This document shows positions 1-54,353 of a DNA stretch of 54,353 nucleotides, piece by piece (the stretch's first letter is position 1; each line of letters begins with the position of its first letter). The notes under the pieces were generated by a model. The model was given only the letters and a program-made list of their open reading frames with translations. It searched no databases and was not told where the DNA came from. The translations under genes and the position numbers were made by a program. The DNA is from a virus, in the IMG/VR virus record IMGVR_UViG_3300028706_000007, positions 1 to 54,353 of that record. One strand, given 5' to 3'.

Positions 1-3000
1 ATTCATAGACGACAATTCAAAAACACTATCATCTATTAAACTGTCATCTGTTCTTAAATGCCCTGCCGTTGGTAAATTAGTATCGGTGATCTTGGAAGTC
101 AACAACGGGAATATATCTTCAGTATGAATTTCATTCTGTTTGTATATGTCGGTTAATGAAACATATTGGTGTACCCTTGCCGCATTGTCTGATGTATAAG
201 CGGTATCATCAGCACGAGTAGCACTATCATCTGCTGTAATTATAGTAGAAGCATATGCTGTCTCATCTGCAATGAATATAGCACTAGGATTATTCTGTAA
301 TTCAACTTCATTCAACTCAATATCAATGTATGCTTGGTTACTGCTACCACCATAGGTAGCACGTCTTATTGCCCAATTTTCATACACATCATATGTTGAT
401 TCTTCTTTGTCAATTTTAACACCACGGAATAAACCTGTACTATTAGCCGTGCCTTTCTGACTAATTACGTTGCTATACACATTCACCTGACTCACATCAT
501 CAAATGACTCTAAGTATGATCTAGGTCTAAATCCAGTAACACCCAATGCTAATAGATCAACATCTGATTCTAAATTAGCTGTTTTATTGTTATAATAATC
601 AGTAGCTTGTGCTGCTTTTGTGGATACATTAGGTAATAACCCAGTTTTAATACTTCGATAATCAACATCACTCCATTCGTCCATATTAAATGTATCGGCT
701 GGTTGGATATTTGCCACCGCACCCCAATATGAATTTTTGAACTTAACCATATCACCTTTTTGGTAATATAAATTACTTTCCCATTCAGCAACATTGTCCT
801 GATTTAAAATAAATCCTTGTGCATCCATTTGTCCATTCCAATCATAGGTGGTGAATCCATTTATCTTAATTCGTTGTTGTCTTAACCCAGATGCTGGCTG
901 ATATATCAAATCATTAAATATACTAACATTATCTAAAACCAATAAATGTTCATAGCTAGTATCATTGATGGTTAAAAAATTAACAGTTTTATCATTTAAC
1001 GACGTTATTTTGAAATTATTATCCAATCTATCAATGACATAATCTTCATCTAATAATATATTACCATCCTGATCTAACGGCAATTCTGTGATTGGTGAAT
1101 TAGTTAAACTATCCACTATTGTTTGTGATTTTTCATATTCTAATACATCAGCATTAGGATTAAGATTAATAATACTACCATCTATCCAATCTTGCCCTGA
1201 CCACACAACAAACTCATTTGCCAATTGCATCCATGACAACTGTATACCGTTAACGGTATCATTAAATTGCAATCCTTGTGATTCCAATAATTTACCATAA
1301 CTTACAATAAAATCAACTACAGTAGTCACATTAGTGAATGTGAAGCCATATGGTACTAAAACGATCTCATTAGTAAAGTCTTGTGCTACCCTGAATGTCT
1401 TATTTCCAACCACAAATGTCTTGATATTGTTATTTGGTATACTTGATAGTATTTGAAAATATTGTTCAGTTGTACTATTTCCGTATACTGCATATCCATC
1501 TGGTGTTTTTTGCACTACAACAGATGAAAATTGCAATTTGTTTGAATTTTGGTTCTTATGCAATAATAATTCATAACTCTCATCTGGAAGCATTAACGTA
1601 TTATTTGAACTATCTGGACTACTTTTTTCAGTAAATATTTTCAAATATTTTTTGTCAGTAAATGATGCCATTCTATAACATAACCTAATATCTAAATTAG
1701 ATAAGTCTGTCGTTAACTTACTACCATCGTTGTATCCGTAAAACCTATTATAATCCACAATCCAATTCACATAACTATGCTTTGGGGTATCCTGTCCTAG
1801 TACTTCTAATGTTCTAATATCTAAATGATGTCTATTATCATACACATATTGGTCAACACCAGCATCGTAGTTATAACGATCTCGGTCAACCATCAATGCA
1901 AAATATTTCGCTGGTTTTGTTAATGCCAACAATCGTTGCACCGCAAATGGGTATGAACTGCTACGCTTCCACGCTGATTCAGTAGGGGCACCATCACCAA
2001 CTACCCAACTCTTTCTAAAATCTGGTTGTGAATATTCCTTAACCAACAACGCAAATGGAGATACCAATTCACCAGCAGAATTTACTGGAATAATATCTAA
2101 TAATCCATCACGGACATACCTTACATCAATATGATGTCCATTTGGGTCACGAATCCACCCTTCTGCTAAATCTTTCCATAATACTAAATTACCACTCGTG
2201 TATGGTGCTGGACCATATGTATCTTCCCACCATGATGGCAATTCACTTAACCCAATCATTTCCCATGGTGTTAGATGTGGTGTATCAGTATCGTAATAAT
2301 GGCGATATGTGCCACGCCAATGACCTTTTAATAAGCTATTGTCTAATTTACTACTTGATGTACTATAATTCCATGTGAATTCATCGGTCGTAAGATAGTT
2401 TTGTGTCTTGTAATCTACTTTATTCCAACCCACCCAATTCAAAAAATCATTAGATAAAATATCTACGATTTCTTCATCCGCATAATCAGTTGTCCTAAAT
2501 CCACCAGGTATTACATCTGATGCTGATAATGGAATGGTTGATTGCACTTTAATATTATTATAAATGCGTTTCTCAAACTCCAACAATACATCATCCCTTA
2601 TATCTCCAAATGCGATGGTAATACTACCATCATGCCCTTGTATAACTGTTTGGGCAACTACATAGGTATCATCTTTGTATTGCTGCGGTTTGAATTTTGG
2701 ATACAATCCCAATTTAGTCGGGGTGCTTGGAATATATGAACCCAATGTTGATGTATATTCATCAATTCGTACTATATCATTATCATTTAATTCTGTGATA
2801 ATAGTAACCCGTGGACCATCGGTTGCCACTGTGTAATCTGTGTCTTTTATTAGTAAATTATCATTTAAGTACACTAATAAGCCATTATTATTTGCTACAG
2901 TAAAATCGTACACATTGATGGTGTTGAATACAGATGTACTAATTGCTGTTATCGCATGAGATGTAGCAGTATAATCATCGGTACTCGGAAGCATATCACT

Positions 3001-6000
3001 CCAATAAAATGCACTATCTGAGTTTTTACCAGCATTCAACGAATTCAATGCTTGGTTCAATACAATAGATGCAGATAACCCATGTACCTCATTTGATGCT
3101 ACCCAATGCAATAACTTATTTTTAAATAGTTCATAATGAGTTGAATTGAATCTTAATGCTTCAAATAAGTTGTATTCTTTTTTGCGTGCAAAAACTGCAT
3201 ACACAGATAAAGGTGAGCTATGCTGTACAATAATATCACCATATGCCGCTATGTTTCCTAAATCACGGCTATTATTTGAACCATTAATAACCCCTTCTAA
3301 ACCACCAATATTTTGTGTTAAACTATTATAATGGTTCCTCACTGTGCCTAATGTAAGAGTAATACTTTCTTCATTAAATGCATTGCCCTCCAAGTTCTTT
3401 GGAACTTCATAATATCCACTTGCACTTGCTTCACCTGAAATGATACTAACATCAATTACTGTTCCGTTTACTGGTTCTGTATTAAAAATTATTTCTGTTC
3501 CACTAGCGGAAACAGTTACCGTGTAATTATCAGGTCTGATAAACTCACCACCAACAAATACTTTAACGGCTGGTACACCAATCTCATTGGTTGGTATGAT
3601 ATCTAACTTCAATGAAGTTCCACTATAAACAAAGTTGAATTTCTGTCTTGTGGTTTTTGCTGATGCGAAATTTGTCCACCCAACTTTATAACTATATTCA
3701 GTTCTTGATGTGTATTTTTTTGGTTTACTACTACCAATGCTATATTCGTTAGAACCATAGGTGTAAGTATCAGTGTGTATATTGTTTTCGAAAACGATAT
3801 CACCTAGATTATCAATATTCAAATACGATAACGGAAATCCCAATATGGGATCATTTACACCATTGCCTTGCTTATAACTGAATATTTTACTACCTGTAAA
3901 GGTAGAACCTGAATATATGATAGAATTGCCCAAACTGTACCCATTAGTATCATACATATCAAACATCGGGGATTGATTAATTGATGTTTTTAGTTGGGAT
4001 TCTTCCCATGTTACACCATTATGATAATATGTTTTGCCCTGCTGTGTATTCCCAAATAAACAAACTACTGTATTATCCTGATATACATCGGCATCTTCTG
4101 CCAATACCAGCTGAATAACACTGCTTCCATCGGCATCCTGATCTATGAAGTTAACCACAAATATTTTATTTTTAACGAACATATCAGGGTCATTCGCAAA
4201 TATGACACGATCCCCAGAATTCAATCCTATGCCATCAACACTATATGATGATTGATTATTAACATTACTCATTGCATCAGTCTGCGTGAAATCAATTACA
4301 TTTATTGGGGCTTTTCTTTCTGTGCCGTTATTGTACAATCTTATATTAGCATTAAATTCTATAATAGACCGCTTGGCTCTAAAGTCATTATCTAATACAA
4401 CGGGCGAATTGTTATATTCTGCTGTTTTTTCAATTACATCTAAATGAAACCATCGGTTGCTTCTTGCCCACGCATTCTGGCTTAAATCTGACCTATTAAT
4501 TGTTATATAATCTAGATCTAATGGTGCATTTATGGCACTATCCAATGCAACACTATCAAATGGTTCGGCATCAAACGGTGATTCCATTGAAATGGTATAT
4601 TGTTCTGGGGTGATTAGTTCTTTTACTGATATTAGTTTAATCGCTTCACCAACACCTTCTACATAATATTCGCCATCTTGATAACTGTCAGGACTTACAT
4701 TGCCACGGAATATCACTTTCAATCCATTGGTGAATTGAACACCATTAGCACTAGTAAATGTTTCTTTGTCTTCAATATCACTAATATACAAAGTTTCTGC
4801 ACTTATTGCATCAACAAGATTAATAACACCAAACATATTTTCATTTGATGGATCTTGATAATACAATGTATCATATGCAGCTGTCAATAATGGGATTTCT
4901 TCAAAGAATCCTTCAGCATTTTTATAAAATGAACGATTGCTATATGTTTCACCATACGAAATACTGAACTTTTCTAAGTTATTAACATAACTAATCCGAT
5001 TTAATTTTACATATGGATCTTCACCATCACTGTATACTAATTCTACTTGATAGATGCTATATCTATCTGCTTTGTCTGTGATTGGCGTGCTATCTTGCCA
5101 ATCATCGTCATCCCACTCATCATTGTCCCATTGATCTTCATATTCCCAACCAATATCGTCTGCTAACCCTTCCTGGGTTGATGTGAAAATAATTGTCTTG
5201 TTATGTAAATCTGTAATACCATCAATACTACCTAAATTACGAACATATTGGTAATTAACTTCATCAAATGCCAATGCCGTTACTAAATCCACATCCCCAA
5301 TATCGGTTAAATCATAATAGAATTGCTGTGCATCTACTTCTGGAACACTGAATACTATGTCAGCTGATAAACCACCATTATTTTTTACACCATTAATATC
5401 ACGATTGCTGATATTTGGCGATTGTGTTAATGAACCATTCAAACCTGGCTGGGTTTGAATATAGAATGGATTTATATTATCTGTATCAAATGTATATTGT
5501 CCACCACGAACCAATGTTATAGTTGGGTTACCACTACCCACCCCACTTAAATCTATGGTATTATTGTATGCATCCACTACCACACCAAATGTATCTGTTA
5601 ACGCAGCAGCGGATGAAAATACATCTACTGAATCTGGTCCCTGTGGTAACCAATAATATTGGCTATAATTAATAAATTTATCAAAATCTATTAGTGGGTC
5701 CCAACTATATAAATTATTAGTAAATAACCTATCATGCTTATCGACATTAGCACCATTTACTTTTAATGAATCTACTATTTCAGGATATGTGATTGCATCT
5801 TCTATAGTACCGTCTGTATTCTTAAATATTACACCAGGTTCTAATTGATAATTTGCCCTTTTTACAGATGGTTCTAATATGTAATCGCCCTTATTAACAA
5901 CAACATTATCACGTCTACCAACATACCCTTCTGTTTGTTTTAATTTAGGTTGCTGCACTAATTGATCTAATGTAGAACTTAAAAATTTCTTATTAGTACT

Positions 6001-6048
6001 AGTCTTAAATATCTCTGGTAATAAATCAACTGATCTTATTCTAGTCAT
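1..6048 (-). CDS. Giant virion structural protein next to gp6 (C-terminus outside window)
   Basis: An open frame starts at ATG 6048 and stays open to base 1, so at least 2016 residues are visible and the C-terminus lies outside the window. The ATG follows the gp6 stop after one base, so the two are translationally coupled. It begins MTRIRSVDLLPEIFKTSTNK. The protein is rich in Asp, Asn, Tyr, Ser and Thr, with many short beta-prone stretches and no membrane segment or enzyme motif that I can see. One stretch near residues 195-215 (RGGQYTFDTDNINPFYIQTQ) resembles a small beta-sandwich motif repeated in marine phage structural proteins. Position after gp6 at the end of the baseplate operon suggests a baseplate-periphery or fibre-attachment protein, perhaps filling the place of T4 gp7/gp8/gp10. 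That role is inferred from context; I recognise no T4 orthologue. Confidence 0.8.
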   Translation of the reverse strand, partial: MTRIRSVDLLPEIFKTSTNKKFLSSTLDQLVQQPKLKQTEGYVGRRDNVVVNKGDYILEPSVKRANYQLEPGVIFKNTDGTIEDAITYPEIVDSLKVNGANVDKHDRLFTNNLYSWDPLIDFDKFINYSQYYWLPQGPDSVDVFSSAAALTDTFGVVVDAYNNTIDLSGVGSGNPTITLVRGGQYTFDTDNINPFYIQTQPGLNGSLTQSPNISNRDINGVKNNGGLSADIVFSVPEVDAQQFYYDLTDIGDVDLVTALAFDEVNYQYVRNLGSIDGITDLHNKTIIFTSTQEGLADDIGWEYEDQWDNDEWDDDDWQDSTPITDKADRYSIYQVELVYSDGEDPYVKLNRISYVNNLEKFSISYGETYSNRSFYKNAEGFFEEIPLLTAAYDTLYYQDPSNENMFGVINLVDAISAETLYISDIEDKETFTSANGVQFTNGLKVIFRGNVSPDSYQDGEYYVEGVGEAIKLISVKELITPEQYTISMESPFDAEPFDSVALDSAINAPLDLDYITINRSDLSQNAWARSNRWFHLDVIEKTAEYNNSPVVLDNDFRAKRSIIEFNANIRLYNNGTERKAPINVIDFTQTDAMSNVNNQSSYSVDGIGLNSGDRVIFANDPDMFVKNKIFVVNFIDQDADGSSVIQLVLAEDADVYQDNTVVCLFGNTQQGKTYYHNGVTWEESQLKTSINQSPMFDMYDTNGYSLGNSIIYSGSTFTGSKIFSYKQGNGVNDPILGFPLSYLNIDNLGDIVFENNIHTDTYTYGSNEYSIGSSKPKKYTSRTEYSYKVGWTNFASAKTTRQKFNFVYSGTSLKLDIIPTNEIGVPAVKVFVGGEFIRPDNYTVTVSASGTEIIFNTEPVNGTVIDVSIISGEASASGYYEVPKNLEGNAFNEESITLTLGTVRNHYNSLTQNIGGLEGVINGSNNSRDLGNIAAYGDIIVQHSSPLSVYAVFARKKEYNLFEALRFNSTHYELFKNKLLHWVASNEVHGLSASIVLNQALNSLNAGKNSDSAFYWSDMLPSTDDYTATSHAITAISTSVFNTINVYDFTVANNNGLLVYLNDNLLIKDTDYTVATDGPRVTIITELNDNDIVRIDEYTSTLGSYIPSTPTKLGLYPKFKPQQYKDDTYVVAQTVIQGHDGSITIAFGDIRDDVLLEFEKRIYNNIKVQSTIPLSASDVIPGGFRTTDYADEEIVDILSNDFLNWVGWNKVDYKTQNYLTTDEFTWNYSTSSSKLDNSLLKGHWRGTYRHYYDTDTPHLTPWEMIGLSELPSWWEDTYGPAPYTSGNLVLWKDLAEGWIRDPNGHHIDVRYVRDGLLDIIPVNSAGELVSPFALLVKEYSQPDFRKSWVVGDGAPTESAWKRSSSYPFAVQRLLALTKPAKYFALMVDRDRYNYDAGVDQYVYDNRHHLDIRTLEVLGQDTPKHSYVNWIVDYNRFYGYNDGSKLTTDLSNLDIRLCYRMASFTDKKYLKIFTEKSSPDSSNNTLMLPDESYELLLHKNQNSNKLQFSSVVVQKTPDGYAVYGNSTTEQYFQILSSIPNNNIKTFVVGNKTFRVAQDFTNEIVLVPYGFTFTNVTTVVDFIVSYGKLLESQGLQFNDTVNGIQLSWMQLANEFVVWSGQDWIDGSIINLNPNADVLEYEKSQTIVDSLTNSPITELPLDQDGNILLDEDYVIDRLDNNFKITSLNDKTVNFLTINDTSYEHLLVLDNVSIFNDLIYQPASGLRQQRIKINGFTTYDWNGQMDAQGFILNQDNVAEWESNLYYQKGDMVKFKNSYWGAVANIQPADTFNMDEWSDVDYRSIKTGLLPNVSTKAAQATDYYNNKTANLESDVDLLALGVTGFRPRSYLESFDDVSQVNVYSNVISQKGTANSTGLFRGVKIDKEESTYDVYENWAIRRATYGGSSNQAYIDIELNEVELQNNPSAIFIADETAYASTIITADDSATRADDTAYTSDNAARVHQYVSLTDIYKQNEIHTEDIFPLLTSKITDTNLPTAGHLRTDDSLIDDSVFELSSMN

Positions 6049-6049
6049 A

Positions 6050-9000
6050 TTATGAGTTCAATTGGGTAGATGTTAATGCATCAATGACCATAATATCATT
6101 GACAGTAGCAGCACTTACGAATATTTCATTAGGTGCTGATTTAATCTCATATAAATCACCAAATGAACCATTGGATGCATTGGGTGTAATAACTACTGAC
6201 CCAATCACATCACCAACTTTATCATGTAAATATGCTGCTAATTCTGAAAAATAAAATGTTTCTCCAAAATCCCAATTACTAATACTAAAGTATTCATTCA
6301 TTGCTGAAATAACGCGGCTTTTTATCTCATTATTGCTCGCCATTGAACCTTGTAATTTAACTACTTTTATAGTAGCTTGCAATCCACTCTCTGCTTTATC
6401 ACCAAACAATGGTTTAAAATCAACGCTATTCATTACTATATTATCACTAATCATTTTATAATCTTCTAGTGATTTATACGCAACAGTCAATTCATCAATT
6501 GATGGTTTTACTGGTTCGGTGATTGTATTAGTAGTATCGTTTATGTAATTGGTATAATCTGTGTAGTAAGCAGATGTTACTAGGAACATATCAATGATAT
6601 TCGATATCCCTGGGTTTATTCTTCTTGTTTCTGGGCTGTTATGTCTATATTGGAATTGTAAATCTTGTCTACCAGTTTTTGCTAGATACCCAGGATACCC
6701 AGTAATCTCACTAGTACTAGTAGCACTACTATCAACTTGGTAGAACTTAGCATCAGTATAAGCATATACTACTTCACCCCCCGAAAATGCTGTTAAATCA
6801 ACATCAATATCTGCTTTGACTGCATATACAGATGTATTAACAATAGCATCACTTGCTAGTGGTATAGCACGAGTTAAATTATCTGCATCGGTTACTGTTT
6901 GGAAAAATACTTTTTGTTGTGTTAAATCTACAACATCATTAGTAACCACCGTATCAAAGAAACTTGGGTTATCTGCTACGTTGTCATCATCAAAATCTGA
7001 AAAACTAACTAGTACTTTATAATCTTCAGCATACCCATCAACTTCGACAGGTTGACCTACTATATCCATTTTAACATCATTCGTTAACCTAGAATTAGTT
7101 GCTGGTTGTGAATTGGTTTTTAGTATACTGATGTAATCATTGACTACTTTCCCTGTTCTTGGGTCATATATCTTCCGATTATCACCATAGAAAAAACGTG
7201 TTTCTTTCACACTTGAGAAGTAATAATTTAATACCTTTGTCGTAACTGTGTATATATTATTCACAGTTTCAAACTTTGTGATCCAATTATCACTAGTTAA
7301 ATTTGCTTCACTTACTAGATTCCATTCCGCTGTCGTATTATCATACTGAATTCCAAAATTACGGTATAGTTCGATTTGTCCTAGTATTACCTGTTCAAAT
7401 TCAATTGATAAATCAGTATTATACACAGCATATACCTGTGTTGGTACAGCATCTGTTGGGATATAATCTGTTAATGTTACTGCGCCAATCCCATCTGCGT
7501 CTGTGCCTGAACCAAAATTAGTACCATCAAGTACAACATTAGATATACCTGACCATATTTCAAGTTTATCGGTATCTAAAGTTGGTGTGCCATTTTGCAA
7601 TCTGTTGTCTTTATCAAAATAATATCCTGTTTGGGGTTCAAATTTTATTACACACCCTTTAACAAAATACTTTAAGTTATCTGTGGTATATTCACCAATT
7701 TGCAATGCATTGCTACTTGAATTTTCAAAATACCCAGTAGTTTGGTTTGTGCTTGTTGTACTAAAATGCCATTTAACATCCACCGATGTTAATGAATACG
7801 GTAAATTATTCTCATAATAACGATGGACTGCGTTACGCTGTACTATTTTAGGTTCTACTTGATTCCTAATCACGGATTCAATGTCATTTGTATCAACAAA
7901 TGCGAATGTGAATGCTTCTTCATCTGTATCTTTGTATAGCATACCATCACTGTTGAATGTGTTGATGCTTGAATACTTACCAGTTGGGTCTACCAAATCT
8001 AAATATCTGCTAGCACCTATGTTTGTTCTGTTTATTGCTTTGCTTTTCATCACACTGTTGAATGTAGCATACGGGAAGTTATTATAGTCTTCACCGTTCA
8101 CCATTCTATTTTGTGTATAGAACTTGGCTGGCGCTCTTCGTTTAATATCAGCCAAACTTTCCTTTGCTCTTGCATTATTGATATTCTCGGTTAAACTAAC
8201 AGTAAATGTAGCTGTTTCTAATCTATTTGTTCTGCTAACATACGGAACTGTTAGTTGAATGCTTGAAATATCTTCCTTATTGATGATATATTCTAATCCA
8301 TTGGAATTCCGCACCATTGCTCTATATGTGCCTACTGGTATATTACCAAATACGCCATCACCAAAGTTCAATGTAACCTGATCATTAGCCCTATTAGATA
8401 TACTATACAACCTTCTGTGACCAACCCCATCCTGTGAATTGTTAGTTGCATATATATTCTCTACACCTGCCCATTCATATGCTATGTTACCCAATGCATT
8501 TAGTTCATATACCCAAACATCATCACCATTGATACCATCCACATCTACTTCTACTTGTCTATTTGAAATACGATCAGACAATACAAAATCTTTATTTGAT
8601 AATGTTCCTTGTTTAAAATAAAAGAAATACCCAGTATTCTTACTAGCAAACCCCAATGTATCATTGCGGTATAACAAATTAAATTCATTATTCGCTTTTG
8701 GTGCTGGTTCATATATATATGGTTCGCCAGCAGAAGTGGCATTCACTGCCTCAAAATTCATACTTATACCATCAACAGATGCGCTAAATGGGATTACAGG
8801 CAATACACCATCGGGTATCTTGATACTGTATTCGCTAGTACTAACATTTAAGATATCTGCTGTTCTTCCAGGAACACCTGCTTTCTGGCTATCTACTAGG
8901 ATGGCATTTATTATTGTATTAAATTGTTCTTGCCAATCAATATTGGTTCTGTCATTCCAACGCACAGTCACATTACTAAGACTACTATTATTATAATCAT

Positions 9001-9388
9001 AGATGTTTTCGGTCGTACTAATTGAAGTGACCTTTATGTATCCTGATGATGCTTGATTTCGTTTTGGCTGATAACCTACCAGATTAGCTAATTTAACCAC
9101 ACTATCTCTGCGTTCTGCTGTATCTAGAAAGTTTTCTCTCGTGTTTAAGTCTTGTCTAAAACTAATACCTTGACCCATAAATGCCATTAAATCTATCAAT
9201 GCAATGAATTCTGAACTTTCAACAAAATCGTTAAAACTCTCTGGATGATGTTGTTTTAGATAATCTATGAAACTTTTTCTTAGTGTTTCAAAATTATAAC
9301 TTTGGAAGTCAGCTTGGTTGTATGTTTTGTATATACTTTTCCAATCTTCTGTGCCAAATATTGTACTGTGTTTTGATGTAGTCGCCAT
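6050..9388 (-). CDS. 6: Baseplate wedge protein gp6-like
   Basis: 1112 residues. The N-terminal 120 residues (FGTEDWKSIYKTYNQADFQS, then SFIDYLKQHHPESFNDFVES, then a GQGISFRQDLNTRENFLDTA stretch) are the hallmark of the T4 gp6 / baseplate J family, which forms the iris ring of the wedge and links neighbouring wedges around the hub. T4 gp6 is about 660 residues, so this one is much longer; the middle part (about 450-900) is a beta-rich expansion. The C-terminus carries the family-like ending with SAMNEYFSISNWDFGETFYF and a VIGSVVITP segment. The next gene begins one base after its stop. Upstream lie a palindrome and a TAATAAATA late-promoter-like box, so it may have its own late transcript as well as operon read-through. 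Confidence 0.92.
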   Translation of the reverse strand: MATTSKHSTIFGTEDWKSIYKTYNQADFQSYNFETLRKSFIDYLKQHHPESFNDFVESSEFIALIDLMAFMGQGISFRQDLNTRENFLDTAERRDSVVKLANLVGYQPKRNQASSGYIKVTSISTTENIYDYNNSSLSNVTVRWNDRTNIDWQEQFNTIINAILVDSQKAGVPGRTADILNVSTSEYSIKIPDGVLPVIPFSASVDGISMNFEAVNATSAGEPYIYEPAPKANNEFNLLYRNDTLGFASKNTGYFFYFKQGTLSNKDFVLSDRISNRQVEVDVDGINGDDVWVYELNALGNIAYEWAGVENIYATNNSQDGVGHRRLYSISNRANDQVTLNFGDGVFGNIPVGTYRAMVRNSNGLEYIINKEDISSIQLTVPYVSRTNRLETATFTVSLTENINNARAKESLADIKRRAPAKFYTQNRMVNGEDYNNFPYATFNSVMKSKAINRTNIGASRYLDLVDPTGKYSSINTFNSDGMLYKDTDEEAFTFAFVDTNDIESVIRNQVEPKIVQRNAVHRYYENNLPYSLTSVDVKWHFSTTSTNQTTGYFENSSSNALQIGEYTTDNLKYFVKGCVIKFEPQTGYYFDKDNRLQNGTPTLDTDKLEIWSGISNVVLDGTNFGSGTDADGIGAVTLTDYIPTDAVPTQVYAVYNTDLSIEFEQVILGQIELYRNFGIQYDNTTAEWNLVSEANLTSDNWITKFETVNNIYTVTTKVLNYYFSSVKETRFFYGDNRKIYDPRTGKVVNDYISILKTNSQPATNSRLTNDVKMDIVGQPVEVDGYAEDYKVLVSFSDFDDDNVADNPSFFDTVVTNDVVDLTQQKVFFQTVTDADNLTRAIPLASDAIVNTSVYAVKADIDVDLTAFSGGEVVYAYTDAKFYQVDSSATSTSEITGYPGYLAKTGRQDLQFQYRHNSPETRRINPGISNIIDMFLVTSAYYTDYTNYINDTTNTITEPVKPSIDELTVAYKSLEDYKMISDNIVMNSVDFKPLFGDKAESGLQATIKVVKLQGSMASNNEIKSRVISAMNEYFSISNWDFGETFYFSELAAYLHDKVGDVIGSVVITPNASNGSFGDLYEIKSAPNEIFVSAATVNDIMVIDALTSTQLNS

Positions 9389-9410
9389 ATTATTGTTATT
9401 TATTACAAAA

Positions 9411-9428
9411 ATAATATGCGTATATTAT
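9411..9428 (-). terminator. Palindrome plus T-run upstream of gp6
   Basis: ATAATATGCGTATATTAT is a near-perfect palindrome followed on the minus strand by five Ts and then a TAATAAATA box. It lies between the SGNH hydrolase gene and gp6. A nearly identical element lies at 10361-10378. The fold resembles a weak intrinsic terminator, but the stem is AT-rich, so termination is uncertain. Confidence 0.45.
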
Positions 9429-9430
9429 GA

Positions 9431-10342
9431 TTAAAACCGTTTTTTTGGGATTGCCGTTTTAAATTTGGTTACTTCGTGATTCAGTACCATATCATCCCAT
9501 TTACAAGCATAATCTTTCTGTTTATCGGTGATACTGACACCTACCTTTTGCAAGTATTCTAAATGTTCATTCGGGGTAGGATGCACATCCTGTCGTTTGG
9601 TGTTGATATTATCTCTCCTCGTTACAAGTTGAAAATCATTTTCAATTTCATCCATTATTTCTTGACTAATATTACCACAATCGTTGTTGTAAAAGTTACC
9701 GAAGGATGGCCAGTCTACTCCTGCACATTTGTTATATGTTAATCTTAACTGATCAATCGCATCTGGTATTGCCATTTTAATAACAACATCATCCCTGGAA
9801 TGAAAATCATTATCGAATATTATCTCACACACACTAGGACTTATTACATCAATGGTGTCGCTAAACAGCGATGCTATCTTACTTTCTAGTGATAATTTAA
9901 AAGTTAACTGTTTGTGCGAATCATCGACCATAGAAAACGGTACAATTTTAAACATCTTATAATTGCACCCAATATTGTCCAATGTTTGCTTAACCATTTC
10001 AATTAGTGCCATATTCGTCAGAAGATACCCATCAGGGTCAGTGTAGTTGTCCACAAATTCTTGTGAATATGATGAATTATACACACTACCTGGCGTAACC
10101 CATTTATTTTTTAAATACCTATCCTCACGCCCAATGGATGTCCACATAATCATAACGGTGTCGTCCACGTTTATATTATTTCGTTTTATACATTCGGCCA
10201 ATGAGTACATTATGAAATGATTACCGCCACCTGGTCGCCCCCAATTTTCAAAAAGGTCATATTCTTGGCTTAATATGTCAGCCCATGTTGGCCACATATA
10301 TGATGTGAAGCTACACCCAAAAGTAAATAAACGGTTAGTCAT
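9431..10342 (-). CDS. SGNH/GDSL-like hydrolase in baseplate operon
   Basis: 303 residues. The SGNH-fold blocks are visible: block I as FTFGCSFT near residues 6-13 with the nucleophile Ser, a GRPGGGNHF segment near 36-44 carrying the block III Gly/Asn, and block V as DVHPTPNEH near residue 250 supplying the Asp-x-His pair. Enzymes of this fold cleave esters, often acetyl or acyl groups on sugars or lipids; the substrate is not predictable here. There is no signal peptide or membrane segment. It sits between an accessory gene and gp6 and is flanked on both sides by near-identical palindromes, with TATAAATA directly upstream of its ATG on the minus strand. A virion-attached esterase acting on the host surface is one reading; a cytoplasmic modifying enzyme is another. 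Confidence 0.75.
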   Translation of the reverse strand: MTNRLFTFGCSFTSYMWPTWADILSQEYDLFENWGRPGGGNHFIMYSLAECIKRNNINVDDTVMIMWTSIGREDRYLKNKWVTPGSVYNSSYSQEFVDNYTDPDGYLLTNMALIEMVKQTLDNIGCNYKMFKIVPFSMVDDSHKQLTFKLSLESKIASLFSDTIDVISPSVCEIIFDNDFHSRDDVVIKMAIPDAIDQLRLTYNKCAGVDWPSFGNFYNNDCGNISQEIMDEIENDFQLVTRRDNINTKRQDVHPTPNEHLEYLQKVGVSITDKQKDYACKWDDMVLNHEVTKFKTAIPKKRF

Positions 10343-10349
10343 GGTAGCT

Positions 10350-10357
10350 ATTTATAA
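10350..10357 (-). promoter_or_regulatory. T4-type late promoter box
   Basis: A perfect TATAAATA on the minus strand, eight bases before the SGNH hydrolase ATG and right after the T-run of the 10361-10378 palindrome. It matches the T4 late promoter recognised by gp55. The distance to the start codon is so short that the transcript would have almost no leader. Confidence 0.5.
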
Positions 10358-10360
10358 AAA

Positions 10361-10378
10361 TAATATGCGCATATTATG
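10361..10378 (-). terminator. Perfect 18-bp palindrome upstream of SGNH gene
   Basis: ATAATATGCGCATATTAT is a perfect palindrome, followed on the minus strand by TTTTT and then TATAAATA. The same block, with one base changed and a similar flank, lies at 9411-9428, so the SGNH gene is bracketed by two copies. It could be a terminator-then-promoter junction or a scar of cassette insertion. Confidence 0.5.
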
Positions 10379-10380
10379 AT

Positions 10381-10896
10381 CTATACTAGATGCATTGTTT
10401 CTACTTGCATATCGCTAGGTAAATTAGTTTTATCTAAATTCGGTGTATTTCTAATGTATAAATTATTGCCTACTATTAAATTATTGCCTATGTGTGTTAT
10501 CGGTGTATCATCAAGGACTAAATCATCGTACACCTCCAAATTATTAGGCAAATGAGTTATTTGTGTACGTCCAATGAATAAACTCCCACGCACTGTCAAA
10601 TTATCAGGTAAATGCGTTATTTGTGAACCCAGCGCGAGTATATCCCAACCTACTTCTGTGATATTAGATAAGTGGGTTACTTGTGTATGTGTAATGTTTA
10701 ACGACCCATTAACTACAGTTATACCGACAGGTAATTGCTGAACGAGATTAAAAGGGAATTCCGAGAAATCAATACTCCCAGTATTATTATCCGTAATGCG
10801 TTCACACATCTCTAGTGTTGGATTGGCATATTCCATACGTAATATTTCATATCCATATAATGCCTCTGGGTTTGTGTGGTATTCGTATAAATTCAT
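10381..10896 (-). CDS. Short leucine-rich-repeat protein with MNLY tag
   Basis: The start chosen is ATG 10896 (MNLYEYHTNPEALYGYE), because GGAGG lies nine bases upstream and the first residues match the starts of the two genes before it; a frame extending to 10920 is unlikely to be the true start. The product is 171 residues. After about 60 residues it has four to five repeats of about 20 residues of the type LPxNLxVxGxLxIxxTxITH, a short leucine-rich repeat that would form a small solenoid. The start overlaps the previous stop in an ATGA. No catalytic motif. Its role is unknown; repeat solenoids of this kind usually bind other proteins. Confidence 0.75.
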   Translation of the reverse strand: MNLYEYHTNPEALYGYEILRMEYANPTLEMCERITDNNTGSIDFSEFPFNLVQQLPVGITVVNGSLNITHTQVTHLSNITEVGWDILALGSQITHLPDNLTVRGSLFIGRTQITHLPNNLEVYDDLVLDDTPITHIGNNLIVGNNLYIRNTPNLDKTNLPSDMQVETMHLV

Positions 10897-11342
10897 TTTA
10901 TAAATCCTCCGTTGATCCATTTAATAATACTAGGTTTGCGTCCAAGCCACGCATCCTCGGATGATGGGTCATCGTGATTGCTTTTATTTGCTAAAGCTGA
11001 CAACTCCTCCAAATCAAATCGGTCAAAGGCTGGATTTGTATTTCTCTGCTTCATCAATCGTTCAGCAATCAGCACCACGTAATATCCATTGTTCCAATGA
11101 TCTTCAAAATCAGTCACTATACTGCGCAATAGATTTGCGAATTCAGGCCAAATAACTTCTTCAGTCCATTCATGCTCGGCAAAATAGGAATCAGTTAAAT
11201 GTATTATCCCATCAAATTCATCTTGCTGCACCCAGTTCAATAATTCACTAACATATTCGTTATACCTTGATAATGGTATCTTGATCCTATCTTTATAGCC
11301 ATATAATGTCTCTGGATTTGTGTGTTTGCTGTATAAATTCAT
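10893..11342 (-). CDS. Hypothetical protein with MNLY tag
   Basis: 149 residues from ATG 11342, preceded by AAGGA, two bases after the previous gene's stop. The first 19 residues (MNLYSKHTNPETLYGYKDR) are identical to the start of the gene before it and close to the start of the gene after it; the frame extending to 11441 is rejected for that reason. The rest is mostly helical and acidic, with many aromatic residues (HEWTEEVIWPEFANLLRSIV), and matches no family I know. Its stop overlaps the next start. It belongs to the accessory island between gp25 and gp6. Function unknown. Confidence 0.7.
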   Translation of the reverse strand: MNLYSKHTNPETLYGYKDRIKIPLSRYNEYVSELLNWVQQDEFDGIIHLTDSYFAEHEWTEEVIWPEFANLLRSIVTDFEDHWNNGYYVVLIAERLMKQRNTNPAFDRFDLEELSALANKSNHDDPSSEDAWLGRKPSIIKWINGGFIK

Positions 11343-11344
11343 CG

Positions 11345-11995
11345 TTATAGTGTCCTTACGAATCCTTGATATCCAACTGCATATTTTGGATCTTTCATTA
11401 TATATGGTTCGGCTTCGGGCCATCTTCCGTTTATTACCCACTTAGCATACAGATATGCAGAATATGGATCTTTCATTATATATGGTTCGGCTTCTGTCCA
11501 TTCATCTTTTATGACCTCATTAGCATACAGAAATGCAGAAGATGGATCTTTCATTATATATGGTTCGGCTTCTAGCCATCTTCCTTCTATTACATACCTA
11601 GCATAAAAATATGCATATTTTGGATCTTTCATTATATATGGCTCGGCTTCTGGCCATTCATCTTCTATTACATACTCAGCATAAAAATATGCATATTTTG
11701 GATCTTTCATTATATATGGTTCTGCTTCTGACCATCGGTTTCCCATTACCCCACCAGCATACTCATATGCATAATATGGATCTTTCATGATGTAAGGTTC
11801 TGCTTCTTTCCATCTGCCTTCTATTACATCTCTAGCATACAGAAATGCATATCCAGGATCTTTCATTATATATGGTTCTGCTTCTTTCCAGTTACCTGTT
11901 AGTCTTGCTTCTTCATATGCGAATGATGGGATTTCAAACCTATCTTTATAGCCATATAATGTCTCTGGGTTTGTGTGTTTGCTGTATAAATTCAT
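11345..11995 (-). CDS. 26-residue tandem-repeat protein with MNLY tag
   Basis: 216 residues. It starts MNLYSKHTNPETLYGYKDR, then carries about seven tandem repeats of 26 residues with the core EAEPYIMKDPxYAxxYAxxV and a linking I-x-x-x-W. The regular pattern of Ala/Tyr heptads suggests paired helices, that is, a helical solenoid. Similar EAEP-type repeats occur in some phages and large viruses, without known function as far as I recall. At DNA level the unit is 78 bp. The ATG overlaps the gp25 stop (ATGA), so it is co-translated with a baseplate wedge gene. No enzyme motif. It might be a virion accessory or an intracellular binding protein. Confidence 0.75.
   Translation of the reverse strand: MNLYSKHTNPETLYGYKDRFEIPSFAYEEARLTGNWKEAEPYIMKDPGYAFLYARDVIEGRWKEAEPYIMKDPYYAYEYAGGVMGNRWSEAEPYIMKDPKYAYFYAEYVIEDEWPEAEPYIMKDPKYAYFYARYVIEGRWLEAEPYIMKDPSSAFLYANEVIKDEWTEAEPYIMKDPYSAYLYAKWVINGRWPEAEPYIMKDPKYAVGYQGFVRTL
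11388..11935 (-). repeat. 78-bp tandem repeats inside the 26-residue-repeat gene
   Basis: The string GGATCTTTCATTATATATGG or a close variant recurs every 78 bases, starting at 11388, 11466, 11544, 11622, 11700, 11778 and 11856 on the plus strand. Each unit encodes one 26-residue protein repeat. The strong DNA identity in the middle of each unit suggests recent duplication or ongoing slippage. Confidence 0.9.
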
Positions 11996-12366
11996 CGGAC
12001 TATAGCATCCCCGGAATCTTGGTCAAACAACACCCTAATCTGTTCTGTATCAACCCCAGGAAGTATTATTACATCCAACGATAACACCATCCCATTATGC
12101 TGTGAATGATAATTAACGTCCTCTAACACAATCCTCGGATCAGTGTTAATCAACCGTTCAATTTCCGAAGTTACTCTTCGTTCAACATCAACCGTATTAG
12201 GTTCAAACAAGTAGTTCCATATAGTCGTACCGTATTCTGGCTTACCAGGTAATTCTCCTTCTCTGATATTCAACATATTAGTTAAATTACGAACCACTAA
12301 CTCTCTATCAGTCAATGTAAATTTTTTGTGTTTGCTTATTGTGCTGAAACCTTTATACATATTCAT
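11992..12366 (-). CDS. 25: Baseplate wedge protein gp25-like
   Basis: 124 residues, close to T4 gp25 (132). It carries the family pattern: an N-terminal SKHKKFTLTDRELVVRNLTN, then IREGELPGKPEYGTTIWNYL, and a C-terminal EDVNYHSQHNGMVLSLDVI segment. Gp25 is the conserved sheath-initiating wedge protein found in myophages, type VI secretion and other contractile systems. In T4-like phages it usually lies directly before gp6; here four accessory genes separate them. Its start is preceded by TTAAATAAG, a late-promoter-like box, and its stop overlaps the next start. Confidence 0.93.
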   Translation of the reverse strand: MNMYKGFSTISKHKKFTLTDRELVVRNLTNMLNIREGELPGKPEYGTTIWNYLFEPNTVDVERRVTSEIERLINTDPRIVLEDVNYHSQHNGMVLSLDVIILPGVDTEQIRVLFDQDSGDAIVR

Positions 12367-12372
12367 ACTTAT

Positions 12373-13320
12373 TTAATTGAAATTAATATTATTGGGCCGA
12401 ATGGATTGAATCACATTCGTATCATGTTCTAGTAAAATATTAACAGGGATGTAATTAGTTGGCAAGTATAACACCAAAGTACGATCAGCTGCCACGGTGA
12501 TATTATCAGCAGTCATTGAATTAGTATCAATCGCATCAATGTACCGCCTATCATACTGCACAAATCCAGTTGTTCTTTTGGAATTAAGTTTATTATGTGG
12601 TTTTACTATAGTTGTCATCTCATATGGCGGAATCATATGGTCTTCGTTCATAACTAGGTTTTCACACATAGATATATCTAAAAACCCATTTATCGTTAAA
12701 TTAGATATAGGTGGTGATACTATTGTCGCATATGGAGAATGTCCAAATCCTATGGGAACACACCTATTCTCTTCAACATTGTATTGTTCATACCCGACAA
12801 TACATCCGTCTGTGTCAAATACCGGATTAATAACTTCCTCGTATATTACCCCTGGTATTAATCTACTGCTATAAATCTCAGGCGGATATTCTTTTAATCT
12901 TACCAATGAAGTGTTAGATGCATCCAGATACCCATTAACTTCGTCTAAATTATATGGCAACGAGGATATATGATCGCACCCAGATATATCTAAGTACCCA
13001 TCAAACTTCAACGATGTAGGTATTTGCTCAATTAAGGTATTGGATAAATTTAAATATCCATTCACCACCAAATTCTCAGGCAATGCTCTAATCGGTACAT
13101 ATCTTAAATTTAGACCACCATTTATCGTTAAATCACATGGCAATGATTTAATCGATGTGCCAGTCAAATTTAAATCCCCATCAACAGTCAACCCTTCGGG
13201 TGCTGTGCCATGTATTATCATATTAACTATATCCGATGAATCAGATGTAGGTTCTGCTGTTTCAAGGGGGTCACTGATTACTAATTCTGAATTCCATAAC
13301 CTTTTTATTTTTAGACTCAT
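12373..13320 (-). CDS. Leucine-rich-repeat protein between gp5 and gp25
   Basis: 315 residues from ATG 13320 (MSLKIKRLWNSELVIS), chosen because GGAG lies seven bases upstream and the ATG follows the gp5 stop after one base. Residues about 50-160 and 205-225 carry about seven repeats of the type LTVxGxLNLxxTxIxxLPxx, a leucine-rich solenoid. An insertion near residues 168-190 contains DTDGCIVGY followed by NRCVP, a two-cysteine motif also present in the gp48-like protein of this operon. The C-terminal 80 residues are not repetitive. It lies inside the core baseplate operon and is probably virion-associated or a baseplate accessory; no function is known to me. Confidence 0.72.
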   Translation of the reverse strand: MSLKIKRLWNSELVISDPLETAEPTSDSSDIVNMIIHGTAPEGLTVDGDLNLTGTSIKSLPCDLTINGGLNLRYVPIRALPENLVVNGYLNLSNTLIEQIPTSLKFDGYLDISGCDHISSLPYNLDEVNGYLDASNTSLVRLKEYPPEIYSSRLIPGVIYEEVINPVFDTDGCIVGYEQYNVEENRCVPIGFGHSPYATIVSPPISNLTINGFLDISMCENLVMNEDHMIPPYEMTTIVKPHNKLNSKRTTGFVQYDRRYIDAIDTNSMTADNITVAADRTLVLYLPTNYIPVNILLEHDTNVIQSIRPNNINFN

Positions 13321-13321
13321 T

Positions 13322-14695
13322 TCAATACTCCGGCGGTGGTACTTTGCCATTATTTATTATATTTACTATTTCTTCATCAATAGCAGTTCGTGGGAATTGT
13401 TTCCTAACATCAATGCCACTACGATCCCCATACGGCTCGTGAGTCGGCGCTTTGGTAACAATACTATCAATCTTTTCAGGATCAGATACCCATTTTTTGT
13501 CATATTTCACATCAGCAAACTTCGTGAGCGGGATCGACGCAACAGATAATGTAGGTGCATCTTGCCAATCAATCCTTGGTGCTACAACCGCATAATTCCC
13601 GCCAGCGTTGGTAGTTGTTTGTCCACCAGAAACGGTAGCAATAGTGCCATCACTCTTTACACCTATCTTCATCGTTGATTCAATCGTCACTGACTCTTTG
13701 CCTTTTATATTAAAATCTCTGCCAGCATACATATTAATATCATCCTCTGCATGTAAATTAATACTCCCCTCCGTCCGAACATTCACACTATTAGAACTAT
13801 ATAAATCAACAGTTCCTTCTTTGCCAAATTCTAACCACGATTGTCCATTAGCATGCGTAATATAAAAAGTATCACCATCATCACTCATCGTGATTTGATG
13901 CCCTTTGCTAGTTCTAATGCGAATATGCTGACTCTTGCCCTCTAAATCCCCATCATCCATCACAAAAGTGTGTCCTCCACGTCTACCAATGACTTTCATA
14001 TCATCCAATTCAACTGTATCAGATTCTAATTCCTTTTTAATCTCGTTGTCTTTGTACCCAGCAGCATATACTGGTCTGCCGGGTGTGCTTATACCATAAA
14101 CGGTACTTGGACTCTCTCGTTGGGCAGAAGAGTTAATCGGCCCACGAATCGCATCATCTTCCAAACCCTGTTGATGCATTGTTGACTCAACAGATGTATG
14201 CTTTGGCTTTTCTAAATCATAAAATCTCGGATCTTCATTCATCTCCTTGTTTTTATGGTTTATCGTGGTTTCATTATTAGCAATACCAGGAACCATATTC
14301 AATAATTCAACAGATGGGATACATCCTACATAATACCCATAGTTTGGATCACCGTTCACGAAAAAACACAATACCTTTATACCAACATCAGGAGGTGTAA
14401 ACCACATCCCATACGAATTACTGTTACCAGGATATGTGCCAACATCCTCAGTTGTTCCTGAATGGGGTGTTTCCCCATAGAACGGAGACATATAACTCAC
14501 CGTCCTCCATCCAGTTGGGTCTTTTTTATCTAATTTACTGAACCCTTCTATGTATACTTGCAATCGTCCTGCACGAACTGGATCATTGTTATACATTACT
14601 TCGGCTATAAATGGACCACGATCAGACAATGATGCATTGCTATCGGTTCTAAATACACGCCCCCCACCTTTATTACTTGCTATATTATCTGGCAT
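13322..14695 (-). CDS. 5: Baseplate central spike protein gp5-like (no lysozyme domain)
   Basis: 457 residues. Residues about 26-110 form the OB-fold (RGPFIAEVMYNNDPVRAGRL, then a PNYGYYVGCIP segment) typical of gp5/VgrG proteins. Residues about 235-340 form the repetitive spike beta-helix (HQITMSDDGDTFYITHANGQ, then SINLHAEDDINMYAGRDFNI). T4 gp5 has a lysozyme domain between these; here that region (about 150-230) is too short and no lysozyme motif is visible, so cell-wall cleavage must come from elsewhere. The start overlaps the upstream stop as TAATG. It forms the cell-puncturing spike on the hub. Confidence 0.9.
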   Translation of the reverse strand: MPDNIASNKGGGRVFRTDSNASLSDRGPFIAEVMYNNDPVRAGRLQVYIEGFSKLDKKDPTGWRTVSYMSPFYGETPHSGTTEDVGTYPGNSNSYGMWFTPPDVGIKVLCFFVNGDPNYGYYVGCIPSVELLNMVPGIANNETTINHKNKEMNEDPRFYDLEKPKHTSVESTMHQQGLEDDAIRGPINSSAQRESPSTVYGISTPGRPVYAAGYKDNEIKKELESDTVELDDMKVIGRRGGHTFVMDDGDLEGKSQHIRIRTSKGHQITMSDDGDTFYITHANGQSWLEFGKEGTVDLYSSNSVNVRTEGSINLHAEDDINMYAGRDFNIKGKESVTIESTMKIGVKSDGTIATVSGGQTTTNAGGNYAVVAPRIDWQDAPTLSVASIPLTKFADVKYDKKWVSDPEKIDSIVTKAPTHEPYGDRSGIDVRKQFPRTAIDEEIVNIINNGKVPPPEY

Positions 14696-17193
14696 TAGTC
14701 ATCTTTTACCTGTTGTGCTTCGTATCTTGCATCTTCTTCATCTTCCCGTTGTTCTCTTGTTAACTGATTCTCTAGATGTGTTGTTACTAAATCCTGTGTT
14801 ATTATCCTAGCTTCGTCTGCTGTTTTAGGATCAGAAGCATGATCACCCCAATGAACCGTTCCGTCAGCATCAGTAGTAGTTATAGTGAATGAGTTCTTCT
14901 CTGCTGATTGCTTCTCTAATTGGTCAGCCGTGGGGAATAACATCAATGTTCCTTCCAATGATTGTGTGAACTTACCACTCGCAAACTTACTAGTGATTAT
15001 ATTCGCCCTGTATATTAAACTCATTCTACTTTCACCAGGAATACCACTTCCTACCTGCCTACCATAGTTATCCTTGCCTACCTCTGCCAACCCATTCATT
15101 GCATTATAGTCAGTATTGGTGTTGTAATTTATGGAAAATAATACTTCCGATGCATCATAGTTCACTGATCCATCTTGCATAAATGGGCCTAAACCAACCT
15201 CTTCTAATGCTACATGTGGACTATAAAAAACTTCACTTTGGGCAATCCAATCTGGATCACCAACTATATCTATCTTCGCATTTGCTTGGTCACTAGGACT
15301 ATACAAAATACTTGCTGCATTATCTGCTGATTTATTACTTCCACCTTTGCCACCAATAGAACCTTCTGCATCACCAGGTAAATAGTACCGTTTTGTCAAT
15401 TCCCTTGCATTATTCTGGCGTACTACAACTGGTTCTTGTGCACCCATCGTTTGAAAATACAAATAATTGTATTCCTGTTCAAAGTTTAATACTTCTGTAT
15501 TTTTACCAGTAAACCAATAATCATACGATTTATGAACTCCTCTATAGGTAGAGGGCGAGAAGTTTTCTGCTTTTATATCATTTACAAAATATCGAGTAAC
15601 AACATATGTTATCTTGTATGCATAATCATGCCGTTTGTTATCATATTCCAATGGAACTATCTGTGTTCTAATTTTGAACCACTGAAATACCCCACCTGGT
15701 TTTTGTTTTAATGCTTTTCCTTCCTCGTCAATTATAACAGTTTGTTGATTAGATATATATGTGCTTGTTCTAACTGCTAGGTCAATGAATTCAGCAATCT
15801 TCATCCCAGCTGGGACTGAGAATACTTTTTTGTCGTTATTTACAAACTTCTTAGACTCCATATACTTGTCAATTGCACGTTCATTATAATAATTATTCTG
15901 CATCGGTGTATTTTCTAGCCCCCCCAGGTTTGCCACCGATTCATTAGCTATTGAATATCCATCACCCGTCTCTTCAAATTTTATTTCATAAACGTTAGCA
16001 TGTTCAACCACCATTGTTTCAACTAGTCGCTTCTGCTCTGCATTCAATGCACCAACTAACCCTCGTGTCACAATTTTATCTGTCGCTTTCACGGGCGGGG
16101 TTGTTGAATTGCCATTTAATGCATCAGCAACTAATAAGGTATCACCACCAAACAATTGGTTTAGTGTTTGCCCTTCTAACTCAACATTAAACAATATACT
16201 AGCGTTAGCAACATTATTTGGCAAATGTGTTTGTGGACACACAGCCCTACATTGATAATCAACTAACCCATTATTAATAGCAAATTTAATCTCAGTAAAT
16301 TGGAATGGTATGAATTTCTCTGACACCGTTGACGAATCAGTAGTATCAGTGGCCATTCCTAAATCCTTTGCACTTAATGCATTCCCTTGTTCATCATACC
16401 CGTAAAACCTAACCACCATTAAGTAGTTTTGCGATGCATAATTAATTCTATCCACACTAACACCCTTGACAATGTTATAATCTTGAACCATCTTATGCAA
16501 CCGATCCAAGAATGATAACCCATTGGGTTCAGTAATTTTAAAACTCATCTCAAAGGTATTATGCGCTGAACCAGTAGATGTGCCAGATACTAACCCTTTG
16601 AATTCAATATCATCCACATAAAAATCCAAATCAAACGCTGAACTTCTTACTGCGCCGAAATTACTGGTTGGGTCAGTATTGTTTATTCCACCACTCTGTA
16701 ATATTAAAGGCAATCCCTTTACTGATTTCTTCCCTGTGGATATCATTTGTGCATATTCTTGTGCACCCATCATATACATACTGACGGAGTAAGTATATGA
16801 TCCAAATTTCTTAAATGGGTTCTCTTTTGCTGATATTTTTTCTTTAAACTCACCAGCTATCACTGTCCCATTAGCAGTTGTCTCATCTTTAACCGACACA
16901 GGTTCTTCTTTATTTGGTATAGTAGGTGATTCAGTGCCTGTATTACTAGTTCCGGCCCCATCTACATTCATAGTAGAGGATGGTGGGATTGCATTATCTA
17001 TATTGGGGATGTTTGCGTTTGAAGAGAACCTTCCATTTGACGGAAGTTCAATTTTCATTCCTGTGCCAGGCAACTTAGCCAATGCATCTGATATCTGTTT
17101 GGGTGGGAGTTCTGGCTTTTGTGTATTCGCCTTATCTAACAACGCTTTCTGTGCATCGAATACTATCTTACCTGCGCTATTCAAAACTGACAT
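14695..17193 (-). CDS. Large baseplate protein, hub candidate
   Basis: 832 residues, between gp53 and gp5. It has a low-complexity Pro/Ser/Thr/Asn N-terminus (1-130), then a conserved-looking core (SYTYSVSMYMMGAQEYAQMI, DLDFYVDDIEFKGLV, FEMSFKITEPNGLSFLDRLH) and a mixed alpha/beta remainder. The tail (about 770-832) is highly charged (EQREDEEDARYEAQQ). I do not recognise a T4 orthologue. In T4 the spike gp5 sits on gp27, and no separate gp27-like gene is seen in this window, so this protein may be the hub that carries gp5; that is inferred from gene order. Starts and stops are packed tightly with its neighbours. Confidence 0.7.
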   Translation of the reverse strand: MSVLNSAGKIVFDAQKALLDKANTQKPELPPKQISDALAKLPGTGMKIELPSNGRFSSNANIPNIDNAIPPSSTMNVDGAGTSNTGTESPTIPNKEEPVSVKDETTANGTVIAGEFKEKISAKENPFKKFGSYTYSVSMYMMGAQEYAQMISTGKKSVKGLPLILQSGGINNTDPTSNFGAVRSSAFDLDFYVDDIEFKGLVSGTSTGSAHNTFEMSFKITEPNGLSFLDRLHKMVQDYNIVKGVSVDRINYASQNYLMVVRFYGYDEQGNALSAKDLGMATDTTDSSTVSEKFIPFQFTEIKFAINNGLVDYQCRAVCPQTHLPNNVANASILFNVELEGQTLNQLFGGDTLLVADALNGNSTTPPVKATDKIVTRGLVGALNAEQKRLVETMVVEHANVYEIKFEETGDGYSIANESVANLGGLENTPMQNNYYNERAIDKYMESKKFVNNDKKVFSVPAGMKIAEFIDLAVRTSTYISNQQTVIIDEEGKALKQKPGGVFQWFKIRTQIVPLEYDNKRHDYAYKITYVVTRYFVNDIKAENFSPSTYRGVHKSYDYWFTGKNTEVLNFEQEYNYLYFQTMGAQEPVVVRQNNARELTKRYYLPGDAEGSIGGKGGSNKSADNAASILYSPSDQANAKIDIVGDPDWIAQSEVFYSPHVALEEVGLGPFMQDGSVNYDASEVLFSINYNTNTDYNAMNGLAEVGKDNYGRQVGSGIPGESRMSLIYRANIITSKFASGKFTQSLEGTLMLFPTADQLEKQSAEKNSFTITTTDADGTVHWGDHASDPKTADEARIITQDLVTTHLENQLTREQREDEEDARYEAQQVKDD

Positions 17194-17194
17194 A

Positions 17195-17488
17195 TTAGAA
17201 TCCCAATGTCTCTTTTAATATTGTCAATTGTGGCAATCTTATACTAGTGCCCTGTTTAAAATCAAATAACGGGTCTTTTAATGTATTTGGATTTCTTTGT
17301 GCGAATACCCACCACAGTTCTGAATCATTGTATAAATCATATGCCAATAAATCAGGTCTTAAATTATAAGTCTCATTGATCTCAAACAACCTATCATCTG
17401 GTCTTTTGGGAATTGGTCTATTTACTAGCATATCCAAATGATTTCCTCTTATTGAGGTATCAAAATACAGGCTTGTTGTGTTATACAT
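17195..17488 (-). CDS. 53: Baseplate wedge protein gp53-like (short)
   Basis: 97 residues; T4 gp53 is about 196. The diagnostic segment is YNLRPDLLAYDLYNDSELWW, followed by VFAQRNPNTLKDPLFDFKQG and a TSIRLP end that resembles a LysM-like fold. Gp53 joins wedges into the hexagonal baseplate. The ATG overlaps the stop of the gp48-like gene as TAATG. The protein ends soon after the LysM-like part, so it looks like a minimal form rather than a broken gene. Confidence 0.9.
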   Translation of the reverse strand: MYNTTSLYFDTSIRGNHLDMLVNRPIPKRPDDRLFEINETYNLRPDLLAYDLYNDSELWWVFAQRNPNTLKDPLFDFKQGTSIRLPQLTILKETLGF

Positions 17489-19911
17489 TAATAGAATCCT
17501 CTCTTTAATAATTCACCAGTGCCATATTTGTCCATACTATACTGATTACTTACTTGATCTCTTGTTTGTATAGGCAATAAGTTAAATGATACCTCCAATT
17601 TAGTAGGAACCCTTGATACACCTTGATTTCCTCTTCTCCTACCCTTTATTGTCATAGTACCACCCCCACTGTCCATTGCTGTCGGTGTAGCACCAGGTTC
17701 TAGATCAGCTTGCCATAACCTAGAGATTTTACTACTCCATGATTGATGTCCTGTAGGTTTTGACTCATTATTCATCGTAAATGGGTCTGTATCCGCACCT
17801 AGTCGTCCACCAACGCTTGCCTTGATATAATCTACATCATCAGGTAAGTTATAGTTCATAAGCGACACAACACACGGGTGTTCGTTAAACTGATGTTCCC
17901 CTAATCCTCTTAAAAACACCAATGGAGGTGGTGAACCTCTGTTTGGGTTTCCAGCGTCTTGTCCATAGAACATCTTAGTACATGATCTTAAAAAATGGAT
18001 TACTGCCAATATATAGTTTGCTTCTTTGGTATCTTGTGCTGTGAATGTTGCATTAATCAGCATTTCACCAGGATAACTATTTTGGTAGAAATATCCTCGG
18101 TAATTGCTATGTGTTAAATCATACTGATTGTATGTAGCATGATAAATTGTATCAATTTTAGGGACATATGGGAATATAACACCATCCGTAGCCCTCAATG
18201 GTTCTAATATACCAGCATCCCCAGCTTTATTGTAAAGGTATTCTGCTTGTGGTGCTAAACTCAGTCTAACACGCCAATCATTGGTTGATTTGTTGCTTGC
18301 TTTTGCACGCCTTGCTGAATATACATCTTTTGGTATAGGGGCAGGAGGTGGTTCTTGATAATCTTCCCCAGATTTGTCTTTCCGCACGCAATAACCAGCC
18401 TCATCATCATATCTCTCATCCTTTGTGCAGCCAAATTCAGTCATATCTAATGTGTTTGGCACACATGACAAATCTTCTTCAGACCAATAATACCCAACTT
18501 CACACCCATCAGCATCCACTTCGGGTGGTATAGGTTCACCATTATCCCAATTGGCTGGTATATCGTCTTTTGGTACATATTCACCCAAATCATCATCGTA
18601 TACCATATTAGGATCATTTTCAGGCAATAACGGTTCAGGTTCGCCATTATCCCAATTGTCTGGTTGATCGCCAATAGGTTCATATTCACCAGTGGCATCA
18701 TCATATACCATATTAGGATCATCTTCTGGGGATAGTTTTGGTTCCCTTCTTGGATCATCCAATGCCATTTCGTCCACTGGTTTATATTCACCATCCCCTT
18801 CATCAAAATATAAATTAGGATCATCTGCTTCTGAAACTAACTCATCATGTGATGTTATCGTGGTTTCTGTTCTTTTTGTTACACCTGCCCATCTTGGGTC
18901 ATCCTGTGCTAATTCATCATAGGTGACTTCTTCGCCCATATCATCTACAAATGTCGAATTACCATCTTCATCTCTATAAACATTTTCTGTTTTGGTACTA
19001 TATACGGTGTTTGTTGATCTATCTTCCAAGCCAGGTTGTGTTAGATCAATGGATTCACCCGCCTCAGTAAATGTTACATGTTCAAACTCAGGCACAGAAT
19101 CAACTGCATATGACGAAGATGATACTGGTGATAAGGCAACATCAGTCGCATATGCAGTTGATCCATCTTCATATTGCACAACTTCCTTCCCAGTGTTCCT
19201 CTCTACCCTAGAACCCACTATCGTTCTGCCATCAACTGTTGTGCGATTCGCTTGGTCATTGGGGTTTACGCTGTGGTATACGGTTGACCCATCGTTCTTA
19301 GTTTCAACCCACGCGCCAGTATTTCTATCTCTGACAACATTGTACACCGGAGTGGTGACTGCCTCTTGCAATGGAGGGGTATTGCTAGGTGTGCTAGAAA
19401 ATTCCCGTTGGTGTACAGCGGGTGCATCAGTTGATGGGGTTACATCAGGCTGTATATTTACTGGTGTGGCTGTCAATACTTTAGTAGTAGTAGGCTGACC
19501 AACCATATTTTTATTAATATCATATGAGGTTTCAGTCCATTTAGTTTCAACCTCTTGTGATTTATATGCGTTTGATTCTGCCTTCAGTTGTTGCCTACCC
19601 ATATCCTGGTATACCGGGTCTCGCAACAGTGCTTGTTTCGTCCCCCCATCCCCGATAAAATCGGCACGATATTGCAGCTTCTCAACCGCTATATTATCTG
19701 CGTGTGATTGCCATTCAATACTAGTATCGGTATCAATATGTTCAGTGCCGTGTGTGGTTGTTATTGATCCACCACCTGATACCGTTTCAGACACATTACT
19801 AACTACTGGGGACACACTGTTTTTTCCTTCTTTCCACTCAGCATATTCCATCGAACTGAATCCGCTTGCTCCAGTTTCTTGCATAAATTGTTCTACGGAT
19901 GTATCAGACAT
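17488..19911 (-). CDS. Tail-tube cap / baseplate protein gp48/gp54-like with long N-terminal extension
   Basis: 807 residues. The C-terminal 270 residues (from NDWRVRLSLAPQAEYLYN, through PFVYVPK-like and YNQYDLTHSNYRGYFYQNSY segments, to FLRGLGEHQFNEHPCVVSLM) resemble the T4-like tube-initiator proteins gp48/gp54 that cap the baseplate and start tube polymerisation. The N-terminal 350 residues are Ser/Thr/Val-rich and of low complexity. Residues about 355-460 hold tandem acidic repeats (DDPNMVYDDxxGEYxP, NWDNGEP). Residues about 463-515 hold two C-x-x-GY / CV cysteine pairs. T4 gp48 is 364 residues, so the first 500 residues are an added part. It is the first gene of the minus operon, with TATAAATG 14 bases or so upstream. 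The choice between gp48 and gp54 is not settled. Confidence 0.75.
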   Translation of the reverse strand: MSDTSVEQFMQETGASGFSSMEYAEWKEGKNSVSPVVSNVSETVSGGGSITTTHGTEHIDTDTSIEWQSHADNIAVEKLQYRADFIGDGGTKQALLRDPVYQDMGRQQLKAESNAYKSQEVETKWTETSYDINKNMVGQPTTTKVLTATPVNIQPDVTPSTDAPAVHQREFSSTPSNTPPLQEAVTTPVYNVVRDRNTGAWVETKNDGSTVYHSVNPNDQANRTTVDGRTIVGSRVERNTGKEVVQYEDGSTAYATDVALSPVSSSSYAVDSVPEFEHVTFTEAGESIDLTQPGLEDRSTNTVYSTKTENVYRDEDGNSTFVDDMGEEVTYDELAQDDPRWAGVTKRTETTITSHDELVSEADDPNLYFDEGDGEYKPVDEMALDDPRREPKLSPEDDPNMVYDDATGEYEPIGDQPDNWDNGEPEPLLPENDPNMVYDDDLGEYVPKDDIPANWDNGEPIPPEVDADGCEVGYYWSEEDLSCVPNTLDMTEFGCTKDERYDDEAGYCVRKDKSGEDYQEPPPAPIPKDVYSARRAKASNKSTNDWRVRLSLAPQAEYLYNKAGDAGILEPLRATDGVIFPYVPKIDTIYHATYNQYDLTHSNYRGYFYQNSYPGEMLINATFTAQDTKEANYILAVIHFLRSCTKMFYGQDAGNPNRGSPPPLVFLRGLGEHQFNEHPCVVSLMNYNLPDDVDYIKASVGGRLGADTDPFTMNNESKPTGHQSWSSKISRLWQADLEPGATPTAMDSGGGTMTIKGRRRGNQGVSRVPTKLEVSFNLLPIQTRDQVSNQYSMDKYGTGELLKRGFY

Positions 19912-19921
19912 ATAATTATTC

Positions 19922-19929
19922 CCATTTAT
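19922..19929 (-). promoter_or_regulatory. Late promoter box for baseplate operon
   Basis: TATAAATG on the minus strand, about 11 bases before the gp48-like ATG. It differs from the T4 late consensus only in the last base and would serve the whole leftward baseplate operon. Confidence 0.5.
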
Positions 19930-19976
19930 AGCATATTTAGCAACATCATAATATACCTACTTAATCAAATAAATAG

Positions 19977-20005
19977 TTGACTATAAAGCAAAATAAATGT
20001 ATAAT
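19977..20005 (+). promoter_or_regulatory. Sigma-70-type promoter for gp55
   Basis: TTGACT (19977-19982) and a perfect TATAAT (20000-20005) are separated by exactly 17 bases. Transcription would start near 20012, between this -10 box and the AAGGAGAGG ribosome binding site at 20021. A host-type promoter for the late sigma factor fits its need to be made before late transcription. Confidence 0.7.
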
Positions 20006-20032
20006 ATGTACGATATTCACAAGGAGAGGACA

Positions 20033-20932
20033 TTGCCACGTAAAAGAAATTATTTAAACAACAAAGATATACTAACACAAATTCATTTAAGTAAAAATTC
20101 ATATTGTACATTTATTAACCCAGCAGAGGATAATATGTATGATTTAATTTTGGAAGACGCAAACAAAATTAATATTAGAACCCTAAAACAAGCAAGGGAA
20201 GATCGTGCTAAACGATTGTCAAAGGAATCAGGGGAAATAATAGACCCAAAAACTATAACAAATCAAGATATCATTATCAGAATAATGACAACCGAACATA
20301 TTCCGCTTGTTCCAAAAAGAAAACAAAAATCACAACCAAAATCACAAAAAGAAAGTATTAATGATGTATTATCGTTGGTAGACCCAGACTTATCAGATGA
20401 CATCATTGAATGCGATGACAATGATTGCCCAGATGATGTGGAAATGGCACCAATGAAATGTGGATTTCCAGCATTTTTTCATTATAGAATAGATGAGAAT
20501 AAAGAACCTTACATAGTAGGAAAAAGCCATTGGAAAGGTAGTTTAAAGAACGGTGAATTTAATATGCAGCACGGCAGAGTAACAGATGAGTTAGCTAAAA
20601 TGTATATGAAACTATGCGAAAGATATGCTACAAGAAGCAATTGGCGTGGATACACATACAATGATGAAATGCGAGGACAAGCATTAGTGCAATTATCGCA
20701 GATCGGATTGCAATTCAACGAATTTAAAAGTCAGAACCCATTTGCTTACTATACTGCTGTTATTACTAATTCTTTTACTAGAATCCTAAATAATGAAAAG
20801 AAAATGCAAAATATCAGAGATGACATTTTAGAAGAAAATGGTTTAGATCCGAGCTGGACGAGGCAAATGGCAAATGATGCAGAAATTGAAGAATCAAGAA
20901 AAAATAGAGTTAAACAACTTAATATCCCGTAA
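20033..20932 (+). CDS. 55: Late-transcription sigma factor gp55-like
   Basis: 299 residues from TTG 20033. That start is preferred over ATG 19997 because AAGGAGAGG lies just before it, the ATG lies upstream of the expected transcript start, and the protein then begins PRKRNYLNNKDILTQI, which resembles starts of other gp55 proteins. The conserved sigma-2-like core is SNWRGYTYNDEMRGQALVQ near 200-220 and NPFAYYTAVITNSFTRILNN near 235-255. T4 gp55 is 185 residues; the extra length is an acidic, Lys/Gln-rich insert near 85-130 with a DDNDCPDDVE stretch. Gp55 directs RNA polymerase to TATAAATA late promoters, which are frequent in this window. Its last 59 bases overlap the next gene. Confidence 0.9.
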   Translation: MPRKRNYLNNKDILTQIHLSKNSYCTFINPAEDNMYDLILEDANKINIRTLKQAREDRAKRLSKESGEIIDPKTITNQDIIIRIMTTEHIPLVPKRKQKSQPKSQKESINDVLSLVDPDLSDDIIECDDNDCPDDVEMAPMKCGFPAFFHYRIDENKEPYIVGKSHWKGSLKNGEFNMQHGRVTDELAKMYMKLCERYATRSNWRGYTYNDEMRGQALVQLSQIGLQFNEFKSQNPFAYYTAVITNSFTRILNNEKKMQNIRDDILEENGLDPSWTRQMANDAEIEESRKNRVKQLNIP

Positions 20933-22610
20933 ATACTTAACAGTAAAACATATCAAAGAAAGTTGCTTTGGGGATATAACTTTTCCCAAAGCAATTAGCA
21001 ATGCTAGGCAAATATTATGGCATATTAGCAATAGCATTGATTCAGTGCCATTATGTCCTGTTTGTAGTTCTGAACTTGGATGGCATCCTGACAAAAGAAG
21101 ATACCGTGATTTTTGCAGTCAGAAATGCACTGGTATAGGAACTAAAGAAAAAGCAGTACAAACATCCAAAGACAATAATGGTGGTGTACACCACACACAA
21201 ACACAAGAATATAGAGATAAAGTAAAAGAAACCTCATTAAAAAGGTTTAATACAGAACATTATAGCAAAACTAGTGAATATCACCAACGAGTGATAAGTT
21301 CAAATTTAAAAACATTTGGGGCAGAATACCCTGCACAATCATCGACTGTATTAGACAAAATGAAATCAACCTCAGTGGAACGATTTGGTGTTGATAATTA
21401 CGCAAAAACCGATGAATGTCGCAATAAAACAGTTGCTACTAATTTAGAACGATATGGATTCGCAAATCCAACGCAGAATGCAGATATCCAATCAAAAACC
21501 AGATCAACCAATTTTGATCGCTATGGGGCAAATTACCCAACACAAAATGAAGCCATAATGACAAAAATAGTGGACACTCGCAGAAAAAACTACTACAGCG
21601 AAGACACATTAAGAAAACTAAATGATATTGATTGGTTATCAAATGAACAAAAAACGAGAACTATACAATCAATAGCAGGGGGGTTGGACATCAGCCCTTC
21701 AAATTTAGGAAAATTCTATATGAACTACCGAATTCCTATCACCAACGTTAATCCTCATACATCAGATGCTGAAAAAGAAGTGGTTGCTTTTATTCAAACA
21801 TTGGGTATTACAAACATCATACAGAATGATAAAACCACAATAAGTCCAAAAGAGCTAGACATATTAATACCAGATCACAACTTAGCAATTGAATTCAATG
21901 GCACTTACTGGCATACACAAGGAAAAGGAAAAGATAAACAATACCACCTATCAAAAACAACGGCTTGTGAGTCTAAAGGCATTCAATTATTACATATATC
22001 TGATTTTGAATGGAGTAATCCAGTATCCCAATCAATTTGGAAAAGTATGATTTCGGTTCGTTTACAAAGAGCTAATAGAATATATGCTAGGAAATGCAAA
22101 TTAAAAGAAGTATCAACCAAGGATGCAACTCAGTTCATGAAGAACAATCACTTAGAAGGATTTGTGGGTGGTGGGATTAAATTGGGATTATATCATCGTG
22201 ATATATTAGTCCAATGTATCATCGTTGGCAAGTCTAGGTTTAACAAACGATATCAGAATGAGTTAATTCGTTCTGCAACATTGGTAAATACCGTAGTCAT
22301 CGGAGGATTAAGTAGATTAATCAAAAACATAAAAGGGTCATTAATTTCGTATGCCAATCGTAAGTATGCGAACGGCAAGGGTTATAATGCAATCGGGATG
22401 GTCCAACAGCAGAGCAGTCCCCCAAATTATGTAGTCACTACCAAAAATGGATTAATCGTAGGGTCAAGATATAAGTTCCAAAAACACAAACTAGATAATT
22501 TATTGGATAAATTTGACCCCAATATGTCAGGGTGGTCTAACATTCAAGCGAATGGATATGATCGCATATGGGATTGTGGGAATTTAGTATATACATTGAA
22601 TGCAAAATAG
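20874..22610 (+). CDS. Vsr-type homing endonuclease overlapping gp55
   Basis: Up to 578 residues. A zinc-finger-like set C61/C64 and C81/C85 comes first. Five degenerate repeats of about 30 residues follow (T-N-L-E-R-Y-G-x-x-N-P-T-Q-N type, residues about 110-240), then a short helical DNA-reading part. The nuclease core near 325-380 has ELDILIPDHNLAIEFNGTYW, then H, and LLHISDFEW, matching the Vsr-like (EDxHD) homing endonuclease fold. The C-terminal domain (about 400-578; YARKCKLKEV, FMKNNHLEGFVGG, GYDRIWDCGNLVY) is shared with the second such gene in this window. The frame starts 59 bases inside gp55; the true start is uncertain because no good ribosome site is visible. Such genes spread by cutting phage lacking them. 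Confidence 0.85.
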   Translation: MMQKLKNQEKIELNNLISRKYLTVKHIKESCFGDITFPKAISNARQILWHISNSIDSVPLCPVCSSELGWHPDKRRYRDFCSQKCTGIGTKEKAVQTSKDNNGGVHHTQTQEYRDKVKETSLKRFNTEHYSKTSEYHQRVISSNLKTFGAEYPAQSSTVLDKMKSTSVERFGVDNYAKTDECRNKTVATNLERYGFANPTQNADIQSKTRSTNFDRYGANYPTQNEAIMTKIVDTRRKNYYSEDTLRKLNDIDWLSNEQKTRTIQSIAGGLDISPSNLGKFYMNYRIPITNVNPHTSDAEKEVVAFIQTLGITNIIQNDKTTISPKELDILIPDHNLAIEFNGTYWHTQGKGKDKQYHLSKTTACESKGIQLLHISDFEWSNPVSQSIWKSMISVRLQRANRIYARKCKLKEVSTKDATQFMKNNHLEGFVGGGIKLGLYHRDILVQCIIVGKSRFNKRYQNELIRSATLVNTVVIGGLSRLIKNIKGSLISYANRKYANGKGYNAIGMVQQQSSPPNYVVTTKNGLIVGSRYKFQKHKLDNLLDKFDPNMSGWSNIQANGYDRIWDCGNLVYTLNAK

Positions 22611-22624
22611 TATATAATACACCA

Positions 22625-23635
22625 ATGGCAAATTTATTTAAAAAAGCACTAGTCTTCAGTGATATTCACCTTGGACTAAAAAACAATAGCATCACGCATA
22701 ATGAAGATTGTAAAAACTTCATTGATTGGGCAATAGAAATTGCTAAGAAAGAAAAATGCGAAACTGGTTTATTTCTAGGTGATTGGCATCATAATCGTGC
22801 AAGTATCAACCTGCATACATTGAGTTATAGTCTTAATGCACTAGAGAAACTAAGTACCGCGTTTGAAAACTTTTACTTTTTACCAGGAAATCATGATTTA
22901 TATTACAGAGACAAGCGTGATATTCACGGTGCTGAATGGGCAAAACATTTACCTAATATCAAAGTAATAAACGAATGGTTCATTGAAGACAATGTAGCCA
23001 TTATCCCGTGGTTAGTTCAAGATGATTACAAAAAAGTCAAAAAAGTAAAAGCCAAGTATGTATTTGGTCATTTTGAGTTACCACATTTTAAAATGAATGC
23101 TAATATTTCAATGCCTGATACTGGCGAAGTTAACGCCAAGGATTTTACTAAAATAGATCGTGTCTTTTCTGGACATTTCCATATGCGCCAGAAACAAGAA
23201 AATATTGAGTACATTGGCAATTGTTTCCCACATAATTTTGCTGATACTGATGATGTTGATCGTGGATGTATGACATTAGAATGGGACAAAGAACCAAAAT
23301 ATCATAATTGGGAAAATGCACCACTATATAAGGTGACCACATTAAGTGCTATTTTAGAAAATTCAGAAATATTAAAACCCAATATGTATGTTCGTGCAGT
23401 AACTGATGTTGAGATTAGTTATGAAGAATCAATGCTTTTAAAGGAACAATGCATGAAGGACAATAATTTACGGGCACTGACATTAATTTCAGAACAGACA
23501 ATAACAGATGATGAATTAGTTGATGTGAATACACAGATACAATCAGTAGATGAAATAATCAGTACCCAGCTAACAAATATCACATCTGAGTCATATGACT
23601 CCAATTTATTAATTAAAATATACCAAAATTTATGA
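22625..23635 (+). CDS. 47: Recombination endonuclease subunit gp47-like (Mre11/SbcD type)
   Basis: 336 residues, against 339 in T4. Metallophosphatase motifs are in order: D13-x-H15 in FSDIHLG, GDWHHN at 52-57, GNHD at 88-91, then VFGHFE and SGHFHMRQ for the last metal-binding histidines. With gp46 it forms the nuclease that resects DNA ends for recombination-dependent replication and repair. The ATG at 22625 (MANLFKKALVFSDIH) is chosen over an earlier in-frame start that overlaps the upstream gene. There is no strong ribosome site; a TATAAT lies just upstream without a clear -35. Its stop overlaps the gp46 start (ATGA). Confidence 0.95.
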   Translation: MANLFKKALVFSDIHLGLKNNSITHNEDCKNFIDWAIEIAKKEKCETGLFLGDWHHNRASINLHTLSYSLNALEKLSTAFENFYFLPGNHDLYYRDKRDIHGAEWAKHLPNIKVINEWFIEDNVAIIPWLVQDDYKKVKKVKAKYVFGHFELPHFKMNANISMPDTGEVNAKDFTKIDRVFSGHFHMRQKQENIEYIGNCFPHNFADTDDVDRGCMTLEWDKEPKYHNWENAPLYKVTTLSAILENSEILKPNMYVRAVTDVEISYEESMLLKEQCMKDNNLRALTLISEQTITDDELVDVNTQIQSVDEIISTQLTNITSESYDSNLLIKIYQNL

Positions 23636-25764
23636 TTAAATTCAAAAACTTAACAATAAAAAACTTCATGAGTATCGGAAATGCTACTCAGGCAATATCA
23701 TTGGATCGTACCGATTTAACATTAGTACTCGGTGAGAACCTAGATCTAGGTAGCAATGGGTCAAGAAATGGTGTTGGAAAAACATCTCTCATTAATGCAT
23801 TAAGCTATGCATTATACGGTGGTGCATTGACCAATATCAAAAAACCCAACCTAATAAATAAAACAAATGTAAAAAATATGTTGGTTAGTATTGATTTTAC
23901 GAAAGACAATAAAGCCTACAGGATAGAGCGAGGAAGAAAACCGAATGTGCTTCGATTCTTTATTAATGATGAAGAACACATGGATGATGACGCACAAGGT
24001 GATAGCAGAGAGACACAGATGTTAATTACCTCTGTATTAGGGTTAAGCCATGCAATGTTTAAACATATAGTAGCACTCAATACATACACTGTGCCATTCT
24101 TAAATCTTAGCGTGAAAGACCAACGTGAAATTATCGAAGAACTGATGGGGATCACTCTTTTATCAGAGAAAGCACTAATGCTGAGAGATGAAATCAAGGA
24201 ATCAAAAGATATCATCAAAGAAGAAGATATTATCATTGCAACTATCAGTAACACCAATGCAAAGATACAAGAACAAATCACAAGCATAAAGATAAGCGAA
24301 ACTGAATGGGATACATCTCATATTGATACCATTGCTAGTTTATCCAATGATATAAAGGATTTGCAATCAATAGATATTGACGGCGAGATCAATAATCATG
24401 GGCTAGTAGATGAATGGAACATTGAACAAGATGAATTGAAACATATACTTAGTGTTGAATTGGAGGAATATAACCAACTAACTGATCAACTTCAAAAGCA
24501 ATACATCACCGATTTAGCTGAGTACAACAATGTAAAAGATTTACATCAGAAGCAATACAATGATGAGTTGGGGAACTACAACACATTATCTCGTGATGAA
24601 GCAGATGCACATCAGCTAATGGTTACAGCATTACAATCCACCTACACTGATCAGCTACAAGAGTTTGAGTCATATGAAAGTATGTTAACTGTGTACAACG
24701 ATAAACATAATGACCTCGAAGTATTAAATCAACAAAAAAGTGAGGTGTCTAATAACATTACAATTACCCAAGGTAATAAATGTCCATTATGCAAGCAAGA
24801 TGTTGATGATCACAACCACACCGACTTACTGAAAAAGTTATCAGATGAGTTAAGTGTCATAGAGGATAAAATGGATACTCTCTCTGATGCCATATCGGAG
24901 TTAGAAACCACTATCACTAGCACAAATGAAGTTATTAGACCGAATGAACCTATTTTACCTGAATTAACTAGTGAACTCACTAAACCGACACTAACTGCAT
25001 TAGGTGTTGATATTCCAACACTAACAAAACCGAAAATAAGCAAACCTGTAATGGGGATTGGTAAAACTAAACCAATAACATTATATGATACATTAAAGCA
25101 AGCACTAGAACATAAAAATTTACTTGGTAATTTACAGGTCAAGTTAGCAGACGAAGAAAAAGAGCCTAATCCATATACCATTCAAGTCAAGGACATGGAG
25201 ACTAATCTAATACAAACAATTAATTACGATATCATCAATGAAACAGCGATATTACTAGATCATCAGGATTTCTTGTTAAAATTACTTACCAATAAGGATA
25301 GTTTTATTCGTAAATCCATCATTGAACAAAATTTAGGATATCTGAATACTAGGTTATCATTTTATACGGCTAAAATTGGGTTACATCAGGAAGTCAAGTT
25401 CATTAATGATTTATCTGTTGAAATCACAGAAATGGGGCAGGATTTAGATTTTGATAATCTATCACGAGGCGAGCGTAATCGAGTTATATTATCATTAAGT
25501 TGGTCATTTCGTGATGTATGGGAGAGTTTATACACACCAATTAATGCTATTTTCATTGATGAAGTCATAGATTCTGGGATGGATGCAATCGGTGTTGAGA
25601 ACAGCTTATCTATTCTCAAAGGAATGGCACATGAACGACAAAAGAGTTTATGGTTAATTAGTCATAAAGATGAACTAGCTAGCAGAGTAAATAATGTATT
25701 AACTGTTACGAAAGAAGATGGGTTTACTACATTCAACGACGGGGAGCAATATGATGCCATTTAA
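23632..25764 (+). CDS. 46: Recombination endonuclease ATPase subunit gp46-like (Rad50/SbcC type)
   Basis: 710 residues; T4 gp46 is 560. The Walker A is SRNGVGKT (K50, T51), the zinc-hook C384-P-L-C387 lies mid-protein between two long coiled-coil-prone arms, the ABC signature LSRGERN is near residue 610, and Walker B AIFIDEVIDS follows. The arms hold a repeated YNxLxxQ/QKQY pattern near 275-340. The protein is the ATPase partner of gp47, clamping DNA and controlling the nuclease. It overlaps gp47 by four bases and the following radical-SAM gene by about ten bases, which indicates coupled translation. The extra length lies in the coiled coil, which is variable in this family. Confidence 0.95.
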   Translation: MIKFKNLTIKNFMSIGNATQAISLDRTDLTLVLGENLDLGSNGSRNGVGKTSLINALSYALYGGALTNIKKPNLINKTNVKNMLVSIDFTKDNKAYRIERGRKPNVLRFFINDEEHMDDDAQGDSRETQMLITSVLGLSHAMFKHIVALNTYTVPFLNLSVKDQREIIEELMGITLLSEKALMLRDEIKESKDIIKEEDIIIATISNTNAKIQEQITSIKISETEWDTSHIDTIASLSNDIKDLQSIDIDGEINNHGLVDEWNIEQDELKHILSVELEEYNQLTDQLQKQYITDLAEYNNVKDLHQKQYNDELGNYNTLSRDEADAHQLMVTALQSTYTDQLQEFESYESMLTVYNDKHNDLEVLNQQKSEVSNNITITQGNKCPLCKQDVDDHNHTDLLKKLSDELSVIEDKMDTLSDAISELETTITSTNEVIRPNEPILPELTSELTKPTLTALGVDIPTLTKPKISKPVMGIGKTKPITLYDTLKQALEHKNLLGNLQVKLADEEKEPNPYTIQVKDMETNLIQTINYDIINETAILLDHQDFLLKLLTNKDSFIRKSIIEQNLGYLNTRLSFYTAKIGLHQEVKFINDLSVEITEMGQDLDFDNLSRGERNRVILSLSWSFRDVWESLYTPINAIFIDEVIDSGMDAIGVENSLSILKGMAHERQKSLWLISHKDELASRVNNVLTVTKEDGFTTFNDGEQYDAI

Positions 25765-27526
25765 ACTAGCAAATATCACCGAATACCAATTAGAAATTAC
25801 ATCAGGGTGCAATGCTAGTTGTCCACAGTGCCCTAGAAATATTAACGGGGGTAATGTGAACCCATATTTAGATGTATCACACTTATCACAATACGCAATT
25901 GAAACTGCATTTACTAAAGAAATATGTGAATCTACCAAACGAATATTTTTTTGCGGTAGTTATGGCGATCCCATTGTTCATCCCGACTTCTTAGCTATTT
26001 TAGCAGCCTTTAGAAGAAAAAACCCAACACTATGGTTGTTTATACACACCAATGGCAGTGTCCACAACGCATCATATTGGAAAAAAATGGCAGGTATAAT
26101 AGGTGATTATGGTCACATTGACTTTAATATTGATGGATTAGCTGATACTAACCATATATACCGTAGAAATACCGATTTTAATACAATCATAGACAATGCC
26201 CAAACATTTATTAATAATGGGGGTAAAGCAAATTGGAACTTTATAGTGTATAAACACAACGAACACCAAGTCGATGAAGCACGGTTGTTATCTTCCATAA
26301 TAGGTTTCAGCGAATTCAAAACAAGGTCTACTGGGCGGTTTTTAAACCATTGCACAATGGAAGAAATGGATGGATGGCCTATAGAAAATAGATTAGGTGA
26401 ACAAGTAGGTATACTGGAGGTTCCACTCAATGAAGAATACCACAATAAAAGTTTAGCGGCGTTGCCTAAACTCAAACAAGAAACCAATATATCAGAATAT
26501 TTCAACAATACACGCATCCAGTGTGATGCACTAAACGAACACAACGCAAATAATGATTACAACAAAAAAGATGAAGGCAAAGTATTAATAAATGCTGATG
26601 GGTGGGTAATGCCTTGTAATTTTTTCAATCATAATTTACATGATGCTAGATTCCACGACCGGTATATACTTCCAGGTAGCAATGATTTAAGTTTTTTGCC
26701 AAACGGAAAGAACCAAATACAAGATCTCTTTAGCAGACACAATGCAAAATCAGAGTTGAATATTAACCATACTTCATTGCATAACATATTTCAAAATAGC
26801 TTCTGGGATGAAATTACCGATGGGTTTGATAAAAATATCAATGATGGTCGCATATTCGAATGTGCCATGACATGTGGTGAAGAATTGCACAAAGTATGGG
26901 ATCAGGTTCCTCCTTCGACACCAGCATTCTTGATAACCGGTGGCAATAGAGGATTAGGATTAGAAATAAAAAATAATTTCAATGGAACATCAATTGCTAG
27001 GTCAGAAGACAACGATATCATGGCAGATATAACTAGTAATAGTGATTTAGAACGCATAGCATTGGAAAGTTTAAAGTATGATGTTTTTGTGAATTGTGCG
27101 TTTGATGGGCCACCTGGTGAAGAATGGACTAATTTCGCCCAAGTTAACCTACTAATAAAAATATATGACATTTGGAAAGAAAATAATAAAGAAGGTCACA
27201 TAATAAACATTGGTAGCATCGGTGAAAAGAATATAGTCGCACCAGAACCAACATTCGAACGGTATAGAATAGCAAAATCAGCATTAGCACATGCTAGTAA
27301 ACAGTGCACCAACGCATTTAAGAACGATTTTGTTAAATTCAGAACAAGTTTATTATCCATTGATAGGCTTGATACACCCATTACTAGGTCAAATAAATCA
27401 TGGACGGGTAATGGATTAGATTGCGGTGATGTAATAAAATCCATAGAATATATTTTAAGCATAAACAGTAATACATGCATTGAAGAAATAGTTTCATGGG
27501 TAAATTACAAATACAAAGGCACGTAA
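25754..27526 (+). CDS. Radical-SAM / short-chain dehydrogenase fusion
   Basis: 590 residues from ATG 25754; an adjacent ATG at 25751 is also possible. GGGGAG lies seven bases upstream, inside the end of gp46. Residues 1 to about 380 form a radical-SAM enzyme: C19-x3-C23-x2-C26 within SGCNASCPQCPR for the iron-sulfur cluster, and later cysteines in GWVMPCNFF and ECAMTCG that resemble a SPASM-type auxiliary cluster site. Residues about 388-590 form a short-chain dehydrogenase: LITGGNRGLGLEI for the nucleotide, a central NCAF in place of NNAG, INIGSIGEKN with the catalytic Ser, and YRIAKSALAHASKQ with the Y-x3-K pair. Both halves keep their key residues. The substrate is unknown; peptide, sugar or nucleotide modification are all possible. 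It is the last gene before a non-coding region. Confidence 0.82.
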   Translation: MPFKLANITEYQLEITSGCNASCPQCPRNINGGNVNPYLDVSHLSQYAIETAFTKEICESTKRIFFCGSYGDPIVHPDFLAILAAFRRKNPTLWLFIHTNGSVHNASYWKKMAGIIGDYGHIDFNIDGLADTNHIYRRNTDFNTIIDNAQTFINNGGKANWNFIVYKHNEHQVDEARLLSSIIGFSEFKTRSTGRFLNHCTMEEMDGWPIENRLGEQVGILEVPLNEEYHNKSLAALPKLKQETNISEYFNNTRIQCDALNEHNANNDYNKKDEGKVLINADGWVMPCNFFNHNLHDARFHDRYILPGSNDLSFLPNGKNQIQDLFSRHNAKSELNINHTSLHNIFQNSFWDEITDGFDKNINDGRIFECAMTCGEELHKVWDQVPPSTPAFLITGGNRGLGLEIKNNFNGTSIARSEDNDIMADITSNSDLERIALESLKYDVFVNCAFDGPPGEEWTNFAQVNLLIKIYDIWKENNKEGHIINIGSIGEKNIVAPEPTFERYRIAKSALAHASKQCTNAFKNDFVKFRTSLLSIDRLDTPITRSNKSWTGNGLDCGDVIKSIEYILSINSNTCIEEIVSWVNYKYKGT

Positions 27527-27579
27527 CAAAGGCATATAACAAAGGCATATAACAAAGGCATATAACAAAGGCATATAAC
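27515..27579 (+). repeat. Five 13-bp tandem repeats
   Basis: Five head-to-tail units of AAAGGCATATAAC; the first unit reads AAAGGCACGTAAC and contains the stop codon of the radical-SAM/SDR gene. The other four are identical. They lie directly before the structured RNA candidate. Iteron-like origin repeats, protein-binding sites or simple slippage product are all possible. Confidence 0.9.
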
Positions 27580-27599
27580 ACATTTTTTGGTCTATAATC

Positions 27600-28292
27600 T
27601 ATTGATAGTCTAGCTTGGGACGGTTAACACAAGCGGTAACACTCCCCACAAGTGGAGGACACCTAATCCCTGGGCAATAGCAGGGATCATAGCTACTACC
27701 CCTCTGGGGATGAAGATGCAATGCGCCTCGTATTAATGCGTTTAGCTATGAGATAAGGATACGATTATAGGCTAAAAGATGTTGCTCTGAAAGAAAAAAG
27801 ATTCAACAACAAATTCAAATAATGTGTTTCGATAGTGAATATTATTTGAATTCCCGTCATAAATGTAATTATTGGTAGTAAGGAGAATGAACCCAATTGT
27901 ATTACGCAAAGTTCTAGGGTAGAAGGTATTCGGATGACCGCCTTCGTGTTTATGTGTATAGACCATAAACAATCCCTTATCACATCTGTCCGACCGCGGC
28001 TCACACGAAGAGTAGGCTATTGGATTTAACTTTGTTTGTCCATCGGATAGGCAAAGTTTGTCCAAAAGGTCTACACGAATATATAAGGTCAACCAATAAC
28101 ATAAAATACAATTGGCATAGTAATATTACCTTAATTAATCTATATACCGTATCATTGGAATTAAAAATGGGAATGAGTGCCAACGAGTTCCCAGATGCCG
28201 TAAGGCATCTCTACACTATTAATATAATTTAACACTTTGGTATATGTAAGGATAGGTTTAATATATAGCGACCTATTAGAAATAAAATAGGT
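27600..28292 (+). ncRNA. Large structured non-coding RNA candidate
   Basis: No convincing gene lies between 27530 and 28307, yet the sequence is full of perfect complementary arms. Local hairpins include 27666-27672 with 27681-27687, 27812-27823 with 27841-27852 (12 bp), 27948-27954 with 27964-27970, 28028-28034 with 28052-28058 plus outer 28020-28024 with 28061-28065, and 28193-28199 with 28204-28210 closed by a GTAA tetraloop. Longer-range arms are 27688-27695 with 27743-27750, 27893-27900 with 28108-28115, 27927-27932 with 28076-28081 and 27942-27949 with 28003-28010. The loop TAGACC 27959-27964 can pair with GGTCTA 28068-28073 as a pseudoknot. A TATAAT at 27593-27598 may be the -10 box, and a hairpin at 28271-28292 may end it. 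Size and complexity recall the giant phage RNAs GOLLD and ROOL; I cannot confirm membership. Ends are estimates. Confidence 0.68.
28271..28292. terminator. Hairpin between convergent units
   Basis: ACCTATT (28271-28277) pairs with AATAGGT (28286-28292) around an eight-base loop. It lies between the RNA candidate (plus) and the gp26 partner frame (minus), where transcription converges. On the plus strand it is followed by a weak T-rich stretch, so it may end transcripts from either side. Confidence 0.4.
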
Positions 28293-28307
28293 TTATCATC
28301 TATTCTA

Positions 28308-28538
28308 TTAAAAATAAGGTAATCCTGTTTTCTTGGTAGTTTCTAAATTATCTTTAATGATCTTATTAATTGTAGACCTTTCATCGTATGATAGCTGAAG
28401 TGCTTGCACATATGAAACTCCACCACGCATGTTCCAACTGATCCTTAATGCTTCCTCCCTTATGCTATTAGCTTCCTTTTCCATGCCATCCAACTCTTTA
28501 CTGATATCTTCTGCACTAGAAACTAATAGCTTTATCCG
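28308..28538 (-). CDS. Short partner frame of gp26, likely expressed by -1 frameshift (gp51-like or tail assembly chaperone extension)
   Basis: A frame that continues from the 3' end of gp26 in the -1 register and ends at 28308. Downstream of the slip site it encodes about 76 residues: RIKLLVSSAEDISKELDGME, then SIREEALRISWNMRGGVSYV and a C-terminal NLETTKKTGLPYF. It has no good ribosome site; its possible starts are a TTG at 28493 and an ATG at 28484. The helical MRGG-containing core looks like the small proteins annotated as gp51-like in marine T4-like phages. Because gp26 ends on a slippery stretch, a gp26 fusion product is the more likely main product, as in tail assembly chaperones of other tailed phages. 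Which start is used is open. Confidence 0.65.
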   Translation of the reverse strand, partial: RIKLLVSSAEDISKELDGMEKEANSIREEALRISWNMRGGVSYVQALQLSYDERSTINKIIKDNLETTKKTGLPYF

Positions 28539-29365
28539 AAAAAATTTGACATATCCAATGTAAACGGCTGTTCATATTCATGCCCACATTCTTTTTCGTT
28601 GCATTTAATATTCAATGGTTTAAGTTCATTATCATTCTTCATTCCAATGACATAATCTTTTATGCGTTTATATACGACTCTGTCGCAATTATGCAAAAAA
28701 TCATTGATGAAATCTTCTTCCTTGACTATATTATCTGGAGTTTTGATATAATTGATATTTTGGGTTAGTGCTTTGAGTGATAATTCTGTCATGCTAGCAA
28801 ATGCAGCAGATAATCGTTTGAGTTTTTCCTCCTCCTCCATTTCTGCATCTTCTAGTACACTTGCCAATTTTTGTTCTTCAAATTGAATTACGCTATTTTC
28901 ATTGATTTGCTTATATGACAATGGTTTGAAGAAGATATTTAAATCACCAATATTCACTGATTTCTGGTAATCCGGTGATTTAAGTTGATCTAGTATCGTG
29001 CGTAAATCCAATGAATAAGTAGCAGTTTCCTTACAGGCAGGGCATGTAGTATCTATTTCCATTGAATGTCCGTAACTTGCAATTCTAATGGATGCTAATA
29101 TAGCATCAAAATCAACTGCGGGAATGATCCAAGGATCTAGGATATTAGGCACACAACTTTTGATAACATTCATAACTGCGGTGCCATTGTACAATGCATC
29201 TGGTGTTCTGTATGTTATTTCATCAATTGCTGTCATTGGGTAAATCGGCAATTCGTTATTTGGTGGCATATCTAATGTATTTTCTGGATAAAAGTTACCA
29301 TTGCTTGGTAATTTTAGGTAGATACTTGGTTGTCTGAAATAGTTGGATAGCGGGTTGTTTGACAT
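28532..29365 (-). CDS. 26: Baseplate hub assembly protein gp26-like
   Basis: 277 residues; T4 gp26 is 208. It starts MSNNPLSNYFRQPSIYLKLP and carries the T4 baseplate-assembly family pattern: LPSNGNFYPENTLDMPPNNE, then ELPIYPMTAIDEITYRTPDA, and a four-cysteine zinc-like site made of TTCPACKE near residue 105 and KCNEKECGHEY near 260. AGGA lies six bases or so before the ATG. The family helps assemble the baseplate hub and has the size and gene position of a tail assembly chaperone next to the tape measure gene. It ends SNFFG at a slippery heptamer leading into the following -1 frame. It is divergent from the tape measure gene, not in line with it. Confidence 0.85.
   Translation of the reverse strand: MSNNPLSNYFRQPSIYLKLPSNGNFYPENTLDMPPNNELPIYPMTAIDEITYRTPDALYNGTAVMNVIKSCVPNILDPWIIPAVDFDAILASIRIASYGHSMEIDTTCPACKETATYSLDLRTILDQLKSPDYQKSVNIGDLNIFFKPLSYKQINENSVIQFEEQKLASVLEDAEMEEEEKLKRLSAAFASMTELSLKALTQNINYIKTPDNIVKEEDFINDFLHNCDRVVYKRIKDYVIGMKNDNELKPLNIKCNEKECGHEYEQPFTLDMSNFFG
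28538..28547 (-). promoter_or_regulatory. Probable -1 frameshift site at the end of gp26
   Basis: In the gp26 frame the codons read TCA AAT TTT TTC GGA TAA. This contains A-AAT-TTT and, overlapping it, T-TTT-TTC, both of the X-XXY-YYZ form that allows both tRNAs to re-pair after a one-base backward slip. The slip leads into the open frame ending at 28308. The gp26 stop is only six bases downstream, so slippage would add about 76 residues. Confidence 0.6.
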
Positions 29366-29377
29366 AATTTTTCCTAA

Positions 29378-29385
29378 TATAAATA
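29378..29385 (+). promoter_or_regulatory. Late promoter box upstream of tape measure gene
   Basis: Perfect TATAAATA 46 bases before the tape measure ATG, in the divergent region between gp26 and that gene. Confidence 0.5.
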
Positions 29386-29430
29386 AGTGTAAATATATTT
29401 ATTAAACATAAACTACGGATAATATAAACC

Positions 29431-31743
29431 ATGTCAACTACTGATCAAATAGCACAAATAACCCGTCTTCTGAACCAATTCGCGTCAACATTACCAACCC
29501 ATGAAGCAGCATTATTGCGTGCTGATCTAGCTGCATTGTCTAATAGCGTTAATAGTGCTAACCGAAGTATAGGCGCTTTTAGCAATGAAGCGATGCGAGG
29601 GGCAAGAGCAATTGCGTCATCAACTGCATCATTTGCTGGATCATTAGGCAAAGGACAAACTGCTATATCATCAATTAGTGGTATAATAACGGCAATGTCT
29701 GGATCTCTTGCTGACGTAATCTCTGCGATCCCACAACTAGGTGTAGCTGGTAAGTTCGCCGGTGCGGCAATTGAAACAATGGGGAAAGCGGCAGCATATA
29801 CAACGGGAGTATTAGATGATGGTCTAGGGTCATTCCAAGAATTAAGTCGTGTTGGTGGAATTGGTTCTGATAGTATTGCTGGACTTGCGAAGGATATCCA
29901 CGCTGCTGGTATCCCGTTGAAAATGTTCAGTGGTCTTATTGCTGGGAATAGTAAACAATTAGCTGCCTTACAAGGCACCACCAGTGATGCAAGAAGTGAA
30001 TTTGCTAATGTAATGGGTGGTATGCGTAAGGGGATGAATAAGGAATTACGTAAGATCGGATTTACAACAGAAGAAATCAGCGAAACTGTTATTAACTTTG
30101 CAGATTTGCAACGTAGGTTAGGCAGAGGACAACGGTTGGATAGTGTTCAGTTACAGGAACGAACCCAACAGTATGCCAAGGAATTAGATAAAGTCTCTAG
30201 ACTTACTGGAATGCAACGCGAAGAACAACAAAAACTAGTAGATGCTGCAATGCGCGAAGGTCGTTGGCGTGCTACTATAGAAGATCTGCACCCAGGACAG
30301 GTAATGCAAATGAATATCTTGAATAATTCGATGTCTGCATTTAGTGGCGAAATGGCATCAGGGTTACGAGACCAAGCATCGGGTTTCACTCAATCGGAAG
30401 CGGCACAAAAATTATTCCGCTCAACCAATGGTGCATCCGTTAAAATAATGGAAAAAGTCAAAAGTGGGCAGCTGTCTGCACATGAAGCAATGATAGCTTT
30501 CCAAGAAGCAGTAAAAGCCAATAAAGCACCGATGAAATCATTAAATCAATCTATTGGTGATAGTGCTGGTGTTTATGTGAGATACCACGAATCAATGGAT
30601 CTAATGACAGCAGATTTCAAAGACTTAGGTGACGCTGTTAAGCATCAACAGAAGCAAATGGGGGCAGATTCTGACCCAACCACTAAGGCATTAGTCTCAT
30701 TGCAGGTGGCATTACAGCAAGCAAGTGCTAGTATCACAGCGACATTAATGAATTCCCCGAATGTGGCTTCAACATTGGATAGCGCCGGGGAGAAGTTTGT
30801 TGTTGGCACGAATCTGTTTTATGACACATTCAAAGGTGATTTTTTTACTGATGCAACTCCAAAACGCCCAGCGACCGAATCGGAAGTAAGTCTGCAAGAT
30901 TTAAACATTGAACGCAGAAAATTATTAATTGAAAAGGCAAACTTAAATGTGCCACCCACCCACAAAATGAAAATGGCAGGTATAGAAAATCCACTCACAC
31001 CTGAAGAAACGGCTAGATCAACTGCGATTGATAAGCGGGTTGACGAAATAAACATCCAAATAAAAAAACTTAATGCAGTTATTAAAACAGAAACTGAAAA
31101 ACGCACAGACAGTGTTTCTGCTATATTAAAACAAATGGGCATTGAGAAAACTGAACGAGAGTCGCTATTTACACCACTGCCCCCGTTGCAAAGTAGCATT
31201 AATGCACTACTAGAAAAAGATCATGATATATTATCAGACACTATTACAAAAGCAGGTGGTGCACAAATAAAAGCATTATTAGACCAAGCAACCACCGATG
31301 GTGTTGATATTAATAAAGATAGCAAATTATGGCAAAAAATATATGAAGTAATTAGAGAGACATCTGAGAGTACTGGTATGTTTAGTGCTGGAAAAATAGA
31401 AGTGGTATTCCCAGACGAAATAAAAGTATTGCCTGGTACTACACCTATAGATGTAAATGTTATAGAAAAGTCATCTCATGCAGTGCATTCATCACCTGAA
31501 ATGGTAAAGGGTGGGGTGTTATCTGGACCAAAATCTGGGTATAATGTGACTATGCATGGCACCGAAGCTGTTGTCCCACTCCCTGACAAGAAAGGTATCC
31601 CAGTAAATGTACAAGCAGGAACATCAAATAATAAACATATTGAACTACTAGAAAAACAAGTAAATAAGCTAACTGCTGTTGTTAAAGCAATTGAGGATAA
31701 CACAAGCATATCCAACAAGATACTTCGAGTAACACAAAATTAG
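29431..31743 (+). CDS. Tail tape measure protein (gp29-like)
   Basis: 770 residues; T4 gp29 is 590. The sequence is helix-rich with Ala/Ser/Gly-rich hydrophobic stretches near 60-130 (AIASSTASFAGSLGKGQTAI, IITAMSGSLADVISAIPQLG), as in tape measures that span the tube lumen. The C-terminal part near 685-735 has a PEMVKGGVLSGPKSGYNVTM and HGTEAVVPLPD segment that is found at the C-terminal end of many tape measure proteins, followed by a coiled-coil tail. Tape measure proteins set tail length and are ejected during infection. The residue count is modest, so a tail of roughly T4 length is likely. There is no strong ribosome site. The gp26 chaperone-like gene lies immediately upstream on the other strand. 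Confidence 0.85.
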   Translation: MSTTDQIAQITRLLNQFASTLPTHEAALLRADLAALSNSVNSANRSIGAFSNEAMRGARAIASSTASFAGSLGKGQTAISSISGIITAMSGSLADVISAIPQLGVAGKFAGAAIETMGKAAAYTTGVLDDGLGSFQELSRVGGIGSDSIAGLAKDIHAAGIPLKMFSGLIAGNSKQLAALQGTTSDARSEFANVMGGMRKGMNKELRKIGFTTEEISETVINFADLQRRLGRGQRLDSVQLQERTQQYAKELDKVSRLTGMQREEQQKLVDAAMREGRWRATIEDLHPGQVMQMNILNNSMSAFSGEMASGLRDQASGFTQSEAAQKLFRSTNGASVKIMEKVKSGQLSAHEAMIAFQEAVKANKAPMKSLNQSIGDSAGVYVRYHESMDLMTADFKDLGDAVKHQQKQMGADSDPTTKALVSLQVALQQASASITATLMNSPNVASTLDSAGEKFVVGTNLFYDTFKGDFFTDATPKRPATESEVSLQDLNIERRKLLIEKANLNVPPTHKMKMAGIENPLTPEETARSTAIDKRVDEINIQIKKLNAVIKTETEKRTDSVSAILKQMGIEKTERESLFTPLPPLQSSINALLEKDHDILSDTITKAGGAQIKALLDQATTDGVDINKDSKLWQKIYEVIRETSESTGMFSAGKIEVVFPDEIKVLPGTTPIDVNVIEKSSHAVHSSPEMVKGGVLSGPKSGYNVTMHGTEAVVPLPDKKGIPVNVQAGTSNNKHIELLEKQVNKLTAVVKAIEDNTSISNKILRVTQN

Positions 31744-31745
31744 GA

Positions 31746-31753
31746 ACTAAATA
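31746..31753 (+). promoter_or_regulatory. TAAATA late-promoter-like box before portal gene
   Basis: ACTAAATA just before the portal ATG (31760). The core TAAATA with a following A and G recurs ahead of many genes here. Confidence 0.35.
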
Positions 31754-31759
31754 AGCAAT

Positions 31760-34700
31760 ATGTCATGGAAAAAATATTTTAAAGCAGCAGATAATACCGG
31801 TGTAATGAGTCCTATTAGTGGGGCGCAAGGTGGTAAGTTCGGATTTAAGAACTATCAAAGTAGGTTACCAGAAGTTTATTCAGGACATCCAAATCGTGTT
31901 AATCGTTATAATCAGTACGAAGCAATGGATATGGATAGTGAAATAAGTGCTTGTTTAGATATTATTTCAGAGTTTAGTACACAAGACAATGATCAAAATA
32001 GCACACCATTTGATGTTGATTACCACGAGAAACCAACTGATAATGAAGTCAAACTCATTGAACAGAATTTAAAACAATGGTGTAAATTAAACCAATTCAA
32101 AAAACGTATATTTAAGTTATTCAGGAATACACTAAAATATGGAGATCAGGTATTTCTCCGTGACCCAGAAACATTTGAATTATTCTGGGTAGACATGTCC
32201 AAGGTTGGGCGTGTTATTGTTAATGAAAGCAAAGGCAAAGAACCAGATCAATACATAATACAAGATATTAACCCTAATTTTGAAAATTTATCAGTGGCAA
32301 CAAAAACCACAGATGATTTTGGAATTACACCAATGTCTGGCGGTATTTCTCCACAACAACAACAAGTGTCAAATCCGGTGGCTGGTGAAGGAACACGCTT
32401 CGGTGCTGCACAAAGAGAAACAACAGTAGATGCTAAACATATTGTTCATTTAAGTTTAACCGAAGGATTAGACTTGAATTGGCCTTTTGGTACAAGTATT
32501 CTTGAAAATATTTTCAAAGTATACAAACAAAAAGAACTATTGGAAGATGCTATTCTAATATATCGCGTTCAACGTGCGCCTGAACGAAGAGTATTTTACA
32601 TCGATGTAGGTAATATGCCATCACATATGGCAATGAGTTTTGTTGAACGAGTTAAAAATGAAATCCACCAACGTAGAATACCAACCCAATCAGGCGAGGG
32701 TGATAATATGTTGGATGCTACATACAATCCATTATGTATTGATTTAGAAACAAGAATACCATTGTTAGATGGAAGAACCCTGACATTACAGCAAGTTATA
32801 GCAGAATATAATGATGGTAAGGAAAATTGGGTATATAGTGCAGATCCTGTATCGGGTAAAGTAGTACCAGGTGAAGTGAAATGGGCTGGTGAAACACGTA
32901 AAAACACAGAAGTATTAAAATTACATTTAGATAATGGAGAGACATTAACTTGTACCCCAGATCATAAAATTCCAGTTTTGGGGAAAGGGTTTGTTGAAGC
33001 GAAAGACTTATCAATTAATGATAGTTTGATTTCATTTGAACATGCGGTTAAAAGCACAAATAAGATGACCAAACTTGTTCCCCTTCGTGAAACAATGGAC
33101 ACTGGGTGTTTAAATGTTGATAATGAATACCATACTTTTGCAATAGAATCAGGTATTTACATAAAAAATTCAATGCAAGAAGATTATTTTTTCCCGCAAT
33201 CAGCGGAAGGACGTGGTTCTAAAGTAGATACATTGCCAGGCGGGGACAATCTTGGTTGTTTTGCATTGGATACCAAAGTGAAATTATTAGATAACCGCAA
33301 TCTTAGTATTTCTGAAATAGAAGCTGAAATGAAGGATGGGAACGAGTTGTGGGCATATAGTTGTGATCCTATCACTGGAAAAATTGTGCCGGGATTGATA
33401 TCATGGGCTGGTAAAACAAGGTCAAATGCTAAAGTTCTTAAAATTGTATTAGATAATGGGGAAGAAATAGTTTGTACTCCTGATCATAAGATACCACTGC
33501 CAGGTATTGGGTTTGTTGAAGCCAAAGATTTAACAATTGGACAATCTTTGATTCCGTTGTATACAAAGAATAAAGAAATATCTAAGCATGCAAAACGTGA
33601 CTATGAAATGGTGTATGACAACGAATCTAAAAAGTGGGTATATACACATAGGTTAGTAGCGAAATACATGAGATCGAATGGATATTCTACTGAAAAGGTG
33701 TTTGATGAAGATTATATTTCAAGTTCAAAAAACACCATTCACCATAAGGATTTTAATCGTTATAATAACTCTCCTGCTAATTTAACATGGATGAACTTCA
33801 CAGATCATACATTGTATCATCAGGATAAAGGATTTTCAAAAGAAGCACAGGCATTGGGTACTCTCGCGGCAAGGGATAAAATGTATTATTTAAAAGAACA
33901 TGATCCCGAACAGTACAATGACATCATAAAACGACAAACACAGGGTAGATCACGATGGTATGAGTCGCTGACTAGTGATGAAATTGATGCACTTAATAAA
34001 AAACGGTCGGTGGGTGTGAAGAAATATTATAAAAATTTGACTAGTAATGAAAAAGAAGAGAGAAAGCAAGTCAGCCGAACTAATTGGTATAAAGGAACCG
34101 AAAAATTCTTAGCACTACTAACGGATGACACCTTTAGGCAAGAATATGGTAATAAAATCTCGGCAGGACAATCCAAATCAAAGATTGATAACCCTGAATT
34201 ATGGAAAAACCGAAGTGCAAAAATAACAGAAGCTAATATTATTAGATGGCAAACCGATGGGTACTATGATAGTGTATTTAAAGATCAAAAAATTAAGTTT
34301 AATTCTGATATGTATGAATTTGTGTCAACTCTGTATGTGACACATAAAGTAGAGCATGCCGGTGATTTCACGTCTATTATTGGGAATAATAGTACATTTA
34401 TGCAGATGTATGCTGCTGCGAATACTAAGGTTCATAGTAATACCAAGGTTGATAAATTCTCGGTTAGGCACTTGCACAAGTTATTAAAGCAAATGAATCA
34501 CACATGGGAATCATTTAAACTTATTCATTCTTACATTGTTCCCGATGATATATTGAATGATTTAATATCACAATATGATAATCAGATGTCACAGTATGAT
34601 TTTATCTCAAAGTTAAAAGATAATAATCATTTGTTGTCAAGTAGACATAAGGTTATTAACCATTTAAATAAATGTGGTATTGATAATTTCAAGACATTTA

Positions 34701-35479
34701 AAGAATTCGCCGAGTATAAGAACCATAGAATTGTTGATATAATTTATTTAGATGACACTATAGATGTCGGCACATTATCTATTGACCAAGATGAATTACA
34801 TCATGATTATCACACATTTGCACTAAGTGCTGGGGTTTTTGTTAAGAATTCAATTAATGATCTACTGTATTTCAACAATAAATTAGCACGTGGTCTAAGA
34901 GTACCAAGTAGTTATTTGCCATCTGGACCAGAGGATAATACTGCACCAGTAAATGATGGGCGATTAGGAACAGCATTAATACAAGAGTATAGATTCAACC
35001 AGTATTGTATTAGATTACAGAATGCTATTGGTGAAATGCTTAATAAAGAGTTCAAGATGTTTTTGGCTTGGCGTGGATTTAATATTGATGCTAGTTTATT
35101 TGACATATCATTTGGCGAACCACAAAACTTTGCTAGTTATAGACAGACTGAACAAGATGCATCTAGGGTAGGGACATTTGCATCACTAGAACAATATCCA
35201 TATTTGAGTAAACGTTTTTTACTTGAACGCTATCTTGGTTTATCAGAAGAAGATATGACCAAGAATGATGAACTATGGGCAGAAGAGAATAAGGAAGTAG
35301 AAGAAGTACCAACCGAGGGTTCTGATTTACGTGGTGTTGGTGTGATGCCTGGTGGAATGGAAGGCGATATTGGCATGGCTGATGATTTAGATATGATGGG
35401 TGAGATGTCAGATGATATGGGACCAGATGGAATGGAAGGTGATATGGGACCAGAAGCACCTGTGCCACCCCCTGCCTAA
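31760..35479 (+). CDS. 20: Portal protein gp20-like, interrupted by two inteins
   Basis: The frame encodes 1239 residues. Without the two inteins (residues 326-470 and 500-1030) the protein would be 563 residues, close to T4 gp20 (524). The outer parts are clear gp20: MSWKKYFKAADNTGVMSPIS at the start, NQYEAMDMDSEISACLDIIS, LSLTEGLDLNWPFGTSILEN, and after splicing the joined stretch PL-SMQEDYFFPQSAEGRGSKVD-TLPGGDNLG-SINDLLYFNNKLARGL. The 29-residue piece between the inteins is one of the most conserved parts of portal proteins. The C-terminus is Met/Gly/Asp-rich with MEGDMGP-type repeats. The portal is the dodecameric ring through which DNA enters and leaves the head, and it nucleates prohead assembly. 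Function here depends on both inteins splicing. Confidence 0.95.
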   Translation: MSWKKYFKAADNTGVMSPISGAQGGKFGFKNYQSRLPEVYSGHPNRVNRYNQYEAMDMDSEISACLDIISEFSTQDNDQNSTPFDVDYHEKPTDNEVKLIEQNLKQWCKLNQFKKRIFKLFRNTLKYGDQVFLRDPETFELFWVDMSKVGRVIVNESKGKEPDQYIIQDINPNFENLSVATKTTDDFGITPMSGGISPQQQQVSNPVAGEGTRFGAAQRETTVDAKHIVHLSLTEGLDLNWPFGTSILENIFKVYKQKELLEDAILIYRVQRAPERRVFYIDVGNMPSHMAMSFVERVKNEIHQRRIPTQSGEGDNMLDATYNPLCIDLETRIPLLDGRTLTLQQVIAEYNDGKENWVYSADPVSGKVVPGEVKWAGETRKNTEVLKLHLDNGETLTCTPDHKIPVLGKGFVEAKDLSINDSLISFEHAVKSTNKMTKLVPLRETMDTGCLNVDNEYHTFAIESGIYIKNSMQEDYFFPQSAEGRGSKVDTLPGGDNLGCFALDTKVKLLDNRNLSISEIEAEMKDGNELWAYSCDPITGKIVPGLISWAGKTRSNAKVLKIVLDNGEEIVCTPDHKIPLPGIGFVEAKDLTIGQSLIPLYTKNKEISKHAKRDYEMVYDNESKKWVYTHRLVAKYMRSNGYSTEKVFDEDYISSSKNTIHHKDFNRYNNSPANLTWMNFTDHTLYHQDKGFSKEAQALGTLAARDKMYYLKEHDPEQYNDIIKRQTQGRSRWYESLTSDEIDALNKKRSVGVKKYYKNLTSNEKEERKQVSRTNWYKGTEKFLALLTDDTFRQEYGNKISAGQSKSKIDNPELWKNRSAKITEANIIRWQTDGYYDSVFKDQKIKFNSDMYEFVSTLYVTHKVEHAGDFTSIIGNNSTFMQMYAAANTKVHSNTKVDKFSVRHLHKLLKQMNHTWESFKLIHSYIVPDDILNDLISQYDNQMSQYDFISKLKDNNHLLSSRHKVINHLNKCGIDNFKTFKEFAEYKNHRIVDIIYLDDTIDVGTLSIDQDELHHDYHTFALSAGVFVKNSINDLLYFNNKLARGLRVPSSYLPSGPEDNTAPVNDGRLGTALIQEYRFNQYCIRLQNAIGEMLNKEFKMFLAWRGFNIDASLFDISFGEPQNFASYRQTEQDASRVGTFASLEQYPYLSKRFLLERYLGLSEEDMTKNDELWAEENKEVEEVPTEGSDLRGVGVMPGGMEGDIGMADDLDMMGEMSDDMGPDGMEGDMGPEAPVPPPA
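32735..33169 (+). mobile_element. Mini-intein 1 in portal protein
   Basis: 145 residues (326-470). It starts at Cys (CIDLETRIPLLDGRTL), has block B as CTPDHKIPV (T-x-x-H), and ends EYHTFAIESGIYIKN before Ser, the first residue of the next extein part. There is no endonuclease domain. The usual penultimate His is Lys. It shares most of its N- and C-terminal blocks with intein 2. It should splice if block F is active, but cannot home by itself. Confidence 0.88.
33257..34849 (+). mobile_element. HNH-endonuclease-bearing intein 2 in portal protein
   Basis: 531 residues (500-1030). It starts CFALDTKVKLLDNRNL, has block B CTPDHKIPL, and ends DYHTFALSAGVFVKN before Ser. Between the splicing blocks lies an HNH-type homing endonuclease: HRLVAKYMRSNGYS, then TIHHKDFNRYNNSPANLTWM, followed by Lys/Asn/Trp-rich DNA-binding repeats and a long helical linker. 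The penultimate residue is Lys rather than His. It lies only 87 bases after intein 1. Confidence 0.88.
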
Positions 35480-35484
35480 TATAT

Positions 35485-35883
35485 ATGAGAGTTAGTGAAC
35501 TTATAATAGAAGAGATTGTTACTGTTGGTAACAATGATCATCTATACGCTGATCTTAAAGATGTGGCTAGTTGGATGGATACAACTGTTGATAACTTGCA
35601 CATAGAAGTAGATATGGTTCCAATTGCACATTTTGAAACTCAGATTAAGGAAATGTATAGTACATATGATGAATACCCCAGTGATGCGGCAAGAACCGAA
35701 AAGATAATGGATCAACTCAATACAGGTGCATCGCCATTGCCTGTATATGTAGATATTGCAGATCCAACGCAATTGATAATGGAAGGCAGACATAGAATGG
35801 TAGCATTTTGGTTATTGGGATTAAATGAAATACCGGTAGCATATGTTTTTAACAAAAGCAAACATTCGCACTATATTACATAA
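35485..35883 (+). CDS. ParB/Srx-like small protein after portal
   Basis: 132 residues. The C-terminal half, LPVYVDIADPTQLIMEGRHR followed by MVAFWLLGLNEIPVAYV, has the G-R-H-R and downstream I-P-V pattern of the ParB N-terminal / sulfiredoxin-like fold, which in other proteins binds nucleotides or DNA. The N-terminal half is acidic and helical. It lies six bases after the portal gene in the head cluster. I do not know its T4 equivalent; a role in packaging or head assembly is only context-based. Confidence 0.65.
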   Translation: MRVSELIIEEIVTVGNNDHLYADLKDVASWMDTTVDNLHIEVDMVPIAHFETQIKEMYSTYDEYPSDAARTEKIMDQLNTGASPLPVYVDIADPTQLIMEGRHRMVAFWLLGLNEIPVAYVFNKSKHSHYIT

Positions 35884-35918
35884 ACTACGAACCTTGATTT
35901 GATAGAATAGGTAGAATT

Positions 35919-35926
35919 AATAAATA
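35919..35926 (+). promoter_or_regulatory. TAAATA late-promoter-like box
   Basis: AATAAATA six bases before the ATG at 35932. Confidence 0.3.
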
Positions 35927-35931
35927 CAATT

Positions 35932-36156
35932 ATGTTAATAAATGAAATGTATGGCGAAGGTATTCCTGGTTATCAGGATGTGGAAGATGATGGAAGTAAA
36001 GTCACAAAAGATGATTTACGGAAGACTAGGCTCACCCTAAAACAAATTAATAAATTGCGTCAGATGAATGATGTAAGAAATTTTGAATTCAAAGAAAAAC
36101 TCAAAAAGGTACAACGGCAATATGCTGTTCCAGCCGAAGCACCCCCCCAATTTTAA
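35932..36156 (+). CDS. Small conserved-type head-region protein
   Basis: 74 residues: MLINEMYGEGIPGYQDVEDD, then a helical, basic middle (KTRLTLKQINKLRQMNDVRN) and a Pro-rich end (VPAEAPPQF). No signal peptide or membrane segment. Small charged genes lie at this position between portal and prohead-core genes in T4-like phages (compare T4 gp67/gp68), but I cannot assign this one. A TAAATA-type box lies right before it. Confidence 0.6.
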   Translation: MLINEMYGEGIPGYQDVEDDGSKVTKDDLRKTRLTLKQINKLRQMNDVRNFEFKEKLKKVQRQYAVPAEAPPQF

Positions 36157-36225
36157 AAAATAAGCCAATTATTAATGTTTTATACCATTTTTAATGCTTT
36201 ATCTACCCAAATCTTGTAAGTTATT

Positions 36226-36232
36226 GTAAATA
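36226..36232 (+). promoter_or_regulatory. TAAATA late-promoter-like box upstream of core gene
   Basis: GTAAATA 73 bases before the prohead core ATG. A leader containing the 36260-36290 hairpin would result. Confidence 0.3.
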
Positions 36233-36259
36233 CAACGAACAGTACTGGCACACCCAAAT

Positions 36260-36290
36260 AATTTGTGGTGTCCGAATTAAACCACAAATT
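36260..36290 (+). promoter_or_regulatory. Perfect 10-bp hairpin directly before a ribosome site
   Basis: AATTTGTGGT (36260-36269) pairs perfectly with ACCACAAATT (36281-36290) around an 11-base loop. AAAGGA, the ribosome site of the core gene, begins right after the stem. There is no T-run, so it is more likely an mRNA leader element (stability, processing or regulated start) than a terminator. Confidence 0.5.
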
Positions 36291-36304
36291 AAAGGAAAAA
36301 CGAA

Positions 36305-37150
36305 ATGAATAAATTTGAAAAGTTAATTGAATATGTAATTAATGATGAAGAGAACAAAGCAGCTGATCTATTTCACCAGATCGTGGTAGATAAGAGTCGT
36401 GATATTTACGAGGATTTAATGCAAGCTGACAAGATTGATGACGAAGATGTTGAGGACGTTGAAAAAGAAGTAGAAGCTGATGAAATCAATGAGGATGACG
36501 ATGAAATGACATTCGGGGGTGATGATGGTGAAGCTGATGAAATAGCATTCGGGGGTGATGAAGATTTCGGAGATGAAGAAGAAGGTGAATTTGATATTGA
36601 AATGGGTGCACCAGAAGGCGATGTAGATTCAGAAGATTTAGAAGACCGCGTTGTTGATCTAGAGGATAAACTTGATGAACTAATGGCTGAATTCGATGAT
36701 TTGATGGGTGATGAAGAAGGTGGAGAAGAATTTAGTGATGCAGAATTTAGTGATGAATTATCATTAGATGATGAGGAAGGCGAAGAGTTCGGTGATGAAG
36801 AATTTAGTGATGAATTATCATTGGATGACGAAGAAGAATTTGAAGAATCAACCAACCCAGGGTTTTTTGAAGGCGCAGCATTAAAACCTGCACCAAAACC
36901 AACTACATCTGAGGAAGGTTCTATTAATAAGAAATCAACCAATGCAAATAATGCAGGTGGAAAAGGAAGAACAAATGGTGCTAAACCAGTAAAAGCTGGA
37001 TCAGCAGAAGAGAAAGGTCGTGGTAAAGTATCAGTTGGTTCTTTAACTACTGCAAACACTGAGGCTAAACCATTGCAAAAAGTTTCCAAGGGTATTTCTA
37101 AGAAGAAAGGTGATAGCGTTAAATCAATCGCTAAACAGAATAACAAGTAA
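36305..37150 (+). CDS. Acidic prohead core protein (gp67/gp68-type)
   Basis: 281 residues. The N-terminal 40 residues (MNKFEKLIEYVINDEENKAA, then LFHQIVVDKSRDIYEDLM) match the pattern of marine T4-like prohead core proteins. Residues 45-185 are extremely acidic with short repeats (FSDELSLDDEE, FGGDD/E). The C-terminal 90 residues are Lys/Gly/Ser-rich. T4 gp67 and gp68 are acidic core components cut up by gp21 during maturation. The position between portal and protease genes agrees. It has a clear AAAGGA ribosome site preceded by a stable hairpin. Confidence 0.8.
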   Translation: MNKFEKLIEYVINDEENKAADLFHQIVVDKSRDIYEDLMQADKIDDEDVEDVEKEVEADEINEDDDEMTFGGDDGEADEIAFGGDEDFGDEEEGEFDIEMGAPEGDVDSEDLEDRVVDLEDKLDELMAEFDDLMGDEEGGEEFSDAEFSDELSLDDEEGEEFGDEEFSDELSLDDEEEFEESTNPGFFEGAALKPAPKPTTSEEGSINKKSTNANNAGGKGRTNGAKPVKAGSAEEKGRGKVSVGSLTTANTEAKPLQKVSKGISKKKGDSVKSIAKQNNK

Positions 37151-37162
37151 GGATAATTTATA

Positions 37163-37792
37163 ATGGCTTACCTACAGGAAAATTTATCATATGATGCTGC
37201 TAGTATAGTAGTTGAATCACGTGGTGAAGGTGACAAAAAATCACTCTTTATGAAAGGTATGTGTATACAAGGCGATGTCCAGAACGCTAATCAGCGTGTT
37301 TACCCTGTGAATGAAATTGGTAGTGCTGTAAAAACTATTAATGAACAGATACAGGGTGGATATTCAGTATTGGGTGAATTAGATCATCCAGAAGATTTAA
37401 AAGTAAACCTTGACCGTGTCAGTCATATGATCACAGAAATGTGGATGGATGGTGCAAATGGTTTTGGTAAGTTAAAGATTTTGCCTACCCCAATGGGTAA
37501 GTTAGTTGAAACTATGTTAGGTGCGGGTGTTAAATTAGGTGTTTCTAGTAGAGGGAGTGGCAATGTCAATGAATCTAATGGAAATGTCAGTGATTTTGAA
37601 ATAGTCACAGTGGATGTTGTGGCACAGCCGAGTGCACCAGGTGCATATCCAACTGCCATTTATGAAGGGTTGTTGAATATGAATGGTGGACATAAGATGC
37701 TAGAAATGGCAACTGATGCAAGAGAGAGTTTAACTGCACAGAGATACTTAGAAAAAGGGTTAAAATCCTTAATTAAGGATCTTAAAATATGA
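37163..37792 (+). CDS. 21: Prohead core protease gp21-like
   Basis: 209 residues, near T4 gp21 (212). Catalytic residues are visible: H75 in VLGELDHPE and Ser in KLGVSSRGSG (S128/S129), both in the setting of herpes/T4-type prohead proteases. NANQRVYPVNEIGSAV precedes them. The protease cleaves scaffold, core and capsid N-termini during head maturation, usually after Glu in an [L/I]-x-E site. It starts 12 bases after the core gene stop with AAGGA upstream. Confidence 0.95.
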   Translation: MAYLQENLSYDAASIVVESRGEGDKKSLFMKGMCIQGDVQNANQRVYPVNEIGSAVKTINEQIQGGYSVLGELDHPEDLKVNLDRVSHMITEMWMDGANGFGKLKILPTPMGKLVETMLGAGVKLGVSSRGSGNVNESNGNVSDFEIVTVDVVAQPSAPGAYPTAIYEGLLNMNGGHKMLEMATDARESLTAQRYLEKGLKSLIKDLKI

Positions 37793-37818
37793 CACAAGCA
37801 ATTGTGTAAACGAATTAA

Positions 37819-37844
37819 ACAGATTCGTTATATGAAGAATCTGT
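37819..37844 (+). terminator. Hairpin between gp21 and gp22
   Basis: ACAGATTC (37819-37826) pairs perfectly with GAATCTGT (37837-37844). A TAAATAAATG late-like box follows at 37857, and a second hairpin (CTTG/CAAG with T/A arms, 37879-37896) lies before the gp22 start. There is no strong T-run, so this may be an RNA processing or attenuation element. Confidence 0.4.
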
Positions 37845-37856
37845 GAGGAATTGGTA

Positions 37857-37864
37857 CATAAATA
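37857..37864 (+). promoter_or_regulatory. Late promoter box before scaffold gene
   Basis: CATAAATA, one base from the TATAAATA late consensus, 59 bases before the scaffold ATG. Confidence 0.4.
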
Positions 37865-37922
37865 AATGTATTAATATGCTTGTTTTTAAAAGCAAGTTAT
37901 AATGGTAAAAAGGAAAAACATT

Positions 37923-39011
37923 ATGTTAGATGCATTAAAACCACTGCTTGAAAGCGACTTAGTGAATGATGATACTCGTGTAGCTATCCAGGAAGAATGG
38001 GAAGTAAAGCTAACCGAGACTCGTGAAACTATTCGTGCGGAACTTCGTGAGGAATTCGCAGGTCGTTACGAGCATGACAAAGAAACAATGGTTGAAGCAT
38101 TGGATAAAATGGTAACAGATGGTCTTAAAAACGAAATCACAGAATTAGCAGAAGATAAAAAATCTTTGGTTAAAGATCGTGTTAAGTTCCAAGCTAAAAT
38201 GGCTGAAAATTCACAGAAGTTTAATGAATTTATGGTTACTAAGTTAGCGGAAGAAATTAAAGAATTGAGAAAAGACCGATCGATACAAACAGAAGGGTTT
38301 AAGAAGTTAGAACAATTCGTTGCTAAGTCATTAGCGAAAGAAGTTGTTGAATTTGCGGAAGATAAGCGTGATTTAGTTGAGGCTAAAGTACGTCTGATCA
38401 CTGAGGCGAAGGATAAACTTACTAAACTTAAAAATAACTTTATAGCAGAATCATCTGCCAAAGTTAAAAATGTTGTTACTAAACGAATCCATAGTGAATT
38501 ATCACAGCTACAGGAAGATATTAAATCTGCCCGTGAAAATGATTTCGGTCGTAGAATTTATGAAGCATTCTCTACTGAGTTCTTAACAACTCACTTAAAT
38601 GAGAGTGCAGAAGTTCGTAAATTACAAAGCGAAGTTAAAGCAAAGGATAATAAACTGGCGGAAGCTAAGAAAACAATGACTAAGGCGAAAGTCTTAATCG
38701 AGAGTAAAAACAAGGAAGTGCGTATGATTACCGAAAGTAACCATCGTGCTAAGGTTCTGGATGATTTGCTTGGTCCTCTTAAAGAAGACAAAGCAGAAAT
38801 TATGCAGAATTTATTAGAAAGCGTACAAACATCTCGTTTATCAGGCGCTTTTGAGAAGTACTTACCAGTAGTTCTTGAAAACAAACAGACTAAAGTTAAT
38901 CACAAAAAGAGAACTTTGACTGAAAGTAGAAGAGAAATAACTGGTAATAAAGTAAAAGAAGTAGCTATGGCGGATAATGTCGTTGACATTAAACGTTTAG
39001 CAGGACTTTAA
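37923..39011 (+). CDS. 22: Prohead scaffold protein gp22-like
   Basis: 362 residues from ATG 37923 (MLDALKPLLESDLVNDDTRV), chosen because AAGGA lies about eight bases upstream; an earlier in-frame ATG at 37902 overlaps that ribosome site. The protein is almost all charged helix (Lys/Glu/Ala/Leu) with coiled-coil character and many L/I-x-E sites for the gp21 protease. It ends VVDIKRLAGL, like other T4-like scaffold C-termini that bind the capsid protein. T4 gp22 is 269 residues. It lies between the protease and major capsid genes as in T4. Confidence 0.9.
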   Translation: MLDALKPLLESDLVNDDTRVAIQEEWEVKLTETRETIRAELREEFAGRYEHDKETMVEALDKMVTDGLKNEITELAEDKKSLVKDRVKFQAKMAENSQKFNEFMVTKLAEEIKELRKDRSIQTEGFKKLEQFVAKSLAKEVVEFAEDKRDLVEAKVRLITEAKDKLTKLKNNFIAESSAKVKNVVTKRIHSELSQLQEDIKSARENDFGRRIYEAFSTEFLTTHLNESAEVRKLQSEVKAKDNKLAEAKKTMTKAKVLIESKNKEVRMITESNHRAKVLDDLLGPLKEDKAEIMQNLLESVQTSRLSGAFEKYLPVVLENKQTKVNHKKRTLTESRREITGNKVKEVAMADNVVDIKRLAGL

Positions 39012-39036
39012 GACATCAAATAGGAGAATATAACAA

Positions 39037-40227
39037 ATGTCACAAGAACTATTAGAAAGCCGTTGGAGCGAGACTAAAGATGCCCTTTTAGAAGGGTTGA
39101 ATGGAACAAAGCGTTCATCTATGGCGGTAATTTTAGAAAATACAAAATCATACTTGGCTGAATCAGCTACAGTAGGATCTACGGCTTCAGGTAATGTTGC
39201 TACACTTAATCGTGTAATTTTACCTGTCATCCGTCGTGTTATGCCAACTGTAATTGCAAATGAATTAGTTGGTGTACAACCAATGCAAGGACCAGTAAGC
39301 CAAATTCATACATTGCGTGTGCGTTATGGTACAACAATGAATGATTCAAGCGTAGCCAATGCTGATACCACTGCTGGTGATGAAGCATTGAGCCCATTTA
39401 AGATTGCTACCGCATACTCTGGTGGCAATGGTGCTACACAGTCTAGCTATCAAGGTGCTTCCACATCAAATATGGAAGGAACTGGCGGTCGTAACATTAG
39501 TGTTCAACTCTTGAAACAAGCAGTTGAAGCTAAGACTCGTAAGTTACAAGCACGTTGGACTTTTGAAGCGGCACAGGATGCTAACTCAATGCATGGTATT
39601 GATGTTGAAGCTGAAATTATGGCTGCTTTAGCACAAGAAATCACTGCTGAAATTGATCAAGAGATTCTTTTATCTTTACGTTCATTGGCTAATACAGAAT
39701 TCACATACGATCAGTCTACCGTTTCTGGTACTGCTACGTTCGTGGGTGATGAACATGCTGCATTAGCAGTATTGGTTAATCGTACTGGTAACTTAATTGC
39801 ACAACGCACACGCCGTGGTGCTGGTAACTGGGCTGTTGTTAGTCCTGCTGCATTGACTATTCTGCAATCAGCTACTACATCAGCGTTTGCACGTACTACC
39901 GAAGGTACATTTGAAGCACCAACTAACACTAAGCTAGTAGGTACATTGAATAGTGCTATGAAGATTTATGTTGATTCATATGCTTCTGATTCACAGGCTG
40001 TGTTGGTAGGTTATAAGGGGTCAAGCGAAGCTGATGCAGCTGCGTTCTACTGTCCATATATCCCACTAATGAGTTCAGGAACAGTACTTGATCCTAGCAC
40101 TTTTGAACCAGTAGTTTCATTCCTTACTAGATATGGTTATGTAGAATTAACAAATACTGCAAGCTCATTTGGTAACGCGGGTGATTATCTAGGTGAAATT
40201 GCCGTAGCTAACTTATCATTCCAGTAA
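39037..40227 (+). CDS. 23: Major capsid protein gp23-like
   Basis: 396 residues; T4 gp23 is 521, so this is a compact HK97-fold form as in other marine T4-like phages. Recognisable blocks are TLNRVILPVIRRVMPTVIAN, then LVGVQPMQGPVSQIHTLRVR, and a C-terminal CPYIPLMSSGTVLDPSTFEP with SFLTRYGYVELT. A likely gp21 cut site, L40-A41-E42 followed by Ser, lies in the N-terminal arm. AGGAGA precedes the ATG. A strong intrinsic terminator follows 24 bases after the stop, as expected for a very highly expressed gene. Confidence 0.97.
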   Translation: MSQELLESRWSETKDALLEGLNGTKRSSMAVILENTKSYLAESATVGSTASGNVATLNRVILPVIRRVMPTVIANELVGVQPMQGPVSQIHTLRVRYGTTMNDSSVANADTTAGDEALSPFKIATAYSGGNGATQSSYQGASTSNMEGTGGRNISVQLLKQAVEAKTRKLQARWTFEAAQDANSMHGIDVEAEIMAALAQEITAEIDQEILLSLRSLANTEFTYDQSTVSGTATFVGDEHAALAVLVNRTGNLIAQRTRRGAGNWAVVSPAALTILQSATTSAFARTTEGTFEAPTNTKLVGTLNSAMKIYVDSYASDSQAVLVGYKGSSEADAAAFYCPYIPLMSSGTVLDPSTFEPVVSFLTRYGYVELTNTASSFGNAGDYLGEIAVANLSFQ

Positions 40228-40250
40228 GTTAAATAAGCAATAACCTTATT

Positions 40251-40275
40251 AAAACCACCCTTCGGGGTGGTTTTT
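40251..40275 (+). terminator. Strong intrinsic terminator after major capsid gene
   Basis: A perfect GC-rich stem ACCACCC / GGGTGGT closed by a TTCG tetraloop, extended by A-T pairs and followed by TTTTT. Confidence 0.92.
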
Positions 40276-40326
40276 GTGTTATGCTACACCTAACCATCCC
40301 AATAAAAGGTATACTGTATCATTGCA

Positions 40327-41778
40327 ATGAGTAAAAAACATAAACAACATATTATTGAACTAATTCGGGAAAAGCCAAAGCATTATTCTCAAATTATAAA
40401 AAGAGATCCTGAACTTAATGAGTGGGTATTATATAATACATTAGTGGAGAGTTCAAAATACAATGAAATGATATATAGTGCATTGTCACAAGAAGATGGC
40501 GTGTGTAGATATGGCAACAATAAAGGGTTTGCTAGGATATCATCAGGGTATCAGTATTGTGGTCATTCATCTACCTGTAGATGCCTAAAGGAAGAGATGG
40601 GACAAAAGGTATCAGCAACCAAATCTAAGTGGTCTAATGAATACCATACCAAGGTAAATAAAAAACGATCCGATACAATGATGCAGAAGTATGGGGTTAG
40701 TCATAATCTTCAACGATTGGATGTTATCAGTAAGTTAAAAAATCCGAAGATACCAGCCGATGTATATGCATTGCTATCAGACCTTGTATGGATGGACAAT
40801 GAGTATAATGTCAAAAAAAGATCATTGGTGGATATTGCCAGTGAACTGAATGTGTATTACGGAACAGTTGGGTGGTATTGTAGGAAGCATGGGTTCAAAA
40901 TACGAAAACGAACAAACTATTCACTGATTGAAATGGAGATAGCAAAGTTTATTGGGGATGAGTTACGTATCAATGTGGTTTTAGGTGATTGGACTATTTT
41001 AGGAAGCAAAGAAATTGATATATTAATCCCATCAAAAGGTATAGGGATTGAAGTTAATGGGTTGTATTGGCATTCATATAATCCATCACATATCAAAGAA
41101 GAATATAAAACAAGGCATATTGATAAGACTGCTACCGCAAAGGAAAAGAATGTAAGGTTGATGCACATCACAGATTATGAGTGGATACACAACGAAGATA
41201 TAATAAAATCAATTATACGAAGTAAGATGGGAATTAACACCAGAATATATGCAAGGAAGTGTACTGTGCAAGTTGTCCCCAAACAGGATGAACACATATT
41301 TTTGGATGCAAATCATTTACAGGGGTATGTCTCATCTAAAATAGCATATGGGTTGTATTATGATAATGAATTGGTATCATTGATGAGTTTTGGTGTGTCA
41401 AGGTACAAAAAGAAGTACGATTATGAATTGTTGAGATCATGTAGCAAAGGAGGCATTACTGTGGTTGGAGGTGGGTCACGAATATTGTCTGCTTTTGGGA
41501 TGAAATATGTTGGATCATTGATGACGTATTGTAGTTTGTCTATGTCAAGTGGCAATGGGTATTTGCAAATGGGTTTTAAGCATCTCAGTAATACAAAGCC
41601 TGGTTACTTTTGGACAGATGGCACTATTAAGATTTCAAGGTATAAAAGCCAAAAGTCAAACCTAGCTAAATGGTTGCCAAACTTTGATGCATCAAAGAGT
41701 GAAAGTATGAATATGTTTGATGCCGGGTATAGAAGATATTATGATTGTGGTAATATGGTGTTTGAGTATGCTAACTAA
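40327..41778 (+). CDS. Vsr-type homing endonuclease after major capsid gene
   Basis: 483 residues. The N-terminal part (1-190) has a Cys-containing zinc-finger-like segment (YCGHSSTCRCLKE) and a helix-turn-helix-like stretch. The nuclease core has EIDILIPSKGIGIEVNGLYW near 229-248, then H, and LMHITDYEW near 278-286, the Vsr-like EDxHD pattern. The C-terminal 180 residues (IYARKCTVQVV, FLDANHLQGYV, LRSCSKGG, GYRRYYDCGNMVF) match the second half of the enzyme next to gp55, so they are paralogues. It sits between the capsid terminator and the next late promoter with no strong promoter of its own; a TATACT lies 12 bases upstream of the ATG. Confidence 0.85.
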   Translation: MSKKHKQHIIELIREKPKHYSQIIKRDPELNEWVLYNTLVESSKYNEMIYSALSQEDGVCRYGNNKGFARISSGYQYCGHSSTCRCLKEEMGQKVSATKSKWSNEYHTKVNKKRSDTMMQKYGVSHNLQRLDVISKLKNPKIPADVYALLSDLVWMDNEYNVKKRSLVDIASELNVYYGTVGWYCRKHGFKIRKRTNYSLIEMEIAKFIGDELRINVVLGDWTILGSKEIDILIPSKGIGIEVNGLYWHSYNPSHIKEEYKTRHIDKTATAKEKNVRLMHITDYEWIHNEDIIKSIIRSKMGINTRIYARKCTVQVVPKQDEHIFLDANHLQGYVSSKIAYGLYYDNELVSLMSFGVSRYKKKYDYELLRSCSKGGITVVGGGSRILSAFGMKYVGSLMTYCSLSMSSGNGYLQMGFKHLSNTKPGYFWTDGTIKISRYKSQKSNLAKWLPNFDASKSESMNMFDAGYRRYYDCGNMVFEYAN

Positions 41779-41815
41779 GGATACCTAACGCTTTCAGGGT
41801 TTTCGTTGACAACAA

Positions 41816-41831
41816 TATAAATATATAAATA
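41816..41831 (+). promoter_or_regulatory. Tandem T4-type late promoter boxes
   Basis: Two perfect TATAAATA octamers back to back, 33-48 bases before the GTG start at 41864. A consensus-like TTGACA lies just upstream at 41806, but no good -10 box follows it at the right distance. This would drive the cassette of structural genes after the homing endonuclease. Confidence 0.65.
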
Positions 41832-41863
41832 CATAATATACTAATATAATAGGAGAATATCAA

Positions 41864-42466
41864 GTGGGAAGATTTAAAATTACGAATGATACAGCAGACA
41901 TTGATTGTCGTGTGAAAATTGCGGAGAATGATGAAGCTGCGGGAACGATTATCAGACAAAAAGGTGCTAAGAAGTTTTTAGTTACAGATGGATCAAATAC
42001 TGGTGGTTGTGTGTTATCTGATTTAGCTGATGGGGATTTAGAGAACGGAACAATGACCGTATGTATTGTGCACAATGACAAAGAAGTGAGATTGGAATAT
42101 CTTAGTAATAAATATGGTGTTGATTTTAAAGGGAATCGTTACATATTAACGGTATCAGAGAGTCCAGTACTAGACAATTGTGAACCTGCGATCCTAAAGA
42201 AATCGGCTGATAAATCTAAAAAATCATCAACCCCAAAGACTGCTAAGAAAAAAGCTGTTGTTAAAACAAAGAGTCAACCAGTTAAGAAAGAAGAAAAGGT
42301 AGCGGTAGTGAAAGCAGAAGTAAAACCACCAAAAGACAAGGAAGTAGTTCCTGAAGTTCCGGTGGCAAAAGTGGAAACTCCCAAGATCAAAGAAGTAGCG
42401 CCCAATGATAAAAAGGAAACAAAACCTGTTGAAAAAGTTGCCACGGTTAAAACCTCCGAAGATTAA
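41864..42466 (+). CDS. Virion-type protein with Lys/Pro-rich tail (GTG start)
   Basis: 200 residues from GTG, with AGGAG eight bases upstream. The N-terminal 100 residues form a beta-rich domain with GTIIRQKGAKKFLVTDG and CVLSDL, the same pattern as the C-terminal domain of the next gene. The C-terminal 90 residues are a Lys/Pro/Val/Glu-rich flexible tail (KKEEKVAVVKAEVKPPKDKE). Small domains of this type lie near capsid genes in marine T4-like phages and may be head decoration or packaging-associated proteins; I have no firm assignment. Tandem TATAAATA boxes lie upstream. Confidence 0.65.
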   Translation: MGRFKITNDTADIDCRVKIAENDEAAGTIIRQKGAKKFLVTDGSNTGGCVLSDLADGDLENGTMTVCIVHNDKEVRLEYLSNKYGVDFKGNRYILTVSESPVLDNCEPAILKKSADKSKKSSTPKTAKKKAVVKTKSQPVKKEEKVAVVKAEVKPPKDKEVVPEVPVAKVETPKIKEVAPNDKKETKPVEKVATVKTSED

Positions 42467-42473
42467 CTAAATA
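42466..42473 (+). promoter_or_regulatory. TAAATA late-promoter-like box
   Basis: ACTAAATA at the end of the previous gene, 79 bases before the next start and directly before a perfect hairpin. Confidence 0.3.
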
Positions 42474-42477
42474 CTAG

Positions 42478-42500
42478 AATGTTCTACTAATTAGAACATT
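42478..42500 (+). terminator. Hairpin between two head-region genes
   Basis: AATGTTCTA (42478-42486) pairs perfectly with TAGAACATT (42492-42500) around the loop CTAAT. No long T-run follows, so terminator strength is uncertain; it may protect mRNA ends. Confidence 0.45.
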
Positions 42501-42551
42501 TATGCAGAAACCCCTCTGCGTAGTCATAGAACGATTTTCAAGGAGAAAAAA

Positions 42552-43184
42552 ATGGGACGACCAATAAATAAAAAGCACTTTGGTAACACAAACGAAGGCG
42601 GTTTAGGCGGCGAAGGCTTAGACGGAGTATTAGTAACAGCAGCTGGCACTGGTTATTCAACCGGTGAAGCAGTAACAATTTCAGCACCACAATTACCAGG
42701 TGGTATACAAGCAACAGCAACAATTGTATCAGATGGCACTGTTGTATCTGTAACCGTAACAGAAGCAGGTACTGGTTACACATCAGTACCAACAATTACA
42801 TTTGCAACAGGCAATGCAGATGCAACAGGCACAGCGGTATTAACATCGACTAAGGTGAATGCTATTTCATTGACTGCATTCGTAACTGGTGGCAGTGATC
42901 AAATTGGTGATATAGTTGCACAAAAAGGTTCAAGGCGTTTTAGAGTAACAACTGCAACTGGTACTGAAGTCTGTAAATTAGTAACAAGTACACCGAATGC
43001 ACCTGGTGAAATGCGTATTACAGCAACAGATTCAGTAAGTGGAACATATTTTATTAGTAAAATTTCAGCTGGAACATGTACTGTTGTGCGTGGCACAGGC
43101 ACAGAATTTGCGGATGGTGTTAAAGTTGCTTGGACGAAAGGTTCAGCGGTATTGGACTATTCAGTATCAATGACCAATGCATAA
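42552..43184 (+). CDS. Virion-type protein with GTGY repeats and shared QKG domain
   Basis: 210 residues with AAGGAG before the ATG. It starts MGRPINKKHFGNTNEGGLGG. Residues 26-95 hold two beta repeats with TAAGTGYSTGE and EAGTGYTSVPTITF, a common short repeat in phage surface proteins. Residues 110-210 carry IGDIVAQKGSRRFRVTTATG and CKLV, like the domain in the preceding gene. Gly/Thr/Ala/Val-rich and beta-strand-rich, with no enzyme motif. Position between capsid and fibre genes and a strong terminator after it suggest a virion protein made in large amount, such as a head decoration protein. Confidence 0.65.
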   Translation: MGRPINKKHFGNTNEGGLGGEGLDGVLVTAAGTGYSTGEAVTISAPQLPGGIQATATIVSDGTVVSVTVTEAGTGYTSVPTITFATGNADATGTAVLTSTKVNAISLTAFVTGGSDQIGDIVAQKGSRRFRVTTATGTEVCKLVTSTPNAPGEMRITATDSVSGTYFISKISAGTCTVVRGTGTEFADGVKVAWTKGSAVLDYSVSMTNA

Positions 43185-43207
43185 TTAGTATATTGATTTA
43201 CATTTTC

Positions 43208-43234
43208 AATCCCCCTTTATTGGGGGATTTTTTT
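43208..43234 (+). terminator. Strong intrinsic terminator
   Basis: AATCCCCC pairs with GGGGGATT around a short TTTATT-type loop and is followed by seven Ts. Confidence 0.92.
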
Positions 43235-43250
43235 GTGTGCTGAAAAACAA

Positions 43251-43257
43251 CTAAATA
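43251..43257 (+). promoter_or_regulatory. TAAATA late-promoter-like box
   Basis: CTAAATA, followed by AGG, 21 bases before the next ATG and right after a terminator; this starts the fibre gene cluster. Confidence 0.35.
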
Positions 43258-43277
43258 AGGTATAATAAGGATCTATA

Positions 43278-43946
43278 ATGAGTTTAACAAAAACAGTACA
43301 AGGTGATTATAATATCAATACCATTAATGCAGCTGGTGATGCTGCGAATGATGTGACTATTACGACAGCTAATTTAAGAATAAATGGTGATTTGGTAGTT
43401 ACTGGAACATCAGAAAATGTACTAGTAACAAATTTAGCTATTAGTAATAATACAATTTTGTTAAATGAAGGAGAAGAGGATGAGGGTGTAACAGCGGTTC
43501 ATTCGGGTATTGAAATTGACCGTGGAACAGCACTAAATGTAGGGATACGGTACGATGATAGTTTAGATGCTTGGCAACTTACACATGATGGCACTATATG
43601 GGAATATATTGTTTCTGATGTTAGTAGTAATAATGCTGGAATGTCAGATGTCGTTGATGATTTAACACCACAGTTAGGTGGAAATCTTGATGTAAATAGT
43701 ATGACAATTACAAGTGCGTCGAATGGCGATGTTGTATTGGATGCTAATGGCACAGGACAAGTGAAAATAAATAATGTGCTTAGTTTGGAAGAACAAGGAG
43801 CAGCACCCTCATCAACTAGTAGTTATAATAAATTATATTCAGCAACACCAGGTGAAGGTGGAACTGGGTTGTATTTTGTAAACTCAACATCTAGTGATGA
43901 ATTAGTATCAAAAACCAAAGCAATGGTTTATGGTTTAATATTTTAA
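43278..43946 (+). CDS. Fibre-cluster structural protein
   Basis: 222 residues with AAGGA before the ATG. It starts MSLTKTVQGDYNINTINAAG. Residues 30-60 (NLRINGDLVVTGTSENVLVT, NLAISNNTILLNEG) and 75-105 (IEIDRGTALNVGIRYDDSLD, AWQLTHDG) match a module repeated in the giant fibre-like protein further on. The rest is Ser/Thr/Gly/Asn-rich and beta-prone. It may be a short fibre or a fibre-associated protein. No enzymatic or transmembrane features. Confidence 0.65.
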   Translation: MSLTKTVQGDYNINTINAAGDAANDVTITTANLRINGDLVVTGTSENVLVTNLAISNNTILLNEGEEDEGVTAVHSGIEIDRGTALNVGIRYDDSLDAWQLTHDGTIWEYIVSDVSSNNAGMSDVVDDLTPQLGGNLDVNSMTITSASNGDVVLDANGTGQVKINNVLSLEEQGAAPSSTSSYNKLYSATPGEGGTGLYFVNSTSSDELVSKTKAMVYGLIF

Positions 43947-43955
43947 GGATTATAT

Positions 43956-44270
43956 ATGGCAATTAATGCAGTTGCGGTAGGCAACACAAACACTACAATT
44001 TATACAAGCAGTAATGTTTCAGCAGTTACGATGATATCATTGTGTAATTACAGTGCTAGTGGAGTATCTGTAAGTATGCATGTCGTACCAGGTGCAGATA
44101 GTCCAGGCAATAGCAATATCATGATGAAGGACGTATTAATTCCGGCAGGTGATACCTATATGGTGTATTCAGCAGGTGAAAAATTAGTAATGGATAATAA
44201 TGATTATATTAATATTATTGCTGATGCTGGATCATCTATTACCTCTGTTGTTAGTTACACTGGAATCTAA
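43956..44270 (+). CDS. Small beta-rich structural protein
   Basis: 104 residues, MAINAVAVGNTNTTIYTSSN. AAGGA precedes the ATG, nine bases after the previous stop. It looks like a single beta-sandwich domain (MHVVPGADSPGNSNIMMKDV, LIPAGDTYMVYSAGEKLVMD), a type seen in phage virion proteins of fibre clusters. Its stop overlaps the next start (TAATG). Confidence 0.65.
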   Translation: MAINAVAVGNTNTTIYTSSNVSAVTMISLCNYSASGVSVSMHVVPGADSPGNSNIMMKDVLIPAGDTYMVYSAGEKLVMDNNDYINIIADAGSSITSVVSYTGI

Positions 44271-44683
44271 TGGGGCTTGTAAAAAACCAAAAAATTGGTT
44301 TTATGAATAGTTCTGTTGCAATACCAGCAGGAACAGCTGCTGAACGCCCATCTAACCCAATATTTGGACAAATTAGATTCAATACTACTATTGGTAAAGT
44401 AGAATATTTTGATGGTACTGTATTTGCTACAATAGCAAAACAAGGTGATGCCAATATCGAAGTTGATTCATTTACAGGCAATGGATCTGATACTGTTTTC
44501 GGATCAATGGCTTATTCAATAGCAGATGCTACTCAGGTACTTGTTTTCGTTGGTAATATATACCAAATCCCGACTACTAATTATACAGTAGCAGGGACAT
44601 ATGATATCACCTTTACATCAGCACCACCAACTGGGATGCCGATCAATATAATTCATAATCTAAGTAGTAATGAGGTTGCATAA
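44270..44683 (+). CDS. Small fibre-cluster protein with RPxxP/FTGNG modules
   Basis: 137 residues. It has two modules also seen in the next gene and in the giant protein: AERPSNPIFGQIRFNTTIGK with EYFDG (residues 25-47), and FTGNGSDTVF with QVLVFVGNIYQIPTTNYTVA (about 68-105), each of which looks like a small fibre surface domain. It starts MGLVKNQKIGFMNSSVAIPA. Overlapping stop and start codons on both sides (TAATG) show tight coupling with its neighbours. Confidence 0.65.
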   Translation: MGLVKNQKIGFMNSSVAIPAGTAAERPSNPIFGQIRFNTTIGKVEYFDGTVFATIAKQGDANIEVDSFTGNGSDTVFGSMAYSIADATQVLVFVGNIYQIPTTNYTVAGTYDITFTSAPPTGMPINIIHNLSSNEVA

Positions 44684-45705
44684 TGGCTATTAGTAAGATA
44701 CATGGCCAAATGCTTACTGATAATCTGCTTCGTGATGGGACAAATCTAGCGTTTGATACTGATTTATTGATGTTGGATGTGGTTAATGATCGTATTGGCA
44801 TTAATGATGCTACACCATCCGAAACATTGAGTATTACCGGAACGCTGTCTGTCTCTGGAAATACCGCAATAACTACATTGACTAATAATCGTGTAGTTAT
44901 TGCTGGAACAAGTGGTTTATTGGAAGATAGTGCCAATCTGACCTTTGATGGAACTACATTAGTCATAGATAATATCAGTTCAGGAACTAATAATGATCTT
45001 ACAATCACAGCAGATGGCACGGGAATTGTAAAAATAACAGGCAATGATGGCATTAGAATACCGTATGGAACTACTGCACAACGTCCATCTACTCCTGTTT
45101 CAAGCACATTTAGATATAATTCTGATTTGGGATATCCCGAAATATACAACGGTGTAATATGGGAAGTGGTTGGTCCTGCTGCCTTTGCCGCACTAACTAG
45201 CCAAACAATCACAGGTGATGGTGCAACTACTGTATTTACATTGGATAATTCAACTACATCTGCGGCAATAATGGTTAATATTAACGGCATTATACAAATG
45301 CCAGATACTGCATATACAGTGTCTGCTAACCAAATAACATTTGCCGAAGCACCTGTTATTACTGATAAAGTAGAAATACGATTTATATCAGAAATAGCAT
45401 CATATAGTGCTATCACAAATGCAAATGGGACTACTAAAGTAGATGCAAGTGGAACCGGCATTACACTAGATATTTCCGGTAATACTGTAATATCAATAGG
45501 TTCTGCTGAAATATTTGATGCTACCAATGCACACAGCATTCAATTGCCAGTTTATACTGTATTACAGGCAAATGCTCTTTCAAATAAATCAAATGGCCAG
45601 CTTATATATGTTTCAGATGGGGATTCAGGCAATCCATGTTTGGCAGTATATAGTGGATCAGATTGGCAACGAATAATTTTTGGTGTAGCTATATCAGCAA
45701 CTTAA
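44683..45705 (+). CDS. Fibre-cluster structural protein with shared modules
   Basis: 340 residues. It starts MAISKIHGQMLTDNLLRDGT, like the N-terminal attachment region of other phage fibre proteins. Modules in order: GINDATPSETLSITGTLSVS (fibre repeat), VVIAGTSGLLEDSANLTFDG near 65-85, IPYGTTAQRPSTPVSSTFRY near 125-145, ITGDGATTVFTLDN near 170 with a following INGIIQMPDTAYTV, and an end domain with YVSDGDSGNPCLAVYSGSDW. All but the last have close counterparts in the giant protein. It is probably a tail fibre or whisker component. Confidence 0.7.
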   Translation: MAISKIHGQMLTDNLLRDGTNLAFDTDLLMLDVVNDRIGINDATPSETLSITGTLSVSGNTAITTLTNNRVVIAGTSGLLEDSANLTFDGTTLVIDNISSGTNNDLTITADGTGIVKITGNDGIRIPYGTTAQRPSTPVSSTFRYNSDLGYPEIYNGVIWEVVGPAAFAALTSQTITGDGATTVFTLDNSTTSAAIMVNINGIIQMPDTAYTVSANQITFAEAPVITDKVEIRFISEIASYSAITNANGTTKVDASGTGITLDISGNTVISIGSAEIFDATNAHSIQLPVYTVLQANALSNKSNGQLIYVSDGDSGNPCLAVYSGSDWQRIIFGVAISAT

Positions 45706-45765
45706 TAACACGTTGGTATTTGCCGTAATGTATAATATACACATATAATAATTCCGTAATTTTCC

Positions 45766-45772
45766 GTAAATA
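45766..45772 (+). promoter_or_regulatory. TAAATA late-promoter-like box before giant fibre gene
   Basis: GTAAATA 28 bases before the ATG at 45800, in a 94-base gap that also holds three CCGTAA repeats. Confidence 0.35.
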
Positions 45773-45799
45773 GTAGTAGCTAATTAAGGGAGCTCAATT

Positions 45800-48700
45800 A
45801 TGGCAATTACAAGAATTAAGAATAATCAGATCACTGATGGTACAATTACGGGAACAAAACTCGTTTCTAGTACGATTACAGGTGGTCTTTTAGAAAACGA
45901 CATGACCTATGGTTCAAACCTAACGGTCACCGGCAACTTGACTGTAAGTGGTACATCGACGACAATCGATACTACCGCTATGACAGTTGAAGATCCGATA
46001 ATGGTTTTAGCGTCAAACCAAAGTGGCGCAGGTGCTACGGACATCGGGTTTATCGGTGAACGTGGAACAAACACAAATATAGCATTCGTTTGGGATGAAT
46101 CAGCGGATAAGTTCGTTGCGGCAACTACTTCAGATGCAGATTCTAGCACGACAGTTACGGTATCAGCATATGCTGATATGCAAGTCAAAGACTTAGCATT
46201 AGAAGATTTAGTAGCATCAGCAGATGGTTCATTTGGTGGCACACTAGGTGTTACTGGTGTAACAACACTTGCTAATTTGCTAAACGCAAATGGTGGTATT
46301 GCAGTTGATACAAATAATTTCACTGTAGATGGTTCATCGGGTGCTGTTTCTACTGCAAGCACATTAAATGCTGATGGTGCAACTACATTAGGTAGCACAT
46401 TAGGTGTTACCGGTGCATCAACTGTTGCTGCTATTACTGCATCAGGATTGGCAACATTAAACGGTGGTATTGTAGTTGATACCAATAAGTTCACAGTCGC
46501 TGATGCTACAGGCAATACAGTTATTGATGGCACATTGGATGTTAATGGTGCAACTACTATTTCATCGTTAGATGCATCTGGTGTAGGTGATTTTGCAGAT
46601 ACATTAACATTAAGCAAAGCAACAGGAACAGGACTTTCTGTTACTGCTGATGCAACAGTTGGTGGTACACTCGCTGTTACTGGTGTTACTACATTAACTA
46701 GTGCATTAATTGCAAATGGCGGAACTACTACAACAACATTAAATGCTACTGACAATGCTACGGTGACTACAATCACAGCAAGTGGTTTAGCTAGTTTAGA
46801 TGGTGGAATTGATGTTGATGGCGTATTTACTGTTGCTAATTCAACGGGTAACATAGACACATCAGGTACATTAACCGCTGCAAATACAACAATCAATGGT
46901 ACGTTAGAGTCTACTGGCAATGTTATTGTGGGTGGAAATCTAACAGTTAATGGTACATCTACTACAGTTAATTCAACTGTGGTTTCCGTTGATGACCCAA
47001 TTATGAATTTAGGTGGAGATACTGCACCAGCTGCGGATGACAATAAAGATCGTGGTGTGCAATATCAGTGGCATAACGGAACAGATGCAAAAGTTGGATA
47101 TTTTGGGTATGACGATAGTTCTTCTGAATTTGTATTCATCCCAGATGCATCTAATGCGGCAGAAGTAATGTCTGGTGCGGTGGGTGCTGCTAAATTTGGT
47201 AGCTTAAAAGTTTCTGATTTAACAACTAGTCGTGTGTTACTTGCTGGTACAAACGGTGAAGTAGAAGATTCAACTAATTTAACATTTGATGGATCAATAT
47301 TGGCTGTTACAGGTTCAGCAACAGTAAGTACTACAATGGATGTTACTGGTGCGATGGGTGTTGATGGTGACTTCGATGTTAATTCATCTAAATTCACGGT
47401 AGCAAGTGCAAGTGGTAACACAGCGGTTGCTGGTACACTAACTGTTACTGGTAATACGACACTATCTGGCTCATTAACTTCAGGCGCATTGTCGAGTACT
47501 ACTATTGATGCTAGTGGTTTAGCTAGTTTAGATGGTGGAATTGATGTTGATGGTGCGTTCACTGTTGCTAATTCAACTGGAAATGTTGCTACATCAGGAA
47601 CATTGACTATATCTGGTGGAACTACACTAAATGGTGCAGTTGATATTAACAATACTGCTGATATTAACAATACATTAACATTAAGCAAAGCAACAGGAAC
47701 AGGTCTTTCTGTTACTGCTGATGCAACAGTTGGTGGTACACTCGCTGTAACAGGTGTTACTACATTAACTGGATTACTTAATGCAGATGGTGGTATCGCA
47801 GTTGATACAAGTAACTTCACAGTAGATGGATCGTCAGGTGCAGTAGTTACTGCAAGCACACTATCTGTTGGTGGGTTAGCTAGTTTAAACGGTGGTATTG
47901 AAGTTGATACCAATAAGTTCACTGTCGCTGATAGCACAGGTAATACAGCAATTGCTGGTACATTATCAGTAACAGGCGCAACTACTATTTCATCATTGGA
48001 TGCATCTGGCGTAGGTGATTTTGCAGATACATTAACATTAAGCAAAGCAACAGGAACAGGACTTTCTGTTACTGCTGATGCAACAGTTGGTGGTACACTC
48101 GCTGTTACTGGTCATACTGATGTTAGTTCACTGACATCAACAGGGAATGTTATTGTAGGTGGAAACTTAACCGTTTCTGGCACAACAACAACAGTTAACT
48201 CAACAGTAGTTGAAGTAGCTGATCCAATTATGACATTAGGTACTAATGGGTCAGATGATAACTTAGATCGCGGTCTAAAATTAAAATGGCATAACGGAAC
48301 AGATGCAAAAGAAGCCTTTATGGGTTATGATGATAGTGCTTCTGAATTTGTAGTGATTGCTGATGCAACTGATACTTCGTCTGTTATGACTGGAAGTTTA
48401 AGTGGGATGGCAGTTGGAAGTTTACGTGTTACTGATTTAACAGATAATCGCGTATTAATTGCTGGTGCAAGTGGTGAAGTAGAAGATAGTGGAAACTTAA
48501 CATTTAATGGGTCTACGTTGGCTATTTCTGGAGCAACTACGGTTTCAACTACATTAACTGTTTCCGGTGATGCGTCATTAAGTCAAGCACTTAGTGTTGC
48601 GGGTAATACCACACTAAATGGCAATGTTACATTAGGCAATGCAGGTGTTGATACGGTTACTGTAACAGGTGCTTCGACATTTGGGCAGAGTGCCACATTC

Positions 48701-51700
48701 AATGGTGGATTAACTGTTGCGAATGGTCAAACTATTAGTGCAGGATCAAATAAAGTTTCAAATGTAACAGATCCAACATCAGCACAAGATGCTGCTACCA
48801 AAGCATATGTAGATTTATTATCTTCTACGGGTTGGACATTATCTGATGGTTCTTCTTCACAGACAATCTCTAGTGGAGACACAATGGTTGTGAGTGGAAC
48901 AGCAAATGAAGTAACTACTGCGGTTAGTGCTACTGATACGTTAACAATTGGATTACCAGATGATGTTACTATCGGTGATGCACTAACAGTTACAGGTGCA
49001 TCTACGGTTGGTGGTACATTGGGTGTTACGGGTGTTACCACAATAAGTGGTCTCCTTAATGCAAATGCTGGTATTGCAGTTGACAGCAATAAGTTCACGG
49101 TCGCTGATGCTACCGGTAATACAGCAATTGCTGGTACGTTAGCTGTTACTGGCGCAACTACAGCTTCAACTATTACAGCATCTGGATTAGCTACATTTAA
49201 TGGTGCAATCGATGCAAATAGTACAGCTGATATCAGTGATACATTAACATTAAGTAAAGCATCGGGTAACGGATTAGTAGTTACTGCTGGAGCTACCGTT
49301 GGTGGGAATGTTGAATTTAGTAGCAATGCTACTGTTTCAGGTACATTAAGTGCAGGAAATACTACCTTAGCAAGTGCTAAAGTTAGTGATTTATCTAGTG
49401 GACGTGTTGTATTAGCTGGAACAGCAGGTGAATTAGAAGATAGCGGAAACTTAACATTTAATGGTTCATTGTTGCTAGTTGATGGTATTGTTACTAGTAC
49501 TGGTAATATGAATGTCGGTGCGGACTTGGATGTTACAGGTAACGCAGTTATCGATGGTACATTAAGTGCAGGTGTTTCTACATTAGTAAGTGCTATTATC
49601 ACAGGCAATGCTTCTGCGAGTACATTAGATGTCACTGGTGCTACTGGTATTGATGGTGACTTTGATGTTAGTACTAATAAGTTCACTGTTGATAGTGCGA
49701 CTGGTAATACAGCAGTCTATGGTACATTAAGTGCTGGTGCCACAACAGCTACAACAATCACTGCAAGTGGTCTATTAGCTGCTAATGGTGGTATTGAGGT
49801 TGATGGTACTGCATTTACGGTAGCTGATACTTCAGGTAATGTACATACAGATGGTACCTTAGAAGTCGATGGACACACAGATGTTAGTACATTGACAGCA
49901 AGTGGTGATACTATTATTAGTGGTAACTTAACTGTTAATGGTACTACAACTACTGTAAACTCAACTACGGTTGAAGTAGTTGACCCAATCATGACAGTTG
50001 GGGCGAATGGTTCTGACGATAATAAAGATCGTGGTATCGTGTATAAATGGCATAATGGCACTGATGCTAAACTTGGATTCTTCGGTTATGATGATAGTGC
50101 TTCTGAAATGGTATTCATCTCAGATGCAACTAATACAGCAGAAGTAATTACTGGTGCATTGGGTACTATGGCAATGGGTGGGATTCGTAATACAGGTGAT
50201 GCTACGATAGGTGGCACACTAGGTGTAACTGGTGTTTCAACGTTGGCAAGTGCTTCGGTTACAGGCAATACTACAGTAGGTGGTACATTGGGTGTAACTG
50301 GTGCTACTACAATGTCTACTGCTTCAACAAGTGGGTTAGCTACATTGAATAGTGCTAGTGTCACAACTACTGCTACGATTGGTGGTTCATTGGCTGCAAA
50401 TGGTGGTATTACAGTTGATACTGATAAGTTTATCGTTGCTGATGCTACAGGTAATACAACTATTGCTGGTACATTAAGTGTTACTGATGCTACTGTATTA
50501 TCTAGTACATTGAGTGCTGGCGAAACAACATTATCAAGTGCTACAGTTAGTGATCTGACAAGTGGACGTGTTATATTGGCAGGTGCTGGTGGTGCTATCG
50601 AAGATAGTGGAAACTTAACATTTAATGGTTCTGTGTTAGCGGTTACTGGAAATGAGACCGTATCAGGTACATTAGCGGTTACAAGTACATTGACTTCGGG
50701 TGCAGCTACATTATCAAGTGCTAAAATTAGTGATTTAACCAACAACCGTGTAGTTATTGCCGGTGCTGCTGGTGAAATTGAAGATGATGGAAACTTCACA
50801 TTTGATGGAACAACATTAACTGTCGGTGCTACTACTATCACCCAATCAAGTGGTAACACTTCGGTCGGTGGTACACTAGGGGTATCTGGGGCAACTACAT
50901 TATCTAGTACACTAAATGCTGGTGCTTCAACATTAGCAAGTGCAACTATTACTGGTGCTGCAACAATTGGAACTACATTAGCAGTTTCTGGTGCTGCTGG
51001 TATTGATGGTGACTTCGATGTTAACACATCTAAGTTTACAGTAGCAAGTGCAAGTGGTAATACAGCAATTGCTGGTACATTAGCTGTTACTAGTGCAACT
51101 ACATTAACTGGTGCATTAAATGCAAACGGAACCAACACATTAGATAACGCTACTGTTACTAACAATGCAACGGTTGGTGGTACATTGGGTGTTACTGGCA
51201 TTACTACTATCAGTGCGTTATTAAACGCAAATGGTGGCATTAATGCAGATAGTGGTGCATTCACAGTTGCTAATACATCGGGTAATATTCACACAAGTGG
51301 AACATTAGATGTTGATGGTGCAACTACATTAGATGGTAATGTTACTATTAATGAAGCTGGTGCTGATGTCGATGTTCGTATTGAAGGTGACACTGATGCT
51401 AACTTATTAGTTACTGATGGTGGCACGGATACCGTATTGATCGGAACAGCTACCCCAGTTACTGGTGCTAAATTAGTAGTTGGATCAACTGATTCAATGT
51501 TATTACCACGAGGTACATCTGCACAGCGTCCAGGCACACCGTCTGTTGGTATGTTTAGATTTAATACTAACACAACTAACCCAGAGTATTGGGAAGGTAG
51601 TAAGTGGACGCAAATGTCTACAGAGTTTACGGCAATTGCTACAGAATCATTCACTGGTGATGGATCAACTACTGCATTTACATTAGGAAGTTCACAAACT

Positions 51701-54353
51701 ACTGCATCATGTATCGTTAATATTAATGGTGTTATTCAGAAACCAATCACTGCATATGCGGTAGTTGGCACGACATTAACATTCACAGAAGCACCGTCTT
51801 CTGCTGATTCGATTGAAGTACGTGAGTTAACTACAACTGAAACTATTATTGGAATTTCAAATAGTGCTGGATCAGCAACAGTTGAAACTAATGACTCAGA
51901 TACTAATATAACTGTTACGGCAAGTACTGCTAATTTCACTGGAAACATTGTCGCTGCTGGTAATATTACAGCAAATGGTAATTTAGTATTCGGTGATGCA
52001 AATACAGATTCAGTAACATTTAATGCTGATATCGGTTCTAATGTGATTCCAGATGGCAATGCTACACGTAACTTAGGTTCGTCTGCTAGCCGTTGGAATG
52101 AAATTCATGCTGGTACTATTGATGTTAGTAATCTAAGTGCTGGTTCAGGATCATCTATTATAGTTGATACTGATCTTATACCAGATACTGATGATGTTAG
52201 ATCATTGGGTAGTGCAACTAAGATGTGGAAAGATGTGTATATTGGTCCAGGATCATTGTATGTAAATGGACAGAAAGTAATTGAAGATAATTCAGGTACT
52301 ATCGTATTCAGTGCGGATGAGAATCAGAACTTAGACCTCCAAACTTCTGGGTCGGGTGACATTGGTTTATCACCACCATCTGGTGGTACTATTGAGATAA
52401 ATGGCACAATGCAACTGATGGCAGGTAAGAATATGACATCAAGTGATGGCAATGCTATTCATAATGTGGCTGGCTTCCATATGGAAGGCGAAAAGATTAC
52501 TAATCTTGCTACACCAACAGTGTCTACCGATGCAACTAACAAGGCGTATGTTGATTCAGCAGACACTACCGGCAATGCTGGCACTGCAACTACATTAGCA
52601 ACAAGTCGCACAATTGCAATGACCGGTGATGGAACATGGAATTCAGGATCATTTAATGGTTCTGCAAATGTTACATCCGCAATGACATTAGCAGCTAGTG
52701 GTGTTACCGCTGCTTCTTATGGTAGTGCAACTGCAATTCCTGTAATTACATTTGATGCTAAGGGTCGTGCTACATCAGCTAGTACCATCGCAGTTAGTTC
52801 TGATATGGGAATGGCAGGTGATACTGGAACAGGCACAATTACGGTTGGAACTGATACATTTACTATTGCTGGTGGAACTGGATTGAGTTCTAGTGTTTCA
52901 GGTGATACATTAACGGTTGCAATGGATAATACAGCAGTTTCAGCCGGTAGTTATGGTTCAGCTTCATTGGTTCCAGTAATTACAGTTGATGCACAGGGTC
53001 GCATAACAAGTGCTAGCACTACATCTGTTGCAGGTGTGAGTAGCACAGGGTTTAATAGTTCAAGTGGTGTATACACCATTAGTACAGCAGATGGTGGTTC
53101 ACATACTACTGATTTAGGTGTTGGTAGTGCTGATAGCCCTACATTTACTAACTTAACATTGAGTGGAAACTTAACTGTTAATGGTACAACTACTACTATT
53201 GATAGCACTAACTTAGCTATTTCTGATGCTATTATTCAGTGTGCTTCTGGTAACACTGGTGCGTCTGCTACATACATTGGTATTCAAGCAGAACGTGGTG
53301 GCACAGATGCATATATGGTATGGGAAGAAAGTTCGGATCGTTGGAGAGCGGCAACGTCAGCCAATGGTACATCTTATTCTGATGCTAGTATGCAAGCTAG
53401 TTCATTGTTCCTAAGTGATGCAATTACTAATTCAGCACAAGCAGCTACAAAGGCTTATGTTGATAGTGCTACATCAGCAGGTGCAATAACATTAGGTACT
53501 GATACCACTGGAAGTTATGTTGAAAGTTTGGTTGCTGGTACTGGTATTGGAATCACTAATAATAGTGGTGAAGGTGCTACCCCAACTATTACAATTACGC
53601 AAGATTCAACATTAACATTTACCGGTGATGCTACTGGGTCGGGTACAATGACTAACTTAGGCAATGTAAGTGTTGCATTAACGGTTGCTGATGATTCGCA
53701 TAATCATGTCACTGGAAACATTGATGGGTTGGCTGAATATATTTCAGATACGGCTGGTGCTATGTGGTCTAGTAATAGTGAAAGTGGTGTATCAGTGACT
53801 TATCAAGATGCTGATAATACAATGGATATTAATGTAAATGATCCAACAATCACGGTAACAGGAGCAGTAACGGGTTCTGCTACAATGACTAATTTAGGAA
53901 ATGTTAGTATTGCTACTACAGCTACAGCAGATCCAACATTAACATTGAGTGGTGATGCAAGTGGTTCCGCAACTTTCACTAACTTAGGTAATGCTACATT
54001 AAGTGTTGTGGTCGCTGATGATTCGCATAATCATGTCACTGGAAACATTGATGGGTTGGCTGAATATATTTCAGATACGGCTGGTGCTATGTGGTCTAGT
54101 AATAGTGAAAGTGGTGTATCAGTGACTTATCAAGATGCTGATAATACAATGGATATTAATGTAAATGATCCAGTAATTGCGTTGAGTGGTGATGTAACTG
54201 GTTCTGCTACTATGTCTAACTTGGGCAATGTTACTATTAGTGCAGTTGTTGCAGATGATTCACACAATCATGTTATTAGTAATGTTGATGGACTACAAAC
54301 GGCTTTAGATGCTAAAACTACTCCGGGATATGTAGATACACAGATTACTAACT
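45800..54353 (+). CDS. Giant repetitive fibre/adhesin-like protein (C-terminus outside window)
   Basis: The frame from ATG 45800 (GGGAG upstream) stays open to the right edge: 2851 complete codons. It starts MAITRIKNNQITDGTITGTK and is rich in Thr, Gly, Ala, Val, Ser and Asp. Most of it is variants of short beta repeats (GGTLGVTGVTTL, DTNKFTVADATGNTAIAGTL). Five longer modules beginning NLTVNGT-type and reaching DPIM/DDNKDRGV/YKWHNGTDAKLGFFG lie near 45.93, 46.93, 48.16, 49.92 and 53.17 kb. Near 51.5 kb come the RPGTPSVGMFRFNTN and FTGDGSTTAFTLGS modules, and near 52.0 kb NLGSSASRWNEIH. A 159-bp perfect duplication lies near the right end. A long trimeric beta-fibre or adhesin is likely; no enzyme domain is seen. 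Confidence 0.85.
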   Translation, partial: MAITRIKNNQITDGTITGTKLVSSTITGGLLENDMTYGSNLTVTGNLTVSGTSTTIDTTAMTVEDPIMVLASNQSGAGATDIGFIGERGTNTNIAFVWDESADKFVAATTSDADSSTTVTVSAYADMQVKDLALEDLVASADGSFGGTLGVTGVTTLANLLNANGGIAVDTNNFTVDGSSGAVSTASTLNADGATTLGSTLGVTGASTVAAITASGLATLNGGIVVDTNKFTVADATGNTVIDGTLDVNGATTISSLDASGVGDFADTLTLSKATGTGLSVTADATVGGTLAVTGVTTLTSALIANGGTTTTTLNATDNATVTTITASGLASLDGGIDVDGVFTVANSTGNIDTSGTLTAANTTINGTLESTGNVIVGGNLTVNGTSTTVNSTVVSVDDPIMNLGGDTAPAADDNKDRGVQYQWHNGTDAKVGYFGYDDSSSEFVFIPDASNAAEVMSGAVGAAKFGSLKVSDLTTSRVLLAGTNGEVEDSTNLTFDGSILAVTGSATVSTTMDVTGAMGVDGDFDVNSSKFTVASASGNTAVAGTLTVTGNTTLSGSLTSGALSSTTIDASGLASLDGGIDVDGAFTVANSTGNVATSGTLTISGGTTLNGAVDINNTADINNTLTLSKATGTGLSVTADATVGGTLAVTGVTTLTGLLNADGGIAVDTSNFTVDGSSGAVVTASTLSVGGLASLNGGIEVDTNKFTVADSTGNTAIAGTLSVTGATTISSLDASGVGDFADTLTLSKATGTGLSVTADATVGGTLAVTGHTDVSSLTSTGNVIVGGNLTVSGTTTTVNSTVVEVADPIMTLGTNGSDDNLDRGLKLKWHNGTDAKEAFMGYDDSASEFVVIADATDTSSVMTGSLSGMAVGSLRVTDLTDNRVLIAGASGEVEDSGNLTFNGSTLAISGATTVSTTLTVSGDASLSQALSVAGNTTLNGNVTLGNAGVDTVTVTGASTFGQSATFNGGLTVANGQTISAGSNKVSNVTDPTSAQDAATKAYVDLLSSTGWTLSDGSSSQTISSGDTMVVSGTANEVTTAVSATDTLTIGLPDDVTIGDALTVTGASTVGGTLGVTGVTTISGLLNANAGIAVDSNKFTVADATGNTAIAGTLAVTGATTASTITASGLATFNGAIDANSTADISDTLTLSKASGNGLVVTAGATVGGNVEFSSNATVSGTLSAGNTTLASAKVSDLSSGRVVLAGTAGELEDSGNLTFNGSLLLVDGIVTSTGNMNVGADLDVTGNAVIDGTLSAGVSTLVSAIITGNASASTLDVTGATGIDGDFDVSTNKFTVDSATGNTAVYGTLSAGATTATTITASGLLAANGGIEVDGTAFTVADTSGNVHTDGTLEVDGHTDVSTLTASGDTIISGNLTVNGTTTTVNSTTVEVVDPIMTVGANGSDDNKDRGIVYKWHNGTDAKLGFFGYDDSASEMVFISDATNTAEVITGALGTMAMGGIRNTGDATIGGTLGVTGVSTLASASVTGNTTVGGTLGVTGATTMSTASTSGLATLNSASVTTTATIGGSLAANGGITVDTDKFIVADATGNTTIAGTLSVTDATVLSSTLSAGETTLSSATVSDLTSGRVILAGAGGAIEDSGNLTFNGSVLAVTGNETVSGTLAVTSTLTSGAATLSSAKISDLTNNRVVIAGAAGEIEDDGNFTFDGTTLTVGATTITQSSGNTSVGGTLGVSGATTLSSTLNAGASTLASATITGAATIGTTLAVSGAAGIDGDFDVNTSKFTVASASGNTAIAGTLAVTSATTLTGALNANGTNTLDNATVTNNATVGGTLGVTGITTISALLNANGGINADSGAFTVANTSGNIHTSGTLDVDGATTLDGNVTINEAGADVDVRIEGDTDANLLVTDGGTDTVLIGTATPVTGAKLVVGSTDSMLLPRGTSAQRPGTPSVGMFRFNTNTTNPEYWEGSKWTQMSTEFTAIATESFTGDGSTTAFTLGSSQTTASCIVNINGVIQKPITAYAVVGTTLTFTEAPSSADSIEVRELTTTETIIGISNSAGSATVETNDSDTNITVTASTANFTGNIVAAGNITANGNLVFGDANTDSVTFNADIGSNVIPDGNATRNLGSSASRWNEIHAGTIDVSNLSAGSGSSIIVDTDLIPDTDDVRSLGSATKMWKDVYIGPGSLYVNGQKVIEDNSGTIVFSADENQNLDLQTSGSGDIGLSPPSGGTIEINGTMQLMAGKNMTSSDGNAIHNVAGFHMEGEKITNLATPTVSTDATNKAYVDSADTTGNAGTATTLATSRTIAMTGDGTWNSGSFNGSANVTSAMTLAASGVTAASYGSATAIPVITFDAKGRATSASTIAVSSDMGMAGDTGTGTITVGTDTFTIAGGTGLSSSVSGDTLTVAMDNTAVSAGSYGSASLVPVITVDAQGRITSASTTSVAGVSSTGFNSSSGVYTISTADGGSHTTDLGVGSADSPTFTNLTLSGNLTVNGTTTTIDSTNLAISDAIIQCASGNTGASATYIGIQAERGGTDAYMVWEESSDRWRAATSANGTSYSDASMQASSLFLSDAITNSAQAATKAYVDSATSAGAITLGTDTTGSYVESLVAGTGIGITNNSGEGATPTITITQDSTLTFTGDATGSGTMTNLGNVSVALTVADDSHNHVTGNIDGLAEYISDTAGAMWSSNSESGVSVTYQDADNTMDINVNDPTITVTGAVTGSATMTNLGNVSIATTATADPTLTLSGDASGSATFTNLGNATLSVVVADDSHNHVTGNIDGLAEYISDTAGAMWSSNSESGVSVTYQDADNTMDINVNDPVIALSGDVTGSATMSNLGNVTISAVVADDSHNHVISNVDGLQTALDAKTTPGYVDTQITN
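46583..46684 (+). repeat. 102-bp repeat copy A inside giant fibre gene
   Basis: Identical over 102 bases to 48011-48112; a third, near-identical shorter copy (one mismatch seen) lies at 47672-47749. It encodes GDFADTLTLSKATGTGLSVT and the following residues. Confidence 0.8.
48011..48112 (+). repeat. 102-bp repeat copy B inside giant fibre gene
   Basis: Second copy of the 46583-46684 unit, in the same reading frame. Confidence 0.8.
53687..53845 (+). repeat. 159-bp perfect direct repeat, first copy
   Basis: Identical base for base to 54014-54172, which starts 327 bases (109 codons) later in the same frame. It encodes ADDSHNHVTGNIDGLAEYIS and the following residues. A diverged third copy begins near 54251. 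Confidence 0.92.
54014..54172 (+). repeat. 159-bp perfect direct repeat, second copy
   Basis: Second copy of 53687-53845; see the giant fibre gene. Confidence 0.92.

What the first reader, a model, noticed from the sequence alone, without database searches (positions are those of the whole stretch)
10840..11995. Three consecutive genes share one N-terminal tag joined to unrelated bodies
MNLYSKHTNPETLYGYKDR begins two genes identically, and MNLYEYHTNPEALYGYE begins the third. After the tag come 26-residue helical repeats, an unknown helical domain, and leucine-rich repeats. The matching DNA covers about 60 bases at each 5' end. A shared leader on different cargo suggests a docking or sorting signal, or a recombination handle that swaps bodies.
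Basis: seen in the sequence. Interest (0 to 1): 0.72.

Follow-up and report, generated by a model that had tools for sequence, protein, structure and literature searches.

The report
Shared N-terminal leader on swapped phage proteins
A giant T4-like phage from an uncultured sample puts the same 16-residue leader on the front of otherwise unrelated accessory proteins; the leader is preserved while the bodies change and are reshuffled, so it is probably an address label for that phage's cargo, much like the head-targeting leader of phage T4 but with a different sequence.

Summary
Three tandem genes (minus strand: 11995-11345, 11342-10893, 10896-10381) begin with the same ~16-residue leader, MNLY(SK/EY)HTNPE(T/A)LYGY. 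The DNA match runs from the ATG to codon 16-19; upstream and downstream sequence is near chance except where bodies are homologous. The bodies are a 26-residue-repeat alpha-solenoid, an unknown 130-aa domain and leucine-rich repeats. Related contigs carry the leader on at least two more unrelated bodies; one contig has six leader genes with four body types. The window is a giant T4-like phage (Rak2/Atu_ph07 kind). There the genes sit between baseplate genes 25 and 6, which abut in nearly all relatives, so this is an inserted accessory island. In one LRR pair, leader and body have equal synonymous divergence, but amino-acid change is four-fold lower in the leader: the peptide is under purifying selection. 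Leader variants follow neither body nor genome, so leaders and bodies are reshuffled. Best reading: a sorting/docking leader for accessory cargo, working like T4's capsid-targeting sequence but lacking its Leu/Ile-x-Glu cleavage motif. The recombination reading is complementary. What the leader binds and where the proteins go is unknown. New variant of a known kind.

The parts
11939..11995 (-). Leader 1: MNLYSKHTNPETLYGYKDR (57 nt from ATG)
   Evidence: 56 of 57 nt as leader 2
11345..11938 (-). Body 1: seven ~26-residue repeats (EAEPYIMKDPxYAYxYAxxVI), predicted alpha-solenoid
   Evidence: AlphaFold mean pLDDT 90.1; weak matches to PHROG families of unknown function
11286..11342 (-). Leader 2: MNLYSKHTNPETLYGYKDR
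10893..11285 (-). Body 2: ~130-aa domain, no relative in Pfam, PHROGs, NCBIfam, PADLOC or PDB sequences
10849..10896 (-). Leader 3: MNLYEYHTNPEALYGY
10381..10848 (-). Body 3: leucine-rich repeats behind a helical N-cap
   Evidence: AlphaFold mean pLDDT 86.9; Foldseek to PDB LRR proteins; 54% identical homologue with leader at L008:12810-13328
11992..12366 (-). Baseplate wedge gene 25, upstream neighbour; overlaps leader gene 1 by ATGA
   Evidence: GPW_gp25 E 4.9e-11, phrog_43
6050..9388 (-). Baseplate wedge gene 6, downstream of the inserted island
   Evidence: phrog_10646 E 1.5e-265; abuts gp25 in relatives
9431..10342 (-). Fourth gene of the island, no leader; SGNH-hydrolase-like by eye only
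   Evidence: no Pfam match; a 31% identical homologue lies near the leader genes in L001 and L002
12364..13323 (-). Clean 960-nt presence/absence segment holding an unleadered LRR gene between gp5 and gp25
   Evidence: L010 is identical over 3706 nt before and 675 nt after and lacks exactly this segment

Best explanation
The 16-residue N-terminus is a functional leader, a sorting or docking peptide, carried by a family of accessory cargo proteins of an uncultured giant T4-like phage lineage. Shown: one leader on at least five unrelated bodies, purifying selection on the leader peptide, leader-body reshuffling, and position in accessory islands (one inside the baseplate operon, one among genes with T4-like head-targeting leaders). 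Inferred: the leader binds one phage assembly component, such as scaffold/core, baseplate or another virion part, so that differing binding domains (solenoid, LRR, unknowns) are delivered to one place. Its ~50 nt of near-identical DNA also lets recombination put new bodies behind the same address.
For: Leader on repeat, unknown, LRR, 253-aa and 88-aa bodies. In the LRR pair window/L008 the leader has pS 0.30 and pN 0.08 while the body has pS 0.35 and pN 0.32; the nonsynonymous contrast gives Fisher p = 0.0007, with no synonymous difference. Over all leader pairs pN is 0.12 and pS 0.31. Mean leader distance is 6.75 nt within a contig across bodies, 6.7 nt within a body across contigs and 8.0 nt otherwise. 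The leader is not part of the solenoid or LRR core (residues 1-20 pLDDT 57-66; residues 1-10 pLDDT 52). The contig with six leader genes is rich in CTS-like leaders: 5 of 21 genes against 6 of 619 in gp6 loci. LRR bodies in other phage contigs carry CTS-like leaders such as MIKLKKLLKEEN. T4 precedent: diverse internal proteins with only the capsid-targeting sequence conserved (PMC3012670; PMC5694885).
Against: No binding partner, location or proteomic datum. The leader lacks a T4-type Leu/Ile-x-Glu site. The window genes lie in the baseplate operon, not among head genes. The selection test rests on one gene pair and 16 codons. Synonymous divergence of leaders is also low, so part of the conservation is recent exchange. 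The CTS-like count uses a simple regular expression that I wrote.
Confidence: 0.5

Rival explanations
1. Passive 5'-end capture: the leader is only the start of an ancestral tandem-duplicated gene (probably the repeat gene), joined to other bodies by recombination and kept because it supplies a working start; it has no function as a peptide.
For: Leader 1/2 DNA is nearly identical (50/51 nt) and head-to-tail genes overlap at start/stop. Identical runs of 79-195 nt connect different loci. Clean gene gain/loss next door.
Against: Lower amino-acid than synonymous change in leaders, and four-fold lower amino-acid change in leader than in body at equal synonymous divergence. The leader is kept across diverged LRR genes of 43-54% identity.
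Confidence: 0.25
2. The leader is an N-terminal cap of the repeat solenoid (a degenerate half-repeat) retained as a structural cap on other bodies.
For: Visual likeness of NPETLYGY to the repeat's DPxYAYxY. In the LRR model residues 10-23 form one helix running into the N-cap.
Against: Leader-repeat similarity is not significant (score 21 against shuffled mean 16.5, p 0.135). Low model confidence at the leader start. Repeat proteins in L012/L013 and LRR proteins in L132-L148 do without it.
Confidence: 0.12
3. A nucleic-acid element: a translation enhancer, regulatory RNA or DNA recombination site that overlaps the first codons.
For: Sharp start at the ATG and high DNA identity, including agreement at synonymous sites such as TTA, CCA and TAC.
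Against: Change is relatively more frequent at synonymous sites (pS 0.31, pN 0.12). A probable distant relative (L030) keeps the peptide with synonymous sites near saturation (pS about 0.8, pN about 0.2). No shared sequence upstream.
Confidence: 0.1

Closest known systems
T4 capsid-targeting sequence on internal proteins IPI-III and Alt
   Same: Short N-terminal leader shared by otherwise unrelated, fast-changing accessory proteins of a T4-like phage; bodies differ while the leader is kept (PMC3012670, PMC5694885).
   Different: Different sequence; no Leu/Ile-x-Glu cleavage motif; the window genes are in the baseplate operon; bodies are repeat scaffolds; head packaging unknown.
SPN3US gp53/gp54 identical 15-residue propeptides
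   Same: Giant phage head paralogues with an identical N-terminal propeptide (PMC5694885).
   Different: Those are paralogues with related bodies and Glu cleavage motifs (A-x-E, S-x-E); here the bodies are unrelated.
Tandem LRR paralogues with leader MIKLKKLLKEEN (contigs of L132-L136)
   Same: Tandem phage LRR genes with a shared leader in front of LRRs.
   Different: All bodies there are LRRs, so leader and body are simply inherited together; the leader is CTS-like and unrelated in sequence.

Membership tests
T4-type capsid-targeting sequence (CTS) proteins | Short N-terminal leader conserved on proteins with unrelated bodies | tested here: met
T4-type capsid-targeting sequence (CTS) proteins | Prohead-protease site (Leu/Ile-x-Glu, cut after Glu) at the leader end | tested here: not met
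   No Leu/Ile-x-Glu within the 16 leader residues. An invariant Glu11 in NPE or TPE exists, but Asn/Thr stands two residues before it. The Leu/Ile-x-Glu form is from my knowledge; cutting after Glu is in PMC5694885.
T4-type capsid-targeting sequence (CTS) proteins | Packaged in the prohead core and ejected with DNA | not testable with these tools
   no isolate or proteome; no leader match in 50,697 phage records
Giant T4-like phages (Rak2, 121Q, Atu_ph07, SCTP-2 group) | T4-type baseplate genes gp5, gp25, gp6 and gp20 portal | tested here: met
   gp6 31-34% identical to these phages over 92-100% of its length
Leucine-rich-repeat proteins (gene 3) | LRR fold | tested here: met
   AlphaFold model and Foldseek matches to LRR structures such as 4tzh and 4nkg (best LRR hit E about 0.01); Pfam LRR models not reached

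The most novel reading that the evidence does not exclude
A second virion-sorting leader, distinct in sequence and possibly destination (tail or baseplate) from the T4 capsid-targeting sequence, by which giant phages load a changeable set of binding-domain cargo into the particle or onto one assembly partner.
Probability: 0.3. Interest if true: 0.75.

Novelty: new variant of a known kind. Interest (0 to 1): 0.5.

Why it matters
If the leader is a sorting tag, it flags a whole class of otherwise unrecognisable phage cargo by sequence alone, gives a short peptide that could be tested by GFP fusion, and shows how large phages can exchange cargo bodies behind a fixed address. Even if passive, it is a clear case of ongoing gene-body shuffling inside a normally rigid baseplate operon.

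Tried and rejected
Database naming of the bodies: Pfam, PHROGs, NCBIfam, PADLOC and PDB gave nothing for the unknown bodies. The leader in phage isolates: none found. The leader in bacterial genomes: only chance matches. A looser leader pattern gave no further N-terminal member. Leader as half-repeat: not significant. L030/L032/L033 carries NLFKYHSNPEILYGYD about 21 residues into a 122-aa ORF near a tail-sheath-like gene; it is a probable distant relative but was found with a pattern that fixes seven of its residues, so I do not lean on it. L001 joins the window's gp25 side to another locus inside a 185-nt stretch identical in both; it may be a real recombinant or a misassembly, so it is not used as evidence of recombination. 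Eleven relatives' records, which are fragments, lack the leader pattern.

Full report
What is there. On the minus strand of the window, three genes follow gene 25 head to tail: 11995-11345 (216 aa), 11342-10893 (149 aa) and 10896-10381 (171 aa). They start MNLYSKHTNPETLYGYKDR, the same again, and MNLYEYHTNPEALYGYE. In DNA, leaders 1 and 2 agree at 50 of 51 positions over codons 1-17, and leader 3 agrees with them at 43 and 42. The 36 nt before the ATG agree at 9-14 positions. The 54 nt after codon 17 agree at 24 between genes 1 and 2 and at 8-11 with gene 3. So the shared stretch starts at the ATG and ends at about codon 16-19.

Is it more than chance? Yes. In 8,228 pairs of genes lying on the same contig, the only pairs that match at 12 or more of 16 N-terminal residues while matching at 3 or fewer of 36 residues further on carry this leader. 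A profile of the leader separates members (scores 64-77) from everything else (35 or less), and reversed sequences give none above 30.

What follows the leader. Body 1 is a run of about seven 26-residue repeats, modelled as an alpha-solenoid with mean pLDDT 90. No solved structure matches at E 0.001 or better, so I call it a solenoid and name no family. Body 3 is an LRR protein with a helical cap. Body 2 has no recognisable relative. In both models the leader start has low confidence (pLDDT 52-66) while the bodies are confident, as expected of an appended peptide.

The leader elsewhere. Scans of IMG/VR with the proteins and with leader DNA patterns found some sixteen contigs from a few lineages. 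Contig 3300028277_000015 (L008) has six leader genes: three repeat proteins, an LRR protein 54% identical to gene 3, a 253-aa protein and an 88-aa protein, the last two with no convincing relatives. L009 has three repeat genes; L002 and its close copies have a repeat gene and an LRR gene. None of 50,697 isolate phage records has it, and bacterial genome hits are chance matches.

Where it sits. Gene 6 of the window is most like those of giant T4-like phages (Agrobacterium phage Atu_ph07, Salicola phage SCTP-2, Klebsiella phage K64-1, Escherichia phage 121Q), at 31-34% identity. In about 76 related IMG/VR loci, the gp25 and gp6 alignments are 53-93 nt apart, leaving no room for a gene. L044 has an HNH-like ORF there instead. 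The window has 2.6 kb and four genes in that gap. Next to it, L010 is identical to the window for 3706 nt and 675 nt but lacks exactly the 960 nt that hold an unleadered LRR gene between gp5 and gp25. Gene gain or loss here is thus current within one population.

Is the peptide or the DNA conserved? Over all leader pairs pN is 0.12 and pS 0.31. The cleanest test is the LRR pair of window and L008. Synonymous change is the same in leader and body (0.30 and 0.35) but amino-acid change is 0.08 in the leader and 0.32 in the body (Fisher p = 0.0007 for nonsynonymous, 1.0 for synonymous). The LRR body is changing fast while the leader is held. This favours peptide function over a bare recombination site. 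The test has only 16 codons and one pair, and was chosen after seeing the data.

Is there exchange? Leader distance does not depend on body or on contig: 6.75 nt for same contig and different body, 6.7 nt for same body and different contig, 8.0 nt for neither. Identical runs of 79-195 nt link loci that are otherwise different; one 79-nt run between L008 and L009 begins exactly at the ATG. Leaders and bodies are therefore being recombined, whether or not the leader is selected for that.

Most likely mechanism. I think the leader is an address peptide for accessory cargo (confidence 0.5). Shown: common leader, unrelated bodies, selection on the peptide, reshuffling, accessory-island position. 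Inferred: binding to one phage partner. Circumstantial support comes from the company it keeps. On the L008 contig, 5 of 21 genes begin with a T4-CTS-like leader against 6 of 619 in gp6 loci, and LRR bodies of other phages carry CTS-like leaders. In T4, the internal proteins are diverse with only the capsid-targeting sequence conserved (PMC3012670), and internal head proteins join the core through it (PMC5694885).

Works like versus is. It works like a CTS in architecture. It is not filed as a CTS, because the Leu/Ile-x-Glu cleavage motif is absent from the leader. The invariant Glu11 leaves cleavage by a protease of different preference open. Head packaging cannot be tested here. The baseplate location allows a tail destination as well.

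Verdict. It is a new variant of a known kind (shared leader on changeable cargo), of moderate interest, with the destination and partner as the open question.

Noticed in passing
31760-35479: The gp20 portal gene contains two intein-like splicing regions and an HNH-like stretch (Portal_T4, Intein_splicing x2, HNH_3).
   Followed up: partly
12364-13323 versus L010:3706-3707: Population presence/absence of one LRR gene, placed without target duplication just upstream of the gp25 start, after a GGAG-type ribosome-binding site.
   Followed up: partly
9411-9428 and 10360-10377: Near-identical palindromes ATAATATRCGYATATTAT upstream of both gp6 and the SGNH-like gene; 0.01 expected by chance.
   Followed up: no
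25718-27526: Radical SAM protein with a C-terminal part that looks like a short-chain dehydrogenase by eye (Radical_SAM only).
   Followed up: no
20874-22610 and 40327-41778: Two ORFs that look alike and resemble homing endonucleases by eye; only the first has a Pfam match (DUF7487).
   Followed up: no
L013:6608-7294 and 7869-8747: An unrelated phage contig has two 26-residue-repeat genes sharing another leader, MTLLDYDLKELIKNAKQSGAC.
   Followed up: no
L136:967-3871, L134:3902-6466: Tandem LRR genes sharing a CTS-like leader MIKLK(K/Q/E)(I/L)LKE(E/D) in other phages.
   Followed up: partly
45907-52059: Long minus-strand ORFs rich in Val and Pro, probably the antisense of a large repetitive structural gene on the plus strand that runs off the window.
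   Followed up: no

What the first reader, a model, noticed from the sequence alone, without database searches (positions are those of the whole stretch)
25754..27526. Radical-SAM enzyme fused to a short-chain dehydrogenase in a phage
Both halves keep complete key motifs: C-x3-C-x2-C for the iron-sulfur cluster, extra cysteines like a SPASM site, and the dehydrogenase GGxxxGLG, Ser, and Y-x3-K residues. Such a fusion implies a two-step reaction on one substrate (radical chemistry plus NAD(P)-dependent oxidation or reduction). Its start lies inside the end of gp46, so it is co-expressed with replication and recombination genes, which hints at modification of DNA, nucleotides or a host component early in infection.
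Basis: partly seen in the sequence, partly recalled or inferred. Interest (0 to 1): 0.72.

Follow-up and report, generated by a model that had tools for sequence, protein, structure and literature searches.

The report
Radical-SAM enzyme fused to NADPH reductase
A phage gene encodes a radical-chemistry enzyme joined to a reductase; most related phages keep the same two enzymes as adjacent, tightly coupled genes, so they very probably act one after the other on one still unknown molecule, perhaps a sugar of the cell surface.

Summary
ORF 25754-27526 (590 aa) is a radical-SAM/Twitch enzyme (aa 1-383) fused to a classical short-chain dehydrogenase (SDR, aa 384-590). The "SPASM-like" site has four Cys (one auxiliary cluster, Twitch type), not the seven of SPASM.

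It is not an assembly error: fused relatives occur in ten other metagenome datasets. In 50 distinct split relatives the halves are neighbouring genes; all 50 have an ATGA stop/start overlap and 41 a GGAGG-like ribosome site inside the radical-SAM frame. Both halves are under purifying selection.

The pairing also exists in bacteria: in four genomes tested, the gene beside the radical-SAM gene is the genome's only match to the phage SDR profile. One pair lies inside a nucleotide-sugar gene cluster.

Most likely it is a two-step enzyme: radical oxidation, dehydration or epimerisation through a carbonyl, then NADPH reduction. AprD4/AprD3 work this way, but it is not an AprD4 homologue. A carbohydrate substrate is favoured with moderate confidence; DNA or nucleotide modification has no specific support. 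The substrate is unproven. The fusion was not found in INPHARED phages, the top BFVD hits or the papers searched.

The parts
25754..27526 (+). radical-SAM/Twitch - SDR fusion gene, 590 aa
25754..26902 (+). radical-SAM/Twitch half (aa 1-383)
   Evidence: Pfam Radical_SAM 1.2e-10; model pLDDT 91.4, best matches SuiB, SkfB, MoaA, BlsE, DesII, BtrN
25808..25831 (+). codons of C19-x3-C23-x2-C26, the SAM-binding iron-sulfur cluster motif
   Evidence: sequence; invariant
26522..26875 (+). region with the four auxiliary-cluster Cys: C257 (26522), C288 (26615), C370 (26861), C374 (26873)
   Evidence: invariant in phage and bacterial relatives
26903..27523 (+). SDR half (aa 384-590)
26936..26959 (+). 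TGGNRGLG cofactor motif of the SDR (aa 395-402)
27215..27277 (+). SDR catalytic Ser488 (27215), Tyr504 (27263), Lys508 (27275)
25741..25746 (+). GGGGAG, ribosome-binding site for the fusion, inside the end of gp46
   Evidence: sequence
23632..25764 (+). gp46 (SbcC-like), upstream neighbour, overlapping
   Evidence: PHROG phrog_77 1.1e-96
22568..23635 (+). gp47 (SbcD-like), overlapping gp46; its start is more likely at 22625, from the L004 homologue
   Evidence: PHROG phrog_100 1.9e-64
19997..20932 (+). gp55-like late sigma factor, first gene of the same run
   Evidence: PHROG phrog_12791 1e-78

Best explanation
The gene encodes the fused form of a two-component enzyme. The radical-SAM/Twitch half makes a 5'-deoxyadenosyl radical and takes a hydrogen atom from a carbon of its substrate. 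The substrate radical is resolved to a carbonyl, either by passing an electron to a fully Cys-ligated auxiliary cluster (as proposed for BtrN) or by loss of water (as in AprD4). The SDR half then reduces the carbonyl with NADPH, so the net result is inversion or removal of a hydroxyl group. The favoured substrate is a carbohydrate, a nucleotide sugar or surface glycan that the phage alters during infection. Shown by computation: the fusion, the coupled two-gene form, conserved catalytic residues, purifying selection, and the same pairing in bacteria including one nucleotide-sugar cluster. Inferred: the order of the steps, the direction of the SDR, the NADPH preference and the sugar substrate.
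For: All 50 distinct split junctions have an ATGA overlap and 41 a GGAGG-like site in the radical-SAM frame, which implies coupled synthesis of the two proteins. Fused in eight distinct sequences. dN/dS about 0.04-0.17 in both halves. In bacterial genomes G002, G003, G013 and G210 the SDR beside the radical-SAM gene is the only match to a phage-only SDR profile. The L087 pair lies between a UDP-sugar dehydrogenase and a Gfo/Idh oxidoreductase, with a glycosyltransferase, hexapeptide transferase and DegT aminotransferase nearby. In L155 the radical-SAM gene overlaps a nucleotide-sugar dehydrogenase and is followed by a glycosyltransferase. Four auxiliary Cys as in BtrN. Sugar- or cyclitol-acting DesII, BlsE and BtrN are among the structural matches. 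AprD4/AprD3 shows that such a pair can deoxygenate a sugar (PMC5461906). Arg399 and Arg416 of the SDR suggest NADP(H) (general rule for classical SDRs).
Against: No substrate is known. The best structural match is SuiB, a peptide-modifying enzyme. Only one bacterial pair sits in a clear nucleotide-sugar cluster; most bacterial relatives of the radical-SAM half that were examined have no SDR next to them. L155 has no SDR. The window itself has no recognised sugar gene beside the fusion. The helix-4 Asn of the SDR is not conserved.
Confidence: 0.45

Rival explanations
1. Peptide or protein modification: the radical-SAM half alters residues of a ribosomal peptide or of a virion or host protein, and the SDR reduces the product.
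For: SuiB and SkfB, both peptide maturases, are top structural matches (Z 19.9 and 19.0). SPASM/Twitch enzymes often act on peptides (PMC6231123). A 172-aa protein of unknown function often stands upstream in the phage cassette.
Against: No precursor-peptide gene or peptide-recognition domain was recognised beside the pair; the 172-aa gene is absent in the window and in many relatives. Fold similarity does not separate peptide from sugar enzymes: MoaA, BlsE and DesII score within 2 Z units.
Confidence: 0.25
2. DNA or nucleotide modification: the enzyme makes or alters a modified base or a nucleotide.
For: Co-transcription with gp47/gp46 and the sigma factor gene. Large phages often modify their DNA (general knowledge).
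Against: No bacterial or phage neighbour of the pair that was examined is a DNA-modification gene; in bacteria the family lies in glycan-type clusters. The place after gp46 is a variable cassette site, so position says little.
Confidence: 0.12
3. Mycofactocin-like arrangement: the radical-SAM half makes or services a redox cofactor that the SDR needs, so that the SDR is the client and not the second step.
For: Mycofactocin links a radical-SAM protein with dependent SDRs (PMC3023750).
Against: Match to the mycofactocin maturase model is only 18 bits against a cut-off of 265. One SDR per radical-SAM gene, coupled or fused, fits sequential action better than a shared cofactor.
Confidence: 0.06
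4. The fusion in the window is a sequencing or assembly error that joins two ordinary neighbouring genes.
For: Most relatives are split.
Against: Seven further distinct fused sequences from ten other datasets, in three groups of the tree, with different linkers that have lost the GGAGG-ATGA junction.
Confidence: 0.02

Closest known systems
AprD4 / AprD3 of the apramycin pathway
   Same: A radical-SAM enzyme with an NADPH-dependent reductase partner; two steps on one sugar (PMC5461906).
   Different: Not homologous at family level: no hit to NF033070 (AprD4) within the reported E-values. AprD4 and AprD3 are separate proteins; here the radical-SAM half has a four-Cys Twitch region and the two are fused.
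BtrN (butirosin pathway, Twitch radical-SAM dehydrogenase)
   Same: Twitch domain with four Cys that can ligate one auxiliary cluster; same fold (Z 15.6; PMC6231123).
   Different: About 14% identity, and BtrN has no fused SDR.
DesII and BlsE (radical-SAM enzymes of sugar-containing natural products)
   Same: Same overall fold (Z 17.9 and 18.4).
   Different: 12-15% identity, no SDR half.
Radical-SAM genes of pelagimyophages and Campylobacter group II phages
   Same: Radical-SAM genes in variable regions of large myophages, with sugar-related genes nearby (PMC7029224).
   Different: 25-26% identity over the radical-SAM core only; no SDR relative detected.
Mycofactocin system (MftC and dependent SDRs)
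   Same: Functional link between a radical-SAM/SPASM enzyme and SDRs (PMC3023750).
   Different: There the radical-SAM enzyme matures a peptide cofactor and the SDRs are separate clients; model match here is far under cut-off.

Membership tests
Radical SAM superfamily (Pfam PF04055) | C-x3-C-x2-C in a radical-SAM barrel, model score above the curated cut-off | tested here: met
   42.3 bits against 29.5; C19/C23/C26 invariant; fold matches
Radical SAM superfamily (Pfam PF04055) | Iron-sulfur cluster and reductive cleavage of SAM | not testable with these tools
   needs purified protein
SPASM domain (PF13186; seven-Cys motif) | Seven Cys, CX9-15GX4C-gap-CX2CX5CX3C-gap-C, for two auxiliary clusters | tested here: not met
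   only C257, C288, C370, C374 conserved; no Pfam SPASM hit in P0001
Twitch domain (one auxiliary cluster) | Truncated SPASM region that ligates one cluster with about four Cys | tested here: met
   four invariant Cys with G283-x4-C288, definition from PMC6231123; the cluster itself was not shown
Classical SDR superfamily (PF00106) | TGxxxGxG cofactor motif and Ser, Tyr-x3-Lys | tested here: met
   T395-G402, S488, Y504, K508; fold Z about 20
Classical SDR superfamily (PF00106) | Pfam score above cut-off | tested here: not met
   19.0 bits against 26.6 for the half alone; the bacterial partner L087:7346-7996 does pass at 59.9 bits
Classical SDR superfamily (PF00106) | Asn in helix 4 completing the catalytic tetrad | tested here: inconclusive
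   N465 in the window, but R, L or Q in relatives
AprD4 family (NF033070) | Match to the equivalog model (cut-off 500 bits) | tested here: not met
   absent from the NCBIfam hits of P0001 at E up to 0.01
AprD4/AprD3 type reaction | Radical dehydration followed by NADPH reduction of a sugar | not testable with these tools
   analogy only
Mycofactocin maturase MftC (TIGR03962) | Model score above cut-off | tested here: not met
   18 bits against 265

The most novel reading that the evidence does not exclude
A previously undescribed two-component enzyme family, shared by large uncultured myophages and several bacterial groups, in which a Twitch radical-SAM enzyme and an SDR, coupled or fused, carry out radical epimerisation or deoxygenation of surface sugars, which the phage uses to change its host's surface during infection.
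Probability: 0.3. Interest if true: 0.72.

Novelty: new variant of a known kind. Interest (0 to 1): 0.52.

Why it matters
The fused form, together with the universally coupled split form, says that an unassigned radical-SAM group and an unassigned SDR group act as one unit, which narrows the reaction enough to test it. The fusion is a convenient single protein for that test. If the substrate is a surface sugar, it adds radical chemistry to the ways in which phages change their hosts, and gives a handle on the many radical-SAM genes of large phages whose roles are unknown.

Tried and rejected
Single-sequence scans of viral and genome contigs with P0001 found nothing, since they rest on rare exact peptides; the alignment scans found many. 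tblastn in INPHARED phages gave only weak radical-SAM core hits and no SDR hit. PDB by sequence: no useful match for the radical-SAM half, weak SDR hits. Long spans of 2.3-2.5 kb in some loci looked like inserts but are a second radical-SAM gene next door. A -1 frameshift as a source of fusion protein in split relatives was considered, because the SDR frame is -1 in 67 of 70 cases; the ATGA overlap with a ribosome site explains this, so it is not needed. AprD4 homology rejected. A catalytic SDR tetrad rejected in favour of the triad. No paper on a radical-SAM/SDR fusion in phages was found with the terms tried. PADLOC was not searched.

Full report
WHAT IS THERE. The ORF at 25754-27526 encodes 590 aa and overlaps the last codons of gp46. 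Residues 1-383 match Pfam Radical_SAM (1.2e-10, above cut-off) and carry C19-x3-C23-x2-C26. Four more Cys (257, 288, 370, 374) are invariant across phage and bacterial relatives. With G283-x4-C288 they fit the one-cluster Twitch pattern and not the seven-Cys SPASM motif as defined in PMC6231123. Residues 384-590 are an SDR: weak in Pfam (0.0011), but with TGGNRGLG, Ser488 and Tyr504-x3-Lys508 conserved. The AlphaFold model of the whole protein has mean pLDDT 93.3 and pTM 0.79. Its SDR half aligns to SDR structures at Z about 20. The radical-SAM half modelled alone (pLDDT 91.4, pTM 0.90) aligns to SuiB (Z 19.9), SkfB (19.0), MoaA (18.4), BlsE (18.4), DesII (17.9) and BtrN (15.6). The fourth SDR catalytic residue, the helix-4 Asn, is not conserved. 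Arg399 and Arg416 suggest NADP(H) by the usual rule for classical SDRs (general knowledge).

FUSED AND SPLIT FORMS. Because that list is ranked on the whole query it favours loci with both halves, so relatives without the SDR are under-sampled. In ten of the 80 contigs the halves are one ORF (seven distinct sequences, ten datasets); in the rest they are adjacent genes in the same order. Of 50 distinct split junctions, all 50 end the radical-SAM gene with an ATGA overlap, and 41 have GGAGG or GGGGG within about 20 nt upstream, inside the codons of the conserved DQGGS tail. In the fused forms this junction is gone and the linkers differ. On a tree of 63 sequences the fused state needs three changes (bootstrap range 2-3); a single origin is not excluded. 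dN/dS (Nei-Gojobori) is about 0.04-0.17 for both halves in six close pairs, and about 0.10 for the SDR of a more distant fused pair whose radical-SAM half was saturated. In several pairs the SDR is far more diverged than the radical-SAM half (L037/L042: dS 1.11 against 0.15), which suggests exchange of halves between phages.

GENOME CONTEXT. The fusion ends a run of overlapping or closely spaced plus-strand genes: late sigma factor (19997-20932), a homing-endonuclease-like gene (20874-22610), gp47 and gp46. Of 45 distinct loci with gp46 on the contig, 12 have the pair directly after gp46, 11 have a B12-class radical-SAM gene of about 500 aa and a 172-aa protein in between, and the rest have other cassettes. 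Downstream there is usually a SegE-like GIY-YIG gene and then a T4_baseplate-like gene on the other strand. In L004, a near relative by gp46 (84%), the same place holds a 342-aa radical-SAM protein of about 30% identity and no SDR. The place is therefore a variable cassette site. The best gp46 matches among sequenced phages are large myophages, at 35-45% identity.

BACTERIA. The genome scan gave 29 loci. L086 (Bacteriovoracales) has the radical-SAM gene, a 106-aa gene and the SDR, at 38-39% identity. L087 (Deltaproteobacteria) has SDR and radical-SAM next to each other, between a UDP-glucose/GDP-mannose dehydrogenase and a Gfo/Idh oxidoreductase, in a cluster with a family-2 glycosyltransferase, a hexapeptide transferase, methyltransferases and a DegT aminotransferase. 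Among 369 genomes of the phylum of G002, 25 have the radical-SAM family at E up to 1e-60; of the 30 loci returned, three have an adjacent SDR. In G002, G003, G013 and G210 the SDR beside the radical-SAM gene is the only match in the genome to an SDR profile made from phage sequences alone (E 6e-66, 7e-8, 2e-19, 2e-10). The two families are thus specifically associated in bacteria too. Other bacterial loci have the radical-SAM gene without SDR among glycosyltransferases, a nucleotide-sugar dehydrogenase and N-Twitch radical-SAM genes. The B12-class radical-SAM gene of the phage cassette has homologues at E about 1e-125 in the same bacterial clusters (L149, L152).

MECHANISM. The data establish a paired enzyme; they do not establish the substrate. 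A radical-SAM enzyme with an NADPH-dependent reductase partner is known in AprD4/AprD3, where a sugar is deoxygenated in two steps (PMC5461906). The window protein is not of the AprD4 family but can work in a similar way. The four auxiliary Cys resemble BtrN, whose fully ligated cluster is thought to take the second electron in alcohol oxidation (PMC6231123). Oxidation followed by reduction would invert a hydroxyl group; dehydration followed by reduction would remove one. I favour a carbohydrate because of the L087 and L155 contexts, and because radical-SAM cassettes of pelagimyophages lie in a hypervariable region rich in LPS genes, whose glycosyltransferases its authors read as host-surface modification (PMC7029224). 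The fold does not decide between sugar and peptide, so peptide modification is the main rival. DNA modification rests only on the position next to gp46.

LIMITS. The fold tables show only the top 50 rows, so 'not found' refers to those and to INPHARED. No coordinates or inter-domain errors were available to measure the distance between the active sites. The cofactor assignment is a rule, not a measurement. TATAAATA occurs four times in the window against 10.2 expected by chance, so only its placement upstream of genes is suggestive.

Noticed in passing
window 27590-27800; L004 about 9190-9400: Intergenic stretch after the fusion folds unusually well as RNA (-61.8 kcal/mol, z -2.6). L004 has a similar element at the same place with changed stems around a shared GCAATAGCAG...CTACCC...GGATG. 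No Rfam match there; a pattern scan found only these two types, a near-identical copy (L160) and one probably unrelated hit.
   Followed up: partly
window 27522-27580: About four tandem copies of a 13-16 bp unit (aacaaaggcatat) directly after the stop codon of the fusion, seen by eye.
   Followed up: no
window 42480-42554: Rfam freshwater-2 RNA (RF02980, 52.3 bits) just upstream of the gene at 42552; fits a freshwater origin.
   Followed up: no
window 20874-22610: Homing-endonuclease-like gene (DUF7487; phrog_3339 2.2e-124) between the sigma factor gene and gp47.
   Followed up: no
window 10349, 29378, 41816, 41824: The only four TATAAATA motifs of the window (T4 late-promoter type), each just upstream of a gene; none before the sigma factor-gp47-gp46-fusion run.
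   Followed up: no
L021 2997-4499, L016 4472-4990 and relatives: A B12-class radical-SAM gene (about 500 aa) and an unknown 172-aa protein travel together between gp46 and the pair in many phages; the radical-SAM gene has close bacterial homologues, the 172-aa protein none found.
   Followed up: partly
L052 6684-7310 and L069 6691-7005: In some phages a small radical-SAM core and a 104-aa Cys-rich, Twitch-like protein stand as two genes after the pair; both match parts of single bacterial radical-SAM proteins, so this looks like another split enzyme.
   Followed up: partly
L037/L042, L045/L047, L056/L066: Synonymous divergence of the SDR is several times that of the radical-SAM half in the same pair of phages, as if halves were swapped by recombination.
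   Followed up: partly
L149 and L152, whole stretches: Bdellovibrionota-phylum genomes carry clusters with many radical-SAM genes (this family, N-Twitch, B12-class), a weakly QueC-like PP-loop gene and in L149 an SDR-like partner whose glycine motif is changed but Tyr-x3-Lys kept.
   Followed up: partly
L072 1624-3227: A second pair in the same phage: a short SDR-like gene (151 aa) directly before another radical-SAM-like gene (383 aa), between gp47 and gp46.
   Followed up: no
L157 3511-5059: Phage G008, which carries the pair, also encodes a nucleotide-sugar epimerase (phrog_540, 4.5e-63) and a weak aminotransferase match.
   Followed up: no

What the first reader, a model, noticed from the sequence alone, without database searches (positions are those of the whole stretch)
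27600..28292. Large, elaborately folded non-coding RNA candidate in a T4-like phage
About 690 bases without a convincing gene lie between a metabolic-type gene and the gp26 region in an otherwise tightly packed genome. By eye it holds a perfect 12-bp stem (27812-27823 with 27841-27852), several perfect 7-8 bp hairpins with short loops, one closed by a GNRA-type GTAA loop, nested long-range arms (27893-27900 with 28108-28115 enclosing 27942-27949 with 28003-28010), and a loop-to-single-strand pairing (27959-27964 with 28068-28073) that would make a pseudoknot. That combination is typical of large ornate RNAs such as GOLLD and ROOL, some of which occur in phages and form RNA-only cages. It could be a divergent member or a new class.
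Basis: partly seen in the sequence, partly recalled or inferred. Interest (0 to 1): 0.88.

Follow-up and report, generated by a model that had tools for sequence, protein, structure and literature searches.

The report
Large structured RNA of jumbo phages
The gap holds a real, roughly 600-base folded RNA that very large bacterial viruses carry in lakes and in laboratory collections; only its first quarter was previously catalogued, and what it does is unknown.

Summary
Window 27605-28210 (+) encodes a large non-coding RNA, not chance folding. Its first 136 bases are a sub-threshold but significant match to Rfam's Polynucleobacter-1 motif (30.4 bits, E 1.8e-6). In other freshwater phage contigs that motif scores 82-120 bits and proves to be only the 5' part of an RNA of about 450-500 nt. 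37 aligned relatives support 70 base pairs: 96% of cells are paired, 47 pairs show compensatory changes, and two pseudoknots are included. Every main helix has a window counterpart.

RaK2-like jumbo phages carry the same architecture in 3-5 unannotated copies per genome, each behind a middle-type promoter.

A rule I cannot explain: two 7-nt segments flanking one hairpin differ between phages but are identical within each RNA (116 of 119; window ACACGAA twice).

It is not GOLLD, and no intron, RNase P or tmRNA model matches; ROOL also gave nothing, but without a positive control. My best inference is a stand-alone, trans-acting RNA scaffold that offers two identical tags to one phage-specific partner. 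That mechanism is inferred, not shown.

The parts
27593..27598 (+). perfect -10 hexamer TATAAT just upstream of the RNA (candidate promoter)
   Evidence: sequence; the 17 RaK2-like copies also have TATAAT directly upstream; transcription not shown
27605..28210 (+). whole non-coding RNA as delimited by homology (5' end estimated from the -10 box, 3' end = terminal hairpin)
27608..27743 (+). 5' domain, homologous to Rfam RF01718 Polynucleobacter-1
   Evidence: 30.4 bits, E 1.8e-6 in the 54-kb record; below gathering score 37
27613..27634 (+). helix H1 (27613-27617/27630-27634)
   Evidence: counterpart of helix 1; position
27666..27687 (+). hairpin H3, 7 bp (27666-27672/27681-27687)
   Evidence: counterpart of helix 2
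27688..27750 (+). helix H4, 8 bp (27688-27695/27743-27750), closing the conserved CUACCCC..GGGGAUGAAGAUGC element
   Evidence: covarying helix 3
27770..27781 (+). conserved block GGCUAAAAGAUG, unpaired in the consensus structure
   Evidence: shared with relatives
   Evidence: covarying hairpin; 12 of 12 paired in the window
27831..27981 (+). pseudoknot PK2: H6 loop 27831-27834 (GAUA) with 27978-27981 (UAUC)
   Evidence: helix 8: 6 of 6 pairs with double changes; also in 15 of 17 RaK2-like copies; short in the window
27856..27938 (+). pseudoknot PK1: 27856-27860 (GUCAU) with 27934-27938 (AUGAC)
   Evidence: 33 RNAs 100% paired, all 5 pairs with double changes, window included
27916..27977 (+). 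helix H8 (27916-27919/27974-27977)
   Evidence: covarying helix 10; window letters
27922..27945 (+). hairpin H7 (27922-27926/27941-27945), its loop holds the 3' strand of PK1
28003..28009 (+). heptamer copy 1, ACACGAA, preceded by CUC
   Evidence: family rule
28028..28058 (+). hairpin H9 (28028-28034/28052-28058) between the heptamers
   Evidence: helix 12
28073..28079 (+). heptamer copy 2, ACACGAA, preceded by UCU
28169..28192 (+). hairpin H11 (GGGAAU..GAGUUCCC)
   Evidence: counterpart of helix 13
28193..28210 (+). terminal hairpin H12 with GUAA loop
   Evidence: counterpart of covarying helix 15
28308..28493 (-). convergent small ORF downstream; its positional counterpart is the small ORF between RNA and gp26 in relatives
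28532..29365 (-). gp26-like baseplate hub gene, syntenic marker
   Evidence: PHROG 150; tblastn

Best explanation
The region encodes a stand-alone structured RNA of about 600 nt, a divergent member of a jumbo-phage RNA family whose 5' domain is Rfam's Polynucleobacter-1. Shown by comparison: a multi-helix 5' domain, two interlocked pseudoknots (PK1, PK2), a 3' domain in which two identical 7-nt segments flank a hairpin, and terminal hairpins. Inferred: it is transcribed from its own sigma-70-type promoter and acts in trans. Inferred, weaker: the two identical heptamers are docking sites for one and the same phage-specific partner (another RNA or a protein), so the RNA works as a two-site scaffold or sponge. 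My separate estimates: real conserved structured RNA 0.97; trans-acting rather than cis-regulatory 0.8; two-site docking 0.35.
For: RF01718 match E 1.8e-6. The best match in the window of a model built from the 3' core of relatives lies downstream of it, 27894-28083, E 0.014. 70 pairs on 37 relatives: 96.2% paired against 81% in shuffles, 47 pairs with double changes, 0 of 500 shuffles reach it. PK1 paired in 33 of 33 RNAs including the window. Same slot: GIY-YIG gene just upstream in 100 of 132 loci, gp26 convergent downstream in 95, so there is no downstream gene there to regulate in cis. RaK2-like copies start right after a TGAAAC..TGnTATAAT promoter; CBB and GAP32 have a promoter class with -10 TATA and -35 TGAAACG, in CBB mostly ahead of a region rich in DNA-synthesis genes (PMC5259590). 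No coding signal: longest open stretches equal shuffles. Heptamer identity 7/7 in 116 of 119 RNAs, significant at two position pairs against a tree-based null, and again in the window, which was not used to find the rule.
Against: No transcript has been seen. The window's RF01718 score is under Rfam's gathering score. No complement of the heptamers is enriched in the RNA itself, and no partner was found. In some RaK2-like copies the RNA lies upstream of genes in the same direction, so a cis role there is not excluded. My covariation test is a home-made version of R-scape. The structure counted was written from one member of the alignment, which favours it over slid versions.
Confidence: 0.5

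Rival explanations
1. It is an RNA-only homo-oligomer (cage or ring) like GOLLD and ROOL, and the function lies in the assembled particle. Not exclusive with the best explanation.
For: Similar size, phage origin, dense long-range pairing and pseudoknots; GOLLD and ROOL assemble that way in cryo-EM (PMC12286853). A similar-sized orphan RNA is the most abundant ICP1 transcript (PMC7567579).
Against: No model relation to GOLLD. No tRNA in the window. Matched identical heptamers are not what loop-loop kissing between copies predicts: that needs complements, and none are enriched. raiA (monomer) and HEARO (disordered without its protein) show that large RNAs need not form such assemblies (PMC12286853).
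Confidence: 0.2
2. It is a cis-acting element: a 3' UTR of the upstream gene, or a leader that controls a downstream gene, as the 2010 survey allowed for Polynucleobacter-1.
For: The RNA follows closely after the GIY-YIG stop codon in most freshwater loci; Weinberg 2010 lists Polynucleobacter-1 with y, y, ? in its class columns (PMC2864571), which I read from memory of that table as a possible cis-regulator.
Against: The next gene is convergent in the freshwater slot. The upstream gene differs (GIY-YIG, endonuclease VII, radical SAM protein here). The RaK2-like copies sit next to unrelated genes and have their own promoter. Rfam now types it as a gene.
Confidence: 0.12
3. It is the primer transcript of a replication origin, as in T4 middle-promoter origins or ColE1 RNA II (both from general knowledge).
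For: Up to five copies per genome, fairly evenly spaced and co-oriented, each behind a middle-type promoter.
Against: GC skew does not switch at the copies except at one strand-bias boundary, and the promoter motif is confined to the same strand anyway, so co-orientation is uninformative (one genome). Two freshwater contigs of about 346 kb have one detected copy each.
Confidence: 0.07
4. The matched heptamers are template-jump sites for copying of the RNA by a reverse transcriptase.
For: Template jumping needs identical, not complementary, repeats flanking a segment, which is the pattern seen.
Against: I did not search for a reverse transcriptase. The rest of the structure is not explained.
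Confidence: 0.03
5. Chance folding or an unannotated gene.
For: An antisense open frame of 106 codons, 27772-28092.
Against: Covariation; relatives show no longer open frames than shuffles.
Confidence: 0.01

Closest known systems
Polynucleobacter-1 RNA (RF01718, Weinberg et al. 2010)
   Same: Its 141-nt model covers the 5' domain of type-A relatives (82-120 bits) and, weakly, of the window (30.4 bits).
   Different: The model stops before both pseudoknots. The full RNA is about 450-600 nt, is found in jumbo phages, and has subtypes and RaK2-like relatives that the model does not find.
GOLLD (RF02032)
   Same: Large ornate RNA of phages; a jumbo phage (Phosso) carries a true one.
   Different: No match of the GOLLD model to any member tested; different slot; no tRNA in the window.
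ROOL (RF03087)
   Same: Similar length, phage-borne, pseudoknotted (PMC12286853).
   Different: No match, though no positive control rang in that run.
ICP1 ~800-nt and phage K long non-coding transcripts (PMC7567579, PMC9241854)
   Same: Large non-coding transcripts of lytic phages in gene-free gaps.
   Different: No relation shown: searches with a RaK2-like member list neither phage among the credible hits.

Membership tests
Polynucleobacter-1 (RF01718) | score at or above the gathering score of 37 bits | tested here: not met
   window 30.4 bits, E 1.8e-6; relatives 82-120 bits. The window is therefore called a divergent homologue, not a member by Rfam's rule.
Polynucleobacter-1 (RF01718) | the motif's helices can form | tested here: met
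   H1, H3, H4 in the window, covarying in relatives; the direct RF01718 alignment has some non-standard pairs
Jumbo-phage RNA family defined here | pseudoknot PK1 | tested here: met
   5 of 5 pairs in the window
Jumbo-phage RNA family defined here | two identical heptamers after CUC and UCU flanking a hairpin | tested here: met
   ACACGAA at 28003 and 28073; 2 of 5000 shuffles reach it
Jumbo-phage RNA family defined here | slot upstream of convergent gp26 | tested here: met
   the GIY-YIG gene usual in relatives is absent in the window
Jumbo-phage RNA family defined here | expressed as a discrete transcript | not testable with these tools
   no RNA-seq held
GOLLD (RF02032) | match to the family model | tested here: not met
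   with a positive hit in W05 as control;
GOLLD (RF02032) | tRNA genes near or within | tested here: not met
   none in 54 kb
ROOL (RF03087) | match to the family model | tested here: inconclusive
   no match but nothing rang in the controls
GOLLD/ROOL-like RNA cage | homo-oligomer | not testable with these tools
   needs cryo-EM or mass photometry
group I/II introns, RNase P, tmRNA, OLE, HEARO | match to the family model | tested here: not met
   cmscan of all 4227 Rfam families over the stretch, E up to 10, none of these listed; ARAGORN

The most novel reading that the evidence does not exclude
A previously unrecognised superfamily of large ornate RNAs of jumbo phages, of which Rfam's Polynucleobacter-1 is a fragment. 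It is expressed early to mid infection, in several copies in RaK2-like phages, and works through a pair of lineage-specific but internally identical 7-nt tags by a mechanism with no known precedent.
Probability: 0.45. Interest if true: 0.9.

Novelty: new variant of a known kind. Interest (0 to 1): 0.8.

Why it matters
It turns a 141-nt orphan motif into the 5' quarter of a full phage RNA with a supported structure. It links lake metagenomes to cultured E. coli, Salmonella, Cronobacter and Klebsiella jumbo phages in which the RNA can be deleted and studied, and it adds a class beside GOLLD and ROOL. The matched heptamers make a precise prediction about a shared binding partner. All four copies in phage PBECO4 sit in gaps with no annotated feature.

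Tried and rejected
Direct DNA search of phage records with the window stretch gave only chance hits. The gp26 protein query found only the same population in viral contigs. Complements of the heptamer inside the same RNA: not enriched. Replication-origin idea: no GC-skew support in the one genome checked. Coding: no signal. GOLLD and ROOL. Phosso's 1-kb gap near gp26 has a very low folding energy (no shuffles run) but no sequence tie was found. In the genome collection, 5 of 45 pattern hits are clear and all lie in Methylococcales MAGs; three more have marginal scores. Four freshwater members tried have no relative among phage records by blastn. Papers: no description of this RNA in jumbo phages found; only open-licence papers could be searched, and a transcriptome paper on the jumbo phage PA5oct was not held.

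Full report
The gap. The upstream ORF (radical SAM domain, short-chain reductase-like C-terminus) ends at 27526 and the next ORF is convergent and begins at 28308. The plus strand folds at -197.6 kcal/mol against -163.1 for shuffles (z -6.1); the minus strand is less unusual (z -3.4). No tRNA or tmRNA is present, and no Rfam family reaches its gathering score in the stretch.

A known motif at the 5' end. With permissive settings the best match is Polynucleobacter-1, RF01718, at 27608-27743 (E 1.8e-6 for the whole record). It is below the gathering score, so by Rfam's rule the window is not a member. Weinberg et al. 2010 list the motif as found in Burkholderiales and fresh water/estuary (PMC2864571).

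Relatives. A pattern taken from the motif found 18 viral stretches, of which 15 are strong RF01718 matches (82-116 bits). Reading on from the motif showed that the complete ones share several hundred further conserved bases. A second pattern, placed 3' of the Rfam model, returned at least 120 stretches, including subtypes that RF01718 does not detect. The RNA lies directly downstream of a GIY-YIG endonuclease gene (SegE family) in 100 of 132 loci and faces gp26 on the other strand in 95. The window keeps the gp26 side of this slot.

Structure. On 38 non-redundant relatives a tree-based G-test (my own version of R-scape) gave 16 significant pairs, 13 of them in the predicted structure. On a separate alignment of 37 relatives I wrote out 70 pairs in 15 helices. 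96.2% of cells pair (shuffles 81.4%), 47 pairs have changes on both sides, and 375 cells carry such a change; none of 500 shuffles reaches any of these values, and sliding the partner by 1-3 columns drops pairing to 44% or less. Two of the helices are pseudoknots. PK2 joins the loop of the long hairpin to a strand downstream, with all six pairs showing double changes. PK1 joins CCGUUG to the loop of the next hairpin. Across freshwater, RaK2-like and window sequences PK1 is paired in 33 of 33, with all five pairs showing double changes and all four Watson-Crick combinations at the last pair. Four of the five PK1 pairs were fixed by my search pattern in the freshwater set, so their variation comes from the RaK2-like copies and the window, which were not found with that pattern.

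The window. Every main helix has a counterpart: H1, H3, H4, the 12-bp hairpin H6, PK1 (27856-27860/27934-27938), H7, H8, a short PK2, H9, H11 and the terminal GUAA hairpin H12. A covariance model of the 3' core places its best window match at 27894-28083; I think the first positions of that alignment are misplaced because the window carries an insertion after PK1's 5' strand. The 27942-27949/28003-28010 pairing competes with H7, and the other two long-range pairings have no support that I found.

RaK2-like jumbo phages. In Erwinia, Xanthomonas and Escherichia jumbo phages the same slot holds an unannotated gap of about 770-840 nt. The gap sequence occurs 3-5 times per genome on one strand. In PBECO4 all four copies lie in coding-free gaps. 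The freshwater model finds some of these copies (best E 0.0012), PK1 is shared, and PK2 is re-formed with different sequences in 15 of 17 copies by my reading. The copies start after a TGAAAC-like element and TGnTATAAT. Buttimer et al. describe a promoter class with -35 TGAAACG in phage CBB, mostly ahead of a region rich in DNA-synthesis genes, and in GAP32 (PMC5259590). Two freshwater contigs of about 346 kb have one detected copy each.

The heptamer rule. Two segments, after CUC and after UCU, flank hairpin H9. They are identical at all seven positions in 116 of 119 RNAs although ten different heptamers occur, while the three bases before them are never identical. Two position pairs pass the tree-based null although they never form standard pairs. 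The window has CUC-ACACGAA and UCU-ACACGAA (2 of 5000 shuffles). RaK2-like copies show the same layout with CGUCAG, CGUCAAG or CUUCAAG (read by eye from the alignment). No complement is enriched in the RNA itself. Identity rather than complementarity suggests that both bind the same outside partner; that is inference.

Function. Direct evidence is absent. The convergent neighbour, own promoters and varied gene contexts favour a trans-acting RNA. The two-site docking model is my best guess at about one in three. An RNA-only assembly as shown for GOLLD and ROOL (PMC12286853) remains possible. Replication-origin and template-jump ideas are kept as minor rivals; GC skew gives no support to the former.

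Noticed in passing
window 42480-42554 (+): freshwater-2 RNA (RF02980, 52.3 bits, above its gathering score) ends at the start of an ORF at 42552-43184 that has no Pfam match.
   Followed up: partly
window 27527-27580: About four tandem copies of AAAGGCATATAAC lie between the upstream ORF and the RNA's -10 box.
   Followed up: no
PV764938.1 33533-34001 (W05, L248): Sinorhizobium jumbo phage Phosso carries a true GOLLD RNA (186.6 bits); not checked against its annotation.
   Followed up: no
L004:8233-9246 (-): Phosso has a 1-kb gene-free gap near gp26, about where other phages carry this RNA; it folds at -317.9 kcal/mol (no shuffle control) and could be another large RNA.
   Followed up: partly
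L207, L209, L211, L223, L227: Clear matches to the RNA in Methylococcales MAG contigs, probably mis-binned phage contigs, which hint at methanotroph hosts.
   Followed up: no
window 25718-27526 (+): One ORF joins a radical SAM domain to a FabG/short-chain-reductase-like C-terminus (weak PHROG match), downstream of gp46.
   Followed up: no
W02 (MW879342.1), whole record: The TGRRAC..TGnTATAAT motif occurs 34 times on one strand and never on the other.
   Followed up: partly
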